The notes under the pieces are model-generated. The model was not told the origin of the DNA. It ran no database searches and was given only the letters and a program-made list of their open reading frames with translations. Shown here piece after piece: positions 1 to 64,000 of a stretch of DNA of 64,000 nt. Positions within the stretch are counted from its first letter, which is position 1; each line of letters starts with the position of its first letter. A program made the position numbers and the translations under genes. The DNA is from Gemmatimonadota bacterium (GTDB taxonomy: Bacteria > JAAXHH01): the NCBI GenBank assembly GCA_009837395.1, contig VXTP01000005.1, positions 62,001 to 126,000 on the forward strand, written 5' to 3'.

Positions 1-468
1 GATCTGACGTATGGTATCAACCAGGCGCCGATTGTCTCGCAGATTACCGGCTTTATCGCGTTTCTCCGCCAGGTAATCGCGGATCAGGTTTTCAAAATGG
101 TCAAGCTTTCCGTCAGGCACGAATACGGTGGCCAGGCTTCGACTCTCTTCCTGGCGGACGTTCAACAGTTCGATACCCGATCGCTCGCGTGCCAGACTTT
201 CAAATGCTAATTCAATCCCTGGAAAGCTTTCGAATTCCACCTGCAGGCCCAGCCCATCTTCCATCCCGGCCTCGCGCTGGACTGCCCGGGCGTTCTCTGC
301 CACGTCTCGAAGCCGGTTAATCTGACCCCGCAACGCTTCACCGTGGCGAATCCGATCCTGTTCGGGAATCGAGGAACCGTCACCACCTCCTCCCGGATAG
401 CGATACGCCTCTGTCTCTGTGAAGCCCGCGAGGACAAAATGCCGATGTCGTCCTGTTGTTTCCGTCAT
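1..468 (-). CDS. S8 (subtilisin-like) family peptidase, N-terminal part, cut by window edge
   Basis: Reading the minus strand from an ATG at 468 gives 156 uninterrupted codons to the window edge. The product begins MTETTGRHRHFVLAGF, then has a Y-x-YPGGGG segment, an IPxxDRxxHGxxL-type motif and a charged helical region. From memory this is the N-terminal signature of the S8 peptidases that travel with a small AAA+ ATPase. The catalytic Asp-His-Ser domain would lie beyond the edge, so protease activity cannot be confirmed here. The gene starts 39 bases after the ATPase stop on the same strand, so the two are probably one operon. Family assignment is inference from the N-terminal motif plus the neighbour. 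Confidence 0.7.
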   Translation of the reverse strand, partial: MTETTGRHRHFVLAGFTETEAYRYPGGGGDGSSIPEQDRIRHGEALRGQINRLRDVAENARAVQREAGMEDGLGLQVEFESFPGIELAFESLARERSGIELLNVRQEESRSLATVFVPDGKLDHFENLIRDYLAEKRDKAGNLRDNRRLVDTIRQI

Positions 469-507
469 TTGAGATTGGATAGGTTACAGAGAGTTAAAAA
501 CGGTAAG

Positions 508-1503
508 TCAGGGTTTCTGGGTCAGCTTTTCTGCAATGTGCTTTCGTTCGTAGAGCATCGCGTGGATGTTATTCTCCTGAATTTGTGTACGATTGTGTAT
601 TAGTGCATCTTTCAGTGCTTCATTGGCAGCGCGGGTTATTTCAGCATAGCTCAGTCCCGTTGCTAAATCGGCTAAGCGCTCCCACTCGGTGTTTTCCGCG
701 ACGGATCCTGCAAGGTGTGTCTGCAGAAGTATGGAAATCTGCATCTTGTCTGGTAATTCGTAATGTAGAATGTCGTCAAAACGCCGGAATAGTGCAGAAT
801 CGAGAATTCCGGGGTGATTCGTTGCCGCCACCACGAGGCTGTGAGAGTGGTCTTGTTCGATCATTTGTAGAAAGCTGTTCAACACTCTGCGAATCTCACC
901 CACATCGTTTGTCAACCCACGCTGTGACCCGATGGCGTCGAACTCATCGAAGAAATAAACACCGCGAGTTCGGCTCGTCGCATCGAATACCTGCCGTAGT
1001 TTCGCAGCGGTCTCACCCATGTATTTAGTGATGAGACCGTCCAGTCGAACCTGGAAAAGAGGAAGGCCGAGTTCACCGGCCAAGACGAAGCCCGACATGG
1101 TTTTACCCGTACCGGGAGGTCCGGTTAGTAGCAACTTGCGCCTCGGAGCCAGGCCATGTTCAACTATCCGACTGGCTTGACGTTGTTCGCGTATGACGCG
1201 CTTTATCTGATCACTGAGCGCATCGCTCAGTACCATGTTTACCAACCGAGCCTTCGGGTATGATGCTTCCAGAAGTTCTGCTAGCTCGCCGGAAGGGCGG
1301 CTGATTGGGACCACGGAATCAGCGCCACGCCGTCTTTTGGCTTCGTCGATCAGGTTTCGTAGTTCTTCGGCAAGCTTGCCATGGCCCGACCTTGCTTCAT
1401 GGGCAGCGACTTGCATGGCGACAGAGTAAAATTGGTCGTCGTCACCTTCCAAATGCGACCGCAGCAATGCCTTTAGTTGATCGGCGCTGGCCATGGAATC
1501 CAT
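508..1503 (-). CDS. AAA+ ATPase of the S8-peptidase-associated type
   Basis: This 331-residue protein has one AAA+ module: Walker A GPPGTGKT at 128-135, Walker B YFFDEFDA at about 183-190, sensor-1 ATN at 227-229 and an arginine-finger-like LFRRFDD at 238-244. The first 90 residues form a helical domain ending in a linker. The module resembles proteasomal/FtsH-class unfoldases, but no protease domain is fused. The expected partner is the S8 peptidase immediately downstream, so the pair plausibly unfolds and cleaves a target. The first ATG is at 1503; a second at 1494 gives an N-terminus (MASADQLKALLRSH) that looks more family-like, and neither has a strong ribosome site. Predicted cytoplasmic. 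The biological target is unknown. Confidence 0.85.
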   Translation of the reverse strand: MDSMASADQLKALLRSHLEGDDDQFYSVAMQVAAHEARSGHGKLAEELRNLIDEAKRRRGADSVVPISRPSGELAELLEASYPKARLVNMVLSDALSDQIKRVIREQRQASRIVEHGLAPRRKLLLTGPPGTGKTMSGFVLAGELGLPLFQVRLDGLITKYMGETAAKLRQVFDATSRTRGVYFFDEFDAIGSQRGLTNDVGEIRRVLNSFLQMIEQDHSHSLVVAATNHPGILDSALFRRFDDILHYELPDKMQISILLQTHLAGSVAENTEWERLADLATGLSYAEITRAANEALKDALIHNRTQIQENNIHAMLYERKHIAEKLTQKP

Positions 1504-1843
1504 CCAGTTTTATAAAGTTAAAGTCTTTTCAACACTCTTTAACGTTACAACCAAGTATCGTCGCCACGCGCAAAACTCATTCCCTCGTACTTCCAATGTC
1601 TGGCTCGTTCTGTTCATCAGATGTAGAATGCCACACTCCTTTCGATTTCCGGATGCATTTAATGTAAACCTTATTCTGTTTCAGGACATCTCGTCATGGT
1701 GTCATCACGATAAGCAGAAGCGTTCGATTGACTTCCTTCATCGTAGGTCATCTTCATGGTAAATCCACCGTAGAGAGCTTCCTATGGTATTTTCCGATAC
1801 GAATGTTCTGTCGTCTGGATCTTCCCGCGTACATCTACAGTCA
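1504..1843. other. AT-rich gap without a supported gene
   Basis: Base composition falls well below that of the flanking genes. On the minus strand a short reading frame near 1690-1800 has a 28-residue ATG-initiated segment beginning MKMTYDEGSQ, with readable codons upstream of its ATG. This could be a remnant of a gene. I see no ribosome site or recognisable domain. The plus-strand ORFs here look random. Confidence 0.4.
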
Positions 1844-2251
1844 TTACGTTCCATCCTTCGGCAATGAAATCCTCGTAACGGGTTGTCCTACCTTCGACAT
1901 GTCCTTCTTGACCTTCGCGATCTTTTTCAGTATGGCCTCTGCAGATTCCTCTTTAGAATCGAACCGGGTTGTTCGCTTGATCGTAAGACGGTCCCCACGG
2001 TACGGGGAAATCGTGCTCTGCCAGTACTCTAAGAAGCCCTTTGGGATATCGGTTTTTCCCGATTCTTTCATCCTAGCCTTGATAGCTTCCTCGCTGTCCA
2101 TGTCATCAATGGCCTTCTCAAAGCCAGGAAGCCACCTTATGATGAAATCCAGCCCCGGACCCGGACCCTGAACCCAAACGCCTATAGGATGGAAGTATGG
2201 AGAATCAGGGAAATCTCTCAATTCGCATTCAATCATATACCTGAGCTTCAT
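1844..2251 (-). CDS. Hypothetical protein, 135 aa
   Basis: The start is taken at ATG 2251 (MKLRYMIECEL), which has GGGGA a few bases upstream; a longer reading from 2278 adds nine residues. The protein is soluble-looking: a short beta-rich N-terminus, a GPGPGLDF turn, then charged helices (SEEAIKARMKESGK, and KEESAEAILKKIAKVKKD near the C-terminus). No signal peptide, membrane segment or motif I recognise. It lies in AT-rich DNA between the AAA+ ATPase and the methylase gene, all on the minus strand, suggesting it was acquired with the island. Function unknown. Codon content and an intact frame support a real gene only moderately. Confidence 0.55.
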   Translation of the reverse strand: MKLRYMIECELRDFPDSPYFHPIGVWVQGPGPGLDFIIRWLPGFEKAIDDMDSEEAIKARMKESGKTDIPKGFLEYWQSTISPYRGDRLTIKRTTRFDSKEESAEAILKKIAKVKKDMSKVGQPVTRISLPKDGT

Positions 2252-2492
2252 ACATTCCCCATTGATATATTGAAACACGGCGTTGTTTTTGTTTTACCAG
2301 ACGACCTGTTCTTTAGAAGCTTCGGCTTAATAATAAAGATCATACTTCCACTTGATTCCAATTGTTCTTTTGTCCATCAATTCCATATCAGATTCTGGAT
2401 TGTTCCAGCTCTCCTTACTCTTCTGATTTTACCCCATATTACAACCGTTTTTTTACTCAACGATATTCTGTCACTCTTAGGTAATTCCATTA
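2252..2492. other. AT-rich spacer, likely promoter region for the 135-aa gene
   Basis: This is low-GC DNA with T-rich and A-rich runs between the methylase stop and the small hypothetical gene. No open frame with coding character is visible on either strand. It probably holds the promoter of the 135-aa gene and the 3' end of the restriction-modification transcript; no convincing hairpin with a U-run was seen. Confidence 0.4.
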
Positions 2493-5294
2493 TCAAACCC
2501 GAAACACCTTCATCACTTCGTCCCCGAGGTGATTAATCACTTTCACGGCAATCCGACCTGACGTCGGCTTGGCGAAGGGTCGAGAAGTGTCGCTGTGAAG
2601 GGTTTCCCAGGCTTCCTGGTTTATCTCGACTTTGAGCGTCGTCCGCAGGGCTTTGTAAGGGTCGCTGGCGCCGAGGAAGTAGGCGTGGCGAACGAAGAAG
2701 CTTTCTTCGTTGTAGTCGGTATCGACGAACCAGCAGGCGATGCCGTCGGCACTGTCGCTGCGAATTTCACCGGTGTTGGGGTGAAAAACATCGACTCCAT
2801 TTACCTTGACCTGGATTTGACCGTCTTCCGCATCAAGGATGTCGATATCGGGTTCGCCGAAGATGACGAAGAGATTGCCTTTGCCGGTGTTCTTGAGGTC
2901 GTCGGCCATGTGGAGGTCGGCGTTCATGCGGGCCTTGAGGACTGGGACGCGGCCGAGTTTGTCGAATTCCGAGGCGCGGGCGTCGTAGTTGAATGCACAG
3001 GAGACCAGCACGTCGAAGTCGGCGTCCGCAGCTTCCCGCACCGCTGATACGAGATCGGGGCGGGAGACGGTACCGAATTCAGGACCGACTAAGATGCCGG
3101 CACGTTTCTCAGTGCCCGAATCGCCCTCGCCTTCGACGTAGGTTCCTTCGGCGCAGACGAAATCACCCGGCCATGGTTTAATACCAGAGAAGGCGATATG
3201 GTCTTCTTTGTGTGCCTGTTGGACACCGGATGTTTTGAGATTGTCGAGAATCATCTCGGCGAAGTCTTGCTTCTCGCCATACCCTAATTTGGCTTCGGCG
3301 ACGCTGTCGATGAATTCGTCGTCTTCATCGACACCGAGTAGTCGGTGCGGCGACAGGCTTTCCACGGTAAACGGACCGGCAACGCGGACTTTCTTGTTGT
3401 CTTCGTAGGGTTTGTCATAGAGGTATTCGTAGTCGGCTTTGGCGGCGATCGATGTGTCGATTTCCTTTTGCCGGGCGATGCGCTGTTCCCACCAGTCCGC
3501 GTGGATTCCTTTAGCTTCCTCAGACCAATCTTTGTCTACGTCACGGGGGATTTCCCATTCCTCGAAGGACAAACCCAGTGCGGCGTTCAGTTCGTTACGC
3601 AACGGTTCTAGCGTTTCCTGGAATCTCTCCCATATAACGTCGATTTCGGCGTTGTTGGCGATGGCCTTGAGGGTGATGTGGGGGACGCGTTCGTACACGA
3701 AGCCTTGACGGACGTCATTGTACGTGGGCGTTTCAGAAGGTAACTTGCGGACCAGTTCGGCTTCTTTACGTTGGCCGTCGCGGCTGTCGGCAAGCAGGTA
3801 GTAGGGGTAGCGTGCACCCATGATACGGGCGCGGGCTAGCGCGAGTGCGACTCGGGAGGTATCGATGGTGATCCAGCGGCGTCCCCACTGCTCTGCTACG
3901 AATGCGGTGGTGCCGGAACCGCAGGTGGGATCGAGGACGAGATCGCCAGGGTCGGTGGTCATCAGGATGCAACGCTCGATAACCGTTGAAGCTGTTTCGA
4001 CAATGTATTGTTTTGTGGAACGCATGAGTACATCGGTCCAGATGTTGTTTATGGGAACTGCAGGATAATCATCGATATACATGACATAGGCGAGGTTCTT
4101 ACCTGTAGGAACGATTCGATTTGCCTGTATGACCCGATTCATTAAATCTGGATGAGTAGACCACTGGCGAGCATAAGGCGGTGTAAATTGACCTCCAAAA
4201 ACTGTAAGTGGGTTTTCACGATGGTAACTATTCTCATGCATTGAGCAAGGATTGGAATGTTTGAAAGGCCTTCCATAAGTAGGAACCAAATTCGGGTTAT
4301 TCTTCTCATCTCGAGTAAGAGGCCGCCGAAATCCGTCCGATAACTCAATTTGGTCGTATCTTTGTCCAGTGGACGCACCTATCCCAATTTCCTTCCGAGA
4401 AAACAGTTGTCGGTACTTTAACACTTCAATTTGCTTAGCATAAAAGAGTATGAAGTCTGATGTCATTGGCAGGTATTTCGATGTAGCTGTTCCACCTTTT
4501 TTTAAAAGGATTTCGCTGACGAAGTTCTCCTCGCCAAAAACCTCATCCATCAACGCCCGCACCCGATGTACATTCTCGTCACCGATCTGCACGAAGACCG
4601 ACCCGCTTTCCGTCAGTAAATCTCGTGCCACCGTAAGGCGATCCCGCAGATAGGTCAGATAGGAATGAATGCCGTCACGCCACGTATCGCGAAACGCTTT
4701 CACCTGTTCCGGTTCGCGAGTTATGTGTCCGGCGTTGCCGTCCTTGACGTCTCGGCTGGTCGTTGACCACTGGAAGTTGGAGTTGAACTTGATGCCATAG
4801 GGTGGGTCGATGTAGATGCACTGCACCTTGCCGCGCAGCCCCTCCCGTTCGGCAAGCGACGCCATTACCTGCAAGCTGTCCCCCAGTATCATCCGGTTCG
4901 ACCAGTTGGCGTCGTGCTGCTAGAACTCCGTCTGTGCGTCCGCACTCGGCAGGCCGTTGAAATCCGCAAACAGATCTGTCTGCACGTTCGATTCTCCGTC
5001 ACCTGTCTCCTTGCCCTGCTGTCGCAAATCGTCGATCAGAACCTTCGGATGTACCTTCTCCTGGATGAACAGAGGTGGCGCCTGCACCACCAGATCCGAC
5101 CAGTCCTTCTCATCTTTCCCCCGCCAAACAAGCTGAGGATCGAGATCCCGATTGCGCCGCTCATATGCGACCCTGATCGGACTGCGATCGTCCTCGGCCA
5201 GCATTGCCTGATACTCGGCCGTGGGGATATTCTTCCGCGATGCGTCCTGATGACGCAGGGTTTCAATTGTCTTATTCGGTTTTCGTTTCGCCAT
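2493..5294 (-). pseudogene. Type III-like DNA methyltransferase (mod), interrupted by an in-frame TAG
   Basis: One reading frame of 934 codons runs from ATG 5294 to the stop at 2493, broken only by TAG at codon 125 (4922-4920). The upstream part (MAKRKPNKT..., with RVAYERRNRDLDPQLVWRGKDE) and the downstream part (QHDANWSNRMILGDSLQ...) join exactly as in intact relatives, which I recall having Tyr at that position. The methylase core has DPPY at codons 163-166 and the SAM motif DPTCGSGTT at codons 455-463, the IV-before-I order of beta-class N6-adenine/N4-cytosine enzymes. The central region, about codons 270-425, is the likely target-recognition segment and is AT-richer. The res gene ends 17 bases upstream. 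It may be a nonsense mutant, a read-through gene, a two-peptide product (restart at ATG 4892) or an assembly error. Confidence 0.85.
4920..4922 (-). other. In-frame amber codon inside the mod gene
   Basis: On the minus strand the codons read ACG-GAG-TTC-TAG-CAG-CAC-GAC, i.e. Thr-Glu-Phe-stop-Gln-His-Asp. The frame is conserved on both sides, so a single base change (TAC or TAT to TAG) explains the break. The CAG after the stop matches the first half of the UAG-CAR-YYA leaky context known from tobamoviruses, but the next codon (CAC) does not match YYA. Confidence 0.9.
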
Positions 5295-5311
5295 TGCTTG
5301 TTTTCCTTTTG

Positions 5312-8300
5312 TCAGACAGCAATTTCATGACTGACGATGACAGTTTCGGTAATCGCTACCTGCCTGAATCTTTCTATCAATTCTCCAAACTCAGCCTTCA
5401 TGGTATGCACGTCCGTGAATTCAGCGAAGGCCCAACGACCGAACTCGCGGTTGTTATTCACACCCGGCACCCAGTAGGTATCCATCGTAAGTTTCTTAAT
5501 TATGGCATCCTCACCACGGTATCCCTTAATCTCTACGACCAGGTTCAGCAGATCGTCCTTGCCCCGACCGTCGTCTACCAGCACGATGAAATCGGGCAGG
5601 TAAGTCCGCGCCGTGGATCCGTACCGGTACGGCACTTCCAGCCCGAGGTTGTGGTTCTTAACGTAGGACCTCACGTGCGGATGCGATTCGGCGATTTGGC
5701 AAAATACACCTTCCCAGTCGCTGTCGAGAACGATCCAGTTTATATGGCTCTTATCAGGATCGGTTTGCCAGCGGTTGGTCTTTGTCGTATTGAAATTCAC
5801 CTGCATGGTCGATCCGGTCGAGTTGTAAGGATCCATCACCGCCTTGATCCGCCGAGTTCCGACGTTTGCCCTTGTGATGGCCGCGGCGATTCGTTCACAG
5901 GCCATGTCGGCCAGTTCCTGGTACATGAGTTGTGCCGGATAGGTATCGTCCTGACACACGAGGTAATTATCCAGCCACTGTTTCGTAATGCGCTTCAGTT
6001 GACCGAAGAGAGAAAGCATCGGCTCGTTGCCCGGATCGCGCATTTTCGTATACAGGAGTCTTTGAGTAAGATTGTATACCAGGCTTGCGTTTCGAAAATA
6101 GCGGGTGTGGCCGAGACTGAGGTCGATCCCCTCACCGATAATTCCTTGGTTCCTGGTGATGGTCGGTCCCACGAGGTCTGTGGTAAGTGTCATCACCGAA
6201 TCCGAGGTGAATTCGGCAGTAACGATTTCATCCGGCAACTCCACGCGGTAGCCGGAGACCCTCGGAAACCTGATTTCAAGATGATCTCGTTCCGGACGCA
6301 TCGCTCTTACATGAACCGTTTTCCGTGGGACGCTAGGTGGAGCTACGACGGGTTTTGCCGTGAAATCAAATGGTACACCCAGCACGTCCGCGTATTCGAC
6401 ATTGAACACGCCGTCGTCATTGAGATCATAGGACTGTCGCCGCAGCGCTCTGCCAACGACCTGTTCGCACAGGAGTTGAGTCCCGAACGCTCTGACACCC
6501 AGTACGTGGCTGACCGTATTGGCATCCCATCCCTCTGTGAGCATTGACACAGAAACGACACATCGAATCGAGTCCCCCAAACGCCCCGGTTTACCCACGG
6601 TATTCATGACTTCTCTAAGCAGGTCCTGCGGAGAGATGTCCTCGGCCCGCTTCCGGTCTCCGGTTCGCTCGATGATCTCGCGACGGAATCGATCGATCTC
6701 CTCGGCCGCTATCTTGCGGAAGTTGGGATCGAGCGCGTCACCGGATTCAAGCTGATGGCTATCAATCAGGAGCGTCCGTGGTCTACCGTGTCGCTTTCCG
6801 TTCTCGTCGTAATTATGAAACAACTCCAGACGTCCAGGTACGAATGATTGTTGGCCGCTTTCGTATTCTCTGTGGAAGCCTGAAATGTAGTCATAGACCA
6901 GTTTGGATGTCGATGTATTGTTGCAAACGACGATAAAGCACGGTGGTACCTCGATACCAGCCTGTTTCATCAATTTGAACGTCTTCTCATAGTGACCGTA
7001 TAAGGCTTGCAGTGCCGTCTCTAATTCCACCGGAATACTGAGTGGGTCAAGGAGACTGGCCTTGGTGAAACCCTTCTTCGGCATCTTCTTTCCGATATGC
7101 TCCCAGAGATTGCGGAGCTTGGGCATCTCTCCACCAGGGATGTTGTCGGAAACCGGGACGCGAGGCAGTTTTACGATACCGCTTTCGATGGCGTCCATGA
7201 GCGAGAACTCATTCATGGTCCATGGAAACAGCGTACCCTCCGCGTAACCTGAGCCGCGCAGAAAAAACGGAGTAGCCGAAAGGTCGAAAACACGGTTGAC
7301 GTTCAGTCTATTTCCGACTGTTTCCAAGCCGGTGATCCAGAGACGCGCGGCTTCCGTGTTCTGGTCTGCTTCCTTTTTGTCATCCCCTTTAAGTTTCTCC
7401 TCCTCCTGCTCCTTGGGGTTCTCACGATAGCAGTGGTGCGCCTCGTCATTGAAGACTACGACGTTCTTCATCCCCATGAGCTCGGGAATGACCCGCTGCA
7501 GCATTTGCCCTTCCGACTCCTCGGTCTCAATAGCCTGTCCTCGCCCCTGAAGAAGAGAGCGACCACCCTTGGACAGTTCGACTCGATCTCGCAGTTTGAA
7601 GGCATGGAAGTTTGTTATGACGATCCGCGCCTTCTCAAGATCTGGCAGCATGTCGTTCGGGACCAGCTCACGGCTCTGGTAGTAGCTGTCGGGGTCATTA
7701 GGTTGGAGGACGCGAAGGCGATCTTTGATGGTTATGCCTGGAGTCACGACAAGAAAGCCATTTGTGAAGCGCTGGCTTTGGGGATGTCGGACCGCATTGA
7801 TGGTCTGCCATGCGATCAGCATCGCCATCACAGTGGTTTTGCCGGCGCCGGTCGCCAACTTGAGTGCCAGGCGGGACAATCCGGGATTGGCGTAATTGTT
7901 GACGTTTTCGAGGTGTTCCAGGAAACGACGACCGGGTTGACCTTTCTTGGGCGCTACCTCGGTAAGCCAAATAGCGGTTTCGACCGCTTCGATCTGACAG
8001 AAGAATGGCCGTATGTCATTGAACTGGTGGTGTCGCCAATGATGGAGGAGGCGGGCCGTTATGGATGTTACTTGCCACTGGTTGGGGTTGGGGATTTGTC
8101 GCCATGCGTCGACTTGCCGTCGCACTGCATTGATGATCTCAGTATGTTCGTATTTCTGTAAATCTGTAGATACGTCTGCCGCTTCACCGAGGCCCAGATC
8201 CGCCTGTTGTGTAGAGGTGCCTTTTTGTTGCTTTGGTTTGGGTATCGGTGTAATGAACTCAGCCGGCCTCCGCCACGGACGAATATGTTGAGTCGGTTGA

Positions 8301-8383
8301 CCGGTTTCATCCAGCTCCCAATGGCTACCGGGATATTCATATGGCGAGTTGAGGATTGGCTGTTTAAAAAATCGGTCTGACAT
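5312..8383 (-). CDS. Restriction subunit: superfamily 2 helicase with C-terminal PD-(D/E)xK nuclease
   Basis: The 1023-residue protein has helicase motif I ATGAGKT at 177-183, a DEAH box at 313-316 (FNDEAHHC) and motif VI QVVGRALRR in the second RecA-like domain. Near the C-terminus PD at 930-931 and EIK at 951-953 fit a PD-(D/E)xK nuclease core. Length and layout match the BPTD_3080-type restriction endonucleases annotated beside type III mod genes. It would translocate on DNA and cut when methylation is absent. The start ATG 8383 gives the family-like MSDRFFKQPILNSPYEYP. It is first in a res-mod transcript with a 17-base gap. Unlike mod, this gene is intact, which matters because restriction without modification would be toxic. 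Confidence 0.9.
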   Translation of the reverse strand: MSDRFFKQPILNSPYEYPGSHWELDETGQPTQHIRPWRRPAEFITPIPKPKQQKGTSTQQADLGLGEAADVSTDLQKYEHTEIINAVRRQVDAWRQIPNPNQWQVTSITARLLHHWRHHQFNDIRPFFCQIEAVETAIWLTEVAPKKGQPGRRFLEHLENVNNYANPGLSRLALKLATGAGKTTVMAMLIAWQTINAVRHPQSQRFTNGFLVVTPGITIKDRLRVLQPNDPDSYYQSRELVPNDMLPDLEKARIVITNFHAFKLRDRVELSKGGRSLLQGRGQAIETEESEGQMLQRVIPELMGMKNVVVFNDEAHHCYRENPKEQEEEKLKGDDKKEADQNTEAARLWITGLETVGNRLNVNRVFDLSATPFFLRGSGYAEGTLFPWTMNEFSLMDAIESGIVKLPRVPVSDNIPGGEMPKLRNLWEHIGKKMPKKGFTKASLLDPLSIPVELETALQALYGHYEKTFKLMKQAGIEVPPCFIVVCNNTSTSKLVYDYISGFHREYESGQQSFVPGRLELFHNYDENGKRHGRPRTLLIDSHQLESGDALDPNFRKIAAEEIDRFRREIIERTGDRKRAEDISPQDLLREVMNTVGKPGRLGDSIRCVVSVSMLTEGWDANTVSHVLGVRAFGTQLLCEQVVGRALRRQSYDLNDDGVFNVEYADVLGVPFDFTAKPVVAPPSVPRKTVHVRAMRPERDHLEIRFPRVSGYRVELPDEIVTAEFTSDSVMTLTTDLVGPTITRNQGIIGEGIDLSLGHTRYFRNASLVYNLTQRLLYTKMRDPGNEPMLSLFGQLKRITKQWLDNYLVCQDDTYPAQLMYQELADMACERIAAAITRANVGTRRIKAVMDPYNSTGSTMQVNFNTTKTNRWQTDPDKSHINWIVLDSDWEGVFCQIAESHPHVRSYVKNHNLGLEVPYRYGSTARTYLPDFIVLVDDGRGKDDLLNLVVEIKGYRGEDAIIKKLTMDTYWVPGVNNNREFGRWAFAEFTDVHTMKAEFGELIERFRQVAITETVIVSHEIAV

Positions 8384-8615
8384 AGGGTGTGGTATGCCTA
8401 GAATGTATATACGTATTTTGGTTTCAATAAGTGTTCTAGGATTGAAAGTGTCAAGATTCCCATGCTTTGAACGCGTTGCGAACTCAAGTGTATGTCTTGG
8501 GAACGTATGTTGTTATAAATTACTTTAACGGTTACCATGTTGTACATCTCGATTAAGTTGGATCGGCTTTAGAGTTTGGAGACTGGATAATGGCTAACAA
8601 AGCAAACTGGAATGA
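8384..8615. promoter_or_regulatory. AT-rich leader upstream of res
   Basis: About 230 bases of AT-rich DNA precede the res start, read on the minus strand from here. No complete -35/-10 pair could be fixed with confidence. It also flanks the decayed small ORF read on the plus strand. The stretch is the likely promoter region for res-mod. Confidence 0.4.
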
Positions 8616-8816
8616 AACTTTGTAGACGAAAAGGTCACCTATCACATTGAATTCGACGGGGAGTTTTTCGTCATCGAGAACGTTCCGGCACGTGTCAATG
8701 TCGAGACCGGGGAACGCCACTTTTCACCTGAAACTGTTGAACGTTTACGTAAGATAGTTTGCGAACGACGCAGCCCGGTGCGTACAATCCAGACACCAGT
8801 CTATGAGTTCGCTTGA
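8590..8816 (+). pseudogene. Remnant of a small MqsA/YgiT-like antitoxin-type protein
   Basis: From 8616 to the TGA at 8814 a frame without ATG, GTG or TTG near its beginning encodes a protein ending FDGEFFVIENVPARVNVETG and finishing SPVRTIQTPVYEFA. This matches, from memory, the C-terminal half of small proteins related to YgiT/MqsA-type antitoxins (pattern VPARVxxxTGExxFSPExVERL). The frame is closed by TGA at 8613. The nearest ATG (8590, MANKANWNETL) lies in another frame and stops at once, so a one-base indel near 8600-8615 would restore a start. The Cys-x2-Cys zinc half is absent. I call it a frameshifted or truncated antitoxin-like gene. No adjacent toxin is recognisable unless it is the HEPN-like gene downstream. 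Confidence 0.5.
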
Positions 8817-9004
8817 TTCAACTGCGAGCAGACGAACGTGAATGACGGAACTGGAGCACAAGGCGACAGAATAGAATGCGGAGCGACGTACTTCAACGCA
8901 CCAAAATCGGGAGAATCACCGGCCGGTACGAGGCGGTTTCTGCTGTTAAGGGAATACTTTCGACCACCGATGCGAGTTAAATCACTATACAGAGAAGGAC
9001 TGAA

Positions 9005-9508
9005 ATGCCGAAGGAAAAGAACTTACAACGAGGCTGCGAACCAGACTGGATGATCGATAATGCGAAAGCACTACGACGTGCCGCAAAGGAGTTAGAACAG
9101 CATAGGTCTAAAACCGATCAAACAGACAACTTACTCTTCCTGGGTGTGTTATTGGCTGTCCCAGATTTACTGTTGCTCGCGACAGAAATCGCACTGAAGG
9201 CATGGCATTGCAGGGAGCAAAATGTTGCTTCTAAACCCACTCATAATCTTTTAAAGTTGTTTGAATCATTGAATATCGAGACGCAAGAGCTAATGGAAGC
9301 CAAAATGCGGGAATTGAGTCACTACTCGAGATATTCTGAGGATCCACGTATGAAACACCAAAGTCTTGATGTACAAGAAATGTTCGGGGCAGTAATGAAT
9401 CCCTTGCGATACATCCTCACTTCACACGCTGACTTATACACGCGATGGAGGTATTTACACGAGGGCGTGTGTGCAATTTTGAATCTTCAGAGATCGATCA
9501 TGCACTGA
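9005..9508 (+). CDS. HEPN-like helical protein, 167 aa
   Basis: An almost entirely helical protein. It has a hydrophobic helix at 42-66 (LLFLGVLLAVPDLLLLATEIALK), then KPTHNLLKLFESLN, a pattern typical of HEPN-fold proteins. Near the C-terminus RWRYLH at 147-152 fits the R-x4-H motif of catalytic HEPN RNases. GAAGGA five bases before ATG 9005 supports the start. It follows the antitoxin-like remnant and the restriction system, and the DNA is AT-richer than the housekeeping genes. It could be a toxin or abortive-infection RNase, or a non-catalytic relative; the HEPN call rests on short motifs only. The hydrophobic helix is more likely part of the fold than a true membrane anchor. Confidence 0.55.
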   Translation: MPKEKNLQRGCEPDWMIDNAKALRRAAKELEQHRSKTDQTDNLLFLGVLLAVPDLLLLATEIALKAWHCREQNVASKPTHNLLKLFESLNIETQELMEAKMRELSHYSRYSEDPRMKHQSLDVQEMFGAVMNPLRYILTSHADLYTRWRYLHEGVCAILNLQRSIMH

Positions 9509-9665
9509 CCGTGTTGATTGATACATACGAGAAAAGGTGGCCTCCATATCGACTCGGTGTAATAAACCCTCTCAGTCGCTAGTAGTTGCTGCGGTTAGCG
9601 AAAGGGAACCTTGGATAGACGATTTACAGATTCCCCTCGCTGCTATAAACAATTCACTTAAAACC

Positions 9666-12296
9666 TCACTCCTTCACCACCCTCACCACCGGTACAACGC
9701 TCCGAGCCGACACCTCTCGCACCAGCGAAGCAAGGCCCGTCGGGGCGTCTTCATCGACGCCGAACTGGTTGACATCGTCATCGTCATTCCCGATTGTCGA
9801 TGCGACCCCGGTTTCCGCATCCAGGGTATACAGTTTGGCCGTCCAGCCGCCGGTCATGTACAAAACGCCTCTGTGTGAGGTCAGCCCGGTCGGCAGGTCT
9901 TCTCCTACACCGAAGTCAACCGCGTCGCCAACGGGTACCGCGATCCCGAAGTCAGGATTCAACACATAAAGTCGTGCCGTGCTGTAGCCGACCATGAACA
10001 GGCCGCCATCGTGGGACGCGAGGCCGTAAGGGTGGTCCTCGTCTACACCAAACTCCACGATATTACCGACCTGAGCGGCTTCTCCCGTCACGGCATTCAG
10101 CTCGTAAAGCCTGGCCTTCGTCCCGCCGGCCATATACAGGGTTCCATTGTGGGACGCCAGGCCCATGGGCTGGGACTCGCCGACCCCGAATTCCACGGCG
10201 TCGCCGATTCTTGTGGCCACACCCGTTTCCGGATCCAGCGTATACAGCGCCGCGTTCCATCCGCCCGTCATGTACAATTCGCCGTTATGCACGGTCAGTC
10301 CATAGGGCTGGTACTCGTCGACCCCGAACCGGACGGCTTCTCCCACGGGTTTGGCTTCCCCGGTATTAGGATTCAATCGATACAGTTGGTCGGCGCCTTC
10401 GCCAACCATGAACAGTCCTTCGGCGAAACCAGCTTCGTCGCACCGCGACCCCATCCATTGATCCAGGCCATCGACCCAGTTCAGCAAGGCCGGCGTACTG
10501 GGCAGACAAAGACCGTCGTTGTCGTGATGGAAAAACGTCATGACGTCCGAAAGACCCGAAAAAGTATCAGGAATCATGCCAATGAGCTCATTGTCATGAA
10601 GGTATAACACCTCAAGGTCGTCGAGTTGCCCCAGCTCGGATGGAACGGCTCCGGACAGTGCGTTGCCATGGAGATACAACACCTCGAGATCCTGAAGCCG
10701 TCCGAATTCGGATGGAATGGGACCGGACAGGTCGTTGTTATGAAGGTAGAGAAATTCGAGATTGGCGAGTTGGCTAAGTTCTAAGGGAATTGGTCCCGTA
10801 AGCTGGTTTCCATAGAGACTCAGCAGACGCAGCCTGGGTTGATCGCCTAAGACCGCCGGGATCTCACCGGAAAGATTGTTGGAGTTGAGGTACAGCACCT
10901 CGAGTTTGTGGAACTGACCCAGATCGGCGGGAATCGTTCCGGACAGTTTATTCTCATCGAGATCCAAGCGTTCCAGGTTTTGCAGTTGCGTCAATTCAAC
11001 CGGGATCTCTCCTGACAACTGGTTCCGCCAAAGGTTCAGAAACTCCAGGCTTTCCAAATCACCCAGTTCCGGAGGGATCGGACCGGTCAGTTTGTTCGTG
11101 TCCAGGTGTAGAATTTTCAACTGCGACAGCTGTCCTATTTCGGCTGGGATAGATCCGACAAGTTCATTGTTGTTCAGTTCCAGGTGCTCGATATTGGTGA
11201 GTTGACCCAGTTCCGGAGGGATCGGACCAGTCAGGTCATTGGCGCCAATATCCAACCGTGTCAGGCTGGTCATCTGCCCCAGTACTGCAGGGACCGATTC
11301 GGACAGTAGGTTGTTTCCGAGGTTCAGTATTTCCAGATGGTCAAGCAACGCGAGCGCAGCCGGAACGGATCCCGACATTTCATTTGCGCCCAGATCGATA
11401 ATCCTCAGTTCCTCGAGTCGAGAAAGTATGACCGGGATGGCGCCCGATATCTGGTTGCCCGCTAAATCCAGTTCCCGCAACAGCGACAGATTGACCAGGT
11501 GTTCAGGCAACGTGCCCGACAGGTTGTTCGAGCGCAGTTCCAGCCGGATCACACTACCGTTGGCGTCGGTCGTTATGCCGTGCCATTCGTTCAGGGGTTC
11601 CTCGCTCAGCCAGTTTTCAGCGTCCTCCCAATTCGGACCATCCAGGGCGTGGTAGAAATCGATCAGTGCGGTACGATCGCTGACATCGATGGATACCGTA
11701 ACCGTCACGCTGGCCGAAACCTCGCCGAAGGTAGCGGTCACGACCGCGCTGCCGCTTCTTATCGCCGTGACCAGGCCGTCGTCGCTTACCGTCGCCACGG
11801 ACTCGTCGCTGATCGACCATTTCACTACCGCGCCATCGACGGCCTGGCCGTTTTCGTCCAGCACCGATGCCTTCACCGTCGCGGTTTCGTCGGCCTTGGT
11901 CAGCATTACCGATGACGGCTCGATGGTAATCGTTCGCGCCGCCTGGGTTACGGTGATCGTGGACTTGCCCTGTTTCTGTCCCGCGGTGGCCGTGATATCC
12001 GCCGTGCCGTTGCTGAGCGCGGTGACGAGCCCTCCGCTGGTCACGGATGCCACGGACGGATTCCGGCTCGACCAGACCACCGAGTGATCCGACGTGGCAG
12101 CGCCGGCCTCGTACTGCACCTGCGCGTCGAGCTGCGCGGTCTGGCCGATCGCGGTCAGTGTAACCGCGTCCGGCGTCACGACTACGTTGGCCGGTCCGGT
12201 TGGCCCGGTGGGGCTGTCCTTGCCGCAGGAGACCGCCGCGAGAAACGCGAAAAGCGCGAGAAAACAGTAGAGATGGAAGACACGAGGGAGATTCAT
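9666..12296 (-). CDS. Secreted lipoprotein: two Ig-like (BIG2) domains, plant-type LRRs, C-terminal propeller-like repeats
   Basis: The start is taken at ATG 12296 because MNLPRVFHLYCFLALFAFLAAVSC is a lipoprotein signal with lipobox AAVSC; an 80-residue upstream extension is low-complexity and ignored. Two bacterial Ig-like domains follow, with repeated VxWSSxNPSVASV and GLVTA motifs. About 16 leucine-rich repeats of roughly 24 residues come next, in the plant form (LxxNxLSGxIPxELGxLxxL), headed by a cap containing DGPNWEDAENWL. The last 240 residues carry about five 50-residue repeats of the form GLxxHxGxLYMxGGxxAxLYxLxxxTGxAxxxGxAVxFGVxE, suggesting a beta-propeller. The protein is 876 residues and probably surface exposed. 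The role is likely adhesion or ligand recognition; no enzyme domain is seen. The upstream antiporter is 142 bases away. Confidence 0.85.
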   Translation of the reverse strand: MNLPRVFHLYCFLALFAFLAAVSCGKDSPTGPTGPANVVVTPDAVTLTAIGQTAQLDAQVQYEAGAATSDHSVVWSSRNPSVASVTSGGLVTALSNGTADITATAGQKQGKSTITVTQAARTITIEPSSVMLTKADETATVKASVLDENGQAVDGAVVKWSISDESVATVSDDGLVTAIRSGSAVVTATFGEVSASVTVTVSIDVSDRTALIDFYHALDGPNWEDAENWLSEEPLNEWHGITTDANGSVIRLELRSNNLSGTLPEHLVNLSLLRELDLAGNQISGAIPVILSRLEELRIIDLGANEMSGSVPAALALLDHLEILNLGNNLLSESVPAVLGQMTSLTRLDIGANDLTGPIPPELGQLTNIEHLELNNNELVGSIPAEIGQLSQLKILHLDTNKLTGPIPPELGDLESLEFLNLWRNQLSGEIPVELTQLQNLERLDLDENKLSGTIPADLGQFHKLEVLYLNSNNLSGEIPAVLGDQPRLRLLSLYGNQLTGPIPLELSQLANLEFLYLHNNDLSGPIPSEFGRLQDLEVLYLHGNALSGAVPSELGQLDDLEVLYLHDNELIGMIPDTFSGLSDVMTFFHHDNDGLCLPSTPALLNWVDGLDQWMGSRCDEAGFAEGLFMVGEGADQLYRLNPNTGEAKPVGEAVRFGVDEYQPYGLTVHNGELYMTGGWNAALYTLDPETGVATRIGDAVEFGVGESQPMGLASHNGTLYMAGGTKARLYELNAVTGEAAQVGNIVEFGVDEDHPYGLASHDGGLFMVGYSTARLYVLNPDFGIAVPVGDAVDFGVGEDLPTGLTSHRGVLYMTGGWTAKLYTLDAETGVASTIGNDDDDVNQFGVDEDAPTGLASLVREVSARSVVPVVRVVKE

Positions 12297-12438
12297 TCGA
12301 GCAGCCTTCTTTCTGGAATCCTTCGGTTTGCGGTTTTGCCTAAGTGAATCACAATACAGATCGACGCAAATTAGCGCATTAAATCGCAATTTCAAGTTGT
12401 TTTCAAACTGGAGTTTCAGGGCAGGATCCAGATCACTG

Positions 12439-14049
12439 CTACGTGCCCGACTTCGTCGGCGTCTGGGCCGCCACGTGCGCGGCGAATCCCGATCCGGCTT
12501 CCGCGTAGAGGTTGTATACGCTCGATGCGCCGGCATTTCTGAGCACCTCGACCTCGTCGGGGAACCTCGCCGTGGCGGCGACCTGGCAATAGGACGAGGA
12601 AGCCTTGAGCTGGTCGAGGACGGCGAGATTGGAGGCCAGATTCGGCAACGCCAGCAGTACCAGTTCGAGGTTATGACCAGCCTGAACGCGATCCCAGAAG
12701 TCCGCGTCGCTGGGATCGCCGAGTAGTACGTGGCGGCCGCTCGCTTGCTGCCTTTCCACCTTCACCGGGTCCAGGTCCACGCCGACGACGGTATCTCCGA
12801 ACCGTTGGCGCATATTGTCATAGGCCGCGGTGCCGACACGGCCCACGCCGATGATGGCGATCGTGGCTCCACCGGTATCGAGGGGCTGGTCATCGGGAAG
12901 ACGCTCGGTCTTCTGAAGCCGGTCCCACACCGACCGGTGCCGGGCGTAAATCTGGTGGGCGGCGACGTTGAGACCCGCCGAAATGGCACAGGACAGCGTC
13001 AGGGCCATCGCGATGACGATGAGCCAGAGGCCGTCGATCCATCCATTGGCCACGCCGATGACCGCTACGATGAGTCCGAACTCGCTGAAGTTGGTCAGGT
13101 TCAGCGTCGCGAGCAGGGCGGTGCGGGCACGCAGCTTGAACGCGGTCAACAGTCCGAAGAACAGCGCCGACTTCAGCAATACAAGCGGCGTAATGGCCGC
13201 GCCGATGAGCACCGCATCCAGCGTCAGTGGTCCGGAGAGCCCAATGGATAGAAAAAAGGCGACCAGGAACAGGTCCTTGAACCCGAGCATGGTCTTTGCC
13301 ATTTCGTTGGCTTTAGCGCTGTTGGCGATCAGTGCGCCCAGGGCCAGTGCACCCAGGTCGCCTTTCAGTCCGACCATCTCGAATACTTCCGCCCCACCCA
13401 GGGCGAGGAGCAGCCCGCTCAGCACCAGGAGTTCGCCGTGGCCGACTTTCTGCAGGACGAAAAGCAGCAGCGGACGCGCCGGTATGAGGAGCAGCACCAG
13501 CAACGCCCAGAGGGACGGCCACTTGCCCAGCGAGATCGCGATAAAGGCCACGGCGGCCAGGTCCTGCACGATGAGAATGCCGACCGCGATGCGGCCATGC
13601 AGTGCGGCCGTCTCCCCCTTGTCCTCGAGGACCTTCACGACGAAGACCGTGCTGGAAAAACTCAGCGCAAAGGCGATCAGCAATGACTGATAAAGTCCAA
13701 TTTCGGAAAAGGACGGGGCATTCAGCAGGGCGAGGATGAGCAGGACCGTTCCCAGGATCAGTACGACCAGCGCCATGTGCAGGCCGGTGACAGCCCAGAC
13801 CTGCGGGCGCGCGAAGGTCCGCAGGTTGAGCTTGAGGCCGACGACGAACAGCAACAGGGTAATCCCGAGGTCCGCCAGTTTCTGGAGCATTTCCCCGCTG
13901 GCGATACCGAACAGGTTGAGCACGAACCCGGCGGCGAGGAATCCGACCAGGGGAGGCAGTCCGATGGCCCTGGACAGCAGGCCCATCGCGAACGCCATGG
14001 CGATCCATGCGATGTCGCCCAGCGCAATGGCGATCCACACGAAATCCAT
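12439..14049 (-). CDS. Kef/CPA2-family cation:proton antiporter with TrkA-N domain
   Basis: This 536-residue membrane protein has about 12 hydrophobic segments in the N-terminal 390 residues, including the family-typical GLPPLVGFLAAGFVLN and FALSFSSTVFVVKVLED. A cytoplasmic Rossmann TrkA-N domain follows (IAIIGVGRVGTAAYDNM, GxGxxG). It resembles glutathione-gated KefB/KefC potassium efflux systems, in which nucleotide binding controls the channel. ATG 14049 (MDFVWIAIA) has AGGGG upstream and is preferred over 14070. It is a single gene on the minus strand. The KefF/KefG ancillary subunit is not seen nearby, so the exact substrate (K+ or Na+) is open. Confidence 0.9.
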   Translation of the reverse strand: MDFVWIAIALGDIAWIAMAFAMGLLSRAIGLPPLVGFLAAGFVLNLFGIASGEMLQKLADLGITLLLFVVGLKLNLRTFARPQVWAVTGLHMALVVLILGTVLLILALLNAPSFSEIGLYQSLLIAFALSFSSTVFVVKVLEDKGETAALHGRIAVGILIVQDLAAVAFIAISLGKWPSLWALLVLLLIPARPLLLFVLQKVGHGELLVLSGLLLALGGAEVFEMVGLKGDLGALALGALIANSAKANEMAKTMLGFKDLFLVAFFLSIGLSGPLTLDAVLIGAAITPLVLLKSALFFGLLTAFKLRARTALLATLNLTNFSEFGLIVAVIGVANGWIDGLWLIVIAMALTLSCAISAGLNVAAHQIYARHRSVWDRLQKTERLPDDQPLDTGGATIAIIGVGRVGTAAYDNMRQRFGDTVVGVDLDPVKVERQQASGRHVLLGDPSDADFWDRVQAGHNLELVLLALPNLASNLAVLDQLKASSSYCQVAATARFPDEVEVLRNAGASSVYNLYAEAGSGFAAHVAAQTPTKSGT

Positions 14050-14396
14050 CAGGCCACCCCTTCGTGTCAACAGTTCGTTGAGTTCGCAAATCGTACTGTT
14101 TGTCTACGTGCGCGTTCACTCGCGCACGGGCATTCACTCAATAACCAACCACGTTCTGCCGGTGTCAACGCAAAACCACGGTCGGCCGGTATCCAGTTCG
14201 GCTAGCGCTCACGTGACCATGCCGACTGCAGGTTTGGACGCACGGCCGGGAAGTCCGCTTGACGCCGCTTCCGTCTCCTGTTTCCTTGACGGTAAGTTGT
14301 CGGAAGTCAGCGCCAACTGGCGTCATCGCGGGGTAACCGCACTACGCGACGAGCGAATTATTCGAACAGCCCAAAGGCGCGGATTGGAGTGAACGA
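14050..14396. other. Intergenic region between divergent antiporter and DUF1801 genes
   Basis: About 350 bases separating divergently read genes, so promoters for both are expected here. Open frames crossing it have no coding character. I see no tRNA, riboswitch or terminator that I can defend. Confidence 0.4.
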
Positions 14397-14906
14397 ATGG
14401 CAGGCAAGACATCCAGGAAGTCTGCGAAGTCGGCATCAAAGTCGGCATCAAAGACCGGTGCAAGAGGTGACGCCGTGAAGGATCGCGCCAAAGGAAGTAA
14501 CCCGAAGCCGGTCCTCCTCTCGGGCGGGAACCCGCAGATCGCCAAGGCTGACGGCGACGCTCCGGTGCAGGCCTACATCGCGGCCATGCCGGGCTGGAAG
14601 AGCGATTTGGGACGCCGCCTCGACGAACTCATCGTCCGCACCGTGCCCGGCGTGCGCAAGGCCGTGCGGTGGAACTCGCCCTTCTACGGCATCGAGGGCC
14701 AGGGCTGGTTCCTGAGCTACCACGTATTCACGCGCTACGTGAAGGTGACGTTCTTGCAGGGCGCGGCACTGAGACCCGTTCCGCCCGGTTCGGGCAAGGA
14801 CAAGGACTCGCGTTGGATCGACATCTACGAGGGTGAACTCTATGTGGAGCAGATGGCGGTGTGGATAAGGCAGGCGGCCGCCATACCCGGCTGGCGCGGG
14901 TTCTGA
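14397..14906 (+). CDS. DUF1801 domain protein with basic N-terminal tail
   Basis: Residues about 55-169 match the DUF1801 (YdhG-like) fold: QAYIAAMPGWKSDLGRRLDELI, VRKAVRWNSPFYGI, and a C-terminal half ending RQAAAIPGWRGF. The biochemical role of the family is not established; relatives are small cytoplasmic proteins. The first 50 residues are a Lys/Ser/Ala-rich tail (KTSRKSAKSASKSASKTGAR) created partly by a 12-base tandem repeat. That tail could bind nucleic acid or be neutral expansion. Single gene, divergent from the antiporter. The start at 14397 is the only ATG that includes the tail; an internal start cannot be excluded. Confidence 0.75.
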   Translation: MAGKTSRKSAKSASKSASKTGARGDAVKDRAKGSNPKPVLLSGGNPQIAKADGDAPVQAYIAAMPGWKSDLGRRLDELIVRTVPGVRKAVRWNSPFYGIEGQGWFLSYHVFTRYVKVTFLQGAALRPVPPGSGKDKDSRWIDIYEGELYVEQMAVWIRQAAAIPGWRGF

Positions 14907-14978
14907 CGGCCGGTGAAGTTCTATGTTTGATTGGTGGCTCGATTCAGCAGGTTGAGAAACAGTCGGTAACTCGTCAAG

Positions 14979-15287
14979 TCAGCCCAGGGGCTTGTACCGC
15001 TGGACGTCAATCTCCCCTTCACGAGCGCGAATACGAGCGGCGTCGTACCATGCCTGCATTTTCAACAGCATGTCCATGTTTACGCCGAAGGCCTTTTCGA
15101 TACGCAAAGCCATCTCCGGCGAAAGCGAGGTGTTGCCTTTCAGCTGCGCATTAAGCGTTGCCGGGTGGACGCCGAGAATCTCGGACGCCTTCGTGACGCT
15201 GAGATCCAATTCCTCGAGAATCTCTTTGCGTATAAAGTCTCCCGGATGAGTGGGAGTCATTTTCACGTTGATCTCATTTGTGGCCAT
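14979..15287 (-). CDS. HigA-family antitoxin/transcription regulator (XRE-type HTH)
   Basis: This 102-residue protein has the HigA signature: MTPTHPGDFIRKEILEELDLS, a helix-turn-helix (VTKASEILGVHPATLNAQLKG) and ALRIEKAFGVNMDMLLKMQAWYDA. HigA proteins bind their own promoter and neutralise the HigB RNase. No HigB is present. The gene upstream in the same transcript is a DNA glycosylase whose TGA overlaps this ATG by one base (TGATG), implying translational coupling. It may therefore act as an autoregulator of the glycosylase or be left over from a TA pair. Confidence 0.85.
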   Translation of the reverse strand: MATNEINVKMTPTHPGDFIRKEILEELDLSVTKASEILGVHPATLNAQLKGNTSLSPEMALRIEKAFGVNMDMLLKMQAWYDAARIRAREGEIDVQRYKPLG

Positions 15288-15691
15288 CAGTGAAACTCCT
15301 CCAGGTTCAACTTGGCACCCTGGTGCACGGTTCTCCTACGATCCTTCGTATTATGCTCCGGGGTCAGTGGACAACCGCAGGGCTTCTCACACAACAGCTT
15401 GTACTGCTCGTCCAGTGAGTCGACAAGCGACTCCTGTACCTGGCTTCCGGTTGCTAGTCGTACGTCGAGCGGCGTCTTGTGCTGGTAACCACGCCGATGC
15501 ATCTCCACAACTAAAGCCTCGTGCCGGCTGTACAACGCCGCCAGTCGGCCGACCCACCGCTTCGTTTCCGGATGATTCCGGTAACCGGTTTTGCCCAGTG
15601 TGAGAACGTTCCAGAGCCCGTGCACCTCCCGGTGTTCACCCAGGAGGTGCTGTCGACAGAGAATCCTCGGAGGAAGGTCCCAGATTCGCAT
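15287..15691 (-). CDS. Pyrimidine-dimer DNA glycosylase (Pyr_excise family, T4 endonuclease V-like)
   Basis: The 134-residue sequence begins MRIWDLPPRILCRQHLLGEHREVHGLW and continues with HPETKRW and LYSRHEALVVEMHRRGYQH, matching the Pyr_excise family. Glu19 in LLGEHRE aligns with catalytic Glu23 of T4 DenV. The enzyme would cut the glycosidic bond at UV-induced cyclobutane dimers and nick the abasic site. T4 uses the alpha-amino group of Thr2; this protein has Arg2, as I recall for many bacterial relatives. Its stop overlaps the HigA-like start, an unusual partnership. The start ATG 15691 gives the expected N-terminus. Confidence 0.85.
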   Translation of the reverse strand: MRIWDLPPRILCRQHLLGEHREVHGLWNVLTLGKTGYRNHPETKRWVGRLAALYSRHEALVVEMHRRGYQHKTPLDVRLATGSQVQESLVDSLDEQYKLLCEKPCGCPLTPEHNTKDRRRTVHQGAKLNLEEFH

Positions 15692-15780
15692 TGTGTCAGG
15701 CTCCGAATTCGACGGGTCGACTTCCTACTTATACCATCGTCAAATTCGATTCCCAATGCAAGCATTCCGGCTTCATACCA

Positions 15781-15785
15781 GGAGG
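15781..15785 (+). promoter_or_regulatory. Ribosome binding site deciding the start of the 75-aa RHH gene
   Basis: GGAGG lies eight bases before ATG 15794. It shows that the protein starts at MKSKNTITLDEE and not at the far upstream ATG of the same frame. Confidence 0.8.
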
Positions 15786-15793
15786 ATGGAGTT

Positions 15794-16021
15794 ATGAAAT
15801 CCAAAAATACGATTACACTGGACGAGGAAATCGTCAAGCAACTCGATTATCTAATCATGCAACAGGCATACAAGAACAGAAGCCAGACTATTGAGGAAGC
15901 CGTGTCGGAGAAGCTGGATCGTCTCAAGCGGGGACGACTGGCGAGGGAATGTGCGAAACTGGATCCGGTAGAGGAACGGGAACTGGCTGAAGAAGGGCTT
16001 TGGGAGGTTTCTGGTCTGTAA
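15794..16021 (+). CDS. Ribbon-helix-helix (CopG/MetJ-like) antitoxin-type protein, 75 aa
   Basis: The N-terminal strand-helix-helix pattern (MKSKNTITLDEEIVKQLDYLI ... NRSQTIEEAVSEKLDRL) is a ribbon-helix-helix DNA-binding domain. The acidic C-terminus (CAKLDPVEERELAEEGLWEV) is the kind of segment that wraps a PIN or MazF toxin, and its ECAKLDPVEERELAEEG pattern is common in such antitoxins. No toxin follows: the next gene is convergent. The gene appears to be an orphan antitoxin or a free-standing repressor. The start is fixed by a strong Shine-Dalgarno sequence. Confidence 0.8.
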   Translation: MKSKNTITLDEEIVKQLDYLIMQQAYKNRSQTIEEAVSEKLDRLKRGRLARECAKLDPVEERELAEEGLWEVSGL

Positions 16022-16122
16022 CTACCGAATGGGGAACTGCCGGCCCCCTGGGTATCAGGCTTACGGCCACTGGTTTATTCGTTCACATTTACAGTATTGA
16101 GTAAAATCACTCAATAGCGTAA

Positions 16123-16347
16123 TCACCGCTCATTCATCTCTTCTCTTGTGAATCTCCTTCCGCCTGTCCGAATACTACGCTGTGCCTCTCGAATGGTTGT
16201 CATTGCTGCGGTAATTCGCTGTTCCCGTTGAACATAACTCTCCAGCCATAACCGGAACTGCTCGTTCAACGTCGTGTTTTCCGATGACGCCCTCCGCCGC
16301 GCAGCTTTAATCAGTTGCTCATCCGCGCTGAATGTGATGTTCTTCAT
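16123..16347 (-). CDS. Small antitoxin-like protein, 74 aa
   Basis: The N-terminus MKNITFSADEQLIKAARRRASSENTTLNEQFRLWLESY fits the short ribbon-helix-helix antitoxins paired with VapC/PIN toxins. The C-terminal tail (RTGGRRFTREEMNER) is also typical. No toxin gene lies downstream; the next minus-strand sequence is the convergent RHH gene region. It sits 29 bases downstream of nothing recognisable and 30 bases from the TPR gene end. Probably an orphan antitoxin or a self-regulator. Confidence 0.7.
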   Translation of the reverse strand: MKNITFSADEQLIKAARRRASSENTTLNEQFRLWLESYVQREQRITAAMTTIREAQRSIRTGGRRFTREEMNER

Positions 16348-16376
16348 GGTCGCCTCCCTCTCATCCTTGCTTCCAC

Positions 16377-18026
16377 CTACCGGCAGAAGCAGGACGTTTC
16401 AATGGGGATGTCGGCGCGGGCCTTGGCGAACGCCAGCCGCTGTCGCAGGAGTTGTAGCTCGGTGGCGTCTCCCGCGTGTTCGACGCATTCCACCAGTCCC
16501 TGGAGCGCCCACACGTTGTCGGGATGCTGGCAGCAGCGCGGCAGGCTTCGGTCGTAACCGAGGTCGGCGCGATACACAGCTTCGGCTTCATTGAATTCGC
16601 CCTGTTCGGCGAGCAGCGCGCCGAGGGCGTGACGCGGGGGATGCATCCAGGCCCAGGGCTCGGTGTAATTGAGCGCGTCGTCCCGCGAGACGGCGAGACG
16701 AAGGCTGTCGAACGCTCGGCTGTAGTTCCCCTTGCGGTATTCCAGCTCGCCGTCGAGCATGGCCTCGCCGATGCGGAGCATGTCGCGCACCGTGTTGCTC
16801 AAGAATATCGCGTCCTCGGAAATCACGGACGCAGCCCGGTCGAACGCTTCACGGGCAGCTTCGGCTTCTTCGATTTGACCGAGGGCGGCGTGCGCCACGC
16901 CTTGTCCGTAGGCGTGCACGGCGGTTTCGATCGGACGAAGAGCGGGCTCCTCCGGTTCGGGAGATGCAATCAGGTCGTGCCAGCGGCCGAAGCGAACCAG
17001 GACGTGGATGGTCATGGCGGAGTAGCCGTCGAGGATGGAGGCCATGAAAGGCGCGCTCCCGGCGATCAGTTCAGGCGTGGCCATCGCACGGATACGGTCG
17101 GCGGCTTGGGTGGCCGTGCCGTACTGCCCGAGAAACATGGCCACGTACATGTAGAGATGGAGATCGTGACACCGCATGGTGGTGTAGAAGTTCTGGTCGC
17201 CGGCGTAGTCGAGGTACTTGTCGTCGGCCGCGACCGCCCGTTCGCTCTGGACCACCGACTGCGCCCAGTCGCCGCAAAGTACGTAGATGTGCGCCGACAT
17301 GTGCTCCAGGTGGCCGGCATCGGGCAGCAGCCCGCGCAACAAGTCGGCCGCGTTGAGCCCTTGCTCCGGTATGGGCGACATTTCCAGCATATGGATGTAC
17401 AGGTGGCAGATCCCCGGATGGACGGGCCCGTCACGCGCGATCCGATCCATCCAGGATTCCATCATCGGCAAAACCTCGGCCGTGTGGCCGCGCGGGTTGG
17501 GTTGCCCGGTCCGTAGATCCCAGAGCTGACGGGGCGTGCAGTTCAGCGCCGCGTCGAAATAGAAGGCGGCGATGTCGGGATCATCCTCGTGCGCCTGGCT
17601 GGCGTCGCGCATCGCGTCGGCGAAATCCCGGTGCCAGGCGTCCAGCACCCCGGTGTCGCGCTCGTCGCCGTTCCGGTACCGTTTCGCCAGCGCCTCGATG
17701 AGGGCCTGTTCGGCCGGCGTACCGTCACCGACGAGCGAGACCGCGGTCGTCACCGCGTCGTGGCAAACCGGCAGGACCCGGGCGATCTCGGCTTCGGTGA
17801 ATCGGATCCAGGCCCGGTTGTAGTGGGGTCCGTTTGCATAGGCGATCCCCCACCAGGCCATCGCGCAGGCGGGGTCCGCGTCGGCCGCACGCCTGAAGCA
17901 ATCCACCGCTTCCTCGTGGTTGAAACCGTAGGTCCAGTTCAACCCGCGGTCAAACCAGCACTGGGCGGCATCCGAGTCCGTCGTGATTTTGCGGGACCAG
18001 GTTCCAAGATCGAAAGGGTAGCTCAT
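16377..18026 (-). CDS. Tetratricopeptide-repeat protein, 549 aa
   Basis: ATG 18026 (MSYPFDLGTWSRKITT) is chosen over 18065 because the family begins there. TPR-like helical pairs are clear: AAQCWFDRGLNWTYGFNHEEAVDCFRRAADADPACAMAWWGIAYANGPHYN near the start, and others toward the C-terminus (FNEAEAVYRADLGYDRSLPRCCQHPDNVWALQGLVEC). There is no signal peptide or enzymatic motif; the N-terminal HEEAVDCF...MAWWG pattern resembles uncharacterised TPR proteins of environmental bacteria. Likely a cytoplasmic scaffold. Function unknown. It is co-directional with the PhnD-like gene, 100 bases downstream of it. Confidence 0.8.
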   Translation of the reverse strand: MSYPFDLGTWSRKITTDSDAAQCWFDRGLNWTYGFNHEEAVDCFRRAADADPACAMAWWGIAYANGPHYNRAWIRFTEAEIARVLPVCHDAVTTAVSLVGDGTPAEQALIEALAKRYRNGDERDTGVLDAWHRDFADAMRDASQAHEDDPDIAAFYFDAALNCTPRQLWDLRTGQPNPRGHTAEVLPMMESWMDRIARDGPVHPGICHLYIHMLEMSPIPEQGLNAADLLRGLLPDAGHLEHMSAHIYVLCGDWAQSVVQSERAVAADDKYLDYAGDQNFYTTMRCHDLHLYMYVAMFLGQYGTATQAADRIRAMATPELIAGSAPFMASILDGYSAMTIHVLVRFGRWHDLIASPEPEEPALRPIETAVHAYGQGVAHAALGQIEEAEAAREAFDRAASVISEDAIFLSNTVRDMLRIGEAMLDGELEYRKGNYSRAFDSLRLAVSRDDALNYTEPWAWMHPPRHALGALLAEQGEFNEAEAVYRADLGYDRSLPRCCQHPDNVWALQGLVECVEHAGDATELQLLRQRLAFAKARADIPIETSCFCR

Positions 18027-18126
18027 GGCGGATTGCTCGTGGTTGATCGGCGGCTTGCATATCATCGGCCAGTTGATCGCGGCCGGTAGATCAGCGGCCG
18101 GTTTACGTGGCCGGCGGTCGATGGCG

Positions 18127-19017
18127 TTACGCGGGTTCCAGGTAACCCTCGGCTTCGGCGGCCCGCGCCCATTCCAAAGTACGAAGAAACGCGCCGCGCG
18201 TCACTAGCTCAAATCCTTCGATCAGTAGCGATGCCCGGAACGGGGCGAACCAGGGCCGCGTATGGGCTGCTGCAAAGGCTTCGCGAAGGCGATCGACCGT
18301 GTGTCGGGGCATCGCCGGGACGGTGACGAATGCCGGCATCAGTACGGTCTCGGTCGATTCAAGTATGCGGACTTTCTCTGTAAGCCCCGGCAGGTACTTC
18401 CTGACCAACATGTGCCAGTAAGCGTCCAGCGGCCCAACGTCGATACGCCCGTCTACCACGCTGTCGAGGATCTGCCGCGCCGTGACGAGATGGCCGACGG
18501 AGCGGCGATAGAGGCGCGGACGATCCTCGCTGCGATAGGGCAGAAGATGATAGCGCAATGCATTGAAGCCCGACTGCGAGTGTGCGACCGTCCAGCCCAC
18601 GGTCCCGCCAAAGGTATCGGACAGCGTGCGAAAAGGCGCATCGTCGCGTACGATCAGGTCGGTCCGGGAGAGCGCTCTGCCACCGGTCCAGGACGCGGCG
18701 GGAATGGGCGATGCCAGGGGCACGACGTCGGCAAGGTCGAGTGCGATCGGGTAGCCGCACATCTGCACGCAACCGAGATCGTCGCGGCGCCAGAGGTCCT
18801 CGAGCGGCCGCGGTGCCGGGTAGGTGACGTAATCGAAAACCGTACCGGCATCCTCGGCGACGTGGGCGATGAGATCCTTCCAGGCCGTCTCGGCTTCTGC
18901 GCTCACGGTGTACATACGTGCGTTGGATACGAATGGCATTGGCATCGGTATGGTCGAGCCCCCTTGTCCTAAATTGAAACTGAATGACGCGTTGGCGATA
19001 TGCGCCATCCCTGACAC
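18127..19017 (-). CDS. PhnD/SsuA-like substrate-binding protein
   Basis: The body of the protein (SNARMYTVSAEAETAWKDLIAHV, then GCVQMCGYPIALD, SRTDLIVRDDAPFRTLSDTFGGTVGW, GFNALRYHLL, GRIDVGPLDAYWHML) matches the type II periplasmic-binding fold of PhnD-like phosphonate or phosphite binding proteins. No clear signal peptide or lipobox is present, and no ABC permease or ATPase is adjacent, so it may act in the cytoplasm or serve a distant transporter. Several in-frame ATGs exist; 18945 or 18939 (MPMPFVSNARMY) would give a family-like start, so the N-terminus is uncertain. Confidence 0.75.
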   Translation of the reverse strand: MSGMAHIANASFSFNLGQGGSTIPMPMPFVSNARMYTVSAEAETAWKDLIAHVAEDAGTVFDYVTYPAPRPLEDLWRRDDLGCVQMCGYPIALDLADVVPLASPIPAASWTGGRALSRTDLIVRDDAPFRTLSDTFGGTVGWTVAHSQSGFNALRYHLLPYRSEDRPRLYRRSVGHLVTARQILDSVVDGRIDVGPLDAYWHMLVRKYLPGLTEKVRILESTETVLMPAFVTVPAMPRHTVDRLREAFAAAHTRPWFAPFRASLLIEGFELVTRGAFLRTLEWARAAEAEGYLEPA

Positions 19018-19152
19018 GACTTTACTATAGGCAGTTTACTTTAAATGTTGAGGTAAATGAAGCAATCGTTTAAACTACTTGGTCAGCGATCAATGCGCAA
19101 TCGATCGCCGATCATGATCTTCCACAGGCCGGAGGCCGGAGACCGAAAACCA

Positions 19153-20490
19153 ATGTCGGCCAACAAGAAAAAGACATCGCTCAGCCGCCGTAACTTTATC
19201 GCCCGGAGCAGCACCGCCCTGGTCCCTCTAATTCTGGGCACCGGCTGCTCGAGCAACGTCACGGGGCCGGACGAAAGTGAACCGACCGAGCCGCCGGCGT
19301 CCGAGCCAACGCCACCACCCGAAGACCAGGTCGACGTGATCGTGGTGGGCGGCGGTCTGTCGGGGCTGGTCGCCGCATACGAGTTGGTCCGGGCGGGGCA
19401 CGATGTCCGCGTCCTGGAAGCATCAAACAAGATCGGGGGCCGGGCACAGACGCTTCGCGAGCCCTTCGACGACGGGCTCATCGCCGAAACCGGCCCGGCC
19501 CGCATCCCGCCCTCACATGATCTGACGCTCGGTTACATCGACCACTTCGGCATCGAGACGTCGCCCTTCTATACGCAGGAGGGTGAGTACCTCGTCGTTA
19601 ACGATCAGGGGGTCCGCCAGCGGCAGACACCGGCCGCGTTCCTCAGTGGGGGACGGGACGCGTGGCTCAAGATCCCGGCAGGGATAGATGCCTTGCCCAC
19701 GGCCTTCGCCGAAGCGCTCGGAGACCGTGTACAGACCGGCTTGCCGGTGACGAAAGTTGTCCGGGATGAGAACGGGGTGGCGGCCACCTACGGATCCGCC
19801 GCGAAGGAACTTCGGGGCGGCAAACTCATCTGCACGGTGCCCCTTCCCGTCATCGACAAGATCGAGTTCGACCCCGTCCTCTCGGCATCGAAGCAAGCGG
19901 CCATCGAAGCCACATCCTACCAGGACGTCACCCGGGTTTACGTCCAGTATGCGCAGCGAATCTGGGAGGACGACGGCTTGAACGGATGGGGGTTGACTTT
20001 CGCGGAGGGTTACTCGGAGTTCTGGCATCCTACCTGGAACCAGGCGGGACCTCGGGGTATCCTGATGTCCTACATGTTCGGAGAACTGGCACGCAGGACC
20101 GCGGCGACTTCTCCCAGCGCCATCGTACCCGGTTTCATTGGTCGCTTTAATGCCCTGTTCCCCGGCACGCGCGAGGTTGCCGAACACGGAACCCACTTCG
20201 CCTGGGAGCATCAGCCCTGGATTGGCGCAGCCTTCGCCAATTACAATCCTCCGTTCTCGGAACACCCTGAACTGGCATCGCCCGAGGGCCCCATTCACTT
20301 CGCCGGCGAACACGCCTCGGGACATCGGGGATGGATGCAGGGCGCCCTCGAGTCGGGCCTGCGGGCCGCCAGGGAGATCGATGGGGCGGTTACCGAGCAG
20401 CGCTCCCGCGCGACCGTGGCCATCTCGCGGCGGCAGATGGTGCGCCGAATTGCGGGCATCCCGAATATGCCGGGATGGCTGGTACCCTGA
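19153..20490 (+). CDS. Tat-exported flavin monoamine oxidase-like protein
   Basis: The start at 19153 gives MSANKKKTSLSRRNFIARSS, a twin-arginine signal, followed by a lipobox-like LGTGC. A proline-rich linker leads to the FAD-binding motif VDVIVVGGGLSGLVAAYELVRAGHDVRVLEASNKIGGRAQTL. The C-terminal GPIHFAGEHASGHRGWMQGALESGLRAARE is the second FAD contact of amine oxidases. The enzyme would oxidise an amine or amino acid in the periplasm; the substrate cannot be inferred. Length (445 aa) is normal. It is followed by a dioxygenase on the same strand with a 95-base gap. The upstream ATG at 19057 adds an unlikely leader. Confidence 0.85.
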   Translation: MSANKKKTSLSRRNFIARSSTALVPLILGTGCSSNVTGPDESEPTEPPASEPTPPPEDQVDVIVVGGGLSGLVAAYELVRAGHDVRVLEASNKIGGRAQTLREPFDDGLIAETGPARIPPSHDLTLGYIDHFGIETSPFYTQEGEYLVVNDQGVRQRQTPAAFLSGGRDAWLKIPAGIDALPTAFAEALGDRVQTGLPVTKVVRDENGVAATYGSAAKELRGGKLICTVPLPVIDKIEFDPVLSASKQAAIEATSYQDVTRVYVQYAQRIWEDDGLNGWGLTFAEGYSEFWHPTWNQAGPRGILMSYMFGELARRTAATSPSAIVPGFIGRFNALFPGTREVAEHGTHFAWEHQPWIGAAFANYNPPFSEHPELASPEGPIHFAGEHASGHRGWMQGALESGLRAAREIDGAVTEQRSRATVAISRRQMVRRIAGIPNMPGWLVP

Positions 20491-20585
20491 GCCGTTTCGG
20501 CCTTGACGCTCCTCCCCTTTCCGCCTAACTTCCTCCCCATAAAACCGACCAGCCAGAACCTCAAGAAGCGCCCCGGAGGCTAAGC

Positions 20586-21431
20586 ATGTTCACCCCGGAT
20601 CAAATCGATCATTACAACCGCGAGGGCTACGTCGTCTACCCGGATTTCATTTCCGGGAACGATCTCGCGGCCCTGAAGTCGGAAATAGACCGGGTATCAG
20701 AAGGTAACACGAAGGCGAATCACGACGCCGCGCGCATGGAGATGGAACCGAACCAGGCGCCCGACGGCACGCTGGTGCGGCGCATCTACGAACCGTGCAC
20801 TTTCTATCAACCATTCCGCGATTTCTCGGAATCGACCGCCCTGCTGGACTGCGTCGAACAGCTCTTCGGCCCGAACCTGCTCTTCCACTACAGCAAGATC
20901 AACATGAAGCCCCAGAACATCGGATCCATCGTGGAGTGGCACCAGGACCTGTCCTACTACCCCCTGACCAACCGTGATTCGGTGTCCATCCTCTTCTACC
21001 TCGACGACACCTCCGAGGAAAACGGCTGCCTGAAGGTCATTCCGCGGCGCCACACGAAAGCGTTGATGAGCCACAGCACCGAGGGGTTCTTCCGGGGCAA
21101 GGTTACGGAGGAGGTAGACGATTCCGAGGCCGTGCTGCTGGAAGGCACCGGGGGCACGGCGATCTTCATGAGCGCCATGACGCCCCACGCTTCAGCCATC
21201 AACTCGTCGGACCGGCCGCGAAAGACGCTCATCCTCAGCTACCGCGCGGCCGACGCCTTCCCCATCCACTGCGGGGTCATGTCGGACAAGGTCGAGGCGC
21301 ACAGCCGGCTGGTCCGCGGCAAACGGGCTTCACAGGCCCGCTTCACCATGGCTGATTTCCCCATTCCGCGCTACGAAGACGAGGTCGCGTCGCTTTACGA
21401 TCTGCAGGAGAGGTCGAGGAAGTCGGCGTGA
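20586..21431 (+). CDS. Phytanoyl-CoA dioxygenase family protein (PhyH)
   Basis: This 281-residue Fe(II)/2-oxoglutarate oxygenase has the facial triad H119-x-D121 (EWHQDLSYYPL) and H201 (MTPHASAINSS), with a basic cluster at 210-213 (RPRK) suited to binding 2-oxoglutarate. The double-stranded beta-helix core (SILFYLDDTSEENGCLKVIPRRHT) is intact. The substrate is unknown; bacterial members hydroxylate diverse small molecules. ATG 20586 follows a GGAGG-like sequence (cccggaggctaagc). It may share a transcript with the amine oxidase upstream. Cytoplasmic. Confidence 0.9.
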   Translation: MFTPDQIDHYNREGYVVYPDFISGNDLAALKSEIDRVSEGNTKANHDAARMEMEPNQAPDGTLVRRIYEPCTFYQPFRDFSESTALLDCVEQLFGPNLLFHYSKINMKPQNIGSIVEWHQDLSYYPLTNRDSVSILFYLDDTSEENGCLKVIPRRHTKALMSHSTEGFFRGKVTEEVDDSEAVLLEGTGGTAIFMSAMTPHASAINSSDRPRKTLILSYRAADAFPIHCGVMSDKVEAHSRLVRGKRASQARFTMADFPIPRYEDEVASLYDLQERSRKSA

Positions 21432-21470
21432 CTGAAGGACCTACGACAGGTCCGCTTACTGCAGTACGGC

Positions 21471-22967
21471 CTAAGGCAGGTCCGTGCTCCCCATGAGGTA
21501 GCGGTCCACTTCCCGGGCGGCGCCCCGGCCTTCGTGGATGGCCCAGACCACCAGGCTCTGGCCGCGACGGGCGTCGCCGGCCGCGAAGACGTTCTCCACG
21601 CTCGTGGCGTACTTCCCGTATTCGGCCTGGGCGTTTGACCGGCCGTCCCGTTCCACTTCGAGCTGCTCCAACACCGGATCCTCCGGACCGGAGAAGCCCA
21701 TCGCCAGGAGGACGAGGTCGGCGGGCCACTCCTGCTCCGTGCCCTTCTTGGGGCTGAAGGGCGCCCCATTGCTCGGAACCGACCAGTCGAGGTCGATGGT
21801 GCGCAGGGCCTTGACCCGGCCCTGGCCGTCGTCGATGAACTCGACGGTGCTGGTGTCGTAGCGACGGGGGTCGTCGCCGAAGAGGGCCTTGCCTTCTTCC
21901 TGGCCGTAGTCGAGCTTGTAGACCACCGGCCACTGGGGCCAGGGGTTACTCGGCGCGCGTTCGGGAGGCGGCTTGGGGATCACGTCGAACTGATTCATCG
22001 TCTTGCAGCCGTGGCGGATAGCCGTGCCCACGCAGTCGGTGCCCGTATCGCCGCCGCCCAGCACGATCACGTGCTTGTCCTTCGCCGAGATGTAATCTCC
22101 GTCCTCGTGTCCCGAGTCCAGCAGGCTCTTCGTATTTGCGTGGAGGTAGTCCATGGCGAAGTGGACGCCGTCCAGGCCGCGACCCGGCGCGTTGCGCACG
22201 AAGTCGTTGGGTTTGGTGGCGCCGGTACAGATCACCACGGCGTCGTTTTCGCTGCCCAGGTCCGCCGCGGGCACGTCCCTGCCGATCTCGACGCCGGTCA
22301 CGAACTCGACGCCCTCGGCCGTCATCTGGTCGAGGCGGCGCTGGACGACCTTCTGCTTGTCGAGCTTCATGTTCGGGATGCCGTACATGAGCAGTCCGCC
22401 GGGCCGGTCGGCCCGTTCGTAGACCGTCACGTGGTGGCCGGCGCGGTTCAGCTGGGCGGCGCAGGCCAGGCCGGCGGGCCCGGACCCGATGACGGCCACC
22501 TTCTTGCCGGTGCGATTCGGCGGCGGCTCGGGCTGGATCCAGCCTTCCGCGAAACCGCGGTCGACGATGGCGCACTCGATGCTCTTGATGGTCACCGGAT
22601 CGGCGTTGATGCCGAGGACGCAGGATCCCTCGCAGGGCGCGGGGCAGACCCGCCCGGTGAACTCGGGGAAGTTGTTGGTCTTGTGCAGCTGCTGGAGGGC
22701 TTCCTTCCAGTGGTTCCGGTAGACGAGGTCGTTCCAGTCGGGAATGAGGTTGTTCAGGGGGCAGCCCGACGCGCCGGGTCCCTTGCCCATCGGAACCCCG
22801 GTGTGGCAGAAGGGGATGCCGCAGTCCATGCAACGGGCGCCCTGCTCCCGAAGCGAATCTTCCGCCATGGGCAGGACGAACTCTTCCCAGTCGCCGACGC
22901 GTTCGTGGGGGGCCCGATAACCTGCCGTCCCCCGCTCGTACTCCATGAAGCCGGTTGTTTTACCCAT
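21471..22967 (-). CDS. gltD: Glutamate synthase (NADPH) small subunit
   Basis: The protein (498 aa) opens [13 protein letters not shown] and has the N-terminal 4Fe-4S cysteine region ([12 protein letters not shown] ... [15 protein letters not shown] ... [15 protein letters not shown]). An FAD-binding Rossmann motif [15 protein letters not shown] and an NAD(P)H-binding motif [15 protein letters not shown] follow. It passes electrons from NADPH to the large subunit for reductive amidotransfer from glutamine to 2-oxoglutarate. It is second in the gltB-gltD transcript, 18 bases after gltB. The length is normal for the family. Confidence 0.97.
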
Positions 22968-22985
22968 AGATCCGTCTGTTGAATG

Positions 22986-27677
<4,692 letters not shown>

Positions 27678-27991
27678 ATAAAGATCGCCCCTTTTTCGCA
27701 TCCTTTCGGTTGCGAAAATCGAATATGGGAACGCGATTTCCAGTTTCTCAATTCAAACCGGAGTACTGGAATACCGTTGATTCGCAATAACAGACACGGT
27801 TTCTTGAAGGAGGAAAAAGAGAGGATAGTCCGTTATTCGCACTTGTACCAAATTCCGGTTGAAACCCTGTATATAACCTGTGCGATCAACAAAGTAAAGT
27901 AGAAAATGCACCTTATTGTCCCAAATAGAGGATATAGGTGAGTGGCTGAAGATCGCTTTTTCGATCAGGATTAGTTTTTAGGAACTGTTGA
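27678..27991. promoter_or_regulatory. Divergent intergenic region, gltB / Mrr-like gene
   Basis: Around 310 AT-rich bases separate gltB (read leftward) from the Mrr-like gene (read rightward). Promoters for both must lie here. I could not fix a convincing -35/-10 pair or operator, and the open frame through it has no coding character. Confidence 0.4.
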
Positions 27992-28648
27992 ATGTTTGAT
28001 GTCATATTCTTGGTTGGTGCGATCTTGTTTGTACTCTTTGCGTGGAGAGTGTTGCGCAAAGTCGGGCATTATGACGGAGCACTATCGGGTAGGGAGTTAA
28101 TCGAACGTGCTGATTGGAGAGAGTTTGAGAGACTGACTGCCCAAGCGCTAAGGGGATCTGGATTCTCGGTCGGAGAGATCCCAGGTGAGGAAGTAGAAGC
28201 GGACGGTGGGGTGGACCTGGTTGCTGAGCGAAACGGAATTAGGTATGTGGTCCAGTACAAGAAATGGAGGCAGGAAGTAGGCGTAGATGTCGTACGAGCG
28301 GTTTACGGTGTGATGGCGGCGCGAGGAGACCACGGATGTATAGTGGCGAGTTCTGGGAGATTTACGAAGAGTGCATGGTCTTGGGCTCGTGGTAAATCTG
28401 TCACCTTGATCCATGGTACTGCCCTAGCACGGATGCTGGACGGCGAATCTATGGAAAATGTTTTTTATACACCAAGTATCGCTGAAAGGCGTGAGATGCG
28501 ACGGCGGGAAAGATCGGGACGGGGATTGAAATGTCCTGAATGTGGGAGGGACATGGTATTGAGAGTAGCAAGGCAAGGTGCGTTTGCTGGACAGGAGTTC
28601 TGGGGATGTATCCGATATCCAAACTGCCGTGGGATAAGAAACGCTTAA
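27992..28648 (+). CDS. Membrane-anchored Mrr-like restriction endonuclease with topoisomerase-type zinc finger
   Basis: The 218-residue protein has an N-terminal membrane helix (VIFLVGAILFVLFAWRVL), then a restriction-endonuclease-like Mrr_cat domain: FERLTAQALRGSGF, Asp-Gly-Gly-Val-Asp-Leu-Val and QYKKW, i.e. the E...D...QxK catalytic pattern. A C-terminal CPECGRDMVLR ... GCIRYPNC zinc ribbon matches topoisomerase I C4 fingers. Such proteins may cut modified or foreign DNA entering at the membrane; the target is unknown. The gene is AT-richer than flanking gltB and pgk, suggesting insertion between housekeeping genes. The start ATG 27992 includes the membrane helix. Confidence 0.85.
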   Translation: MFDVIFLVGAILFVLFAWRVLRKVGHYDGALSGRELIERADWREFERLTAQALRGSGFSVGEIPGEEVEADGGVDLVAERNGIRYVVQYKKWRQEVGVDVVRAVYGVMAARGDHGCIVASSGRFTKSAWSWARGKSVTLIHGTALARMLDGESMENVFYTPSIAERREMRRRERSGRGLKCPECGRDMVLRVARQGAFAGQEFWGCIRYPNCRGIRNA

Positions 28649-28664
28649 CAGAACTAAGACAACA

Positions 28665-29855
28665 GTGATCAAAATCCGCCCCCTCACCGACCTCGAACTG
28701 CGCGGCCGGCGCGTGCTCGTGCGCGTCGACTATAACGTGCCGCTCGACGAAGCGGGTCGCATCACCGACGACACGCGCATCCAGGCGTCGCTCCCCACGC
28801 TGCAGCATATCTTGGACCATGGCGGCCGGGCCATCCTGATGACCCATTTGGGGCGGCCGAAAGGGGTCACGGAGAACCTGCGGTTGCGGCCAGTGGCGGA
28901 TCGATTGTCCGAACTCCTGGGCCAACCGGTCGGCTACGTGCGGGAGACGGTCGGGCCGGTCGCGGAACGCGCGGCAGCAGACCTGGCGAACGGCGAATGC
29001 CTCCTGCTTGAGAACGTCCGGTTTAACAGTGGGGAGACCCGGAACGATCCGGATTTCGCACGCGAACTGGCTGCACTGGGGGAGGTCTACGTGAACGACG
29101 CCTTCGGAACGGCCCACCGCGCCCACGCATCCACCGAGGGCGTTTCGCGCCTGCTGCCAAATCGCGCGGCCGGATTCCTCATGCAGAAGGAACTGGACTA
29201 CCTCTCCGGAGCGATTAAAAACCCGAAAGGGAAACTGGTCGTCATTCTCGGCGGGGCCAAGGTGTCGGACAAGATCGAGGCTACGCGCCGGTTCATCGAG
29301 ATTGCCGACGTCCTGATTATCGGGGGCGGCATGGCCTATACGTTACTCGCCAGCCGGGGGGAGGACATCGGAAAAAGCCTGCTGGAGGAAGATCGATTGG
29401 ATTTTGCGGCGGAGATCATGAACCGGGCGACCGACCTAGGCAAACCGATCCTGCTTCCCGTGGATCATGTTGTCGCCGACTCAATCGACTCCGGTGCGGC
29501 CGCACTGCATGTCGACCAGATCCCCGACGGATCGATGGGTCTCGACATCGGGCCGGTAACCCGACGTCAATTTGTCGAGACCATTGGCAAAGCGGGTACC
29601 ATACTGTGGAACGGCCCCATGGGCGTCTTCGAGATCGAGGCGTTCGCGGAGGGCACGGGGGAGGTCGCTCATGCCATCGCAGACACGACCGGCCGGGGAG
29701 CCGTTTCCATCATTGGGGGCGGTGACACGGCGGCGGCCGTCAACGCTCTCGGTCTCGCCGGCCGCATGAGCCACGTATCCACTGGTGGCGGTGCATCGCT
29801 TGAGCTGCTGGAAGGTAAGGTACTGCCGGGGGTTAGCGTGCTGGAGGAGGGATGA
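28665..29855 (+). CDS. pgk: Phosphoglycerate kinase (GTG start)
   Basis: The 396-residue sequence has the classical N-domain substrate motifs RVDYNVPLD, TRIQASLPTL and LMTHLGRPKG. The C-domain nucleotide site shows KVSDKIE, WNGPMGVFE and GGGDTAAAV. It transfers phosphate from 1,3-bisphosphoglycerate to ADP in glycolysis and acts in reverse in gluconeogenesis. The start is GTG at 28665; no ATG precedes the conserved N-terminus. It lies 16 bases after the Mrr-like gene, probably by insertion of the latter upstream and not because of shared function. No gapA or tpiA is adjacent. Confidence 0.97.
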   Translation: MIKIRPLTDLELRGRRVLVRVDYNVPLDEAGRITDDTRIQASLPTLQHILDHGGRAILMTHLGRPKGVTENLRLRPVADRLSELLGQPVGYVRETVGPVAERAAADLANGECLLLENVRFNSGETRNDPDFARELAALGEVYVNDAFGTAHRAHASTEGVSRLLPNRAAGFLMQKELDYLSGAIKNPKGKLVVILGGAKVSDKIEATRRFIEIADVLIIGGGMAYTLLASRGEDIGKSLLEEDRLDFAAEIMNRATDLGKPILLPVDHVVADSIDSGAAALHVDQIPDGSMGLDIGPVTRRQFVETIGKAGTILWNGPMGVFEIEAFAEGTGEVAHAIADTTGRGAVSIIGGGDTAAAVNALGLAGRMSHVSTGGGASLELLEGKVLPGVSVLEEG

Positions 29856-29944
29856 GGCAAGAAAACCGAGTGCCTTCCAACGTCGAACGCCTTTAATCGA
29901 TTTTACCTGACTTTCGCGCTCTCAAATGAAGGATTCTATATCTA

Positions 29945-30763
29945 ATGATTGAGCAAAACGCATTCTCGCTACGTATATTTTTCCCTTCCGGTGATCCTGA
30001 AGGGTTGCGTTTCATCACAAAACCTCTGTGGACAGGCCAGGGGATTGTATTTCCCCGAGCAAGCTTCGACGAAGTTCGAGCACTGGATGAGTTGGAGACC
30101 TCTGGCGTTTATATTCTCTGGGAACACGTACCGCAAGGATACCTGCCCAGAGTATACATCGGTGAAAGCGACAGTCTGAAGACGCGCCTGAACCATCACC
30201 ATAACAACAAGGACTTCTGGACACACTGCGTGGTGTTTTTCAGCAAGGACAAGTTCCTGGACAAGGCAAACATCCGGTATCTGGAGGCACGGTTGATAGA
30301 ACTGGCCGAGGAAGCCAAACGATGCGAGTTGGCTGGCGTCGCTGTGCCGAAGGTTCCCACCCTCGATCTGGCTGACCGGGCCGATGCCGAATCATATCTA
30401 CGCGATATGCTGTTGTGCCTGCCGGTGATTGGCATTCAATTCTTCGAGAAATCGGGCAAACCTGGCAAAATAACCAGCATCCTTCATCTCAGCGGGAAAG
30501 GCGTCGAAGCGAGAGGGTTTGAGGGATCAAGCGGGTTCACGGTACTGGCGGGTTCTCATGCCGTCAAAGAAACTGTGCCAACAATGCCAGGTCACCTTTT
30601 GGAAATCAGACGCGATCTTCAGAAGAAGGGGGTTCTCGAAGATACGGATGAGTACTTCGAATTCGTTCAGGACTACCCGTTCGGTTCACCTTCCGCGGCC
30701 GCTGGTGTCATTTTAGGACGAGGGGCAGGCCCTAAGGAATGGAAGAAAAAACGTCCGCGCTAG
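29945..30763 (+). CDS. GIY-YIG nuclease family protein with C-terminal DUF4357
   Basis: Residues about 50-125 form the GIY-YIG domain: SGVYILWEHV, PRVYIGESDSLKTRLNHH and WTHCVVFFSKDKFLDKANIRYLEARLIELA. Arg in KTRLNHH and Glu in YLEARL fit the catalytic positions. The C-terminal section (GFTVLAGSHAVKETVPTMPG ... DYPFGSPSAAAGVILGRGA) is DUF4357. From memory this pairing is common in proteins near restriction or defence loci, with unproven function. It stands alone after pgk, with lower GC than its neighbour. The start ATG 29945 yields a complete 272-residue protein. Confidence 0.85.
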   Translation: MIEQNAFSLRIFFPSGDPEGLRFITKPLWTGQGIVFPRASFDEVRALDELETSGVYILWEHVPQGYLPRVYIGESDSLKTRLNHHHNNKDFWTHCVVFFSKDKFLDKANIRYLEARLIELAEEAKRCELAGVAVPKVPTLDLADRADAESYLRDMLLCLPVIGIQFFEKSGKPGKITSILHLSGKGVEARGFEGSSGFTVLAGSHAVKETVPTMPGHLLEIRRDLQKKGVLEDTDEYFEFVQDYPFGSPSAAAGVILGRGAGPKEWKKKRPR

Positions 30764-30820
30764 TCCGCGCTTACCAGTTATATCGACCAATTCCGGCCAC
30801 CGACAGCGAACAAGCAAACA

Positions 30821-31399
30821 TCAATTCCCTATAAAACTGATGCCCCCGAGGTTATCCGGAAACCGTCCGAAATGCTGGGGCATTACCTCGTAGGAACGCC
30901 ATGCGCGTTCCACGACGTAACGGGGCGTGCCGATCCTACTTGCGACCGGCCCCGCGATGGGTTCGACCATCGTGGTGTTGCCGCGAAAATCGGTAACGCG
31001 GACCTTGATCTCGCCTCTTTTCATCGGCGTGTCTGTGGTCAGTACCAACTGCAGGCGACGGAACTGGCTGAATCGCTGACCATAGATGGTGCCGATCAGG
31101 TTGACTTTGATTCCTTCGGTCGTCTTTTGCTGGATGATCTCGAATTCCTCTGGCAACGCGAGCACCTTGCATCCTTCGAGGTGCGGCGAAATAAATTCCA
31201 CGGTCGTCAGGTACTCGGCGTTCTTGGTCTCGACGGTATATCGCCAGTTGTTGGGGCCGGCCGGCATGACCGATACCGCCACCAGGTCTCTGGATTCCAC
31301 GAGTGCCGGCCTGCGAGCGGCGCATCCGACTACAATAAGCAGAACGAAAGTCGCCATGACTGCAATGACGGTGATGTTTCTGGTACCGGGAAGAGACAT
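30821..31399 (-). CDS. Hypothetical lipoprotein, 192 aa
   Basis: MSLPGTRNITVIAVMATFVLLIVVGC is a lipoprotein signal (lipobox IVVGC). GGAGGTG five bases before ATG 31399 confirms the start. The mature protein is mostly beta-strand: YTVETKNAEYLTTVEFIS, QLVLTTDTPMKRGEIKVRVTDF, then a C-terminal VERAWRSYEVMPQHFGRF. I recognise no family. The strand pattern suggests a small beta-sandwich. Predicted to be anchored in the outer or inner membrane. The next minus-strand gene upstream is a small membrane protein 140 bases away, so the two may share a transcript. Confidence 0.7.
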   Translation of the reverse strand: MSLPGTRNITVIAVMATFVLLIVVGCAARRPALVESRDLVAVSVMPAGPNNWRYTVETKNAEYLTTVEFISPHLEGCKVLALPEEFEIIQQKTTEGIKVNLIGTIYGQRFSQFRRLQLVLTTDTPMKRGEIKVRVTDFRGNTTMVEPIAGPVASRIGTPRYVVERAWRSYEVMPQHFGRFPDNLGGISFIGN

Positions 31400-31539
31400 G
31401 TTGCACCTCCGGAATATGACTCCTTTTATACTTCAATCAGGTTTTACATCCCAATAAGACAAGCCTTCTCCATTATACTCCTACCTGGTGAAACGGACGA
31501 TTCGGGACGTATCACTACTTTGTCGCTGTCCGGTTCCAT

Positions 31540-31917
31540 CTACTTGCCCGCCCCGCCTCTTTCTTCTTCCTTCAAACGGTCCCCGGTCTGCTGACGTACG
31601 ACGATCTCGGCCGCAGCGCGCTGGTCCATGTTCTTCAGCGCGTCGGTCGTGCCAATGAAGAATATCGTCGCACTGCCGCCGCCACGGCGTGGGGAGCGTG
31701 CCAGTCGGAAGAGCCCGTAGCAGATAACCAGAATCCCGCAAATTGCGAGCAGTGGTGCCAAGTGTGGCTGAATCAGCGACACCAGATCAGTCACATTCAA
31801 AGGTATCAAAGTAACCAGGGCCTCCCTTGATGCGTCCGCTTGCTTTCCTCTTTCTACCTGAAATGTGGTAGATTCCACTTGGCCAGCTTTGTGCCTGAAA
31901 ACAACCAGGACGTTCAC
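31540..31917 (-). CDS. Small membrane protein, hypothetical
   Basis: One clear transmembrane helix (HLAPLLAICGILVICYGLFRLA) sits mid-protein. It is followed by a basic patch (RSPRRGGG) and a soluble C-terminus containing ATIFFIGTTDALKNMDQRAAAEIVVRQQTG. The N-terminal 40 residues from ATG 31917 have little character, so the real start may be further in, for example just before LNVTDLVSLIQ. No family recognised. It lies between the LysR gene and the lipoprotein gene on the same strand. Confidence 0.5.
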   Translation of the reverse strand: MNVLVVFRHKAGQVESTTFQVERGKQADASREALVTLIPLNVTDLVSLIQPHLAPLLAICGILVICYGLFRLARSPRRGGGSATIFFIGTTDALKNMDQRAAAEIVVRQQTGDRLKEEERGGAGK

Positions 31918-31965
31918 TACGTTTAGACGAAGAAACGCCCGGGAAGTTCCTCACTTCGACCCCAA

Positions 31966-32907
31966 TCACGCCGCCGGCTTGCCCCGGTCCTCCGCGACTT
32001 TCCTGCGCCCCGGCCGGAAGTACTTCTGCAGGGCCTCCAGGAAACTTCGTGCAGCCTTTGAAAGATACCGCCCCTTGAGGTAGATCGCCCCCATTTTCTG
32101 GCGAGGACGGTTTCGGAAATCCCCGATCGTGACCTGCGCGAGCGTTCCGTTTTCCAGTTCCTCCTGGATGGCTATGGAGGGAACGATGGACAGGCCCGCT
32201 TCAATCCGCACAAAGTGCTTGATGACCTCGATCGAACTGAGCTCCATGGCGACGTCGAGCTGTACCCGCGATTTCTCGCACAAATCGTCGATCAACCGGC
32301 GCGAGGCGCAGTGCTGGTCGAGCAGGATCAACGGATACTGCTCCATATCCTTGAGATGCACGGTCCGCCGTTTCGCCAGGGGATGGTCCGGCGGCGTGAT
32401 CAGCACGTCGTGGCGGGAGAACAGCGGGATCGCTTCGATCTCCCGGGGCAGGTAGGCCAGCGTAACCACGCCGAGATCCACCTCGCCGTCGACCACGGCC
32501 TGGATGGTCCGCAGCGACGTGGCATTCTTCACGACGATGTCGATGCCGGGATAGCGGTCCTGGAAGGATTTGAGGATGGCTGGCAGGCGATAGCAACCCG
32601 TGGTGTCGGACGTGCATAGCACGAGACGGCCGGCTTCGAGCCGGTCCAGGTCTTCCAGCTCCTGCACGGCCTCTTTCATCAGCCCTTCCATTTCGCTCAC
32701 GTACTTGAGCAGCACATTGCCGGCCTCGGTGAGCGCGAGTTGCCGGGTCGTCCGGTGGAAGAGCGGCTGGCCGATTTCGCCCTCGAGCTTGGCCACCTGG
32801 ATGCTCACGGCGGACTGGGACCGAAAGAGGGATTTTGCCGCGAGAGAAAAGCTTCCGTGACGGGCCACGGCGTGAAAAGCGACGGCCTGATCGTAGGACA
32901 GGTTCAT
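31966..32907 (-). CDS. LysR-family transcriptional regulator
   Basis: The 313-residue protein has the winged HTH at residues 5-62 (AVAFHAVARHGSFSLAAKSLFRSQSAVSIQVAKLEGEIGQPLFHRTTRQLALTEAG), followed by a coiled linker and the type II periplasmic-binding effector domain (GRLVLCTSDTTGCYRLPAILKSFQDRYPGIDI). It is divergent from the IMP dehydrogenase gene, with an AT-rich intergenic region, the usual geometry for LysR control of the divergent gene and of itself. The effector is unknown. Confidence 0.93.
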   Translation of the reverse strand: MNLSYDQAVAFHAVARHGSFSLAAKSLFRSQSAVSIQVAKLEGEIGQPLFHRTTRQLALTEAGNVLLKYVSEMEGLMKEAVQELEDLDRLEAGRLVLCTSDTTGCYRLPAILKSFQDRYPGIDIVVKNATSLRTIQAVVDGEVDLGVVTLAYLPREIEAIPLFSRHDVLITPPDHPLAKRRTVHLKDMEQYPLILLDQHCASRRLIDDLCEKSRVQLDVAMELSSIEVIKHFVRIEAGLSIVPSIAIQEELENGTLAQVTIGDFRNRPRQKMGAIYLKGRYLSKAARSFLEALQKYFRPGRRKVAEDRGKPAA

Positions 32908-32946
32908 TTATTCATCCACGTAATAGCGCGTATTTAAATTATTAAT

Positions 32947-32974
32947 TTGACTAATATATCAATCCCGGTATTAT
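32947..32974 (+). promoter_or_regulatory. Predicted sigma-70-type promoter for the IMP dehydrogenase gene
   Basis: TTGACT at 32947-32952 and TATTAT at 32969-32974 are separated by 16 bases; each matches the consensus in five of six positions. The site points toward guaB and lies in the AT-rich gap divergent from the LysR gene, so it may overlap a LysR operator. Prediction only. Confidence 0.5.
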
Positions 32975-33150
32975 GTCAAGGCAAAATCGGCGGAATGATG
33001 TATATTGAATGACTCGCATGTGGACGTGCCTTTGTCAGGAATCTAGAGCCGTCGATTGACGCGAAAAGGGATCAGCATATCCTCGGATCATCGTACCGGG
33101 ATTCCGAACGGGGAAATGGATCCTCAAACGGTTTCCCACGGAGGACATAA

Positions 33151-34638
33151 ATGGCGCAGATAGCCTCTACCGTTTCTCACAGTCTAAAGGAATACCGTAT
33201 TTTGCCACGCCTTACGCAGGCCGACGCGAACGCCCAGCTCGTGTCGCTGGAGACGCGCCTCTGCCGGCAGGGGGACGGCTACCTGGCGCTGCGCACGCCT
33301 TTCCTCAGCGCGGCCATGCAGGCGGTCACCAGCGTGGAGATGGCCATCGCCATGGCCCAGCTCGGCGGCATGGGCGTGTTCGCCGTGAGCCAGGCCATCG
33401 AGGAACAGTGCGGCAAGATCGACGCGGTGAAGCGGTTCAAGGCCGGGTTCCAGACCGATATCGTCACGCTGTCGCCGGAACAGTCCATCGGCGAAGTGAT
33501 CGGCATCATGAACGATACCGGCTACCACACCTTCCCGGTGACGGATACCGGCGTCTTCCACGGCAAGCTGGTGGGCGTGATCACGGACAAGGACTTCGAC
33601 GAGCGCTACGATCATGGCATGCGGGTGGGCGACCGCATGAAGACCGACGTGCAGACAGGCGCCGAGGAGGACGACCTGAAGACGGCCAACACGCGGATGA
33701 TCGAATACGGCCGCGGGTTCCTGCCCATGGTGTCTTCCGAAGGGACGCTGGTGTCGGTGGTGTTCAAGCGCGACCTCGACAAGCATATCCGCCATCCCCA
33801 TTCCACGGAGGACGCCCAGAAGCGCCTCGTGGTCGGCGCCGCCGTATCGACCCATCCCGAGGACCGGGAACGGGTGGAGGCGCTGATCGAGCACCAGGCG
33901 GACGTGATCGTCATCGACGCCTCCGACGGCCATACCGAGTACCAGGGCGAGACTTTGAAATGGATCAAGTCCCACTACGACATCCCGGTGATCGCCGGGA
34001 ACGTGGTGACGCAGGAGGGCTTCGATTACCTGGCCGGTTGCGGCGCGGACGCCGTCAAGATCGGCATGGGCATCGCGTCGGGCTGCACGACGCAGATGGT
34101 GAAGGCCACCGGCCGCGGCCAGGCTACCTCCATCCAGGAAGTCGCCGCAGCCCGCGACGCGTGGGTGGAGAACACGGGCGACTATCTCCCCCTCGTGGCG
34201 GACGGCAGCATCCAGGGTCCTGCGGACATGCTCGTCGCGTTGTCGCTGGGCGCCGACACGCTCATGATGGGCAATCTCCTGGCGCGGTTCACCGAGAGCC
34301 ACGGCGAACTGGTCCGCAACGCGGCCGGGGACCTGGTCAAGGAATACTGGATGGAAGGCAGCCGGAAGGCCTTCAACAACCGGCGCTATGCGCAGATCGC
34401 CAGCACCTTCTTCGAGGAAGGCATCGTGGGCCAGGTGCCCCACGCGGGGTCGGTCTACGACAAGCTGCCCATCGTCATGCAGATGCTCAAGTCGGGCATG
34501 GCCACGGCGGGATGCGCCACCGTCGAGGCGCTGCACCGGGACGCCGTCCTGGAACTGCAGTCCAACGTCTCCCTTGACGACAGCGGCGTACACGACATGT
34601 CCGCTATCCAGTCCATACAGGAGTTCGGGATCACCTGA
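33151..34638 (+). CDS. guaB: IMP dehydrogenase-type protein with CBS pair (atypical active-site loop)
   Basis: A 495-residue TIM-barrel protein with two CBS domains at about 103-222 (DIVTLSPEQSIGEVIGIMNDTGYHTFPVTD). The barrel has the NAD/IMP motifs VIVIDASDGH, VIAGNV and ADAVKIGMG. Catalytic Cys312 lies in GIASGCTT, unlike the common GPGSICTT loop, followed by GRGQATS and later EEGIVGQVPHAGS. This resembles a divergent IMPDH branch rather than GMP reductase, since CBS domains are present. It would oxidise IMP to XMP in GTP synthesis. GGAGG six bases before ATG 33151 fixes the start. Divergent from the LysR gene. Confidence 0.85.
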   Translation: MAQIASTVSHSLKEYRILPRLTQADANAQLVSLETRLCRQGDGYLALRTPFLSAAMQAVTSVEMAIAMAQLGGMGVFAVSQAIEEQCGKIDAVKRFKAGFQTDIVTLSPEQSIGEVIGIMNDTGYHTFPVTDTGVFHGKLVGVITDKDFDERYDHGMRVGDRMKTDVQTGAEEDDLKTANTRMIEYGRGFLPMVSSEGTLVSVVFKRDLDKHIRHPHSTEDAQKRLVVGAAVSTHPEDRERVEALIEHQADVIVIDASDGHTEYQGETLKWIKSHYDIPVIAGNVVTQEGFDYLAGCGADAVKIGMGIASGCTTQMVKATGRGQATSIQEVAAARDAWVENTGDYLPLVADGSIQGPADMLVALSLGADTLMMGNLLARFTESHGELVRNAAGDLVKEYWMEGSRKAFNNRRYAQIASTFFEEGIVGQVPHAGSVYDKLPIVMQMLKSGMATAGCATVEALHRDAVLELQSNVSLDDSGVHDMSAIQSIQEFGIT

Positions 34639-34662
34639 TAGATCACCTGAATACGAGGCGCG

Positions 34663-35334
34663 ATGAAAGTCGTTTTCTTCGATTTATTCGAAACGCTGAT
34701 CACCGAGAAGACGAAAAGCGCTTTCCAGTCGAGATCTCCGAACTACGTGAAGCTGCGTACCACGCGGGACCGGGTGGTGCAGTGGTGGGACGATTTCGGC
34801 GAGCGTGTGATGACCGGCGAGTTTTCGAACTGCCTCGCCAAGTTCGTGCACATGCGGGATGAAGTCGGCTCGTCGGTCTCGGACCGGGAACTTGCCGAGA
34901 TCGCCCGGGAGTACGAACAGTGGAAGCGCCGGGTCATATCCGAAGTGGATCCCGGAGTTTTGGAGATGCTGGGCGAAGTCAGGACCCTGGGGCTCGGTAT
35001 CGGAATCATCAGCAACGCCATGCCCTGGGAAGCGCTGGCATGGAACGCCTGCCCGCTTCGGGATCACGTGGACGAGGTCGTTTTTTCCTGTGAAGTCGGA
35101 TTGATGAAGCCGGACAGGAAGATCTACGATCTCGCCTGCGCGCGCATGGGTGTGCGGCCGTCCGATGCGTATTTCGTCGGGGATGGTGGCTTTGACGAAC
35201 TGCGCGGCGCGGCAGCCGCCGGTATGACGGCGATCCAGGCGGCCTGGTACCTGCGGCAGGAAGTGGCCTGGCCCTGGGACCATCCCCTGCCCCGGGCGGA
35301 GTCGATCGTAAGCCTGCCGTCCATGTTGAATTAA
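34663..35334 (+). CDS. HAD-superfamily hydrolase, dehalogenase-like subgroup
   Basis: Nucleophile motif FFDLFETLI (Asp7, Thr11), then motif II ISNAMPWE, a Lys in GLMKPDRKIYD and motif IV FVGDGGFDELRGAAAAG. The second Asp of the usual DxDxT phosphatase motif is Phe, as in haloacid dehalogenase-like members, so phosphatase activity is uncertain. 223 residues with a helical cap between motifs I and II. It follows guaB by 24 bases and could be co-transcribed. Substrate unknown. Confidence 0.85.
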   Translation: MKVVFFDLFETLITEKTKSAFQSRSPNYVKLRTTRDRVVQWWDDFGERVMTGEFSNCLAKFVHMRDEVGSSVSDRELAEIAREYEQWKRRVISEVDPGVLEMLGEVRTLGLGIGIISNAMPWEALAWNACPLRDHVDEVVFSCEVGLMKPDRKIYDLACARMGVRPSDAYFVGDGGFDELRGAAAAGMTAIQAAWYLRQEVAWPWDHPLPRAESIVSLPSMLN

Positions 35335-35430
35335 CCCGAGTTGGGCAGTCAGGCCGCGACCAGTCCAACATCGCGTCCTACTTCGCGCCCGTCGCCGCGT
35401 CCATCACCGGGTCTATCGCCAGATTATGCC

Positions 35431-35877
35431 ATGACCATACCCCAGCTGAAACGCAAGCTGCGCCAGCTCAAGCAGACCGAGTGCCGCATCCGGTTCAGGA
35501 CCCGCCCGCGGGAAGCGCACCAGACGCTGGTCTGGGACGCCTTCTTCTCCACGCGGACCGCGAACGATGACCGGGTCGCCTATCCCCTGAACCGGCTGGC
35601 GAATATGGATCACGAGGAGATCAAGAAGGTCTACGAGGCCTTCTTCTATCGCGTTTATTTCCAGTATTTCAAGGAACACGGCCTGTCCATGGCCGACGCC
35701 TACGATCCGGGACTGCTTTCCCTCCTCGGCCTGCCGCCCAACGCGACTTTCCAGGACATCAAGCGGCGGTACCGGGAACTGGCCCAGGTCCACCACCCCG
35801 ACCACGGCGGCGACCACGACGCCTTCATCGAGGTCGTGGACGCCTACGAGCGGCTGACGGACAAGGGCCGTACTTGA
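35431..35877 (+). CDS. J-domain (DnaJ-like) protein, 148 aa
   Basis: ATG 35431 (MTIPQLKRKLRQLKQTECRI) is chosen; the upstream 30 residues are Ser/Pro-rich repeat translation. The C-terminal 60 residues form a J domain: LSLLGLPPNATFQDIKRRYRELAQVHHPDHGGDHDAFIEVVDAYERL, with the diagnostic HPD. The N-terminal 85 residues are helical and unmatched. J domains stimulate DnaK ATPase, so this is probably a specialised co-chaperone. It is 22 bases from the CocE gene. Confidence 0.85.
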   Translation: MTIPQLKRKLRQLKQTECRIRFRTRPREAHQTLVWDAFFSTRTANDDRVAYPLNRLANMDHEEIKKVYEAFFYRVYFQYFKEHGLSMADAYDPGLLSLLGLPPNATFQDIKRRYRELAQVHHPDHGGDHDAFIEVVDAYERLTDKGRT

Positions 35878-35899
35878 TCTTCCCCAAGGAGTTTTACCC

Positions 35900-37783
35900 A
35901 TGAAAACCGTACCCTGTCCCGTCTTACTCTTCGGGATGCTGGTCCTTCTCCTTCCGCCCGCAACGGTCCTCGGCCAGTCCAACGCCGACGCGCGGTACAT
36001 CGTGGAGCACTATAATAAGATGGAACGCCACGTGCCCATGCGCGACGGGGCCCGGCTGTTCACTTCCATCTACGCGCCCAAGGATGATTCACGGACCTAT
36101 CCCATCCTGCTGCAGCGCACGCCCTACAGCGTGGCGCCCTACGGGGCGGCGTACAGGACGCAGATCGGACCGTCCATGCTGTTCGCCCGCGACGGGTACA
36201 TCATCGTCTACCAGGACGTGCGCGGCCGTATGATGTCGGAAGGGGAATTCGAGGCCGTGCGCCCTCATAACCCGGACAAGGTGACGGACGCCGACATCGA
36301 CGAGAGCACCGATACCTACGACACGGTCGCCTGGCTGCTTGAAAACGTGCCCAATCACAACGGCCGCGTGGGCGTTTGGGGCATTTCGGCGCCGGGATTT
36401 TACGCCACCCACGCCTTGATCGACGCCCATCCCGCCGTGAAGATCGTTTCGCCCCAGGCGCCGGTGACCGACTGGTGGATCGGCGACGACCGCCACCACA
36501 ACGGCGCGTTCCAGTTACAGGCCAGCTTCAGTTTCCTGTCCTTCTACGGCCAGCCGCGTCCCGCGCCCACGACACGGCGGGCCACGGGATTCCGGGACTA
36601 CGGCACGCCGGACGGCTACCAGTGGTATCTCGATCTCGGTCCGCTGTCGAACATCAACGAGAAGTACCTGCACGGGGAGAACAAGATCTGGAACGCCATG
36701 ATGGAGCATCCGGACTACGACGAATTCTGGCAGGCCCGCACGCCGCTGCCCCACCTGAAGGACGTGAAGCCGGCGGTGCTCGTGGTGGGCGGGTTCTTCG
36801 ACGCCCAGGACCTGTACGGCCCGCTGAAGACGTACGCGACCGTCGAGGACAACAACCCGGGCATCATGAACCACCTCGTCATGGGACCGTGGTGGCACGG
36901 CGGGTGGGCGCGGGGCAGCGGCCTGCGGTACCAGGACATCTATTTCGGACAGCCCACGGCGGCGCACTATCGGGAAGCCATCGAACTGCCCTTCTTCAAC
37001 CACTACCTGAAGGACGGTCCCGATCCGGAGCTGCCTGAAGCCAGCATCTTCGTCACGGGTTCGAACGAGTGGCACGCCTTCGACCGCTGGCCGCCGAGGG
37101 AGGCGCGTGAAGCGAACCTCTACCTGGCGCCCAGCGGCGGCCTGTCCTTCGACCGGCCGATGGGCGCGGACGACCACGCCGAGTACGTCAGCGATCCGAC
37201 GAAGCCCGTGCCCCACACCTCCCAGGTCGTCATCAACCGGGACGACCGGTACCTCATCCAGGACCAGCGGTTCGCGGCAACACGGCCCGACGTGCTGGTC
37301 TTCGAGTCCGATGTGCTGCAGGAGGACGTCACCGTGGCCGGCGATCTGTTCGCCAACCTGTACGTGACCACGACGGGGGAAGATGCGGATTTCATCGTCA
37401 AGCTGATCGACGTGTATCCCGATACGGCGAGCTACGTGGGCGAGAACCCCATGAATGTGAAGATGGGCGGGTTCCAGCTCATGGTGCGGGGCGAGGTCAT
37501 GCGGGCGCGGTACCGGAACAGTTTCACCCATCCCGAACCCATGCGGCCGGGCAGCGTCACGCGAATCGAATTCGACATGCAGGACGTCGCCCACACCTTC
37601 AAGGCGGGGCACCGCATGATGGTGCAGGTGCAGAGCACGTGGTTCCCCATGGTGGACCGCAATCCCCAGACCTGGGTGCCGAGTATCTACGACGCGAAGG
37701 AGGAAGACTACCAGGCGGCCACGCACCGGGTGTACTTCTCGCGGAGCGCGCCTTCCCACCTGAGGATGAAACTGCTGGAGTGA
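35900..37783 (+). CDS. CocE/NonD-family serine hydrolase, secreted
   Basis: Signal peptide at the start (VLLFGMLVLLLPPATVLGQS). The alpha/beta-hydrolase domain carries Ser in VGVWGISAPGFYATH, with candidate Asp in VGGFFDAQD and His in GPWWHGGW. A C-terminal jelly-roll domain (ETSDVLQEDVTVAGDLFANLYVTTTGEDADFIVKLIDVYPD-like region) is that of X-Pro dipeptidyl-peptidase-type hydrolases. 627 residues, normal for the family. It would hydrolyse esters or acyl-peptides in the periplasm or outside the cell. AAGGAG precedes ATG 35900. Confidence 0.92.
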   Translation: MKTVPCPVLLFGMLVLLLPPATVLGQSNADARYIVEHYNKMERHVPMRDGARLFTSIYAPKDDSRTYPILLQRTPYSVAPYGAAYRTQIGPSMLFARDGYIIVYQDVRGRMMSEGEFEAVRPHNPDKVTDADIDESTDTYDTVAWLLENVPNHNGRVGVWGISAPGFYATHALIDAHPAVKIVSPQAPVTDWWIGDDRHHNGAFQLQASFSFLSFYGQPRPAPTTRRATGFRDYGTPDGYQWYLDLGPLSNINEKYLHGENKIWNAMMEHPDYDEFWQARTPLPHLKDVKPAVLVVGGFFDAQDLYGPLKTYATVEDNNPGIMNHLVMGPWWHGGWARGSGLRYQDIYFGQPTAAHYREAIELPFFNHYLKDGPDPELPEASIFVTGSNEWHAFDRWPPREAREANLYLAPSGGLSFDRPMGADDHAEYVSDPTKPVPHTSQVVINRDDRYLIQDQRFAATRPDVLVFESDVLQEDVTVAGDLFANLYVTTTGEDADFIVKLIDVYPDTASYVGENPMNVKMGGFQLMVRGEVMRARYRNSFTHPEPMRPGSVTRIEFDMQDVAHTFKAGHRMMVQVQSTWFPMVDRNPQTWVPSIYDAKEEDYQAATHRVYFSRSAPSHLRMKLLE

Positions 37784-37872
37784 GGGGTCGCCGGGCCGGC
37801 GGCGCGGGCGGAAGCGCAGGCGGCGCGTAATCTGCGGTCCGTAGATCGTCTCGCACCGACCGACGCGGCCCG

Positions 37873-39096
37873 TCAGACGAAGTTGAAGCCGTACCAAGGA
37901 AGTTGGAGGGGGAATACGCGTTCCAGCGCGGTTCGGAGCAGTCCAGGCGGAATCGTCTCGACAGGGTTCTCATCGGGCGGCACCACGCCGAAGATGAGGG
38001 CGCCAAGGTCGCTTGTGGCGACGGCATGGTCCTTATCGCCGCATCGAAATACCACCGAGTCCGCTGACACATCCCACGTCAATACGTCCCGGCCCAGCAC
38101 ATCCGCGATATAGTCCTCAAATACCTTCAGCAGCCGTTCCGGTTGGAGAACGAGTACCGTGCCCGAAAATCCCTGGGGCGCCGCGGTCACGCCGTGGGGC
38201 CGGAGCAGGGAGGCCAGTTCTATGTCAGACGCCGTGGTCACGATTTCGAGGTGATCCACATCGTAGCGGTCGTACAGACAGGGCAACGCGCGCACAAGCG
38301 CCGATCGTGAACCGGCTATCTCGGCCAGCCTGGCCCTGCGGGCTTCGTCTTCGCGGTCGGGCCGGCGCTTCTGAATGGCCGCGTAGGTCACCAGACGGCC
38401 TTCCTCGCGAATCACCACGGTCTCCCCGTCGCGGTCGCAGATCCACGCGGCGTCGACCGCCATCCGGAGATCGGCCGTCGATCGCACGTACCGGCTGGGT
38501 TCTTCCGCGTACAACCGGATCATTTCGTGCAGGTCCTCCGCTTCAGCGCGACGGATCTCCGTTTCGCCCGAGGCCGTTTCGCCCGTGCCCGGGTCATCGC
38601 CCGTGCCCGGGCCATCGCCCACGCCCGTGCCCGGGCCATCGCCCGCGGCCGCGCCATCACCGGCGGGCAGCGTGTCCCGGGGAACGGAAAAAAGGGCGTA
38701 CTGGCCGATGCGCGTCGCACCCAGGCGGGTGTAGAGCCCCCTGCCTCCCGATATGGGCATGAGCACGGCGTCCTGTGCGACGGCCTTCCAGATCGCCGCT
38801 TCCATCAACTGCGTCGCCAGTCCATGTCCCCGGTGCGATTCATAGGTCGCCACCGCGCCGATGCTCATGGTGGACATCCGGCACCCGAGCACGGAAATGT
38901 CCCGCGTCAACGCGCCCACATGGGAAACCACAACGCCCTCGTCGACCATGACGAAAAGTTCATCGTAGTTATCCGGTGCAAAGAGCAGCGGATACTGCTC
39001 CTCCATGCGTCCCACGCCGTCGCCGCGGAAAACGGTATTGACCAGGGTGCAGAGCGAATCGAACTCCTGCGCCTTCAATCCCCTCGGGCCATCCAT
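37873..39096 (-). CDS. Eis-like GNAT acetyltransferase with Gly/Asp/Pro repeat insert
   Basis: The N-terminal GNAT fold shows the acetyl-CoA loop ESHRGHGLATQLM (about 100-115), then a second GNAT-like domain and a C-terminal SCP2-like region ending FPLQLPWYGFNFV. This three-part layout matches Eis-type N-acetyltransferases. Between the domains (about 150-182) is an insert made of PGTG/DGPGTG units, encoded by imperfect tandem repeats at roughly 38577-38660, that is unlikely to be part of the fold. Substrate unknown. Single minus-strand gene between CocE and queE. Confidence 0.85.
   Translation of the reverse strand: MDGPRGLKAQEFDSLCTLVNTVFRGDGVGRMEEQYPLLFAPDNYDELFVMVDEGVVVSHVGALTRDISVLGCRMSTMSIGAVATYESHRGHGLATQLMEAAIWKAVAQDAVLMPISGGRGLYTRLGATRIGQYALFSVPRDTLPAGDGAAAGDGPGTGVGDGPGTGDDPGTGETASGETEIRRAEAEDLHEMIRLYAEEPSRYVRSTADLRMAVDAAWICDRDGETVVIREEGRLVTYAAIQKRRPDREDEARRARLAEIAGSRSALVRALPCLYDRYDVDHLEIVTTASDIELASLLRPHGVTAAPQGFSGTVLVLQPERLLKVFEDYIADVLGRDVLTWDVSADSVVFRCGDKDHAVATSDLGALIFGVVPPDENPVETIPPGLLRTALERVFPLQLPWYGFNFV
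38577..38660 (-). repeat. In-frame tandem repeat coding a DGPGTG-rich linker
   Basis: Several imperfect units of about 15-24 bases built on a cccgtgcccgggccatcgcc core. They encode Gly-Asp-Gly-Pro-Gly-Thr units in the acetyltransferase without breaking the frame. Confidence 0.85.
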
Positions 39097-39229
39097 CGGC
39101 GGACTCCTGTCGTCGATACATTTTACGATACTTGATATTCACCGGCGCCCATCGCGGGTCCGTCGCGTTCCCGGCGCGGCGCTTTGAAAACCGGTCCACG
39201 CTCTATATATTCCTGATAGAAAGGGGTGT

Positions 39230-39288
39230 CAAGCACGGGGCGGCGTACAAGCACGGGGCGGCGTACAAGCACGGGCGGCGTCAGGACG
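39230..39288 (+). repeat. Short tandem repeat upstream of queE
   Basis: A unit of about 18 bases (caagcacggggcggcgta) occurs three times with small changes immediately before the queE ATG. It falls in the leader between the divergent acetyltransferase and queE. Confidence 0.85.
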
Positions 39289-39292
39289 CGGC

Positions 39293-40003
39293 ATGCAGAC
39301 CATGTTCATTTCCGAGATCTTTCATTCCATTCAGGGCGAGGGCCTGCTGACCGGTGTGCCCTCCGTCTTCATCCGCACCTCGGGATGCAACCTGCGGTGC
39401 CGCTGGTGCGACACGCCGTACACGTCGTGGTCACCCGAAGGCGTCGAGCGCTCCGTGGACGAAATCATGGCGGACATCGCCGATTTCCCCACCCGACACG
39501 CGGTGATCACGGGTGGCGAACCGCTTCTCATGAAGGATCTGCCCGAACTGACCGAACGACTCGGCGACGGGGGATATCACGTGACCATCGAGACGGCCGG
39601 AACCGTGTACGCCGACTTGCACTGCGACCTGGCTTCCCTTAGCCCCAAGCTGTCCAATTCCACGCCCTGGAAAGAGGAGAACGGCAAATTCGCCGCGAAC
39701 CACGAAAAACTGCGGATCAACCTGCCCGTCCTCGGCAGATTCATGGCGGCCTATCCCTACCAGCTGAAGTTCGTGGTCGACCGCCAGGAAGACCTGGACG
39801 AAATCGAATCGCTCCTCGCGGACCTGGACAACGCGGACCTGGACAACGTGGACCGCAACCGCGTGCTTCTCATGCCCCAGGGGAGGACGGCCGAGGAGTT
39901 GAGCAACCGTGGCGCGTGGGTCGCCGAGGCCTGCAAATCCCGCGGCTTCCGGTACTGCCCACGGGTACATATCGACCTCTACGGGGACACCCGCGGGACC
40001 TGA
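39293..40003 (+). CDS. queE: 7-carboxy-7-deazaguanine synthase, radical SAM
   Basis: The 236-residue enzyme has FISEIFHSIQGEG and the QueE-type radical-SAM motif C32-x3-C36-x2-C39 (GCNLRCRWCD). GGEPLL and a C-terminal HIDLYGDTRGT support the call. It converts 6-carboxytetrahydropterin to CDG in the queuosine (or 7-deazaguanine DNA modification) pathway. queC, queD and queF are not in the window. ATG 39293 or 39302 (MFISEIF) may be the start. A tandem repeat lies directly upstream, and another follows the stop. Confidence 0.92.
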   Translation: MQTMFISEIFHSIQGEGLLTGVPSVFIRTSGCNLRCRWCDTPYTSWSPEGVERSVDEIMADIADFPTRHAVITGGEPLLMKDLPELTERLGDGGYHVTIETAGTVYADLHCDLASLSPKLSNSTPWKEENGKFAANHEKLRINLPVLGRFMAAYPYQLKFVVDRQEDLDEIESLLADLDNADLDNVDRNRVLLMPQGRTAEELSNRGAWVAEACKSRGFRYCPRVHIDLYGDTRGT

Positions 40004-40086
40004 CGCCAGCCTGTTTCCCGCTTGTCCGCGGGCTGCCTGCGTCATTGACGCCAGCCTATTTCCCGCTTGTCCGCGGGCCGCCCGCG
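40001..40086 (+). repeat. 45-base-period direct repeat, two copies, each with a GC hairpin
   Basis: Copy 1 (40001-40041) begins at the TGA of queE and copy 2 (40046-40086) differs in only a few bases. Each contains CCCGC and GCGGG arms around a six-base loop. There is no U-run, so a terminator role is not supported. Confidence 0.8.
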
Positions 40087-40152
40087 CCCTATCTTGAGCC
40101 GTTGCGTTGACGCCGATCGAAGGGATACGACACGCCTCATCACGGAGCGAAT

Positions 40153-41121
40153 ATGAACGACCATGGCAGGGACTGGGACCGGGGTCTCGTGAGCTATCCC
40201 GATCCCGATGTGGAGATCATCGACGACCGGTTCAAGCCCTACGTGCTGCACACGGCCGGGATCGAGCGGCTGTTCACCGGGACGCGGTGGTCGGAAGGCC
40301 CCGTCTGGATCGGCGACGCCCGATGCCTGGTATGGAGCGACATCCCCAACAACCGCCTGCTGCGGTGGGACGAAGAGACCGGCGCGGTGACCGTCTTCCG
40401 CAAGCCGTCCAACAACACCAACGGCAATACGCGGGACCGCGAGGGGCGGCTGGTCTCCTGCGAGCACGACAGCCGGCGGGTGACGCGCACGGAACACGAC
40501 GGGACGATCACCGTGCTGATCGACCGGTTCGACGGCAAGCGGCTCAACGCGCCGAACGACGTGGTGGTGCACTCCGACGGTTCGGTCTGGTTCACCGACC
40601 CGGGGTACGGCATCCTGATGAACTACGAAGGGCACAGGGCCGAATTTGAACAGCCCACCCGGGTGTATCGGCTGGACCCCGTCACGGGCGGCGCGACCGT
40701 CATCGCCGACGACTTCATGCGTCCCAACGGGCTCTGCTTCTCGCCCGACGAATCACGTCTATACGTTGTAGATACAGGCGCTTCCCACGACCCCGACGGA
40801 CCCGCCCACATCCGGGTACTTGACATCGAAGGCACCCGAGCCACGAACTCCCGCGTATTCACCGACATGAAACCGGCCTCTTCCGACGGCATCCGGACCG
40901 ACGTGGACGGCAACCTGTGGGCCGCCTCCGGCTGGGGCGGACCTGACACGAACGGCGTGGTCTGCTACTCCCCGGAAGGCGACCGGCTTGGGATGATCCA
41001 CCTGCCCGAGCCCTGCGCCAACCTGTGCTTCGGCGGCGTCAAGAAGAACCGCCTGTTCATGACCGCCAGCCAGTCCCTGTACGCCCTCTACGTCGAAGCC
41101 CAGGGGGTGCAGCGCCCATGA
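40153..41121 (+). CDS. SMP-30/gluconolactonase-like (LRE) family protein
   Basis: The six-bladed propeller family signatures are present: RLFTGTRWSEGPVWIGDARCLVWSDIPNNRLLRWDE, SNNTNGNTRDREGRLVSCEHDSRR, and NAPNDVVVHSDGSVWFTDPGYG. Metal ligands are likely Glu in SEGPVW, Asn in NAPND and Asp in the C-terminal blades. It would open a sugar lactone. There is no signal peptide. It begins an operon; its TGA overlaps the next ATG by four bases. The third gene is a sugar-kinase-like protein, consistent with sugar acid metabolism. Confidence 0.9.
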   Translation: MNDHGRDWDRGLVSYPDPDVEIIDDRFKPYVLHTAGIERLFTGTRWSEGPVWIGDARCLVWSDIPNNRLLRWDEETGAVTVFRKPSNNTNGNTRDREGRLVSCEHDSRRVTRTEHDGTITVLIDRFDGKRLNAPNDVVVHSDGSVWFTDPGYGILMNYEGHRAEFEQPTRVYRLDPVTGGATVIADDFMRPNGLCFSPDESRLYVVDTGASHDPDGPAHIRVLDIEGTRATNSRVFTDMKPASSDGIRTDVDGNLWAASGWGGPDTNGVVCYSPEGDRLGMIHLPEPCANLCFGGVKKNRLFMTASQSLYALYVEAQGVQRP

Positions 41122-41927
41122 CGCGTCTACACGCCTCCGATAGCGATTCCATGCTCATTTTCGATTTCGACGGGGTCCTGCTGAACTCCGTCGTGGAGAT
41201 GTCGATCACGGCCTATAATACGGTCACCGACGATCTGGCCACTGCGCCGGACGACCTGCCCGGCAACGCGGCGGCGCTCTTCGTGACCAACCGGTACCAC
41301 GTCCAGCCGGCCGGCGACGCGATAAACCTGATGGCCTGGTGCGTGGAGAACGCCGGCCTGCCCGGCAATCACCGGCTGGATCCGGCGGAATACCGGGCGA
41401 TCCGCGAATCGTCGGACGTTCCCCTGAAGGAGCGCACGGTCCGGTTCTTCGCGGCCCGGAAGCGGCTCGTCGCCCACGATCCGGACCAGTGGCGATCACT
41501 CAACACAGTCTACCAGCCGGTATGGGATGAAATGATGGGTCTGGACGCCGAAGGAATTGTGATCCTGACGAACAAGAACCGGGAGGCCACCGTGACCCTG
41601 TGCCACCACTTCGGCCTGGCCGTCCGGCCGGAGAACGTGTACTCGGGCGATCACGGGACCACCAAGATCGAGAACCTGGAGGCGATCCAGGCGCGGTTCG
41701 GCCGGGAGCGGTACGGGTTCGTCGACGATTCCATCGGCAATCTGGAGGAACTCGACGCCCATTTTAACGCCGACGAATCCTGCCTGGAACTGATGCTGGC
41801 TTCCTGGGGTTACATCGGACCGGACGACCATGCGCTGGCCCGGCGCGCCGGTTACGCCATTCTCGACCAGGCCGGCCTCATCGCCCGCATCGCGTCCAGG
41901 AAGGGCGTCGGAATGGAAAGCCCATGA
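41118..41927 (+). CDS. HAD-superfamily phosphatase-like protein
   Basis: ATG 41118 overlaps the previous stop (ATGA), so 269 residues are taken instead of a longer frame. FDFDGVLLNSV (Asp16, Asp18) is a full phosphatase-type motif I; VILTNKNRE is motif II, TKIENLEAI supplies the Lys, and YGFVDDSIGN the metal-binding acidic pair. A large helical cap lies between motifs I and II. Its stop overlaps the kinase start (ATGA), so coupled translation with the kinase is expected. A phosphosugar substrate is plausible by context only. Confidence 0.85.
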   Translation: MTRLHASDSDSMLIFDFDGVLLNSVVEMSITAYNTVTDDLATAPDDLPGNAAALFVTNRYHVQPAGDAINLMAWCVENAGLPGNHRLDPAEYRAIRESSDVPLKERTVRFFAARKRLVAHDPDQWRSLNTVYQPVWDEMMGLDAEGIVILTNKNREATVTLCHHFGLAVRPENVYSGDHGTTKIENLEAIQARFGRERYGFVDDSIGNLEELDAHFNADESCLELMLASWGYIGPDDHALARRAGYAILDQAGLIARIASRKGVGMESP

Positions 41928-42955
41928 GCCGGAACCCGGACAGCCACCCCGGCAGTGCGCTCGAGGTCATCGATCGTCTCCCGGAACTGCGCGCCCTTGT
42001 CGTCGGAGACGTCATGCTCGACGTCTACGAGTTCTGCCGGACCGGCGACAGCAAGCCTATTGATTCGGAGAAAGCGGGAAAGCGGGCCTACCAGGCGCAG
42101 GAGACGATCAAGGTGCTCGGCGGCGCGGGCAACGTGGCCGCCAACCTGGCTTCCCTGGACGTACGCACCACCCTCGTGGGCGTGACGGGCGACGACGAGC
42201 ATTACTTCAAGATCCGGGAACTCGCCGACGGGTTGTCCATCCGCCACGGCCTGATCCGGGACGGCGGCCGGCCCACCACGACCAAGGTCCGGCTGTACCT
42301 GGACGACGACTACCTGCTTCGCCGCGATTCCGAGTGCAACGACCGGGTGGGCGTAAGGATCTCGGCCGCGCTGGTGAAGGAAGTCCTTCGCGCGCTGCCG
42401 GAAACCGACGTGGTGGTCCTGAGCGACTACGACAAGGGCGTCTTTACCGCGGAGAACGCCGGCCAGATCATCCGCGAATGCCGCCTCCACGAAATCCCGG
42501 TCGTGGTCGACTTCAAACCGGGCAACCGGGAGGCCTTCTCCGGCGTGGACATCATTGCGCCGAACGCTGCCGAAGCCGCCGAACTCATCGGCGGGTTCTC
42601 CGTGGACCGGCTGGAAACCGACTGCCGGCGCTTGCACGACGCGCTGGGCTGCCGGAACACGGTGGTCACCCTCGGTAAGCACGGGCTCTGCGGCGTGGGC
42701 ACGGAAGGGTTCTTCCACGTACCCGGGCACCGGGTCAGACCGGTGGACAAGGTCGGCTGCGGCGACACGGTACGGGCGGGACTGGCCATCGGCGCGGCGC
42801 TGGGGCTTCCCCTCGAGGAGGCGGGGGCGCTCGCCAACGACGCGGCGGCCGTTATCGTGCAGAAACCGGCCACGTCCGTCCTCTCCCGGCGCGAACTGCA
42901 AGATTTCGTGGCGCGCAAACGTGCGGAGGAACCCCATGCCGCCAGGGACGTTTAA
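41924..42955 (+). CDS. PfkB-family kinase, RfaE/HldE domain-I type
   Basis: The 343-residue sequence has VLGGAGNVAANLASLDVRTTLVG, TTTKVRLY, VVVDFKPGN, and the PfkB signature DKVGCGDTVRAGLAIGAALG with the catalytic Asp in GCGD. These resemble the kinase half of HldE, which phosphorylates heptose-7-phosphate. No nucleotidyltransferase half is fused, and the insert EFCRTGDSKPIDSEKAGKRAYQ is atypical. With the upstream HAD and lactonase genes it may form a sugar-phosphate route. Cys replaces the usual Ala in GAGD, a tolerated change in the family. Confidence 0.85.
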   Translation: MSRNPDSHPGSALEVIDRLPELRALVVGDVMLDVYEFCRTGDSKPIDSEKAGKRAYQAQETIKVLGGAGNVAANLASLDVRTTLVGVTGDDEHYFKIRELADGLSIRHGLIRDGGRPTTTKVRLYLDDDYLLRRDSECNDRVGVRISAALVKEVLRALPETDVVVLSDYDKGVFTAENAGQIIRECRLHEIPVVVDFKPGNREAFSGVDIIAPNAAEAAELIGGFSVDRLETDCRRLHDALGCRNTVVTLGKHGLCGVGTEGFFHVPGHRVRPVDKVGCGDTVRAGLAIGAALGLPLEEAGALANDAAAVIVQKPATSVLSRRELQDFVARKRAEEPHAARDV

Positions 42956-43050
42956 TCTTGTACATTCAGCAAAAACCAAATAGTATTTACATGAACGCAA
43001 GAGCTTACGTCAGCGTATTCGGCTGGAGAGGAACGGGCAGGAGAGGAAAG

Positions 43051-43935
43051 ATGGTGCGCCTGAGTCTGTTTACCGCGGGTCTCGCGCTGGTCGCTATGGC
43101 CTGCAAGTCCGGTCCTACCATCGATGGCACGGACGTCGAGACCTTCGACGCGTCCATCGCCGAGGTCAAGGGCTCCCTGGCCGAGGACGACCAGGAAAGA
43201 CTCGACGACGTGCTGGATGCCTTCGAGTACCTCTACAGCGACAACGTGATCAGCGCGCTGAACGCGTCGGACGCCATTCAGAACCGGATCCGCAGCCGGC
43301 TGGACGGCATGGACGCGGGGGACATCTTCGCGGAGTGGAACGAGCGGGTGAACAAGGCCATCGAGGCCCTCGAGGAGAAGCAGGAGAACACGGATTCCGC
43401 CATGGAGCGTCTCAAGGACGTGCGGGTGCGGGGGGTCGAGTACTACGTGCAGCGGGGCCGGTCCGTCGTGAAACTCTCCATTCATAACCGGACGGAACAC
43501 CGGATCTCGAAGGTGTACTTCCGCGGTTCGCTGATGAGAAGGGAACCTCGGAAGTGGATCCTGGACGACGATTTCAACTACAATATCCGGCACACGGAGG
43601 GCAAGGACCTGGGGCCGGACGAACGGGCCGTCTGGAACTTCGCCCTGCTGTCGCCGGTATGGAAGAAGGCCCCGGAGGACGTGGACAACCTCTTTCTGTA
43701 CGTGATCGTCACGCGCATCGACGGCGCCCCCGAACAACCTATCTACGACGCCTACACGGATCGTTTCACGCCCAAGGACCGGAGACGGCTCCGCAGGCTG
43801 ATCTCCCTCAAGGAATCCATCGGGACGTTCGAGCCGGAGCCCGAGACCGATCCCGAGACTGATCCCGAGACCGGGTCCGAAGAGACCTCATCCCGCCAGT
43901 TCGCGCCATCCGCCCCACATCGCTCCTTCCGCTAG
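43051..43935 (+). CDS. DUF6694-like lipoprotein
   Basis: ATG 43051 is preceded by gaggaaag and gives MVRLSLFTAGLALVAMAC, a lipoprotein signal. The mature protein has the pattern TIDGTDVETFDASIAEVKGSLAEDDQERLDDVLDAFEYL, recalled from DUF6694 lipoproteins. A coiled segment and a beta-rich region (VRGVEYYVQRGRSVVKLSIHNRTEHRISKVYFRG) follow. The tail holds a tandem EPETDPETDPETG. It is 95 bases past the kinase operon. Its TAG stop shares a CTAG with the stop of the convergent channel gene. Function unknown. Confidence 0.7.
   Translation: MVRLSLFTAGLALVAMACKSGPTIDGTDVETFDASIAEVKGSLAEDDQERLDDVLDAFEYLYSDNVISALNASDAIQNRIRSRLDGMDAGDIFAEWNERVNKAIEALEEKQENTDSAMERLKDVRVRGVEYYVQRGRSVVKLSIHNRTEHRISKVYFRGSLMRREPRKWILDDDFNYNIRHTEGKDLGPDERAVWNFALLSPVWKKAPEDVDNLFLYVIVTRIDGAPEQPIYDAYTDRFTPKDRRRLRRLISLKESIGTFEPEPETDPETDPETGSEETSSRQFAPSAPHRSFR
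43932..43935. other. Shared CTAG: stop codons of two convergent genes overlap
   Basis: CTAG is self-complementary. TAG at 43933-43935 ends the plus-strand lipoprotein, and TAG on the minus strand (43934-43932) ends the channel gene. Flanking copies of tcgctccttccgc suggest that a small duplication produced this arrangement. Confidence 0.95.
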
Positions 43936-44789
43936 TTCGCTCCTTCCGCCGAATCGATATACCGGTCCACCGTATCGGCGAATATCAGGAATTGCGGGTT
44001 GCTGCGGTGAGTCTGCCGCAGGGCCAGCACCGTGCGGCCTTGCGGCCCCTCCTCGTGAACCCCTCTGCAGTATTCCTCCATTAACGTGGGTTCCAGCGGT
44101 TGCCGGGAGTCGTGGAAGCTGTCGGCGAAGAACCCGAAGATCATGCCCACGATACCGATGCCCACCATCATCATCAGGACGGTGGCCCCCTGACCCAGGG
44201 GAGTGACCGGGTACTTGTCCCCGTACCCCACCGTGGTGGAGGTCACCACGGCCCACCAGATGCTGTCGCCGTAGACATTGAATACCTCCGGCTGGGCGCG
44301 GCGTTCCACCTCGTAGATCACGGTGGAGCTGATCATCAGGTACATGATGGTAATGAGGAAAATGGGGATGACCCGGACGCGATTGGTGTACATGGACCGG
44401 GCGAACTCCGCCAGCTTGGGGCTGTAACGGAACATCTTGAGCAGCCGGAGCGTCCGCGCGCCGCGCACCAGGCCGAGTTGCTCCTGGGTGAGGCCGGGAT
44501 AGAATCCGATCCAGAAGGGCAGGATGCTGACCAGGTCGATCAACCCGAGCCCGCTGCGCAGGTATTTGCCCTTGTGCGGCGCCAGCTTGATGCGCAGCAC
44601 GTACTCCAGGGTGAAGAACCCGGCGATGACCCGTTCGATCCAGATGAACCCCGCCCAGGCGCCGGCGTCCAGGCTGCTGCGCGTCTGGGTATACTGCAAC
44701 TCGATGAAATAGAGGATCATGTTGACGGCCAGTACGTAGGGACCGAAGCGGTGTACGGCCGCAAGGAGGGAGGACAGGATTCCCGGCAT
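43932..44789 (-). CDS. Six-transmembrane voltage-gated-type potassium channel
   Basis: Six hydrophobic segments with an S4-like positively charged helix (RGARTLRLLKMFRYSP) at 109-124. The pore loop TTVGYGD at 185-191 is the K+ selectivity filter. The C-terminal tail after S6 carries no RCK domain. 285 residues; AGGAGG precedes ATG 44789. It is last in a cluster with PspA-like and DUF2491 genes, 119 bases after the PspA-like gene, with a hairpin between. It may adjust membrane potential when the envelope is damaged (inference from context). Confidence 0.93.
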   Translation of the reverse strand: MPGILSSLLAAVHRFGPYVLAVNMILYFIELQYTQTRSSLDAGAWAGFIWIERVIAGFFTLEYVLRIKLAPHKGKYLRSGLGLIDLVSILPFWIGFYPGLTQEQLGLVRGARTLRLLKMFRYSPKLAEFARSMYTNRVRVIPIFLITIMYLMISSTVIYEVERRAQPEVFNVYGDSIWWAVVTSTTVGYGDKYPVTPLGQGATVLMMMVGIGIVGMIFGFFADSFHDSRQPLEPTLMEEYCRGVHEEGPQGRTVLALRQTHRSNPQFLIFADTVDRYIDSAEGAN

Positions 44790-44846
44790 GGTTTGCCTCC
44801 TGGGAGAATGCGGTGGGCTTTCCTGATTGCGTTAGGCTTATATGAG

Positions 44847-44885
44847 AAAGGCCCACCGTCCGCTTTCCGCATCGGGTGAGCCTTT
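44847..44885 (-). terminator. Hairpin between the PspA-like and channel genes (terminator or attenuator)
   Basis: Arms 44847-44857 and 44875-44885 pair in 10 of 11 positions around a 17-base loop. Read on the minus strand the stem is followed by a short T-rich stretch (tttctcat), not a full U-run. It could reduce channel expression relative to the PspA-like gene. Confidence 0.35.
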
Positions 44886-44908
44886 GAATGCAGGTCCTTG
44901 AGGCGGTC

Positions 44909-45679
44909 TCAGGACTTCCTGGAACGCAGGGCCGCCAGCCGGTCCCGCGTCGACGATGCGGGCAGCGCGGGTTTGTCGGCCGCTTCCAGGGCCGCTGCGA
45001 TGTTGGGATCGTCGGAGATTTCGGTCTGGCCGAAGGCACCGATCTTCAGCTCTGCGGCACGGGAGGTCGTCTCCGCCTTCTCCGTTTCCTTATCCATGGC
45101 GTTGAGGGCCGTGTCGAGTCCGCCCATTGAACTGCTCAGTCCCGCGGCCTGCCGCACGCCTTCTGCGCGTTCGAGGGCCCGTTCCTTCTTCATCCGGGCC
45201 TGCTCCATGCGGCGCTGGGCTTGTTTCAGCTGGACCTGCGCCTTCTTGAGCTTCTCCGCCGCCACATCGTAGGCCTGGCGCAGCTCGGTCGCGAAGGCCT
45301 CCGCTTCCTGGTCCTCCTGGCGCTCCCTTTCGATCTCCGGGTTCAAGCGCTCCAGTTCCGCAACCAGCTTTTCCAGACTTTCCTCCAGCTTGGATCGCTG
45401 GCCCTCTTCCGCCCCTTCGAGCTGGCCTTCGATCCGTTCTGCGGCGGCCAGGTACCGGTCGTACTGCGTCAACAGCGCCTGCGTCTCTTCATGGTCCTTC
45501 TTCACGTCCATCTCGGCCTTGCCGACCCGCTTCCCGAGCTTGTCGAGTTCCTCTTCCATGAGGGAGATCTGCGCCTCGGAGGCGGTTTCCGGATCGAAGG
45601 CCACCACGGCCTGGGTGAAGGACTCCAGGGCGTTGCCGGCCTGTTTCTTGCCGACGCGGGAGAGAAACTTCCAGATCAT
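44909..45679 (-). CDS. PspA/IM30-like coiled-coil protein (YjfJ type)
   Basis: The 256-residue protein is almost wholly coiled coil (residues about 35-185), with an amphipathic N-terminus (MIWKFLSRVGKKQAGNALESF) as in PspA, which binds stressed membranes. It lies 18 bases after a DUF2491 gene, the same order as yjfJ-yjfK of enterobacteria. PspA proteins form rods that patch membranes and limit proton leak. The C-terminus (SSTRDRLAALRSRKS) is not conserved PspA sequence, so it is a divergent member. Confidence 0.8.
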   Translation of the reverse strand: MIWKFLSRVGKKQAGNALESFTQAVVAFDPETASEAQISLMEEELDKLGKRVGKAEMDVKKDHEETQALLTQYDRYLAAAERIEGQLEGAEEGQRSKLEESLEKLVAELERLNPEIERERQEDQEAEAFATELRQAYDVAAEKLKKAQVQLKQAQRRMEQARMKKERALERAEGVRQAAGLSSSMGGLDTALNAMDKETEKAETTSRAAELKIGAFGQTEISDDPNIAAALEAADKPALPASSTRDRLAALRSRKS

Positions 45680-45697
45680 TTTTTCATCCTTTCGCGT

Positions 45698-46399
45698 TTA
45701 AATAACCGTGACTTCCTCGAGCATCAATGCCACGCCCAGATATAGTTCTATAACCCCGTCGCCCGCGCTGATCAACAGGAATTCGTCCACGCGCTCGGGA
45801 TCTTCCGGGTTGTGGGGATCCCCGCTTGCTACCCGGAAGTAGGACATGGCCTGCTGGGTCTCCTCGAAGACCTGCTCGCCGTACGCGTCGCGAATGATCC
45901 GCTCGTCGACCTGTACCGGGGCCGACTGCCCGTCGCCGTCCATCCATTCCCGCTGGTAGCTTCTTTCCTCCCCGTCGCCGTGCAGCACTTCCGGGGATCC
46001 GATGATGCCGTCCGTGCTGTTCAGCCACTGTTCCCAGACTTCCTCGGAATGGGGATACAGATCCCGGTCGAGCACGTACAGGCGGCATTCCACGGGCTCC
46101 CCGTGGTCTGACACCACCTGGAGAAACGCCGAGGTATCCCGGAGATAGCACCGGTAGGCCATGGCCCCTTCGCCGAGGTCGATCTTTCCGATCGCCTCGA
46201 TGGCCAGTGGAAAGGAGGGAAAGTTGAAATGGACGAGACCGGTAAAGGTGGACGACGCGACAGCATCAATGTCGACCAACCGGTCGATGGCGACGCCCAG
46301 GGGCAGGTCCTGGTCGACCCGCTCGGGTTTCTTCCGAAAAAAACCAGCCGCCTCTTTCGCCTGCTTTTTCGCTACGGAACGAATGATGTGAAAGCTCAT
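45698..46399 (-). CDS. DUF2491 family protein (YjfK-like)
   Basis: The 233-residue protein matches DUF2491 by the order LPLGVAIDRLVDID, HFNFPSFPLAIEAIGKIDLGEGAMAYRCYL and FLQVVSDHG, then EEVWEQWLNSTDGIIG. The family is uncharacterised but travels with PspA-like YjfJ. The start MSFHIIRSVAKKQAKEAAGFFRKKP includes a basic amphipathic helix similar to that of the adjacent PspA-like protein (both contain KKQA), suggesting shared membrane targeting. It is 12 bases after the TAXI-fusion gene. Confidence 0.85.
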   Translation of the reverse strand: MSFHIIRSVAKKQAKEAAGFFRKKPERVDQDLPLGVAIDRLVDIDAVASSTFTGLVHFNFPSFPLAIEAIGKIDLGEGAMAYRCYLRDTSAFLQVVSDHGEPVECRLYVLDRDLYPHSEEVWEQWLNSTDGIIGSPEVLHGDGEERSYQREWMDGDGQSAPVQVDERIIRDAYGEQVFEETQQAMSYFRVASGDPHNPEDPERVDEFLLISAGDGVIELYLGVALMLEEVTVI

Positions 46400-46411
46400 C
46401 GGGCCTTAGCG

Positions 46412-48238
46412 CTACTCCTCGCCCACGATGGGCTTGATGTCGTCGATGGACCGCCACAGGGCGTCCTCGAAGAGGGTCATCGGCTTGCTGCCGTAGGTAT
46501 CCACCCACTGCTTGGACAGGATCAGGATGGCGTCCACCGTGAGCGTCTCCACGCTGCTGTCGAAATAGCCGAAGAGCCAGCCTTCCTGCAGCTCGGGATA
46601 GGTCTCGTGGGGGATCGTCGCCACCTCGTAGATCGTGTTGCCGAACTGGTCCACGGCCGTGCTGAAATAGTGCTCGTCCACGGCGACCATGCTGAGCTGC
46701 AGTCCGTACTGCCGATCCGCATCCTTGAGCAGTTCCGAGTTGAGGCCGGCGACGAACAGCATGACCGAGTTGGCATCTCCCGCCACCTGGCTCAACGCTT
46801 CCTCGTAGCTGGCGAACCGCGTATTGAATTCCCCGTACCTCGGATCCTGCAGGACAAAGCCCTCCCAGGCCCTGTGCGTCCCCGAACCCCGAGGGCCGAC
46901 GTACACGATATGGGTGTTCGGCTCGAGGTCGGAGACGCTCGCGATGCCGCCGTCCTCGTTGACGATCAGTTGTACATACTCGGTGTACAGGGTCGACTGC
47001 AGCCCGACCAGCTGGTCTTCCGCTTCTGGGTTCCTGCGCAGGTAGGAGTTCAGGATGTCGCTCTGCACGAGGATCGCGTCGACCTGGTTCTGGACCAGGT
47101 TGTTCAGGTTCTCCTCCGAACCCGCCGTCGTCTCGAGCATCACGTCGAAATCAGGCAGGTGCGTCTGCAGGATCTGGCCGAACCTGTGGTAATTGCCGTT
47201 CGCCACCCCCGTATTCACCGTGATGCGGGGCTGGTTCGGATCGGCGGTGGCCACGACTTCGGCCGCCAGTGCGATCGCCGGGGTGACGCCGGGCGGCAGG
47301 TATTCGGGATCACGCGGCGTGCCTTCCAGCGTGGCGACCTGCCGGTCCAGCTCGTCCAGCTTCGCGCGCAGTTCAGTATTATCCTCGGCCAGGCGCTCGG
47401 CCTCGCTGCGCCATTCCTGGTATCCCGGGTCATTGGCATGGTGATGGGCTACCGCGTAGTGACGGCGGCTGCTCATCATGTCCAGCATGGACCACATGAA
47501 CAGGGCGTCCCACATGCCGAAGCTTGGATAGGACATGAAGGCGTATCCCGGCGTCCTCCAGCCCATGCCTCCGTAATAACTGTCCCGGCCCGCGTAGTAG
47601 TTGTCGTAGGACGTGCGGTTCTGCGAGCCGCGGTTATAGAGGCCGTTGTCCCGGTAGGTGCTCGTATTGGCCGCCGAATTGGACGACTGGGCGAAACCGG
47701 CCTGCCTGGACTGGTGCGTGGCCAGCGACCGGCGCGCCGTCTCGCTCTGGACCCGCCGGCCCATGACCGAAGACCGCGCCGTAGCCCGGCCGGTGGATGG
47801 GGCGCCTGCCCGGGTCGACCGCGCCGCGGTGGCCGAGGGCTGCCCGGCCGACGTACTGCGCGCGGGCGTGGCGGACTGCCCCGTCGTGCGGGCCGGCGTC
47901 TGGCGCGTGGCGGCCGGCGTGCTTCTCCGGGCGAATGGACTGCGCCGGCCAAAGGAACTGCGGCGATTCCAGAGGGACCGCGAACTCCGGAAACCACCGA
48001 AACCGCGACGGGCGTAGGCTTCCTCAGGACCGAACAGTCCGGTGATCTCCCGGATCGCTCGTTCCGCATTTTCCGCGCTTACCGCGTTGACTGCGCCTTC
48101 TGCGATCCGCGCCGCGTCATCGGCCGAACGCAGGCGATCGGTCGCCACCGAACGCTCCGCACTCGGTCCGATCTGCAGAAATCCACCCATCAGCGCGATC
48201 AAGCCGGTCATCAAGACCAGTTTCATATGTCGAGACAT
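46412..48238 (-). CDS. TAXI-type solute-binding domain fused to an Arg/Ser-rich, coiled-coil N-terminal half
   Basis: The 608-residue protein starts with a signal-like segment (MKLVLMTGLIALMGGFLQIG). A low-complexity Arg/Ser/Thr/Ala region spans 77-185, and a Tyr/Gly-rich segment follows at 212-262 (YYGGMGWRTPGYAFMSYPSFGMWDALFMWSML). A short coiled coil lies at 272-305, and a TAXI-family solute-binding domain from about 338 (ITVNTGVANGNYHRFGQIL, ETTAGSEENLNNLVQNQVDAILVQSD). TAXI proteins normally deliver ligands to TRAP permeases, but no TRAP permease is present. It heads the DUF2491/PspA/channel cluster, so the domain may sense rather than transport a ligand. Confidence 0.8.
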   Translation of the reverse strand: MSRHMKLVLMTGLIALMGGFLQIGPSAERSVATDRLRSADDAARIAEGAVNAVSAENAERAIREITGLFGPEEAYARRGFGGFRSSRSLWNRRSSFGRRSPFARRSTPAATRQTPARTTGQSATPARSTSAGQPSATAARSTRAGAPSTGRATARSSVMGRRVQSETARRSLATHQSRQAGFAQSSNSAANTSTYRDNGLYNRGSQNRTSYDNYYAGRDSYYGGMGWRTPGYAFMSYPSFGMWDALFMWSMLDMMSSRRHYAVAHHHANDPGYQEWRSEAERLAEDNTELRAKLDELDRQVATLEGTPRDPEYLPPGVTPAIALAAEVVATADPNQPRITVNTGVANGNYHRFGQILQTHLPDFDVMLETTAGSEENLNNLVQNQVDAILVQSDILNSYLRRNPEAEDQLVGLQSTLYTEYVQLIVNEDGGIASVSDLEPNTHIVYVGPRGSGTHRAWEGFVLQDPRYGEFNTRFASYEEALSQVAGDANSVMLFVAGLNSELLKDADRQYGLQLSMVAVDEHYFSTAVDQFGNTIYEVATIPHETYPELQEGWLFGYFDSSVETLTVDAILILSKQWVDTYGSKPMTLFEDALWRSIDDIKPIVGEE

Positions 48239-48489
48239 GAGGTACTTCCCCTGTGTAATCGGAATGTGTGTTCGGATTCTGGCTTTCTAAAGATAAAGAC
48301 TTCGAACCCCGCTGGCAAGTTGCAAACCGGTACGTAACCGGGCGATCCGGGCGATCCAGGCAGTCCGATGGTCCGGTCGATTCACGTACTTGAACTGCAG
48401 AGTTGCGTTCGGTAACCGGCAGGGAAGCCGCGCGAACGACGGATGAAGATGCCATTGACCTCGGAACACGACGGCGGTAACATACCGAA

Positions 48490-49746
48490 ATGCGAATCTC
48501 CTACGTCCGCGTGCGCCAGGTGGCTGTCCCGCGCATCTACGACACCTACTGTGCGGACCCCAAGCAACTGAAGGCCACCATCGACCACGGGCGGTCCACC
48601 TACCAGATCATCGAATTGAGGACTTCTGACGGCCTGACCGGTATCGGCGAGGTCTCCGATATCGCGCCGCGGATGGACGCTCCTTCGCCTGCGACACTCC
48701 AGGACCTGTTGTCCGGCGTGCTGGTCGACACTGGCGTACCGCGTGGCGCCGGCGTGCTGGCCGGCAGTGACGTGCTGGCCGGTGGCGACGTGCGCGCGTG
48801 GCGCAGCCTCTATGACAGTGTCGACGAGGCGCTTCCCGGCGACTGGTACCCCGAACTCCGGCAATTGATGCTCTTCGGCGTCGAATGTGCGCTGCTCGAC
48901 CTGGTTGGAAAGGCGCACGGCCTTCCGTTGTACGAACTCCTGGGCGGCCGGTGCCGGCGCGCCGCATCCGTTTCCTGGGTGGCCTATCTGCGCGGCGACG
49001 CCACGCTCGAAGACGAACTGCGTGCTCTTGAGCGGGAAGTCGCCGACCAGGTGGGATCGGGCATGAAGGCCTTCAAGCTCAAGGTGGGCGAGGACCACGA
49101 ACGGGACCTCGAGCGGGTGAGGCTTGCGCGCCGGATTGCGGGACCTGACGCCTACATCAAGGTGGATGCCAGCGGTTTCTGGGAGGAAGTAGAGGCCCTG
49201 CCCAGGCTGCGCGACATGGCCGAGGCCGGGGCCGACGCGTGCGAGACGCCGATTCGCGCGCTCTCACGGCCCATGTCGCGGGAGGATCCCGCCCGTATCG
49301 AAGCGGACGCGGACGGCATTGCCGAAGCACTGGCGAAAGTCAGCCGCCATTCCCCCATACCCATCATCGAGCATGTCGCCGATCTCGGGGACGCCTTCCT
49401 GACGGCCCTGATACGCCACCGCGCCGTGGACATCGTCAACGTCGTCCCCTGCCAGGCCGGCGGGCTTCGCCGCGCGGGGCGCCTGCTCCACACCGCGGAG
49501 ACCGCGGGCATGCCCGCTTTGCTGGGCAGCACCATCGAACTGGGACCCGGTACCGCGGCGTCGGTGCATCTCGCCGTTTCATCGGCGAACGTCGAGGTGC
49601 CCTCGGACCTGGTGGGACCCGGCTTGCTTCAGGTCGATGTATGCGCCAACCCCTTCACCCTCGAGGGAGGAGAGCTCGCTCCTTTCGAGGGTCCGGGGCT
49701 GGGCATGGATTTGGATGAAGAGAAGATGGAACATTGGTCGGGGTAG
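48490..49746 (+). CDS. Mandelate racemase/muconate lactonizing-type enzyme (enolase superfamily)
   Basis: The capping domain is followed by a TIM barrel with catalytic K196-x-K198 (AFKLKVG) and metal ligands Asp226 (KVDASG) and Glu252 (CETPIR). A third ligand is probably the Glu in PIIEHVAD. GSTIELGPGTAAS near the C-terminus is typical. The reaction is likely abstraction of a proton alpha to a carboxylate; the substrate is unknown. Residues 79-103 contain a short insert with VLAGSDVLAGGDV from an in-frame duplication. 418 residues. It is divergent from the TAXI-fusion gene. Confidence 0.9.
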   Translation: MRISYVRVRQVAVPRIYDTYCADPKQLKATIDHGRSTYQIIELRTSDGLTGIGEVSDIAPRMDAPSPATLQDLLSGVLVDTGVPRGAGVLAGSDVLAGGDVRAWRSLYDSVDEALPGDWYPELRQLMLFGVECALLDLVGKAHGLPLYELLGGRCRRAASVSWVAYLRGDATLEDELRALEREVADQVGSGMKAFKLKVGEDHERDLERVRLARRIAGPDAYIKVDASGFWEEVEALPRLRDMAEAGADACETPIRALSRPMSREDPARIEADADGIAEALAKVSRHSPIPIIEHVADLGDAFLTALIRHRAVDIVNVVPCQAGGLRRAGRLLHTAETAGMPALLGSTIELGPGTAASVHLAVSSANVEVPSDLVGPGLLQVDVCANPFTLEGGELAPFEGPGLGMDLDEEKMEHWSG

Positions 49747-49818
49747 GCGGGGCCAGCGAGGCCAGGCGCACCCAGGCGGGCCCAGGTGCGTCCAGACGGT
49801 CCAGGCGAACCCGTCCCA
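49747..49818. repeat. Short GC-rich repetitive spacer
   Basis: The spacer between the convergent enolase-type and Spy-like genes is a run of degenerate units based on ccaggcg/ccaggtg. No gene is present. Confidence 0.6.
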
Positions 49819-50265
49819 TCATCGCCTGGATCTGCCCTGCCTGTCCGGCATCAGGCTTGACGCTTCCTCCACCAGTTTCTCGAACGTCTTGATCTCGTCG
49901 GTGGAGAGCATGCCCTTCAGGTTCTCTTTAAACTGTTTTTCATTGGCTTCCAGTTGCTCGCGCAGCCAGTTCCAGTCCTCGGTCTTCGTGGCCTGTTCCA
50001 CCAGCGCGGCCTTCTGAGACGAGGCATCCTTCACGACCGCGCGCAATTGCAGCACCTGCTCGTCGGTGGTTTCCATCCGGATGCTCAACACGTGCCAGAT
50101 CCGGTCGACGGGGAAGGTGCTTACCGCCCGCATGCGTTCCATCATGGCACTGTTCAGACCCCGGCCGCCCCCGCGACCAAATCCGCCTCGCTGTGCGGCC
50201 ACGTCGTTGGCGATAAAGGCGGTCAGGATCAGGCCAAGTATGGCCAGGTGAAGACGGTATCTCAT
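49819..50265 (-). CDS. Spy/CpxP-like periplasmic protein, 148 aa
   Basis: A signal peptide (LHLAILGLILTAFIANDVAAQ) precedes a Gly/Arg-rich linker and a helical domain (DRIWHVLSIRMETTDEQVLQLRAVVKDASSQ ... LEANEKQFKENLKGMLSTDEIKTFEKLV). The LSTDEIKTFE element resembles the LTxEQ motifs of Spy/CpxP chaperones. It is the last gene of the sigma-factor operon on the minus strand, 140 bases after the next Spy-like gene. Probably an ATP-independent periplasmic chaperone or metal-stress sensor; weak similarity only. Confidence 0.6.
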   Translation of the reverse strand: MRYRLHLAILGLILTAFIANDVAAQRGGFGRGGGRGLNSAMMERMRAVSTFPVDRIWHVLSIRMETTDEQVLQLRAVVKDASSQKAALVEQATKTEDWNWLREQLEANEKQFKENLKGMLSTDEIKTFEKLVEEASSLMPDRQGRSRR

Positions 50266-50405
50266 GTTTCGACTCCTTTTAAAAGACCAATATGGCGAAT
50301 GAATGCCGCGGTCGGACCTGGATCCTTCCGCGGCATGTGCTCGGCTACGATCACTGCGTCATAACCTTTTACGCTCCTCAGATTGCCTCATCTTGCAACA
50401 CCTGC

Positions 50406-51026
50406 TCAACGCCGGTTGCGCGATTCGCGGCCGTCGCGCCGCCCGCGCACCCCGGAGTCCCGGCGACCGTCGCGCCGGTCGCGGAATGACTCACGCAGGT
50501 TCTCCTGCTGCTCCGGGGTCAGGACATTTTTGAACTCGGCGCGAAAGAGCGCGCTTCGCTCGAACACGGCACCCCGGGCTGCCGATGCAGCCGCGGCCAG
50601 TTCCTTCACCCTGTCGATGTCCGGGCTGATCTCATTCATCAGTTCGCGAAGATCGACCCGCGCGAGTCTAGAGTCGGCGCGAAGCTGGATCATTTCCCGC
50701 GTGTAGGCGGAACGCAGCGTCTCGATCTTCTCCTCCTGCTCGTCCGTGAGTTCGAGACCGGACATTGCTCTCCGGGACAGACGCGTCCGCACATCGTCCG
50801 CATCGTCATCGGAGAGATCAACGGCCAGGATGTCATCAAACTCGTCGGATGATCCGGCCGCTGCGAGTTCAGCTACTCCGGCGAGCACGTCGGCATCCTC
50901 ATGACCGGTTTCCGCCGCATGCTCTGCAGCTTCCTCGTGTCCGATCCGGCCCATCGCATCTAGAGCCCAGGCCAGCACGACAACACTCAGAGCGCCTGCG
51001 AATGTGATTGAAATGATCTTTTTCAT
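50406..51026 (-). CDS. Spy/CpxP-like periplasmic protein, 206 aa
   Basis: MKKIISITFAGALSVVVLAWALDAMG is a signal or anchor helix. The mature part has LTDEQEEKIETLRSAYTREMIQLRADSRLARVDLRELM and VLTPEQQENLRESFRDRRDG, the paired L-T-x-E-Q motifs typical of Spy/CpxP/zinc-resistance periplasmic helical proteins. An acidic 35-residue linker precedes them, and an Arg-rich tail ends the protein. It follows the membrane-anchored 174-aa gene in the sigma-factor operon. Likely a periplasmic stress chaperone. Confidence 0.75.
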   Translation of the reverse strand: MKKIISITFAGALSVVVLAWALDAMGRIGHEEAAEHAAETGHEDADVLAGVAELAAAGSSDEFDDILAVDLSDDDADDVRTRLSRRAMSGLELTDEQEEKIETLRSAYTREMIQLRADSRLARVDLRELMNEISPDIDRVKELAAAASAARGAVFERSALFRAEFKNVLTPEQQENLRESFRDRRDGRRDSGVRGRRDGRESRNRR

Positions 51027-51193
51027 TTTGTAACTCCCTTCATGGTAAGACTGGCGGATGTATGGACCGCGATCTCCGGAAGATCGTCTTCGTGCTGTTC
51101 TACAGGATTAGACATTGGCCGGATGCGGTTTATTCCGACTTTCTTTACATCCGTACATTGCCCGGGCCACGCCGGACGTGCCGGAACGAGGCG

Positions 51194-51718
51194 TCAATGG
51201 TCGCCCCCGTTCCCGCGCTCCTCCGCACGGTCGTCGCTCCCGCGCCCTTCCGTACGATTACTGTCAGTGCGATCCCCTCGGCCCCGCTCGCCGGCCCGGT
51301 TGCGTCCGGGCGGCCCAGGGCGACCCCGGCGTGGCTCGCGATCGCCATCCCGACGGAACTCGAGGACGCGTTCGCGTTCCTCGCGAATCCGCTTGATCCG
51401 CTCGAGTTGCTCTTCGGTAAGGATGGGTTCCAGGTCCCTGTGCAATGAATCGACCAGGACCTGTATCTCCTGCCGGTGGCGCATGTAGTGCTCCCGGAAT
51501 CCGGGTTCGTGCTCACCCACCACTTCCCGGATCCTTTGCATCTGCTCCGTGTCCGGCCGCACCATCCTGACCCACCGTTCCACGAAGCGTTCCCTGGTTA
51601 CCTGGGGCGGAGGCTGCAGGCGGTCCCGGGCAAAGGCGCCCAGGATGAGTGCGCCGCAGACCATGCCGATGATCAACGTGGCCAGCAGAATGGCCGCGGT
51701 CTTCAGGTGGATGTTCAT
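51194..51718 (-). CDS. Membrane-anchored periplasmic protein, Spy/heavy-metal-sensor-like
   Basis: One N-terminal membrane helix (AAILLATLIIGMVCGALILGAF) is followed by a helical periplasmic domain with EQMQRIREVVGEHEPGFREHYMRHRQEIQVLVDSLHRDLEPILTEEQLERIKRIREER. The tail (after about 128) is Arg/Gly/Asp-rich and low complexity. Its ATG overlaps the anti-sigma stop (ATGA), so the two are translationally coupled. Such small anchored helical proteins often follow ECF-sigma/anti-sigma pairs and report envelope status; the specific signal is unknown. Confidence 0.75.
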   Translation of the reverse strand: MNIHLKTAAILLATLIIGMVCGALILGAFARDRLQPPPQVTRERFVERWVRMVRPDTEQMQRIREVVGEHEPGFREHYMRHRQEIQVLVDSLHRDLEPILTEEQLERIKRIREERERVLEFRRDGDREPRRGRPGPPGRNRAGERGRGDRTDSNRTEGRGSDDRAEERGNGGDH

Positions 51719-52173
51719 AATTCGCCCTCCGATTCCAGCGCGATCCGCGCGTCGTACAGGTCTTCAGGATACAATTCCTCGGTCAGTCCGAACGACGTGT
51801 TGATAGAGACGCTTTCGGACGTGGCCAGGTTGTAGGTTAACAGCAGGACGGCAGCGACCGAAGCGGCCACTGCTACTTTGCGGAACATGAGGGGCAACGC
51901 GTCCTCGAAGTCGGTTGTTGTTTCGCCTTCAGGAATCGACACCGGCCTGGCCGCGGACTCCGCCGCCAGGCGTTCCATGACGCGTTGGGAGAAATCCGCC
52001 CTGAACGAGGGCGATTCCTGGTTTTCGACCTGGCTTCGCAGCCGGACCAGTCGTTCGTATTCGTCCCGCAGGCCGGGATCGCGCCGCAGCGCCGCGTCCA
52101 GGCGGCTTTGTTCTTCGGGCGTCAGGGACGCATCCAGCGACCGGTACAGCAGATCCAGTTCAGACCGTTTCAT
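51715..52173 (-). CDS. Anti-sigma factor, membrane-bound
   Basis: ATG 52173 (MKRSELDLLYRSLDASLTPEE) has GGAG seven bases upstream and is preferred over TTG 52179. The N-terminal helical domain (RLDAALRRDPGLRDEYERLVRLRSQVE) is anti-sigma-like but lacks the zinc-binding H-x3-C-x2-C motif. A membrane helix lies at about 103-121 (KVAVAASVAAVLLLTYNLA), with a periplasmic tail after it. It overlaps the sigma gene by 14 bases and the next gene by 4, indicating a tight operon. It would sequester the sigma factor until a periplasmic signal frees it. Confidence 0.85.
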   Translation of the reverse strand: MKRSELDLLYRSLDASLTPEEQSRLDAALRRDPGLRDEYERLVRLRSQVENQESPSFRADFSQRVMERLAAESAARPVSIPEGETTTDFEDALPLMFRKVAVAASVAAVLLLTYNLATSESVSINTSFGLTEELYPEDLYDARIALESEGEL

Positions 52174-52750
52174 GGACAAGCTCCCTGTTAGAGGAAATAA
52201 GCATGCGTTTCAGTTTCTCCTGGGACCTCCTCAGGCGGGACAGTACCGTTCCGACGGGCACGCCCAGGATCTCGGCGGTATCTTTCGTGGAGTAGCCCTC
52301 TATCAGCCGGAGAACGATCACGGAACGGAATTCGGGCTTCAATCGGTTCAGCGCCGCCTGAATCCGGTCGGCCGTGTCGTCGTATTCGGCACTGGCCGCC
52401 GGGTCGGCATATTCCAGTTCCGGTGCGTCGTCTTCCCTGCCCGGAGGGGTAAGGGGGACGAAGATCGAACGGCGCCGGCGTTTTTTCAGTTCGGTGAGCG
52501 ACAGGTTGATGGCGATCCTGGTCAGGTAGGTGCCGACCGACGCCTGACCCCGAAATCCATGCAAGCCTCGATAGAACCGGATGAAAGTCTCCTGCCCCGC
52601 GTCCTCGGCTTCAGGGGTGTTCCCCAGCATGCGGATCACGACGGACGCCACGCGGCCTTCGTATCGTTCCACCAGCGTGCGGAAGGCGTCCTCGCTGCCA
52701 TCGCGGGCGGCGTCGACCAGTGCTTCGTCCGTCAAGGCGTCTTCCCTCAT
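52160..52750 (-). CDS. ECF (RpoE-like) RNA polymerase sigma factor
   Basis: ATG 52750 (MREDALTDEALVDAARDG) follows a GAGGGA ribosome site; 52789 would add 13 residues. Sigma region 2 is clear (FRTLVERYEGRVASVVIRMLGNTPEAEDAGQETFIRFYRGL), as is region 4 with its HTH (LNRLKPEFRSVIVLRLIEGYSTKDTAEILGVPVGTVLSRLRRSQEKL). It transcribes stress genes when released from the anti-sigma factor encoded next. The downstream Spy-like genes are its likely targets or outputs. 196 residues. Confidence 0.95.
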   Translation of the reverse strand: MREDALTDEALVDAARDGSEDAFRTLVERYEGRVASVVIRMLGNTPEAEDAGQETFIRFYRGLHGFRGQASVGTYLTRIAINLSLTELKKRRRRSIFVPLTPPGREDDAPELEYADPAASAEYDDTADRIQAALNRLKPEFRSVIVLRLIEGYSTKDTAEILGVPVGTVLSRLRRSQEKLKRMLISSNRELVHETV

Positions 52751-52969
52751 CCCGCTTCCCTCGAATGGCCGGAACAATATGGTCAGCATCGGGCGTACTG
52801 TCGGCCGGCGCGGCCCGTTAACGCCTCACGAAAGTGCCGGAGATCGATCCGAACGGTTGCCGCTGCCTATCGATTAGACTCCGCCGTCGCTGATTCTATT
52901 CCCTTAAAATCAAAATCTGGTAACTTCTTTCACAGGGAACTGCGCAATGAGGCTGCAAAACGAATCGGT

Positions 52970-53030
52970 CCGTTCATCAGGACCCGGCCCGTTCATCAGG
53001 ACCCGGCCCGTTCATCAGGACCCGGCCCGT
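52970..53030. repeat. 19-base tandem repeat, three copies plus a partial
   Basis: Units at 52970-52988, 52989-53007 and 53008-53026 read ccgttcatcaggacccggc, with a partial fourth. They lie between the sigma-factor gene and the barrel protein, and an in-frame longer reading through them would give a repetitive, implausible leader. Confidence 0.9.
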
Positions 53031-53070
53031 TCTTACCGGTATGTCTGCAATGGCTATATGATGCAGCATG

Positions 53071-53077
53071 AAAGGAG
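53071..53077 (+). promoter_or_regulatory. Ribosome binding site that fixes a GTG start for the barrel protein
   Basis: AAAGGAG lies seven bases before GTG 53085. The upstream ATGs at 53058-53063 have no such site and would spoil the signal peptide. Confidence 0.75.
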
Positions 53078-53084
53078 TTATCAC

Positions 53085-53681
53085 GTGCGTGTTGTCTTTC
53101 TGGCGATCGCGTGTTTGATTTCACCGTTGCTGGCTGAGGGCCAGGCGAACATAAGGTTGGGTGGAGGACCCGCCATGCCTATTGGTGACCTGGGAACCGG
53201 AACGGCGACGGCCGGCCCTTTTCTGCACGGTGGCCTGGCCATACCCGTCGATGAGGGTTACTTCCTGCTGATAGAGGGTCATCACAGCCGTTTCGGTATC
53301 AAAGACCCGGCGTTTTCTCATTCGAATGAGGGGTCGGCATCGGATGCCGACAGAACGCTGACGGGAGGCAATGCGGGTCTTTTGATCGAAGGAATCGCGG
53401 ATCCCGTGGGATTCTATGGCCACGGGGGCGTGGGATGGGTCAGAGCCAAGGGCCGGCCCGATCGCTTCACGGGCCGATCCGATCGCACTGCCGTGGGTGA
53501 AGACGCGGACTCCGGTACCAGCGACCACTCGTTCATGTTCGTGTTCGGCCTGGGGGTCAACCTGACCGTCAGCGACCGCGTGAGGTTGTCCCTGGAGGCG
53601 AGGTACAACCATGCGCGCAGTGTATTCGATGAAAGCGCCCGGTGGATACCCGTAACCGCCTTCGTGGTTATGCGACTGTAG
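53085..53681 (+). CDS. Outer-membrane beta-barrel protein, 198 aa (GTG start)
   Basis: GTG 53085 gives VRVVFLAIACLISPLLAEGQA, a clean signal peptide. The mature protein alternates hydrophobic and polar residues in strands (LFLIEGHHSRFGI-like, GNAGLLIEGIADPVGFYGHGGVGWVRAKG, VRLSLEARYNHARSVF) and ends in WIPVTAFVVMRL, a plausible barrel C-terminus ending in an aromatic/hydrophobic pattern. It resembles small OmpW/OmpX-type barrels but I cannot name the family. Separated by 124 bases from the flavin reductase. The 19-base repeats lie upstream. Confidence 0.7.
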   Translation: MRVVFLAIACLISPLLAEGQANIRLGGGPAMPIGDLGTGTATAGPFLHGGLAIPVDEGYFLLIEGHHSRFGIKDPAFSHSNEGSASDADRTLTGGNAGLLIEGIADPVGFYGHGGVGWVRAKGRPDRFTGRSDRTAVGEDADSGTSDHSFMFVFGLGVNLTVSDRVRLSLEARYNHARSVFDESARWIPVTAFVVMRL

Positions 53682-53805
53682 CCCTGAGACGCCAGCAAGA
53701 ATGAAACACGGTGCCATCTTTAAATACATTGACTTTGTCGGGACGATGCATCACAGTGGGAGACAGTTGCCCGATCGCGGAAAACACCCTGACAAGCGTG
53801 GTAAA

Positions 53806-54279
53806 ATGGCATTCGATCAAATGGAACAACGGCGGATCATGGGGCATTTCGCGACCGGTGTGACCGTCGTAACCACCTGCTACGAGGACAGGCCGCAGGG
53901 CATGACCGCCAACGCGGTGGCTTCCCTCTCCCTGGATCCCCCGCTCATCCTCGTATCGGTGGACGTCAAGGCCCAGATGAACGCCTGCCTCAAGGCCAGC
54001 GACTGCTTCGCCGTCAACATATTGACCGAAGAACACGAAGCGCTGTCCGTGCGGTTCGCAAAGCACGGTCCGAAGGACTTCTCAGGCATCGAATACCGGA
54101 CCGAGGTTACAGGCTCGCCCGTTATCGAACAAGCGCTCGCCTACGTCGACTGCCGGGTCACCAATGTACTGCCGGGCGGAGATCACGACATTTTCATCGG
54201 CGAAATCGTGGCGGGTGACGCCGGTGAAGGGCGCCCACTGGTTTTTTACGGCGGCCGGTACGGAAAGCTCTCCGGCTGA
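53806..54279 (+). CDS. Flavin reductase family protein (FMN-binding split barrel)
   Basis: ATG 53806 (MAFDQMEQRRIMGHFATGVTVVTTC) begins the family pattern; a longer frame from 53701 looks spurious. RPQGMTANAVASLSLDPPLILVSVDV and AVNILTEEHEALSVRFA are characteristic. The C-terminus ends PLVFYGGRYGKLSG, as in the family. It would reduce FMN with NAD(P)H for a partner oxygenase. It is 20 bases before the FeS/NrfD gene on the same strand. 157 residues. Confidence 0.9.
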   Translation: MAFDQMEQRRIMGHFATGVTVVTTCYEDRPQGMTANAVASLSLDPPLILVSVDVKAQMNACLKASDCFAVNILTEEHEALSVRFAKHGPKDFSGIEYRTEVTGSPVIEQALAYVDCRVTNVLPGGDHDIFIGEIVAGDAGEGRPLVFYGGRYGKLSG

Positions 54280-54299
54280 CCGCATCATCCGGAGCATCC

Positions 54300-55928
54300 A
54301 TGCAATACGGTTTCATCATCGACAACAGGAAGTGCATCGGGTGCCACGCCTGCACCGTCGCGTGCAAGGCCGAGCACGAGGTGCCCCTCGGCGTCAACCG
54401 GACCTGGGTGAAGTACATCGAAAAGGGGACGTACCCGAACACGGCCAGGCATTTCTCCGTCATGCGGTGCAACCACTGCGAGGACGCCCCCTGCGTGGAG
54501 ATCTGCCCGGTGACGGCGCTGTACACCCGGAAGGACGGCATCGTCGATTTCGATCCACGGCGATGCATCGGGTGCAAAGGCTGCATGCAGGCCTGCCCCT
54601 ACGACGCCCTGTACATCGATCCGGACACCCATACGGCGGCCAAGTGCAACTACTGCGCCCACCGGGTGGATATCGGCCTCGAACCCGCCTGCGTGAACGT
54701 CTGCCCGGAACACGCCATCATTTCCGGCGACATGGACGATGGTTCGACGGAGATCTCCCAGTTGCTCGCGAAGGAACAGGTGACGGTCCGAAAGATCGAG
54801 AAGGACACGAAGCCCCGCCTGTACTACATCGACGGCGACGAGGCCTCATTGACGCCCGGGGAAACCGCCACCTCGGACAACTACATGTGGAGTTCTCAGT
54901 CGGACGGCGTCGGCCATTTCGCCCGGTACATCGAGGAACGGACCGCCAAGGCGGACCCGGAGGACATGATCCGGCAACTCGGCGGGGCGGGACAGGACGG
55001 ACAGGACGGGGCGAACGGCCAAGAAGATCAGAACGAGCGGACCGGCAACGGTACCGGAAAAGACGCCGCGGCGCGCCGGGTCTACGACGCGCCGGACAAA
55101 GGCGTCCTGTGGGGCAACGACGTAGCGGCCTACGTGTGGACCAAGGCCATTTCGGCGGGAGCCTTCCTCCTTCCCTTCGCGGCCTCGGTCTTCGGGCATG
55201 CTGTCGACCCAGTGCTCGTCTGGGCAGGCTGCACCGTGGCCTTGACGTTCCTCCTGGCCACGACGATCCTGCTCGTCAGCGACCTGACCCAACCCAAACG
55301 CTTTCTCTACGTGCTGTTCCGCCCGCAGTGGAGATCCTGGCTCGTGCTCGGCGGCTACGCCTTGACCCTCTATGGTCTGGCGCTCACGCTCTGGGCCGCA
55401 GCCATGTGGACCGGCCGAACCGGGGCGGCCGAAATCATCGGCTGGGTCACGGCCGCGCTGGCGGTCATCACGGCGGTCTACACGGCCTTTCTCTTCGCCC
55501 AGGCCAAGGGACGGGATTTCTGGCAGAGCCCGACGCTGGTCCTGCACATGCTGCTCCACGCGGTGCTGGCCGGCGCGGCGGTGTTCGCCCTGGCGCTCCT
55601 GTTCGGCGCGCCCGGCGAGGCGTGGTCCGCCTTCGTGCGGAACACCCTGATCGTCGCCGTCATCCTGAACCTGCTGGTGATCGCGTCCGAGATGCTGACG
55701 CCCCATCCCACGGCCGACGCCCGGAAAGCTGTCCAGGCCATCGTCCGGGGCAGGTACCGGGTATACTTCTGGATCCTTGGCATCGCGATAGGCAACCTGG
55801 CACCCTTCGTACTGGCCTGGATCGGCGGTGAAGCGATGCTCGCCGCGGCGGGCGCGGGCGTGCTGATCGGTCTCTACGCGACGGAGTACGTCTGGGTCAG
55901 GGCGCCGCAGGACATCCCGTTGAGTTAA
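54300..55928 (+). CDS. Ferredoxin-type FeS subunit fused to NrfD-like membrane subunit
   Basis: The N-terminal 180 residues hold four 4Fe-4S motifs: CIGCHACTVAC (12-22), CNHCEDAPCVEICP, CIGCKGCMQACP and CNYCAHRVDIG...CVNVCP, as in NrfC/PsrB electron-transfer subunits. A low-complexity Gln/Asp/Gly linker (GQDGQDGANGQEDQ) at about 230-250 leads to a C-terminal NrfD/PsrC-like domain of about eight or nine hydrophobic helices. The fused form joins the electron wire and the quinone-interacting anchor. The molybdoenzyme gene starts 31 bases later, so the two form a complex. The flavin reductase upstream may be co-expressed. Confidence 0.9.
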   Translation: MQYGFIIDNRKCIGCHACTVACKAEHEVPLGVNRTWVKYIEKGTYPNTARHFSVMRCNHCEDAPCVEICPVTALYTRKDGIVDFDPRRCIGCKGCMQACPYDALYIDPDTHTAAKCNYCAHRVDIGLEPACVNVCPEHAIISGDMDDGSTEISQLLAKEQVTVRKIEKDTKPRLYYIDGDEASLTPGETATSDNYMWSSQSDGVGHFARYIEERTAKADPEDMIRQLGGAGQDGQDGANGQEDQNERTGNGTGKDAAARRVYDAPDKGVLWGNDVAAYVWTKAISAGAFLLPFAASVFGHAVDPVLVWAGCTVALTFLLATTILLVSDLTQPKRFLYVLFRPQWRSWLVLGGYALTLYGLALTLWAAAMWTGRTGAAEIIGWVTAALAVITAVYTAFLFAQAKGRDFWQSPTLVLHMLLHAVLAGAAVFALALLFGAPGEAWSAFVRNTLIVAVILNLLVIASEMLTPHPTADARKAVQAIVRGRYRVYFWILGIAIGNLAPFVLAWIGGEAMLAAAGAGVLIGLYATEYVWVRAPQDIPLS

Positions 55929-55959
55929 CGCACCAACGATCGAGGATGGAAAAGACCCC

Positions 55960-58821
55960 ATGTCCATACGCCATAAACCGGGTTTGATCGAATCGCTGGC
56001 CGAGAAGATCGGCCTGATCCCCAACCTGCACGAAGAGGACGGACCGGATCTCCCGAGTCTGACCGAAGGCGGCGCGCTCACGGACTACCCGCCGCCGGAC
56101 CAGTGGGACGACTGGGTGGAGTACGAGGCCCAGGACTGGCCGCGGCAGCAGCCCAAACGCTACATGGTAGTGCCCACGGCCTGCTTCAACTGCGAAGCCG
56201 GATGCGGCATGCTCAGCTATGTGGACAAGGAGACGATGGAGGTCCGCAAGTTCGAGGGCAATCCCTACCACCCGGCCAGCCGGGGACGCAATTGCGCCAA
56301 GGGCCCGGCGACCATCAACCAGATCCGCGACACCGACCGCATCCTCTATCCCGTGCGCCGGTCGGGCGCCCGGGGCAGCGGCGAGTGGGAACGGGTGTCC
56401 TGGGACGACGCACTGGACGACATCGCAGGGCGGATTCGCGAACGGCTGCAACAGGGCGCGAACAACGAAATCGCCTACCACGTGGGCCGACCCGGCGCCG
56501 AGGGCTACATCGACCGGGTGCTCAAGGCCTGGGGCGTGGACGGACACAACAGCCACACCAATATCTGCTCGTCGGGCGCCCGGTTCGGCTATGCCCTCTG
56601 GCATTTCTTCGACAGGCCGTCGCCGGACCACGCCAACGCGCAATTCATTCTCCTCATCAGCGCCCACCTGGAATCGGGACACTACTTCAATCCCCACGCC
56701 CAGCGCATTATCGAGGGCATGATGAAGGGCGCGAAGCTCGCCGTCATGGACCCGCGTTTGTCCAATACGGCCAGCATGGCCGACCACTGGATGCCCACCT
56801 ATCCGGGCAGCGAGGCCGCGGTGCTGCTGGCCATGGCCAACGTCATCCTTCAGGACGGCCTCTACGACGGGGAGTTCATGAAGACGTGGGTCAACTGGCA
56901 GACCTACCTGGAGAAGGAACACCCGGACGGGCCGCGCACCTTCGAGCAATTCATCGAGGCGCTCAAGGCCGTCTACCGCGAATACACCCCCGAGTTCGCC
57001 GAACAGGAGAGCGGCGTGCCGGCGGCGCAGATCGTGGAGATCGCCCGCCAGATCGGCCGAGCGGGGTCGCGGTTCGCCACCCACAACTGGCGCAGCGCGG
57101 GCAGCGGCAACGCAGGCGGCTGGGCCGTGGCGCGGTGCCTGCACTTCCTGAACGTGCTTACCGGCAGCGTCGGCACGGAGGGCGGGACCTCGCCGAGCGG
57201 GTGGAACAAGTTCAAGCCCAACGTTTTCGACCATCCCCCGGACCAGAAGTTCTGGAACGAACTGCATTTCCCGAAAGAGTACCCCCTCTCCCATTACGAG
57301 ATGAGCTTTCTCCTGCCTCATTTCCTGAAAGAAGGGCGCGGCAAGCTGGCCGTGTACTTCACCCGGGTGTTCAATCCCGTGTGGACCTACCCCGACGGGT
57401 TCACCTGGGTCGAGGCGCTGCGCGACGAGGAGAAGGTTGGGCTGCACGCGGCCCTGACGCCCACGTGGAACGAGACGGCCTATCTCGCCGACTACGTGCT
57501 GCCCATGGGTCACGCCAGCGAGCGCCACGACATCATTAGCTACGAGACCCACTCGGGCACCTGGATCGGTTTCCGCCAGCCCGTCCTGCGCGAGGCGCGG
57601 CGGCGCATGGGCGATCCGGTGACCTTCACCTACGAGGCCAACCCGGGCGAGGTGTGGGAAGAGGACGAGTTCTGGATCGAGCTGTCCTGGCGCATCGATC
57701 CCGACGGCAGCCTGGGGATCAGGGACCATTTCATCTCGCCCTACCGGCCCGGCGAGAAGATCACCGTCGACGAATACTACCGGTACATCTTCGACCACGT
57801 GGACGGTTTGCCCGAGGCCGCGGCCACAGAAGGGCTGTCCACCCTGGACTACATGCGCAAGTACGGCGCCTTCGAGGTGGAGAAGACGGCCTACGCGAAG
57901 CACCTCAAGAAACTGGATGACGAGGCCGTCGCGGGCGCCGAGGTCGATCCGGAGACGAATACCCTGGTCGCCGACGGCAAGACCGTGGGCGTCATGGTGG
58001 ACGGCGCGCCGCGTGCGGGTTTTCCCACGCCGTCGCTCAAACAGGAATTCTACTCCCAGACCATGGTAGACTGGGGCTGGCCGGAGTACGCCATACCCAC
58101 CTACATCAAGAGCCACGTGCACCCCGACGAGCTCGACCGCGACAACGGCGAGTTCCCGCTGGTGCCCACCTTCCGGCTGCCCACGCTGATCCACTCGAGG
58201 TCGGGCAACGCCAAGTGGCTCAACGAGATCTCCAACCGCAACCCCGTGTGGATGCACCGGCAGGACGCCGACCGGATGGGCATCACCACGGGCGACCTGG
58301 TCCGGGTAACCACCGAGATCGGCCATTTCGTGGACCGCGTCTGGGTCACCGAGGCCATGAAGCCCGGCGTGGTCGCCTGTTCCCACCACCTGGGCCGCTG
58401 GCGGCGCAAGCAGGACGCGGACGGCAACCGCTGGTCGGTCAACCTGGTGGATATCCAGGAGGCGGACGGCGGCAAGTGGCGCATGAAAGTGATGGACGGC
58501 ATCCGGCCCTACGAAAGCGCCGACCGCGACTCCTCCCGCATCTTCTGGCGGGATGGCGGCGTGCACCAGAACATCACCTTCCCCGTGCACCCCGACCCGA
58601 TAAGCGGAATGCACTGCTGGCACCAGAAGGTCCAGATCGAAAAGGCCCGCGAAGAGGACGCCTACGGGGACGTGATGGTGGATACGGAGAAGTCCTTCGA
58701 GGTGTACCGCGAATGGCTGGCACGGACGCGCCCCGCGCCCGGTCCGGGCGGACTGCGCCGGCCTCTCTGGCTCAACCGCCCCCTGCGTCCGGCGGAAGAA
58801 ACCTACTACCTGCCCGAGTAA
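55960..58821 (+). CDS. Molybdopterin-dependent oxidoreductase catalytic subunit (DMSO reductase family)
   Basis: The 953-residue protein has a 4Fe-4S motif with Cys75, 78, 82 and 112 (ACFNCEAGCGML...GRNCAKGP). The molybdenum-ligand region is THTNICSSGARFG, with Cys203 the probable Mo ligand. Mo-bis-MGD binding motifs (SHTNICSSG, HLESGHYFNPHAQR, GSEAAVLLAM) continue through the body, and the C-terminal domain contains VWMHRQDADRMGITTGDLVRV. There is no Tat signal at the N-terminus. The fused FeS/NrfD subunit is directly upstream. It reduces or oxidises an unknown anion or organic compound using the quinone pool. Confidence 0.92.
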   Translation: MSIRHKPGLIESLAEKIGLIPNLHEEDGPDLPSLTEGGALTDYPPPDQWDDWVEYEAQDWPRQQPKRYMVVPTACFNCEAGCGMLSYVDKETMEVRKFEGNPYHPASRGRNCAKGPATINQIRDTDRILYPVRRSGARGSGEWERVSWDDALDDIAGRIRERLQQGANNEIAYHVGRPGAEGYIDRVLKAWGVDGHNSHTNICSSGARFGYALWHFFDRPSPDHANAQFILLISAHLESGHYFNPHAQRIIEGMMKGAKLAVMDPRLSNTASMADHWMPTYPGSEAAVLLAMANVILQDGLYDGEFMKTWVNWQTYLEKEHPDGPRTFEQFIEALKAVYREYTPEFAEQESGVPAAQIVEIARQIGRAGSRFATHNWRSAGSGNAGGWAVARCLHFLNVLTGSVGTEGGTSPSGWNKFKPNVFDHPPDQKFWNELHFPKEYPLSHYEMSFLLPHFLKEGRGKLAVYFTRVFNPVWTYPDGFTWVEALRDEEKVGLHAALTPTWNETAYLADYVLPMGHASERHDIISYETHSGTWIGFRQPVLREARRRMGDPVTFTYEANPGEVWEEDEFWIELSWRIDPDGSLGIRDHFISPYRPGEKITVDEYYRYIFDHVDGLPEAAATEGLSTLDYMRKYGAFEVEKTAYAKHLKKLDDEAVAGAEVDPETNTLVADGKTVGVMVDGAPRAGFPTPSLKQEFYSQTMVDWGWPEYAIPTYIKSHVHPDELDRDNGEFPLVPTFRLPTLIHSRSGNAKWLNEISNRNPVWMHRQDADRMGITTGDLVRVTTEIGHFVDRVWVTEAMKPGVVACSHHLGRWRRKQDADGNRWSVNLVDIQEADGGKWRMKVMDGIRPYESADRDSSRIFWRDGGVHQNITFPVHPDPISGMHCWHQKVQIEKAREEDAYGDVMVDTEKSFEVYREWLARTRPAPGPGGLRRPLWLNRPLRPAEETYYLPE

Positions 58822-58844
58822 TCCCGCATTTGCCTTACGCTTCC

Positions 58845-59756
58845 TTACGCTTCCCGCAGGACGTTCCGGACCGCGGAGCACACCGCCTCGTCGGCCGCCG
58901 GCATAGCGCCGGTCTGGGACGCGACCCAGGCGCCGAACCGGTTGGCGGCTTCGCTCACCCGTTCTAACGGCACGCCGCGCAGGTACCCGCTGGCCAGGAC
59001 CGCGGTGAAGGCGTCGCCGGCGCCGATGGTGTCCACCACGTCTATCGGCACGCCCGGGTGTGCCACGGTCTCCGACGCGGTGACCAGAAGGCTGCCTTCC
59101 GCGCCGCGGGTGACGCAGACCACTTCCAGCTCATAGTGCTCGCGTAGCTGCCGCGCCATGGTCTCGAGATCTGCACCGCCGAGGTCCAACAGGGGACAGA
59201 CCGTGCGTAATTCCTCGTCGTTCAGTTTGGCGATGTGGGCGTGCTGGAAGGAATCGTGCAGCAGGGCCGGGGCGTACCGGTCCTGCCGCAGGTTCACGTC
59301 GAAGAGGCGAAGTGCGGAGGGCCCCAGGGCCTCGAGGAACGCCGTGACCGCGGTCGTCGAAGCCGCCTGGTGACGGCACACCGACCCGAAGCACACGGCA
59401 TCTGCCCGGGCAGCCAGTACCGCCCAGCCGGGCGTCCACGCCATGTGCTCCCAGGCGACACGGCCGTTGATCGTGAATTCGGGCTGCCCGTCCGGTCCGA
59501 GGGCGACGTCGACCGTCCCGGTGGGAAAGACGTCGTCCCGCTGTATCGCGTCGAAGGACAGGCCGAGACCGGCGATGCGGTCCACGGCCCGGTCCCCGAG
59601 GTCGTCCCGGCCGACCCGGCTCGCTACGATGCCCTCTTCACCCAGGAGGGACGCGAAGTAGGCGAAGTTCGCCGGGGCGCCGCCGAGTTGGGGGCCCGAC
59701 GGCAGGTTGTCCCAGAGCAGTTCACCCAGGCCGACGATGACGGAGCGGTTTTTTAT
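58845..59756 (-). CDS. PfkB-family carbohydrate kinase, no standard start codon
   Basis: The intact family sequence continues upstream of GTG 59585 into SVIVGLGELLWDNLPSGPQLGGAPANFAYFASLLGEEGIVASRVGRDDLGD, so the start must lie at about 59756. There the frame has ATA, not ATG, overlapping the TAA stop of the upstream gene as ATAA. The N-terminal GGAPANFA is the substrate-side PfkB motif and DTIGAGDAFTAVLASG the catalytic signature. It is 303 residues if ATA is used. It would phosphorylate a sugar (fructokinase-like); substrate unknown. GGAG five bases before ATA fits initiation there. Alternatively the gene is non-functional or an assembly error is present. Confidence 0.8.
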   Translation of the reverse strand: MKNRSVIVGLGELLWDNLPSGPQLGGAPANFAYFASLLGEEGIVASRVGRDDLGDRAVDRIAGLGLSFDAIQRDDVFPTGTVDVALGPDGQPEFTINGRVAWEHMAWTPGWAVLAARADAVCFGSVCRHQAASTTAVTAFLEALGPSALRLFDVNLRQDRYAPALLHDSFQHAHIAKLNDEELRTVCPLLDLGGADLETMARQLREHYELEVVCVTRGAEGSLLVTASETVAHPGVPIDVVDTIGAGDAFTAVLASGYLRGVPLERVSEAANRFGAWVASQTGAMPAADEAVCSAVRNVLREA

Positions 59757-60709
59757 TTTAACTCCACCTCGATCGTGCCGAGGGTCGTGAAATTCATCAC
59801 GGCCTTGCTGCCGGCGCCCATGCGGGGCGGCGGGAAGACCGTTCCGGTGATCACCACGTCCCCCGCCCGGAGGTATTCGTCGCTGTAAGTGGTCAACTCG
59901 TTGGCCAGCCAGGTCAGCGCTTCCAGGGGGTCCACGCCCATGTTCATGGTGGCCAGGGCGGAGGCTCTTTCCTCGTCGTCGATCACCACGGTCGCGGTTT
60001 CCTTCGTGAAATCCATCTCGGAGAGGGGCACGCGCGTCTCACCCAGGATGATGCCCACGTGGAAGACATTGCCGGTGACGTCATGGTCGCGCGTGGACGG
60101 ATTCTCCTCGGTTCCGTTCGTCCACGTGGATAGCAGCTCGATCACGCCAACCACCGAGGTGACGGCATCGCCGACCTGCTCACGGGTCAAGTCCGGGCCG
60201 GGGAGATCCTCACCGATCAAGAAGGCGAACTCGCCTTCCACGGTCGCCGAGTCGGGCACGAAGGACGAGGCCTCTACAGGCACACCCGGCTCAAACACGT
60301 TCGACGCCATGATGTGTCCGTAAATGGGATCCAGCGTGGCCGGGTCCTCGGGCATGCGGGAGAACCCGATCTTCCAGCCGACGCGCTCTTCGGTCTTCAG
60401 CTTCTCGGCCAGGATGTCCGCCTGGATGTCGTAGGCGGTCTGACGGTCCATGTCGGGGAAGTTGACCGCCATAGCCTCGGTATTGATCTTCTTCCGCTCC
60501 GCCTCCAGCAGATGGGCGACGATGGCGGCCCGGTCCGAGTCGGGCGTCAGGGTCGTGGTGAGGACGTCGGCGTCGGCCGCGGTATCAGCGTCGGCCGCGG
60601 TATCAGCGTCGGCCGCGGGTGCTTCCGTCTGATCTTCCGAGGCCGCGCAGGCCGACAACATGGTCACCAATGCGCCACTTACGAGTATTGCCATCAGATT
60701 CCGGTACAT
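59753..60709 (-). CDS. Hydratase/FAH-like (MhpD family) enzyme with lipoprotein signal
   Basis: The N-terminus MYRNLMAILVSGALVTMLSAC is a lipoprotein signal, followed by an Ala/Asp repeat (ADADTAADADTAADAD). The rest matches 2-keto-4-pentenoate hydratase/4-oxalocrotonate decarboxylase (MhpD): WKIGFSRMPEDP, EGEFAFLIGEDLPG with paired Glu metal ligands, GVIELLSTW and GDVVITGTVFPP. Such enzymes are normally cytoplasmic; export is unusual. 318 residues. Its TAA overlaps the probable start of the kinase gene. A membrane protein is 34 bases upstream. Confidence 0.85.
   Translation of the reverse strand: MYRNLMAILVSGALVTMLSACAASEDQTEAPAADADTAADADTAADADVLTTTLTPDSDRAAIVAHLLEAERKKINTEAMAVNFPDMDRQTAYDIQADILAEKLKTEERVGWKIGFSRMPEDPATLDPIYGHIMASNVFEPGVPVEASSFVPDSATVEGEFAFLIGEDLPGPDLTREQVGDAVTSVVGVIELLSTWTNGTEENPSTRDHDVTGNVFHVGIILGETRVPLSEMDFTKETATVVIDDEERASALATMNMGVDPLEALTWLANELTTYSDEYLRAGDVVITGTVFPPPRMGAGSKAVMNFTTLGTIEVELK
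60560..60620 (-). repeat. In-frame 18-base tandem repeat
   Basis: The unit gcggtatcagcgtcggcc occurs about three times and encodes the Asp-Thr-Ala-Ala-Asp-Ala repeat after the lipobox of the hydratase-like enzyme. Confidence 0.9.
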
Positions 60710-60743
60710 AATGACTCCTGTAAAATAGGTAAATCAGGAAGGA

Positions 60744-61322
60744 TCACTGAAGTATCCCGATGATGGAGAACGCCAGGACGAGAAGGAACGCGGCCGACAA
60801 CACCCCGGTCAACCACCGCTTTTCGGGCTGGCGAACCCAGTAGAACACGATAAAGGAAAAGAAAAGCGCCTGGGCCAGGGTCTCGATGCTGCCGCCGCCG
60901 AACTGCGAGCCGAAGGGAATCGTGGTATAGATCAGGCCTTCTATGGAACCCGGTGCCGGACCGAACGTACTCAGCATCCCCACCACGACCAGGACCACCC
61001 AGATGGTCAGCCAGCCGTAGGTCCGGCCGAAGTACTCGCGGCGCAGCAGGTAGAACACCACGCCGAACAACACCCCCCGTATGGGCTGAAAGAGCGGTCC
61101 GGCCATCAGGACCGGATCGTCCATGCGCTTCATGTAGACGTTGAAGACCGGTTCGTCCCAGAGCGACTGGTAGTCGAAAAACGCGTAGGCCAGCGCACCG
61201 GCGACGAAATACGTCACGGTATGCACGACCGTCGTTTTCGTGACGATCGCCGCCAGCTTCAGTTGAGAGGCTTGAACCAATCTCCGCTCCTGAGACCACG
61301 CCCGAATCCAGGACGGCGGCAT
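60744..61322 (-). CDS. Hypothetical membrane protein, 192 aa
   Basis: Four or five hydrophobic segments: IVTKTTVVHTVTYFVAGALAYAFF, PIRGVLFGVVFYLL, WLTIWVVLVVVGML, TLAQALFFSFIVFYWV and GVLSAAFLLVLAFSIIGIL. The first loop contains DDPVLMAGPLFQPIRG. No family recognised. It is transcribed with the lipoprotein enzyme and kinase genes downstream (34-base gap). Function unknown; perhaps a small integral membrane regulator. The start ATG 61322 has no strong ribosome site. Confidence 0.7.
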   Translation of the reverse strand: MPPSWIRAWSQERRLVQASQLKLAAIVTKTTVVHTVTYFVAGALAYAFFDYQSLWDEPVFNVYMKRMDDPVLMAGPLFQPIRGVLFGVVFYLLRREYFGRTYGWLTIWVVLVVVGMLSTFGPAPGSIEGLIYTTIPFGSQFGGGSIETLAQALFFSFIVFYWVRQPEKRWLTGVLSAAFLLVLAFSIIGILQ

Positions 61323-61546
61323 GCTCCGGAACGGCTCCGGGGTACACGGCGACCGTAATCTCCGGCAACGTGACGGCGGTAACTCCGGACACCACTACGT
61401 CGATATGTGGAGTTTATACATAACATGCCCTCTGTCAAGTCTTTACCCTTGATCTGGAACCGATCGAAAAGTACTATTTCACGCATACCTTACTGACAAA
61501 CGCACGACGACCGCGACCCGTCAATTCAATCCGCAAGGAGCGATCC
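61323..61546. promoter_or_regulatory. Divergent intergenic region, membrane protein / M42 peptidase
   Basis: These 224 bases separate divergent genes and should hold both promoters. The middle is AT-rich. AAGGAG lies just before ATG 61547. No operator could be assigned. Confidence 0.4.
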
Positions 61547-62614
61547 ATGTCCGCCGAAGACCACCTCGTTTCGCTGCTCCAGGAACTCGTTTACGCCCGG
61601 GGGCCATCCGGCCAGGAAGACGAGGTGCGGGCGGTCTGCGAACGGGAACTGCAGTCCCTGTGCGACGAGACCCGGGTCGACGCCGCCGGCAACGTCATCG
61701 GCCTGCTGAAGGGCGCCTCGCCGGACGCCCCGGTGATCCGCGTGATGGCCCACCTGGACGAACTGGCCATGGTCGTCAAGCGCGTCAACGAGGACGGCAC
61801 GCTCCGGGTCAATCCCCTCGGGGGCATCTATCCCGCCAATTTCGGGCAGGGCCCCGTGGAAATCCTTGCGGACAGCGACATCGTTCCGGGCGTCCTGTCC
61901 GTCGGCCCGCAGCACACGACGGCCGACTCCGCGCGGATCTGGGAAACCAAGGCCAGGGGCGGGAACGTGGCCATGGACTGGAAGCACGTGTACGTCTTCA
62001 CGCGCATGACGGCGGCGCAGCTCAAGGAGGCGGGGGTCCATGCCGGTACGCGCGTCGTCATCGCCCAATCGCGGCGCGCTTTCTGGGAAATCGAAGACTG
62101 CATCGGCGGGTATTTCATGGACAACCGGGCGGCCATCGCCATCGCCATTGGCGCGGCCGTGAGCATGAGGGACCACGGCGTCCGGCCCGCGGGCGATGCC
62201 TACCTGGTGATGACCACCTGCGAGGAGATCGGCGGCCACGGCGCCGCCTATGCCGCGCGGTCCCTGCCCGGCGAGGTATCCCTGGCCGTGGATTCCGGCC
62301 CGGCCTGCGAGGAATACGGCGTGGCGCTCTCCGACGAACCCATCGTGGTCTACGGCGACGGAGGGGGACTCTACGACAAGGCCGTCGCGGACCGCCTGCT
62401 GGCGTGCGGACGGGCGTTGGACATGGACCCCCAGTGCGCGTACTGGCAGAGCTACGCCTCGGACGCCACCATGGCCAAGTCCATGGGGCAGACGCCCCAG
62501 GCCGGCCTGCTGTGCATCCCCACGGAGAACACCCACGGTTTCGAGATCATACCCCGCAACAGTCTGGTCCGGTGCGCCGCCCTGCTGGCGGCCTACCTGG
62601 AAAAACCGGAGTAA
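61547..62614 (+). CDS. M42-family metallo-aminopeptidase
   Basis: The 355-residue protein opens with VYARGPSGQEDEVR. Metal ligands are His69-x-Asp71 (MAHLDEL), Asp in FMDNRAA, Glu-Glu in CEEIGGHG, Asp in AVDSGP and a C-terminal His in ENTHGFE. These are the two-metal ligands and the catalytic Glu of M42 peptidases (PepA/TET type), which trim peptides from the N-terminus as large oligomers. ATG 61547 follows AAGGAG. It is 22 bases from the enolase-type gene, so the two may share a transcript. Confidence 0.92.
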   Translation: MSAEDHLVSLLQELVYARGPSGQEDEVRAVCERELQSLCDETRVDAAGNVIGLLKGASPDAPVIRVMAHLDELAMVVKRVNEDGTLRVNPLGGIYPANFGQGPVEILADSDIVPGVLSVGPQHTTADSARIWETKARGGNVAMDWKHVYVFTRMTAAQLKEAGVHAGTRVVIAQSRRAFWEIEDCIGGYFMDNRAAIAIAIGAAVSMRDHGVRPAGDAYLVMTTCEEIGGHGAAYAARSLPGEVSLAVDSGPACEEYGVALSDEPIVVYGDGGGLYDKAVADRLLACGRALDMDPQCAYWQSYASDATMAKSMGQTPQAGLLCIPTENTHGFEIIPRNSLVRCAALLAAYLEKPE

Positions 62615-62636
62615 CCGAGAGGAGCTTAGCATCTAC

Positions 62637-63902
62637 ATGCCCCTGAAAGTCACCAACGTGGAACGCTTCACCGTCACCGTGCCGTTCACGCAGGGACAGC
62701 GGCCCATGGCGGAGCGGACGGTGTACAACTGGTCCGTGTTCGAACTGTGCAAGGTCACCACCGACGCCGGCCTCGTGGGCTGGGGCGAGACCATCGTCCA
62801 CTACATCCACTCAAGGGTGACCGACCAGAGCGTGCAGCGCGTCATGGGAAAGAGCCCGGCGGACTTCATGCAGGACGATACGATCGGCGCCGGACTGCAG
62901 ATGGCCCTCTACGACGTGGTGGGCAAGGCGCTCGAGGTCCCCTGTCACAAGCTCCTGGGCAGCAAGGTGCGGGACTGGGTGCCCATATCCTGGTGGTCCA
63001 ACGAGGGACCGCCGGACGACTGGGTCCGCCAGGTGCGGGACGCCGTGGATAACGGGTACACGACCATCAAGCTGAAACAACGGCCCTGGCACGACATCCA
63101 CGAACAGATGACGGAAATCGACGCCAACGTGCCGCGCCACTTCCGGGTGGACCTCGACGCCAACGGCTCCATGCACAACGCCGCGGCGGCCATGCCCGTC
63201 ATGCGCGGCCTGGAGGGGTTCGAAATCGTGGCCATGTTCGAGACGCCCATACCGCAGCCCGACATCCTGGGGAACCGCCAGTTGCGGCAGGTCATCAGCC
63301 GTCCCATCGCCATGCATTTCGGTTCGCCGCCCTACATCACCGCGATCCGCGAGGCGATCTGCGACGGTTTCGTCGTCAGCGGCGGCGCCACCCGGGTGAA
63401 GTACCAGGGCATCCTCAGCGCGGAGGCCAACATGCCCTTCTGGCTCCAGATGGTCGGCAACGGACTCACCACCACCTGGGCTGCCCATCTCGGCGCCGTG
63501 CTCACCCATGCCACCTGGCCCGCCATCACCTGCATCAACCTATACCGCCACCACCTGCTAAAAACCCCCATCGAGGTCGTGGGCGGCTTCCACCGCGTCC
63601 CCGACGGCCCCGGGCTGGGTGTCGAAGTGGACGAAGAGGCCATGCACGGCTTCCTCGTCCCCGATGACGTGATGAGGCCCTTTCTCGACCGGGACGAACC
63701 CTACGACTTTCCGCGCCCACGCTTCATCCGCACGGCGGTGTTTCCCGACGGGCATCGCGTCCATTTCGGGAATATCCGCCATGGCTGGGAGCTGGAGGCC
63801 TATACGCCCGGCATCCGAACCGAATACTGGCGGGAGGACGGCACCGCGGAGTTCGAGGACCTGTGGCGCCGCACCCGGGAGTCGCCGGTTACCGAGCATT
63901 GA
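62637..63902 (+). CDS. Enolase-superfamily protein with altered metal site
   Basis: ATG 62637 (MPLKVTNVERFTVTVPF) is chosen; 421 residues. The N-terminal capping domain and barrel match mandelate-racemase-type proteins: TTIKLKQRPW carries K-x-K, VDLDANGS the first metal Asp and MFETPIPQ the second Glu. The usual third ligand position (PIAxDE) reads PIAMHFGSP, with no acidic residue, so metal binding may be altered. The C-terminal segment (HRVPDGPGLGVEVDEEAM) is typical of the family. Substrate unknown. It follows the M42 peptidase. Confidence 0.85.
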   Translation: MPLKVTNVERFTVTVPFTQGQRPMAERTVYNWSVFELCKVTTDAGLVGWGETIVHYIHSRVTDQSVQRVMGKSPADFMQDDTIGAGLQMALYDVVGKALEVPCHKLLGSKVRDWVPISWWSNEGPPDDWVRQVRDAVDNGYTTIKLKQRPWHDIHEQMTEIDANVPRHFRVDLDANGSMHNAAAAMPVMRGLEGFEIVAMFETPIPQPDILGNRQLRQVISRPIAMHFGSPPYITAIREAICDGFVVSGGATRVKYQGILSAEANMPFWLQMVGNGLTTTWAAHLGAVLTHATWPAITCINLYRHHLLKTPIEVVGGFHRVPDGPGLGVEVDEEAMHGFLVPDDVMRPFLDRDEPYDFPRPRFIRTAVFPDGHRVHFGNIRHGWELEAYTPGIRTEYWREDGTAEFEDLWRRTRESPVTEH

Positions 63903-63992
63903 CGCGGATACCGGGGCACGCGTCAATTGCGCGACACGGCCCGAATTCCGCGACACAGCCCGAATTCAGCGACTTAGCAACGGAGCAGAACC
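63903..63992. repeat. Short intergenic region with tandem repeat
   Basis: Units of about 18 bases (gcgacacggcccgaattc and a near copy) follow the enolase-type stop. They continue the pattern of short duplications seen elsewhere in the window. Confidence 0.7.
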
Positions 63993-64000
63993 ATGAGACT
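63993..64000 (+). CDS. Possible start of the next gene, cut by window edge
   Basis: ATGAGACT at the very end follows cggagcagaacc, with GGAG at a reasonable distance. Only two codons are visible, so no identity can be given. Confidence 0.3.

Follow-up and report, generated by a model that had tools for sequence, protein, structure and literature searches.

In the type III restriction-modification (R-M) systems EcoP1 and EcoP15, the methylase subunit (Mod) increases the amount of the restriction subunit (Res), which it has been proposed to fold and protect, and in a likely model the site is bound by Mod, which directs Res; stop-codon suppression was also once proposed for the production of Res in EcoP1 (these points as given in the extracts of PMC3874151). 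Cutting by MmyCI is described as requiring Mod and Res, with ATP, and the same source reports living Mycoplasma mycoides cells with an early-ending mod frame, and the abolition of cutting in vitro on removal of either subunit (extracts of PMC3498834). Premature stops after the DPP motif of modB1 in some strains of Neisseria (extracts of PMC2667262) and truncated type III methylases in M. agalactiae (extracts of PMC9465063) have likewise been reported, and type III mod genes are described as often phase-variable through slippage in repeat tracts (PMC2667262, PMC3498834, PMC9465063). The published cases do not all have an active Res, because in Haemophilus and Neisseria phase-variable mod genes are reported to be accompanied by res genes with inactivating mutations (PMC2667262). 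Our literature search found no paper naming BPTD_3080, the NCBI family of the Res described below, and nothing on loss of the methylase alone.

A type III-like locus with a TAG inside mod

The locus belongs to a Gemmatimonadota bacterium (JAAXHH01; assembly GCA_009837395.1), and the window analysed is the 64,000-nt stretch at positions 62,001-126,000, forward strand, of contig VXTP01000005.1. Its relevant features, with one gene just outside it, are as follows.

4920..4922, minus strand: TAG in the frame of mod, the type III-like methylase gene, at codon 125 (sequence; Tyr in the relatives).
4920..5294, minus strand: mod fragment 1, 124 codons plus TAG, starting at ATG 5294 with AGGA 9 nt upstream (ORF, profile match).
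2493..4892, minus strand: mod fragment 2 from ATG 4892, 799 aa, with the DPPY motif IV, variable region, DPTCGSGTT motif I and C-terminal region; without a convincing Shine-Dalgarno sequence.
5312..8383, minus strand: res, BPTD_3080-family restriction endonuclease, 1023 aa, open over its full length (NF046055, 1332.9 bits, cut-off 800).
508..1503, minus strand: IetA-like AAA ATPase (profile matches).
G000:C34:59961-61931, just left of the window: IetS-like subtilase, partner of the IetA-like ATPase.
1844..2278, minus strand: 144-aa ORF, flanked by mod and the IetA-like gene, without a family match.
9005-9508, plus strand: 167-aa ORF beside the R-M system, without a family match.

Mod shows the beta-class order (DPPY, variable region, AdoMet motif) of type III systems such as EcoP15I and EcoP1 (Mod structures 4zcf, 6k0w and 7dsu), and both DPPY (D163-Y166) and the AdoMet motif (D455-T462) were invariant in an alignment of 36 rows; the Pfam match was to PF01555 (E 7.5e-31). 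Its alignments to the three solved Mods lie within residues 119-292 and begin only at query residue 119, 125 or 131. Res also resembles type III Res subunits: a Walker A motif (GAGKT), a DEAH box and a C-terminal PD..ExK motif (PDF...EIK) were recognized by eye in the translation, and PF04851 (ResIII) matched with an E value of 2.2e-8 and PF19778 with 5.3e-4, below its cut-off. The locus differs from EcoP15I in the length of Mod (933 aa vs. 644 in the EcoP15I chain), and from both EcoP15I and EcoP1 in gene order, res being upstream of mod on the same strand with a gap of 17 nt. Against the PADLOC REase_III model, Res reached an E value of 5e-4 only. The 144-aa and 167-aa ORFs had no match in Pfam, PADLOC or NCBIfam. 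An AlphaFold2 model of Mod (36 rows; mean pLDDT 57.3, pTM 0.35) was obtained, and no conclusion was taken from it.

The initial annotation, made from the sequence alone, described an in-frame TAG in an otherwise intact type III methylase gene, and this description holds. The minus strand reads ACG GAG TTC TAG CAG CAC at the site (TAG, 4922..4920), after which the mod frame continues for 808 codons without interruption and closes with the stop at 2495..2493. Codons 1-124 and 126-934 had been given as one conserved protein broken by one TAG; both the single protein and the single TAG were confirmed, but the length is 933 residues when TAG is read through, 934 including the final stop. The PADLOC model PDLC03632 (MTase_III) matched the two pieces consecutively (profile positions 73-154, E 1.5e-38, and 165-983, E 0), and the joined pieces scored 1422.5 bits; since consecutive stretches of one profile are matched, the pieces are one gene and chance juxtaposition is ruled out. 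The ATG at 4892, which had been suggested as a restart, is present in the mod frame, and the nine codons between TAG and this ATG encode the family consensus QHDANWSNR. TAG precedes the catalytic DPPY motif. Mod has no complete reading frame, and the copy is a broken member of the family, not a complete system. A coding-potential scan of contig C34 for frames bridged by a stop returned 61 places including the mod stop, most of the others presumably being shadow frames or adjacent genes in the same frame.

Codon 125 in relatives and the preservation of mod and res

Tyr occupied the codon-125 column in all 121 relatives read there, as the initial annotation had stated, and a stop in none; this count comprises 110 relatives collected first (80 genome-contig, 17 viral-contig and 13 whole-genome loci) and 11 later loci, including 3 plasmids, the genome-contig loci being the best 80 of 587 relatives, a selection that favours intact genes, and one of the six peptide search patterns (FYQHDANW) contains the Tyr itself and biases the 97 loci found by pattern. 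The 13 loci found without a Tyr-containing pattern (L003-L015) had Tyr in every case. Locus L189, being the gene already represented by L004, was left uncounted, and L183 and L185 end short of the column. Outside the count, 16 more distant loci (L016-L031) comprised 13 that were short of the column, one with Phe and two with a gap.

The annotation had also raised homologues with a natural split at this position. In the 110 relatives no break fell on codon 125 or beside it, and the stop there was found in this genome only; the nearest break was in one distant relative (L194), whose frame is broken 17 residues further on. In the class of genome G060, 6 of the 63 genomes matched and no stop was present in the 9 matches listed; the phylum search around G132 covered 2 genomes. 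The viral_contigs set contained no exact match to a 30-base pattern spanning codon 125 in which the third base of that codon was left free. The plasmid search matched 741 records, 37 of them over at least 80% of the query, and the phage search 173 records, none over 80%; the 3 plasmids inspected were picked for their two-piece matches and so give no measure of how often such breaks occur.

The rest of mod was unusually well preserved. With codon 125 excluded, none of 310 near-invariant columns deviated in the Mod of the window (median of 2 over 98 sequences, leave-one-out). In branch counts based on four sequences, the ratio was lowest for the window, with 15 amino-acid changes against 49 silent ones (30 and 23 for L033, 78 and 60 for L032, 79 and 102 for L036), and 11 amino-acid and 45 silent changes when only the part after TAG was considered. 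Because of this preservation, the stop would be very recent, or an error, or tolerated: either purifying selection acted on mod up to a very recent time or acts on it now, or the stop is an artefact.

The claim that the restriction subunit is intact stands for the reading frame, which is open over its full length, but less well for the residues: 10 of 380 near-invariant columns were substituted (rank 5 of 75, the highest other member having 19), and two of these substitutions, E893V and R896Q, fall in the stretch marked by PF19778 (880-958, nuclease domain). The Res branch carried 57 amino-acid and 69 silent changes, a mid-range value. We do not call Res dead from these changes.

Broken relatives, genomic context and the preferred reading

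Lesions of mod were present in 4 of the 110 relatives: a stop in L065, frame changes in L006 and L013 (both near residue 580) and a deletion with a frame change in L154. In Methylomonas lenta (L065, 5001-7799), mod is interrupted in frame by a TAG at the residue-315 position, and the adjoining res ORF encodes 1025 aa. On the Rhodococcus ruber plasmid NZ_CP023713.1 (L173, 5959-10253) an IS3 element lies inside the methylase gene and Res aligns over 6-1004 with no stop, and on the Sphingomonas aliaeris plasmid NZ_CP061036.1 (L175, 6001-8933) the Mod frame, which has no listed gene, changes between residues 351 and 372 (near 360) and Res aligns over 1-1003 with no stop. These three loci thus resemble the window in having a broken Mod beside a near-full-length Res without stops, but differ from it in the lesion, none of them being at codon 125. 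Lesions were also present in the res of some relatives: TAG in L063 (818) and L110 (359), and frame changes near residue 470 in L060 and L085 and at the very start in L096. A Res match was obtained at the locus in 96 of the 110 relatives, some of the other 14 being short or at contig ends.

A natural division of mod near residue 580, considered for L006 and L013, was rejected: L006 carries a duplicated segment between its two frames, and in L013 the frame changes, both of which are read as ordinary breaks or assembly faults. The duplicated segment of L006 (about 1401-1540) is a short piece of mod that occurs a second time close by, with a frame shift between the copies.

The R-M system follows, in order, ZacA-, ZacB- and ZacC-like genes and the IetS- and IetA-like genes; the island genes left of the window lie at 9604-15780 and 17961-19928 of locus L172 (G000:C34:42001-62000), and a tRNA-Asn gene is located about 9.4 kb before ZacA. 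The IetA-like protein scored 214 bits against the NCBI IteA model, far under its cut-off of 510. The G+C content of mod and res (54% and 53%) is below that of the window (61%). The Mod search found no close relative in the 11 congeners (best E 4.5e-17), all of which share DNA, in part, with positions 14300-21500 of the window. From its composition and distribution the R-M system looks acquired and dispensable, and null alleles are therefore to be expected. A second N6/N4 methylase-family gene is present in the same genome (L193, G000:C23:207700-208326).

We consider the best explanation to be that mod of this type III-like, BPTD_3080-family system carries a single, recent and genuine nonsense mutation at codon 125, which makes it a null allele of recent origin within an acquired defence island (probability of about 0.6), because Tyr is constant in the relatives, the near-invariant columns of Mod are undisturbed, the ratio of amino-acid to silent changes is low and breaks in mod are nothing unusual in relatives. 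We infer that the mutation is real and not a base-call error. Translation would then stop after a peptide of 124 residues, before DPPY, and no full-length Mod would be made beyond background read-through; by analogy with the studied type III enzymes, Res would be incapable of cutting without Mod, the whole system would be silent and the cell unharmed.

A dead methylase beside an intact Res had been expected to be lethal. This premise holds for many type II systems. It fails for the type III systems studied, in which, according to the extracts cited above, both subunits are needed for cutting, and Res of the BPTD_3080 subfamily probably depends on Mod in the same way. The apparent paradox of a dead methylase and a live nuclease thus comes from type II logic carried over to a type III system, and a mod gene with a premature stop is in an ordinary off state, other members of the family also pairing a broken methylase with an open Res. 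The off-state modB1 of Neisseria and the mod genes of M. mycoides and M. agalactiae are comparable, as far as the extracts of these reports go, in that the frame ends early and the strain lives; in the Mycoplasma cases res stands alongside, as here, but the lesions are repeat-tract frameshifts, whereas here there is a single in-frame stop without repeats. For annotation, this defence system should be counted as active only on the basis of reads or methylation data.

Alternatives to a null allele

An error in sequencing or assembly, or a consensus base that comes from a minority strain, so that the living cells mostly have an intact mod, is the first alternative to be weighed, and we regard it as clearly less likely than a real mutation. 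One base would account for everything, the remainder of mod being undecayed, and the assembly consists of 47 contigs with a completeness of 95.61% and a contamination of 2.97%; however, the sequence bears no mark of an error, the site is free of homopolymers, and breaks in mod occur in relatives too.

The readings in which Mod is still made, by read-through, as two peptides or after a reversible switch, are improbable even when taken together. Slightly less probable than the three combined is a leaky-amber control of dose, in which a little full-length or two-piece Mod would keep methylation and restriction low but alive; the strong conservation past the stop also fits such a still-working gene.

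Read-through of TAG on its own, giving a leaky, low-dose methylase, is very unlikely. Basal misreading of UAG exists in bacteria, and conservation is strong past the stop, including the nine codons for QHDANWSNR; the suppression proposal for EcoP1 Res cited above also counts in its favour. On the other side, the stop is shared by none of the 121 relatives, and its recency explains the conservation equally well. The search for an amber-suppressor tRNA that had been recommended found no CTA anticodon among the 44 tRNAs of the genome; this search is incomplete, because Ile-GAT and Ala-TGC genes are also missing among the 44 and the assembly thus lacks some tRNAs. The RNA around the stop had no stable fold (z +1.27; 187 of 200 shuffles folded at least as well).

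An enzyme of two peptides (124 aa, and 799 aa restarted at ATG 4892, 27 nt past the stop codon) is less likely still. Re-initiation shortly past a stop is known in bacteria, ATG 4892 just precedes the conserved GDS..DPPY core, and the alignments to the solved Mods begin only at the residues given above; but only a 3-nt GGT match to the anti-Shine-Dalgarno sequence lies upstream of this ATG, vs. AGGA at the true start, and in none of the 110 relatives did a break fall on codon 125 or beside it. In a phmmer search the EcoP15I Mod match began at query residue 125, corresponding to EcoP15I residue 87, and the MTase domain of EcoP15I Mod is given as residues 62-262 (extracts of PMC4490356); because the match starts inside this domain, a clean two-domain split at codon 125 is not suggested.

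The distant copy L194 (G113:C34:6500-13500) also counts for two peptides, as it is in two ORFs (1003-1503, 166 aa, covering Mod residues 3-141, and 1497-5840, covering 143-931; break at residue 142), with a TGA overlapping an ATG, a layout which allows coupled translation. Counted from its first TTG, the second ORF is 1447 aa long, and its matched stretches are separated by gaps. For L194 we favour the simpler view of an indel or a fault of assembly, because the frame is about one base off a continuous one, in a T run, and the other copy of the same genome (L006) is frame-broken as well; moreover, Tyr is kept. A weak Res match beside L194 also changes frame, near residue 230.

Reversible phase variation, which the initial annotation had listed and for which the frequent repeat slippage of type III mod genes would speak, is hardly credible, as the stop is of the substitution type and the site has no tandem array or slippage repeat, the sole array listed in mod being 1.9 copies of 10 bp at 2574-2592 and the repeats near the stop one weak 24-nt direct pair, one 9-nt direct pair and two short inverted repeats.

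A general recoding of TAG, already judged unlikely in the annotation, found no sign in its favour: besides the tRNA result, proteins with PVT and GGQ motifs and with SPF and GGQ motifs, which we take to be RF1-like and RF2-like respectively, are both encoded by open frames. The ORFs that end at 43935 and 30763 do close with TAG, as had been said, and TAG ends 11 of the 53 window ORFs chosen by composition, some of which may not be genes. The four stops inside the mod and res alignments of relatives, together with that of the window, are all TAG, and that of L033 (RES 1011) sits at the variable C-terminal end. This pattern is not read as recoding, since TAG has a large share of the one-step paths to a stop, with 139 of 327 paths in mod and 155 of 346 in res. 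Among the weaker Mod matches listed, other stops do occur, TAA three times and TGA once, the latter in L194.

Follow-up and report, generated by a model that had tools for sequence, protein, structure and literature searches.

We found that four neighbouring genes, which encode an exported fusion protein with a TAXI substrate-binding domain, a DUF2491 protein, a coiled-coil protein (coil) and a K+ channel, form a conserved unit in the window, that is, the whole stretch of 64,000 nt analysed here. It appears to be related to known envelope-protection gene clusters, as an undescribed form equipped with a receptor. The anatomy of the proteins supports a sensor outside the membrane and a DUF2491-coil scaffold at its inner face; the K+ channel may be the effector of this scaffold or a neighbour only.

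Gene order and conservation

The unit and its elements lie on the minus strand, as follows.

48290..48323, minus strand: promoter-like element GCAACTTGCC ... GTCT ... TATCTT, 5' of the TAXI gene
46412..48238, minus strand: TAXI fusion gene (608 aa)
47273..47575, minus strand: WD/H module (aa ~222-322), placed by alignment; fused to a TM helix and DUF2491 in Azospirillum, Bosea and genome G240
46448..47254, minus strand: TAXI domain (aa ~329-597), with pocket residues Y350, S374, Q392 and E420
45698..46399, minus strand: DUF2491 gene (233 aa)
44909..45679, minus strand: coiled-coil gene (256 aa)
44847..44885, minus strand: terminator-like hairpin between coil and channel, conserved in all genomes examined
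43932..44789, minus strand: K+ channel gene (285 aa)

From the TAXI fusion gene through DUF2491 and coil to the channel, the intergenic gaps are 12, 18 and 119 nt. The order was the same in all 14 carriers among 16 Latescibacterota genomes examined, which is far beyond chance. The window itself is part of a MAG of this phylum, the label borne by named relatives of its genome, some few of which are labelled Gemmatimonadetes. Each of the four genes was present in the same 14 of the 16 genomes, the channel with at least 63% identity, and orthologues of all four were absent together from the other two (G013 and G015). The order was identical in the 13 further genomes compared, with contig ends truncating the TAXI gene in two of them and the channel in one.

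In the window, the unit is flanked by genes for a PfkB kinase, a HAD-like, a lipoprotein-like and an enolase-superfamily protein; an ECF sigma/RseA-like/LTXXQ cluster also lies nearby. In a genome from another family (G014), the order is kept with proteins that are 55-70% identical, and beside the unit we found none of the HAD, PfkB and enolase-like genes. Since the order persists there despite other flanks, selection appears to hold the four genes together. A first-pass annotation of the window had proposed that the four genes are read together, a view that would have failed if no other genome had this order. The order does recur, so the genes form a single conserved unit; joint reading is well founded only as far as the first three genes, with the channel set off by the conserved hairpin.

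TAXI fusion protein

The fusion protein consists of a signal peptide, an Arg/Ser-rich linker, the WD/H module and the TAXI domain, and we saw neither a TM segment after the signal peptide nor a lipobox in its 608 residues. It matched NMT1_3 in Pfam (E=2.5e-12, 47 bits, cut-off 27) and TRAP_TAXI in NCBIfam (E=5e-19, 68 bits, which is under the curated cut-off of 84 bits), and its profile matched solved TAXI structures at E~1e-11 (1us4, E=1.3e-11), which places it in the TAXI family. Together with the signal peptide, these matches bear out the earlier description of a possibly exported binding-protein fusion. The WD/H module follows the pattern YGG.GW..P.Y.Y...P.[FY]G.[WF]D.[LM]F...[LM]L....HHH..DPG[YM].EW...., and the predicted model of the full-length protein was poor (pLDDT 46). 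No TRAP or GltS gene was present among the neighbours identified at the locus, nor did we find there the arrangement of TAXI-type TRAP transporters, in which the gene for a fused TRAP membrane protein adjoins the TAXI gene.

The ligand pocket, whose retention the annotation had left to be checked, is kept. In VcGluP, glutamate is contacted by residues including Y45, S75, Q93 and E125, of which Y45 and Q93 are decisive (PMC11574862). The equivalents in the window protein are Y350, S374, Q392 and E420; the numbering was checked through Gln78 of TtGluBP, which is equated with VcGluP Gln93 in the same paper. All four residues are kept in 8 of 8 TAXI proteins of this system from three lineages, whereas the pocket of ordinary TAXI proteins found in the same search is variable, mainly at Q and E. 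In a maximum-likelihood tree, the system proteins formed one clade apart from the sampled ordinary TAXI proteins (100/100), in a small sample of 18 sequences with long branches flagged. TAXI-GltS provides a precedent for such a protein being recruited away from TRAP transporters (PMC12344293).

DUF2491 and its fusion to the WD/H module

The second protein matched PF10679 (E=1.1e-20, 74 bits, cut-off 25), which secures its identification as DUF2491. We know of no function for this family, which includes YjfK of E. coli, and found no DUF2491 in viral contigs. By hydrophobic moment and by alignment across lineages, its N-terminal helix is basic and amphipathic. The KKQA helix that had been noticed in both DUF2491 and coil was recovered at residues 11-14 of both proteins (shuffle p=0.004, uncorrected); the similarity was also present between the DUF2491 of another genome (G337) and the Latescibacterota coil, and did not extend to the gammaproteobacterial lineage.

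In Azospirillum plasmids and in G240, a signal peptide, the WD/H module, a single TM helix and DUF2491 form one chain that is devoid of TAXI and is followed by DUF350 and then coil. In Bosea, the annotated protein begins within the WD/H module and has the same arrangement of module, TM helix and DUF2491. Fusion in one chain is a classical sign of interaction between proteins that are separate elsewhere. These single chains place the module outside and DUF2491 inside, and the sequence evidence supports a receptor outside with DUF2491 inside the membrane, in keeping with the topology suggested at first.

Coiled-coil protein

The third protein had been labelled PspA/IM30-like, a label that the profiles do not sustain. 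None of the seven coil members searched matched PspA_IM30 (PF04012) at E<0.5, although E. coli YjfJ, used as a control, matched it at E=5e-58 in the same library, and no protein anywhere in these genomes scored above the PspA_IM30 cut-off. On the other hand, the predicted model has a helix at 2-27 (a0), a hairpin formed by 35-89 and 92-178 and three short C-terminal helices, a layout that agrees with PspA and Vipp1. In a fold search of the PDB with Foldseek, Vipp1 took seven of the first ten places with non-significant E values of 0.04-0.13.

A profile of 13 coil proteins scored 32.9 against a profile of six YjfJ proteins, as compared to 14.3 +/- 2.2 (maximum 19.6) for the controls, all of which were heptad-block shuffles. 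The pairwise hhalign probability was 29%, above all 30 shuffles; for a single YjfJ, that of E. coli, compared with the coil profile it was 0.9%, a figure that deeper profiles improved. The family also has motifs of its own, DPE and DDPNIAAAL...DRLAAL. Judged from sequence, the coil is an unnamed family that appears as the positional substitute of PspA/YjfJ, and it is a candidate remote relative of PspA.

K+ channel and transcription

The fourth protein matched PF00520 (Ion_trans; E=6e-29), and its best solved relative was Kv2.1 (E=8e-21). It carries the S4 motif RxxRxxRxxKxxR from residue 109, the K+ filter TVGYGD at 186 and a conserved C-terminal tail, so the initial call of a six-helix K+ channel can be narrowed to one of the voltage-gated type. 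The gap before the channel is about 100 nt or more in every genome examined, and the hairpin of G014 differs from the others, with unrelated sequence and with a U-run. With such a strong hairpin between coil and channel, the channel is likely to be attenuated or separately transcribed.

A promoter for each gene would have spoken against joint reading, and the sole consensus promoter found on the coding strand precedes the TAXI gene. This promoter-like element lies 85 nt before the TAXI start and is kept in the window and in ten of the same-genus sequences checked, while it is partial in G001. We rejected a sigma-E-like reading of it (GCAACTT-N16-GTCT), which the ECF sigma/RseA-like/LTXXQ cluster nearby had suggested and which gave 4 matches genome-wide as compared to 13 for the reversed control, and no regulon.

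Occurrence outside Latescibacterota

The four-gene order was sought across bacteria, and we found it in Latescibacterota and, with another channel, in gammaproteobacteria. Three Azotimanducaceae-type gammaproteobacteria carry the TAXI-DUF2491-coil triad followed by a GluR0-like K+ channel. A genome scan with the TAXI alignment revealed in one of them, Candidatus Azophilus lithoversatilis, a TAXI fusion, DUF2491, coil, a small ORF with one TM segment and then a channel in which SBP_bac_3 is wrapped round a K+ pore, as in the GluR0 receptor; this gene set was also present in two further genomes from its order. This channel is not orthologous to the Kv-like one of the window, yet it occupies the same place.

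Among 399 Pseudomonadota genomes, DUF2491 was present in at least 28, a lower bound like the counts below, as the Azophilus DUF2491 was missed there and scores E=4.5e-13 as a protein. Within 1.5 kb of DUF2491 at these 28 loci, there was a K+ filter ORF at 19 or more, YjfJ at 17 or more and coil at four or more, and YjfJ and coil never occurred together at one locus. A K+ channel as a recurrent neighbour of DUF2491 is thereby supported. The coil loci of two genomes (G337 and G362) again begin with a TAXI protein; we found no K+ filter ORF in the 12-14 kb around them, and a search with the WD/H profile gave no match because the N-terminal part of their TAXI proteins differs and is Ser-rich. A further genome (G483) has, ahead of DUF2491 and coil, a gene for a Gly-rich protein that is exported and has one TM segment; we found no K+ filter ORF near these genes.

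Proposed function

Our preferred reading, which we hold tentatively and at somewhat short of even chances, is that the unit is a membrane-protection cluster of the YjfJ/YjfK type equipped with a receptor, in which a K+ channel would be the effector of an outside sensor and a DUF2491-coil scaffold. The TAXI fusion would be exported and serve as a sensor rather than deliver a substrate to a transporter; bound outside the inner membrane, its ligand would be small, either a carboxylic acid or an amino acid, and probably similar to glutamate. The WD/H module would touch DUF2491, which would be anchored on the inside by the basic amphipathic helix, or by the TM helix in alphaproteobacteria, and which would join the coil. 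The coil might take the job of PspA/YjfJ and coat or stabilise the inner face. The complex would set the channel, whose expression would be separate or would depend on transcription reading through the hairpin, and K+ flux and membrane potential would thereby track the state of the receptor or the envelope. In this scheme we infer the ligand class, complex formation, membrane coating and control of the channel, and envelope stress as the trigger is suggested by analogy with PspA alone.

A serious rival, if a somewhat less likely one, is that the functional unit is the triad of exported anchor or receptor, DUF2491 and coil, with the channel a separately transcribed neighbour engaged in general K+ homeostasis. 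The hairpin and wide gap before the channel would fit this, as would the triads of G337, G362 and G483 with no K+ filter ORF found nearby and the Azospirillum and Bosea loci, where no channel is annotated. However, a same-strand K+ channel is kept downstream in two lineages even though the channels are non-orthologous, a K+ filter ORF stands beside DUF2491 at 19 of 28 loci, and channel orthologues are missing from exactly the two Latescibacterota genomes that lack the triad. An arrangement in which the channel does belong, and which we regard as improbable, is a split ionotropic receptor, where a glutamate-type receptor in the periplasm would act through a membrane-bound complex of DUF2491 and coil to control a K+ channel that is a protein of its own; if true, membrane potential would be under ligand control and the single-chain parts of GluR0 would be divided over four proteins.

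The TAXI protein itself can be read in two further ways. That it is an ordinary transport binding protein of the TRAP or GltS type, with its membrane partner elsewhere and a purely positional link to the unit, is unlikely: TRAP transporters are the usual partners of TAXI proteins, TAXI-GltS demonstrates that partners can change (PMC12344293) and the pocket residues are kept, but neither a TRAP nor a GltS gene was identified nearby, the proteins from three lineages make up a clade of their own that is always accompanied by DUF2491 and coil, and the WD/H module of the fusion is joined to DUF2491 elsewhere. Least probable in our view is a structural role at the cell surface, with the TAXI fold having lost its ligand and acting as a scaffold; the long Arg/Ser-rich linker and the alphaproteobacterial versions devoid of TAXI would suit such a role, while four pocket residues that stay invariant over path lengths of >2 changes per column argue against it. 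We saw no case for a defence system either, as the matches in PADLOC and PHROGs were limited to noise from coiled coils, one TAXI-like phrog and phrogs of channels.

If the receptor-equipped protection cluster is the right reading, the TAXI clade would make an envelope system accessible through a ligand, and the coil family may represent a second, unnamed solution to the place of PspA in genomes where PspA is not recognised. The natural fusions offer DUF2491 a topology and a partner to test, and tractable hosts, such as Azospirillum and E. coli K-12, make it possible to test which signals these clusters sense and for what reason K+ channels recur beside them.

Comparison with known systems

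PspA with DUF2491 had been put forward as a known neighbourhood, and Ravi et al. (2024) indeed describe it, together with a K+ channel, DUF350, DUF1190 and polyamine genes (PMC11237479). Their third group, the YjfIJKLMC-type operons, comprises a CesT/Tir-PspA dyad, K+ channel, DUF350, DUF1190, DUF2491 and an ATP-grasp ligase (PMC11237479), and we found most of this gene set on Rhizobium and Pseudomonas plasmids, with the ion channel and YjfK genes overlapping in Rhizobium. That paper was the only one returned by a full-text literature search for DUF2491, and it does not mention TAXI (PMC11237479). In line with the earlier impression that the TAXI combination was new, we found no description of it, nor of the TAXI clade, the coil family or the module-DUF2491 fusion, in the literature searched.

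The window unit resembles the YjfIJKLMC operons in that DUF2491 lies beside a coil protein in the PspA position and a K+ channel. In contrast to them, none of YjfI/DUF2170, a recognised PspA, DUF350, DUF1190 and the polyamine ligase was identified in it, so that DUF2491 is the sole listed component identified and the unit falls outside that class; it adds the TAXI receptor, its coil family differs, and its channel is Kv-like (GluR0-like in gammaproteobacteria) instead of the two-helix ligand-sensing type. TAXI-GltS of Bordetella pertussis likewise has an elongated TAXI protein with no TRAP membrane partner, whereas its partner is a glutamate symporter rather than DUF2491, coil and K+ channel, and its N-terminal domains are unlike those of the window protein (PMC12344293). 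GluR0-type receptors also combine a binding-protein fold with a K+-selective pore, and the gammaproteobacterial loci carry such a channel; in the window, however, the receptor is a protein apart from the pore, which is of the six-helix voltage-gated type. With PspA and Vipp1 of the ESCRT-III superfamily, the coil shares the predicted a0 helix, long hairpin and short C-terminal helices, while it differs in having no significant sequence match to them and in its own motifs. The association of DUF2491 with PspA and a K+ channel was already described; our results add the TAXI clade, the coil family, the fusion of the module to DUF2491 and the two swapped channel types.

Genomic neighborhood of the cluster

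The ECF sigma factor, the RseA_N-like anti-sigma factor and the small exported proteins encoded with them, one of which has LTXXQ (CpxP/Spy family), form the core of an envelope-stress regulon. This group lies 1.6 kb upstream of the TAXI-DUF2491-coil-channel cluster, and no promoter motif common to the group and the four-gene cluster could be demonstrated. The flanking features in the window are:

49819-52789, minus: whole group (ECF sigma, RseA_N-like anti-sigma, small exported proteins)
52160-52789, minus: ECF sigma factor
51715-52179, minus: RseA_N-like anti-sigma (match below cut-off)
42958-43935, plus: convergent with the channel gene; encodes an exported lipoprotein-like product

The lipoprotein-like gene keeps its side, at a distance of 2-4 kb, in the relative G001 and in G014, a member of another family.

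Conservation of the cluster proteins

The C-terminal tail of the channel (43932-44100), a candidate docking site, carries the motif LM..YC..V..EG..G.T...LRQ.H..N.QF..FADTV..YI, which is kept as far as G014. PspA_IM30 exceeded the Pfam cut-off in none of the 16 phylum genomes, among which there was one sub-threshold match (L077). Public MAGs (record titles of L034, L039 and L041) are labelled Gemmatimonadetes, yet fall within the window's own Latescibacterota genus, an apparent mislabelling. In the pseudomonadotal genome G362, a giant coiled-coil protein (1747 aa; L115, 8513-13756) is encoded downstream of the TAXI-DUF2491-coil triad.

The TAXI domain of the fusion (46412-48238) matches phrog_6856, a phage family of unknown function, with E=4e-32, whereas bacterial TAXI models score worse.
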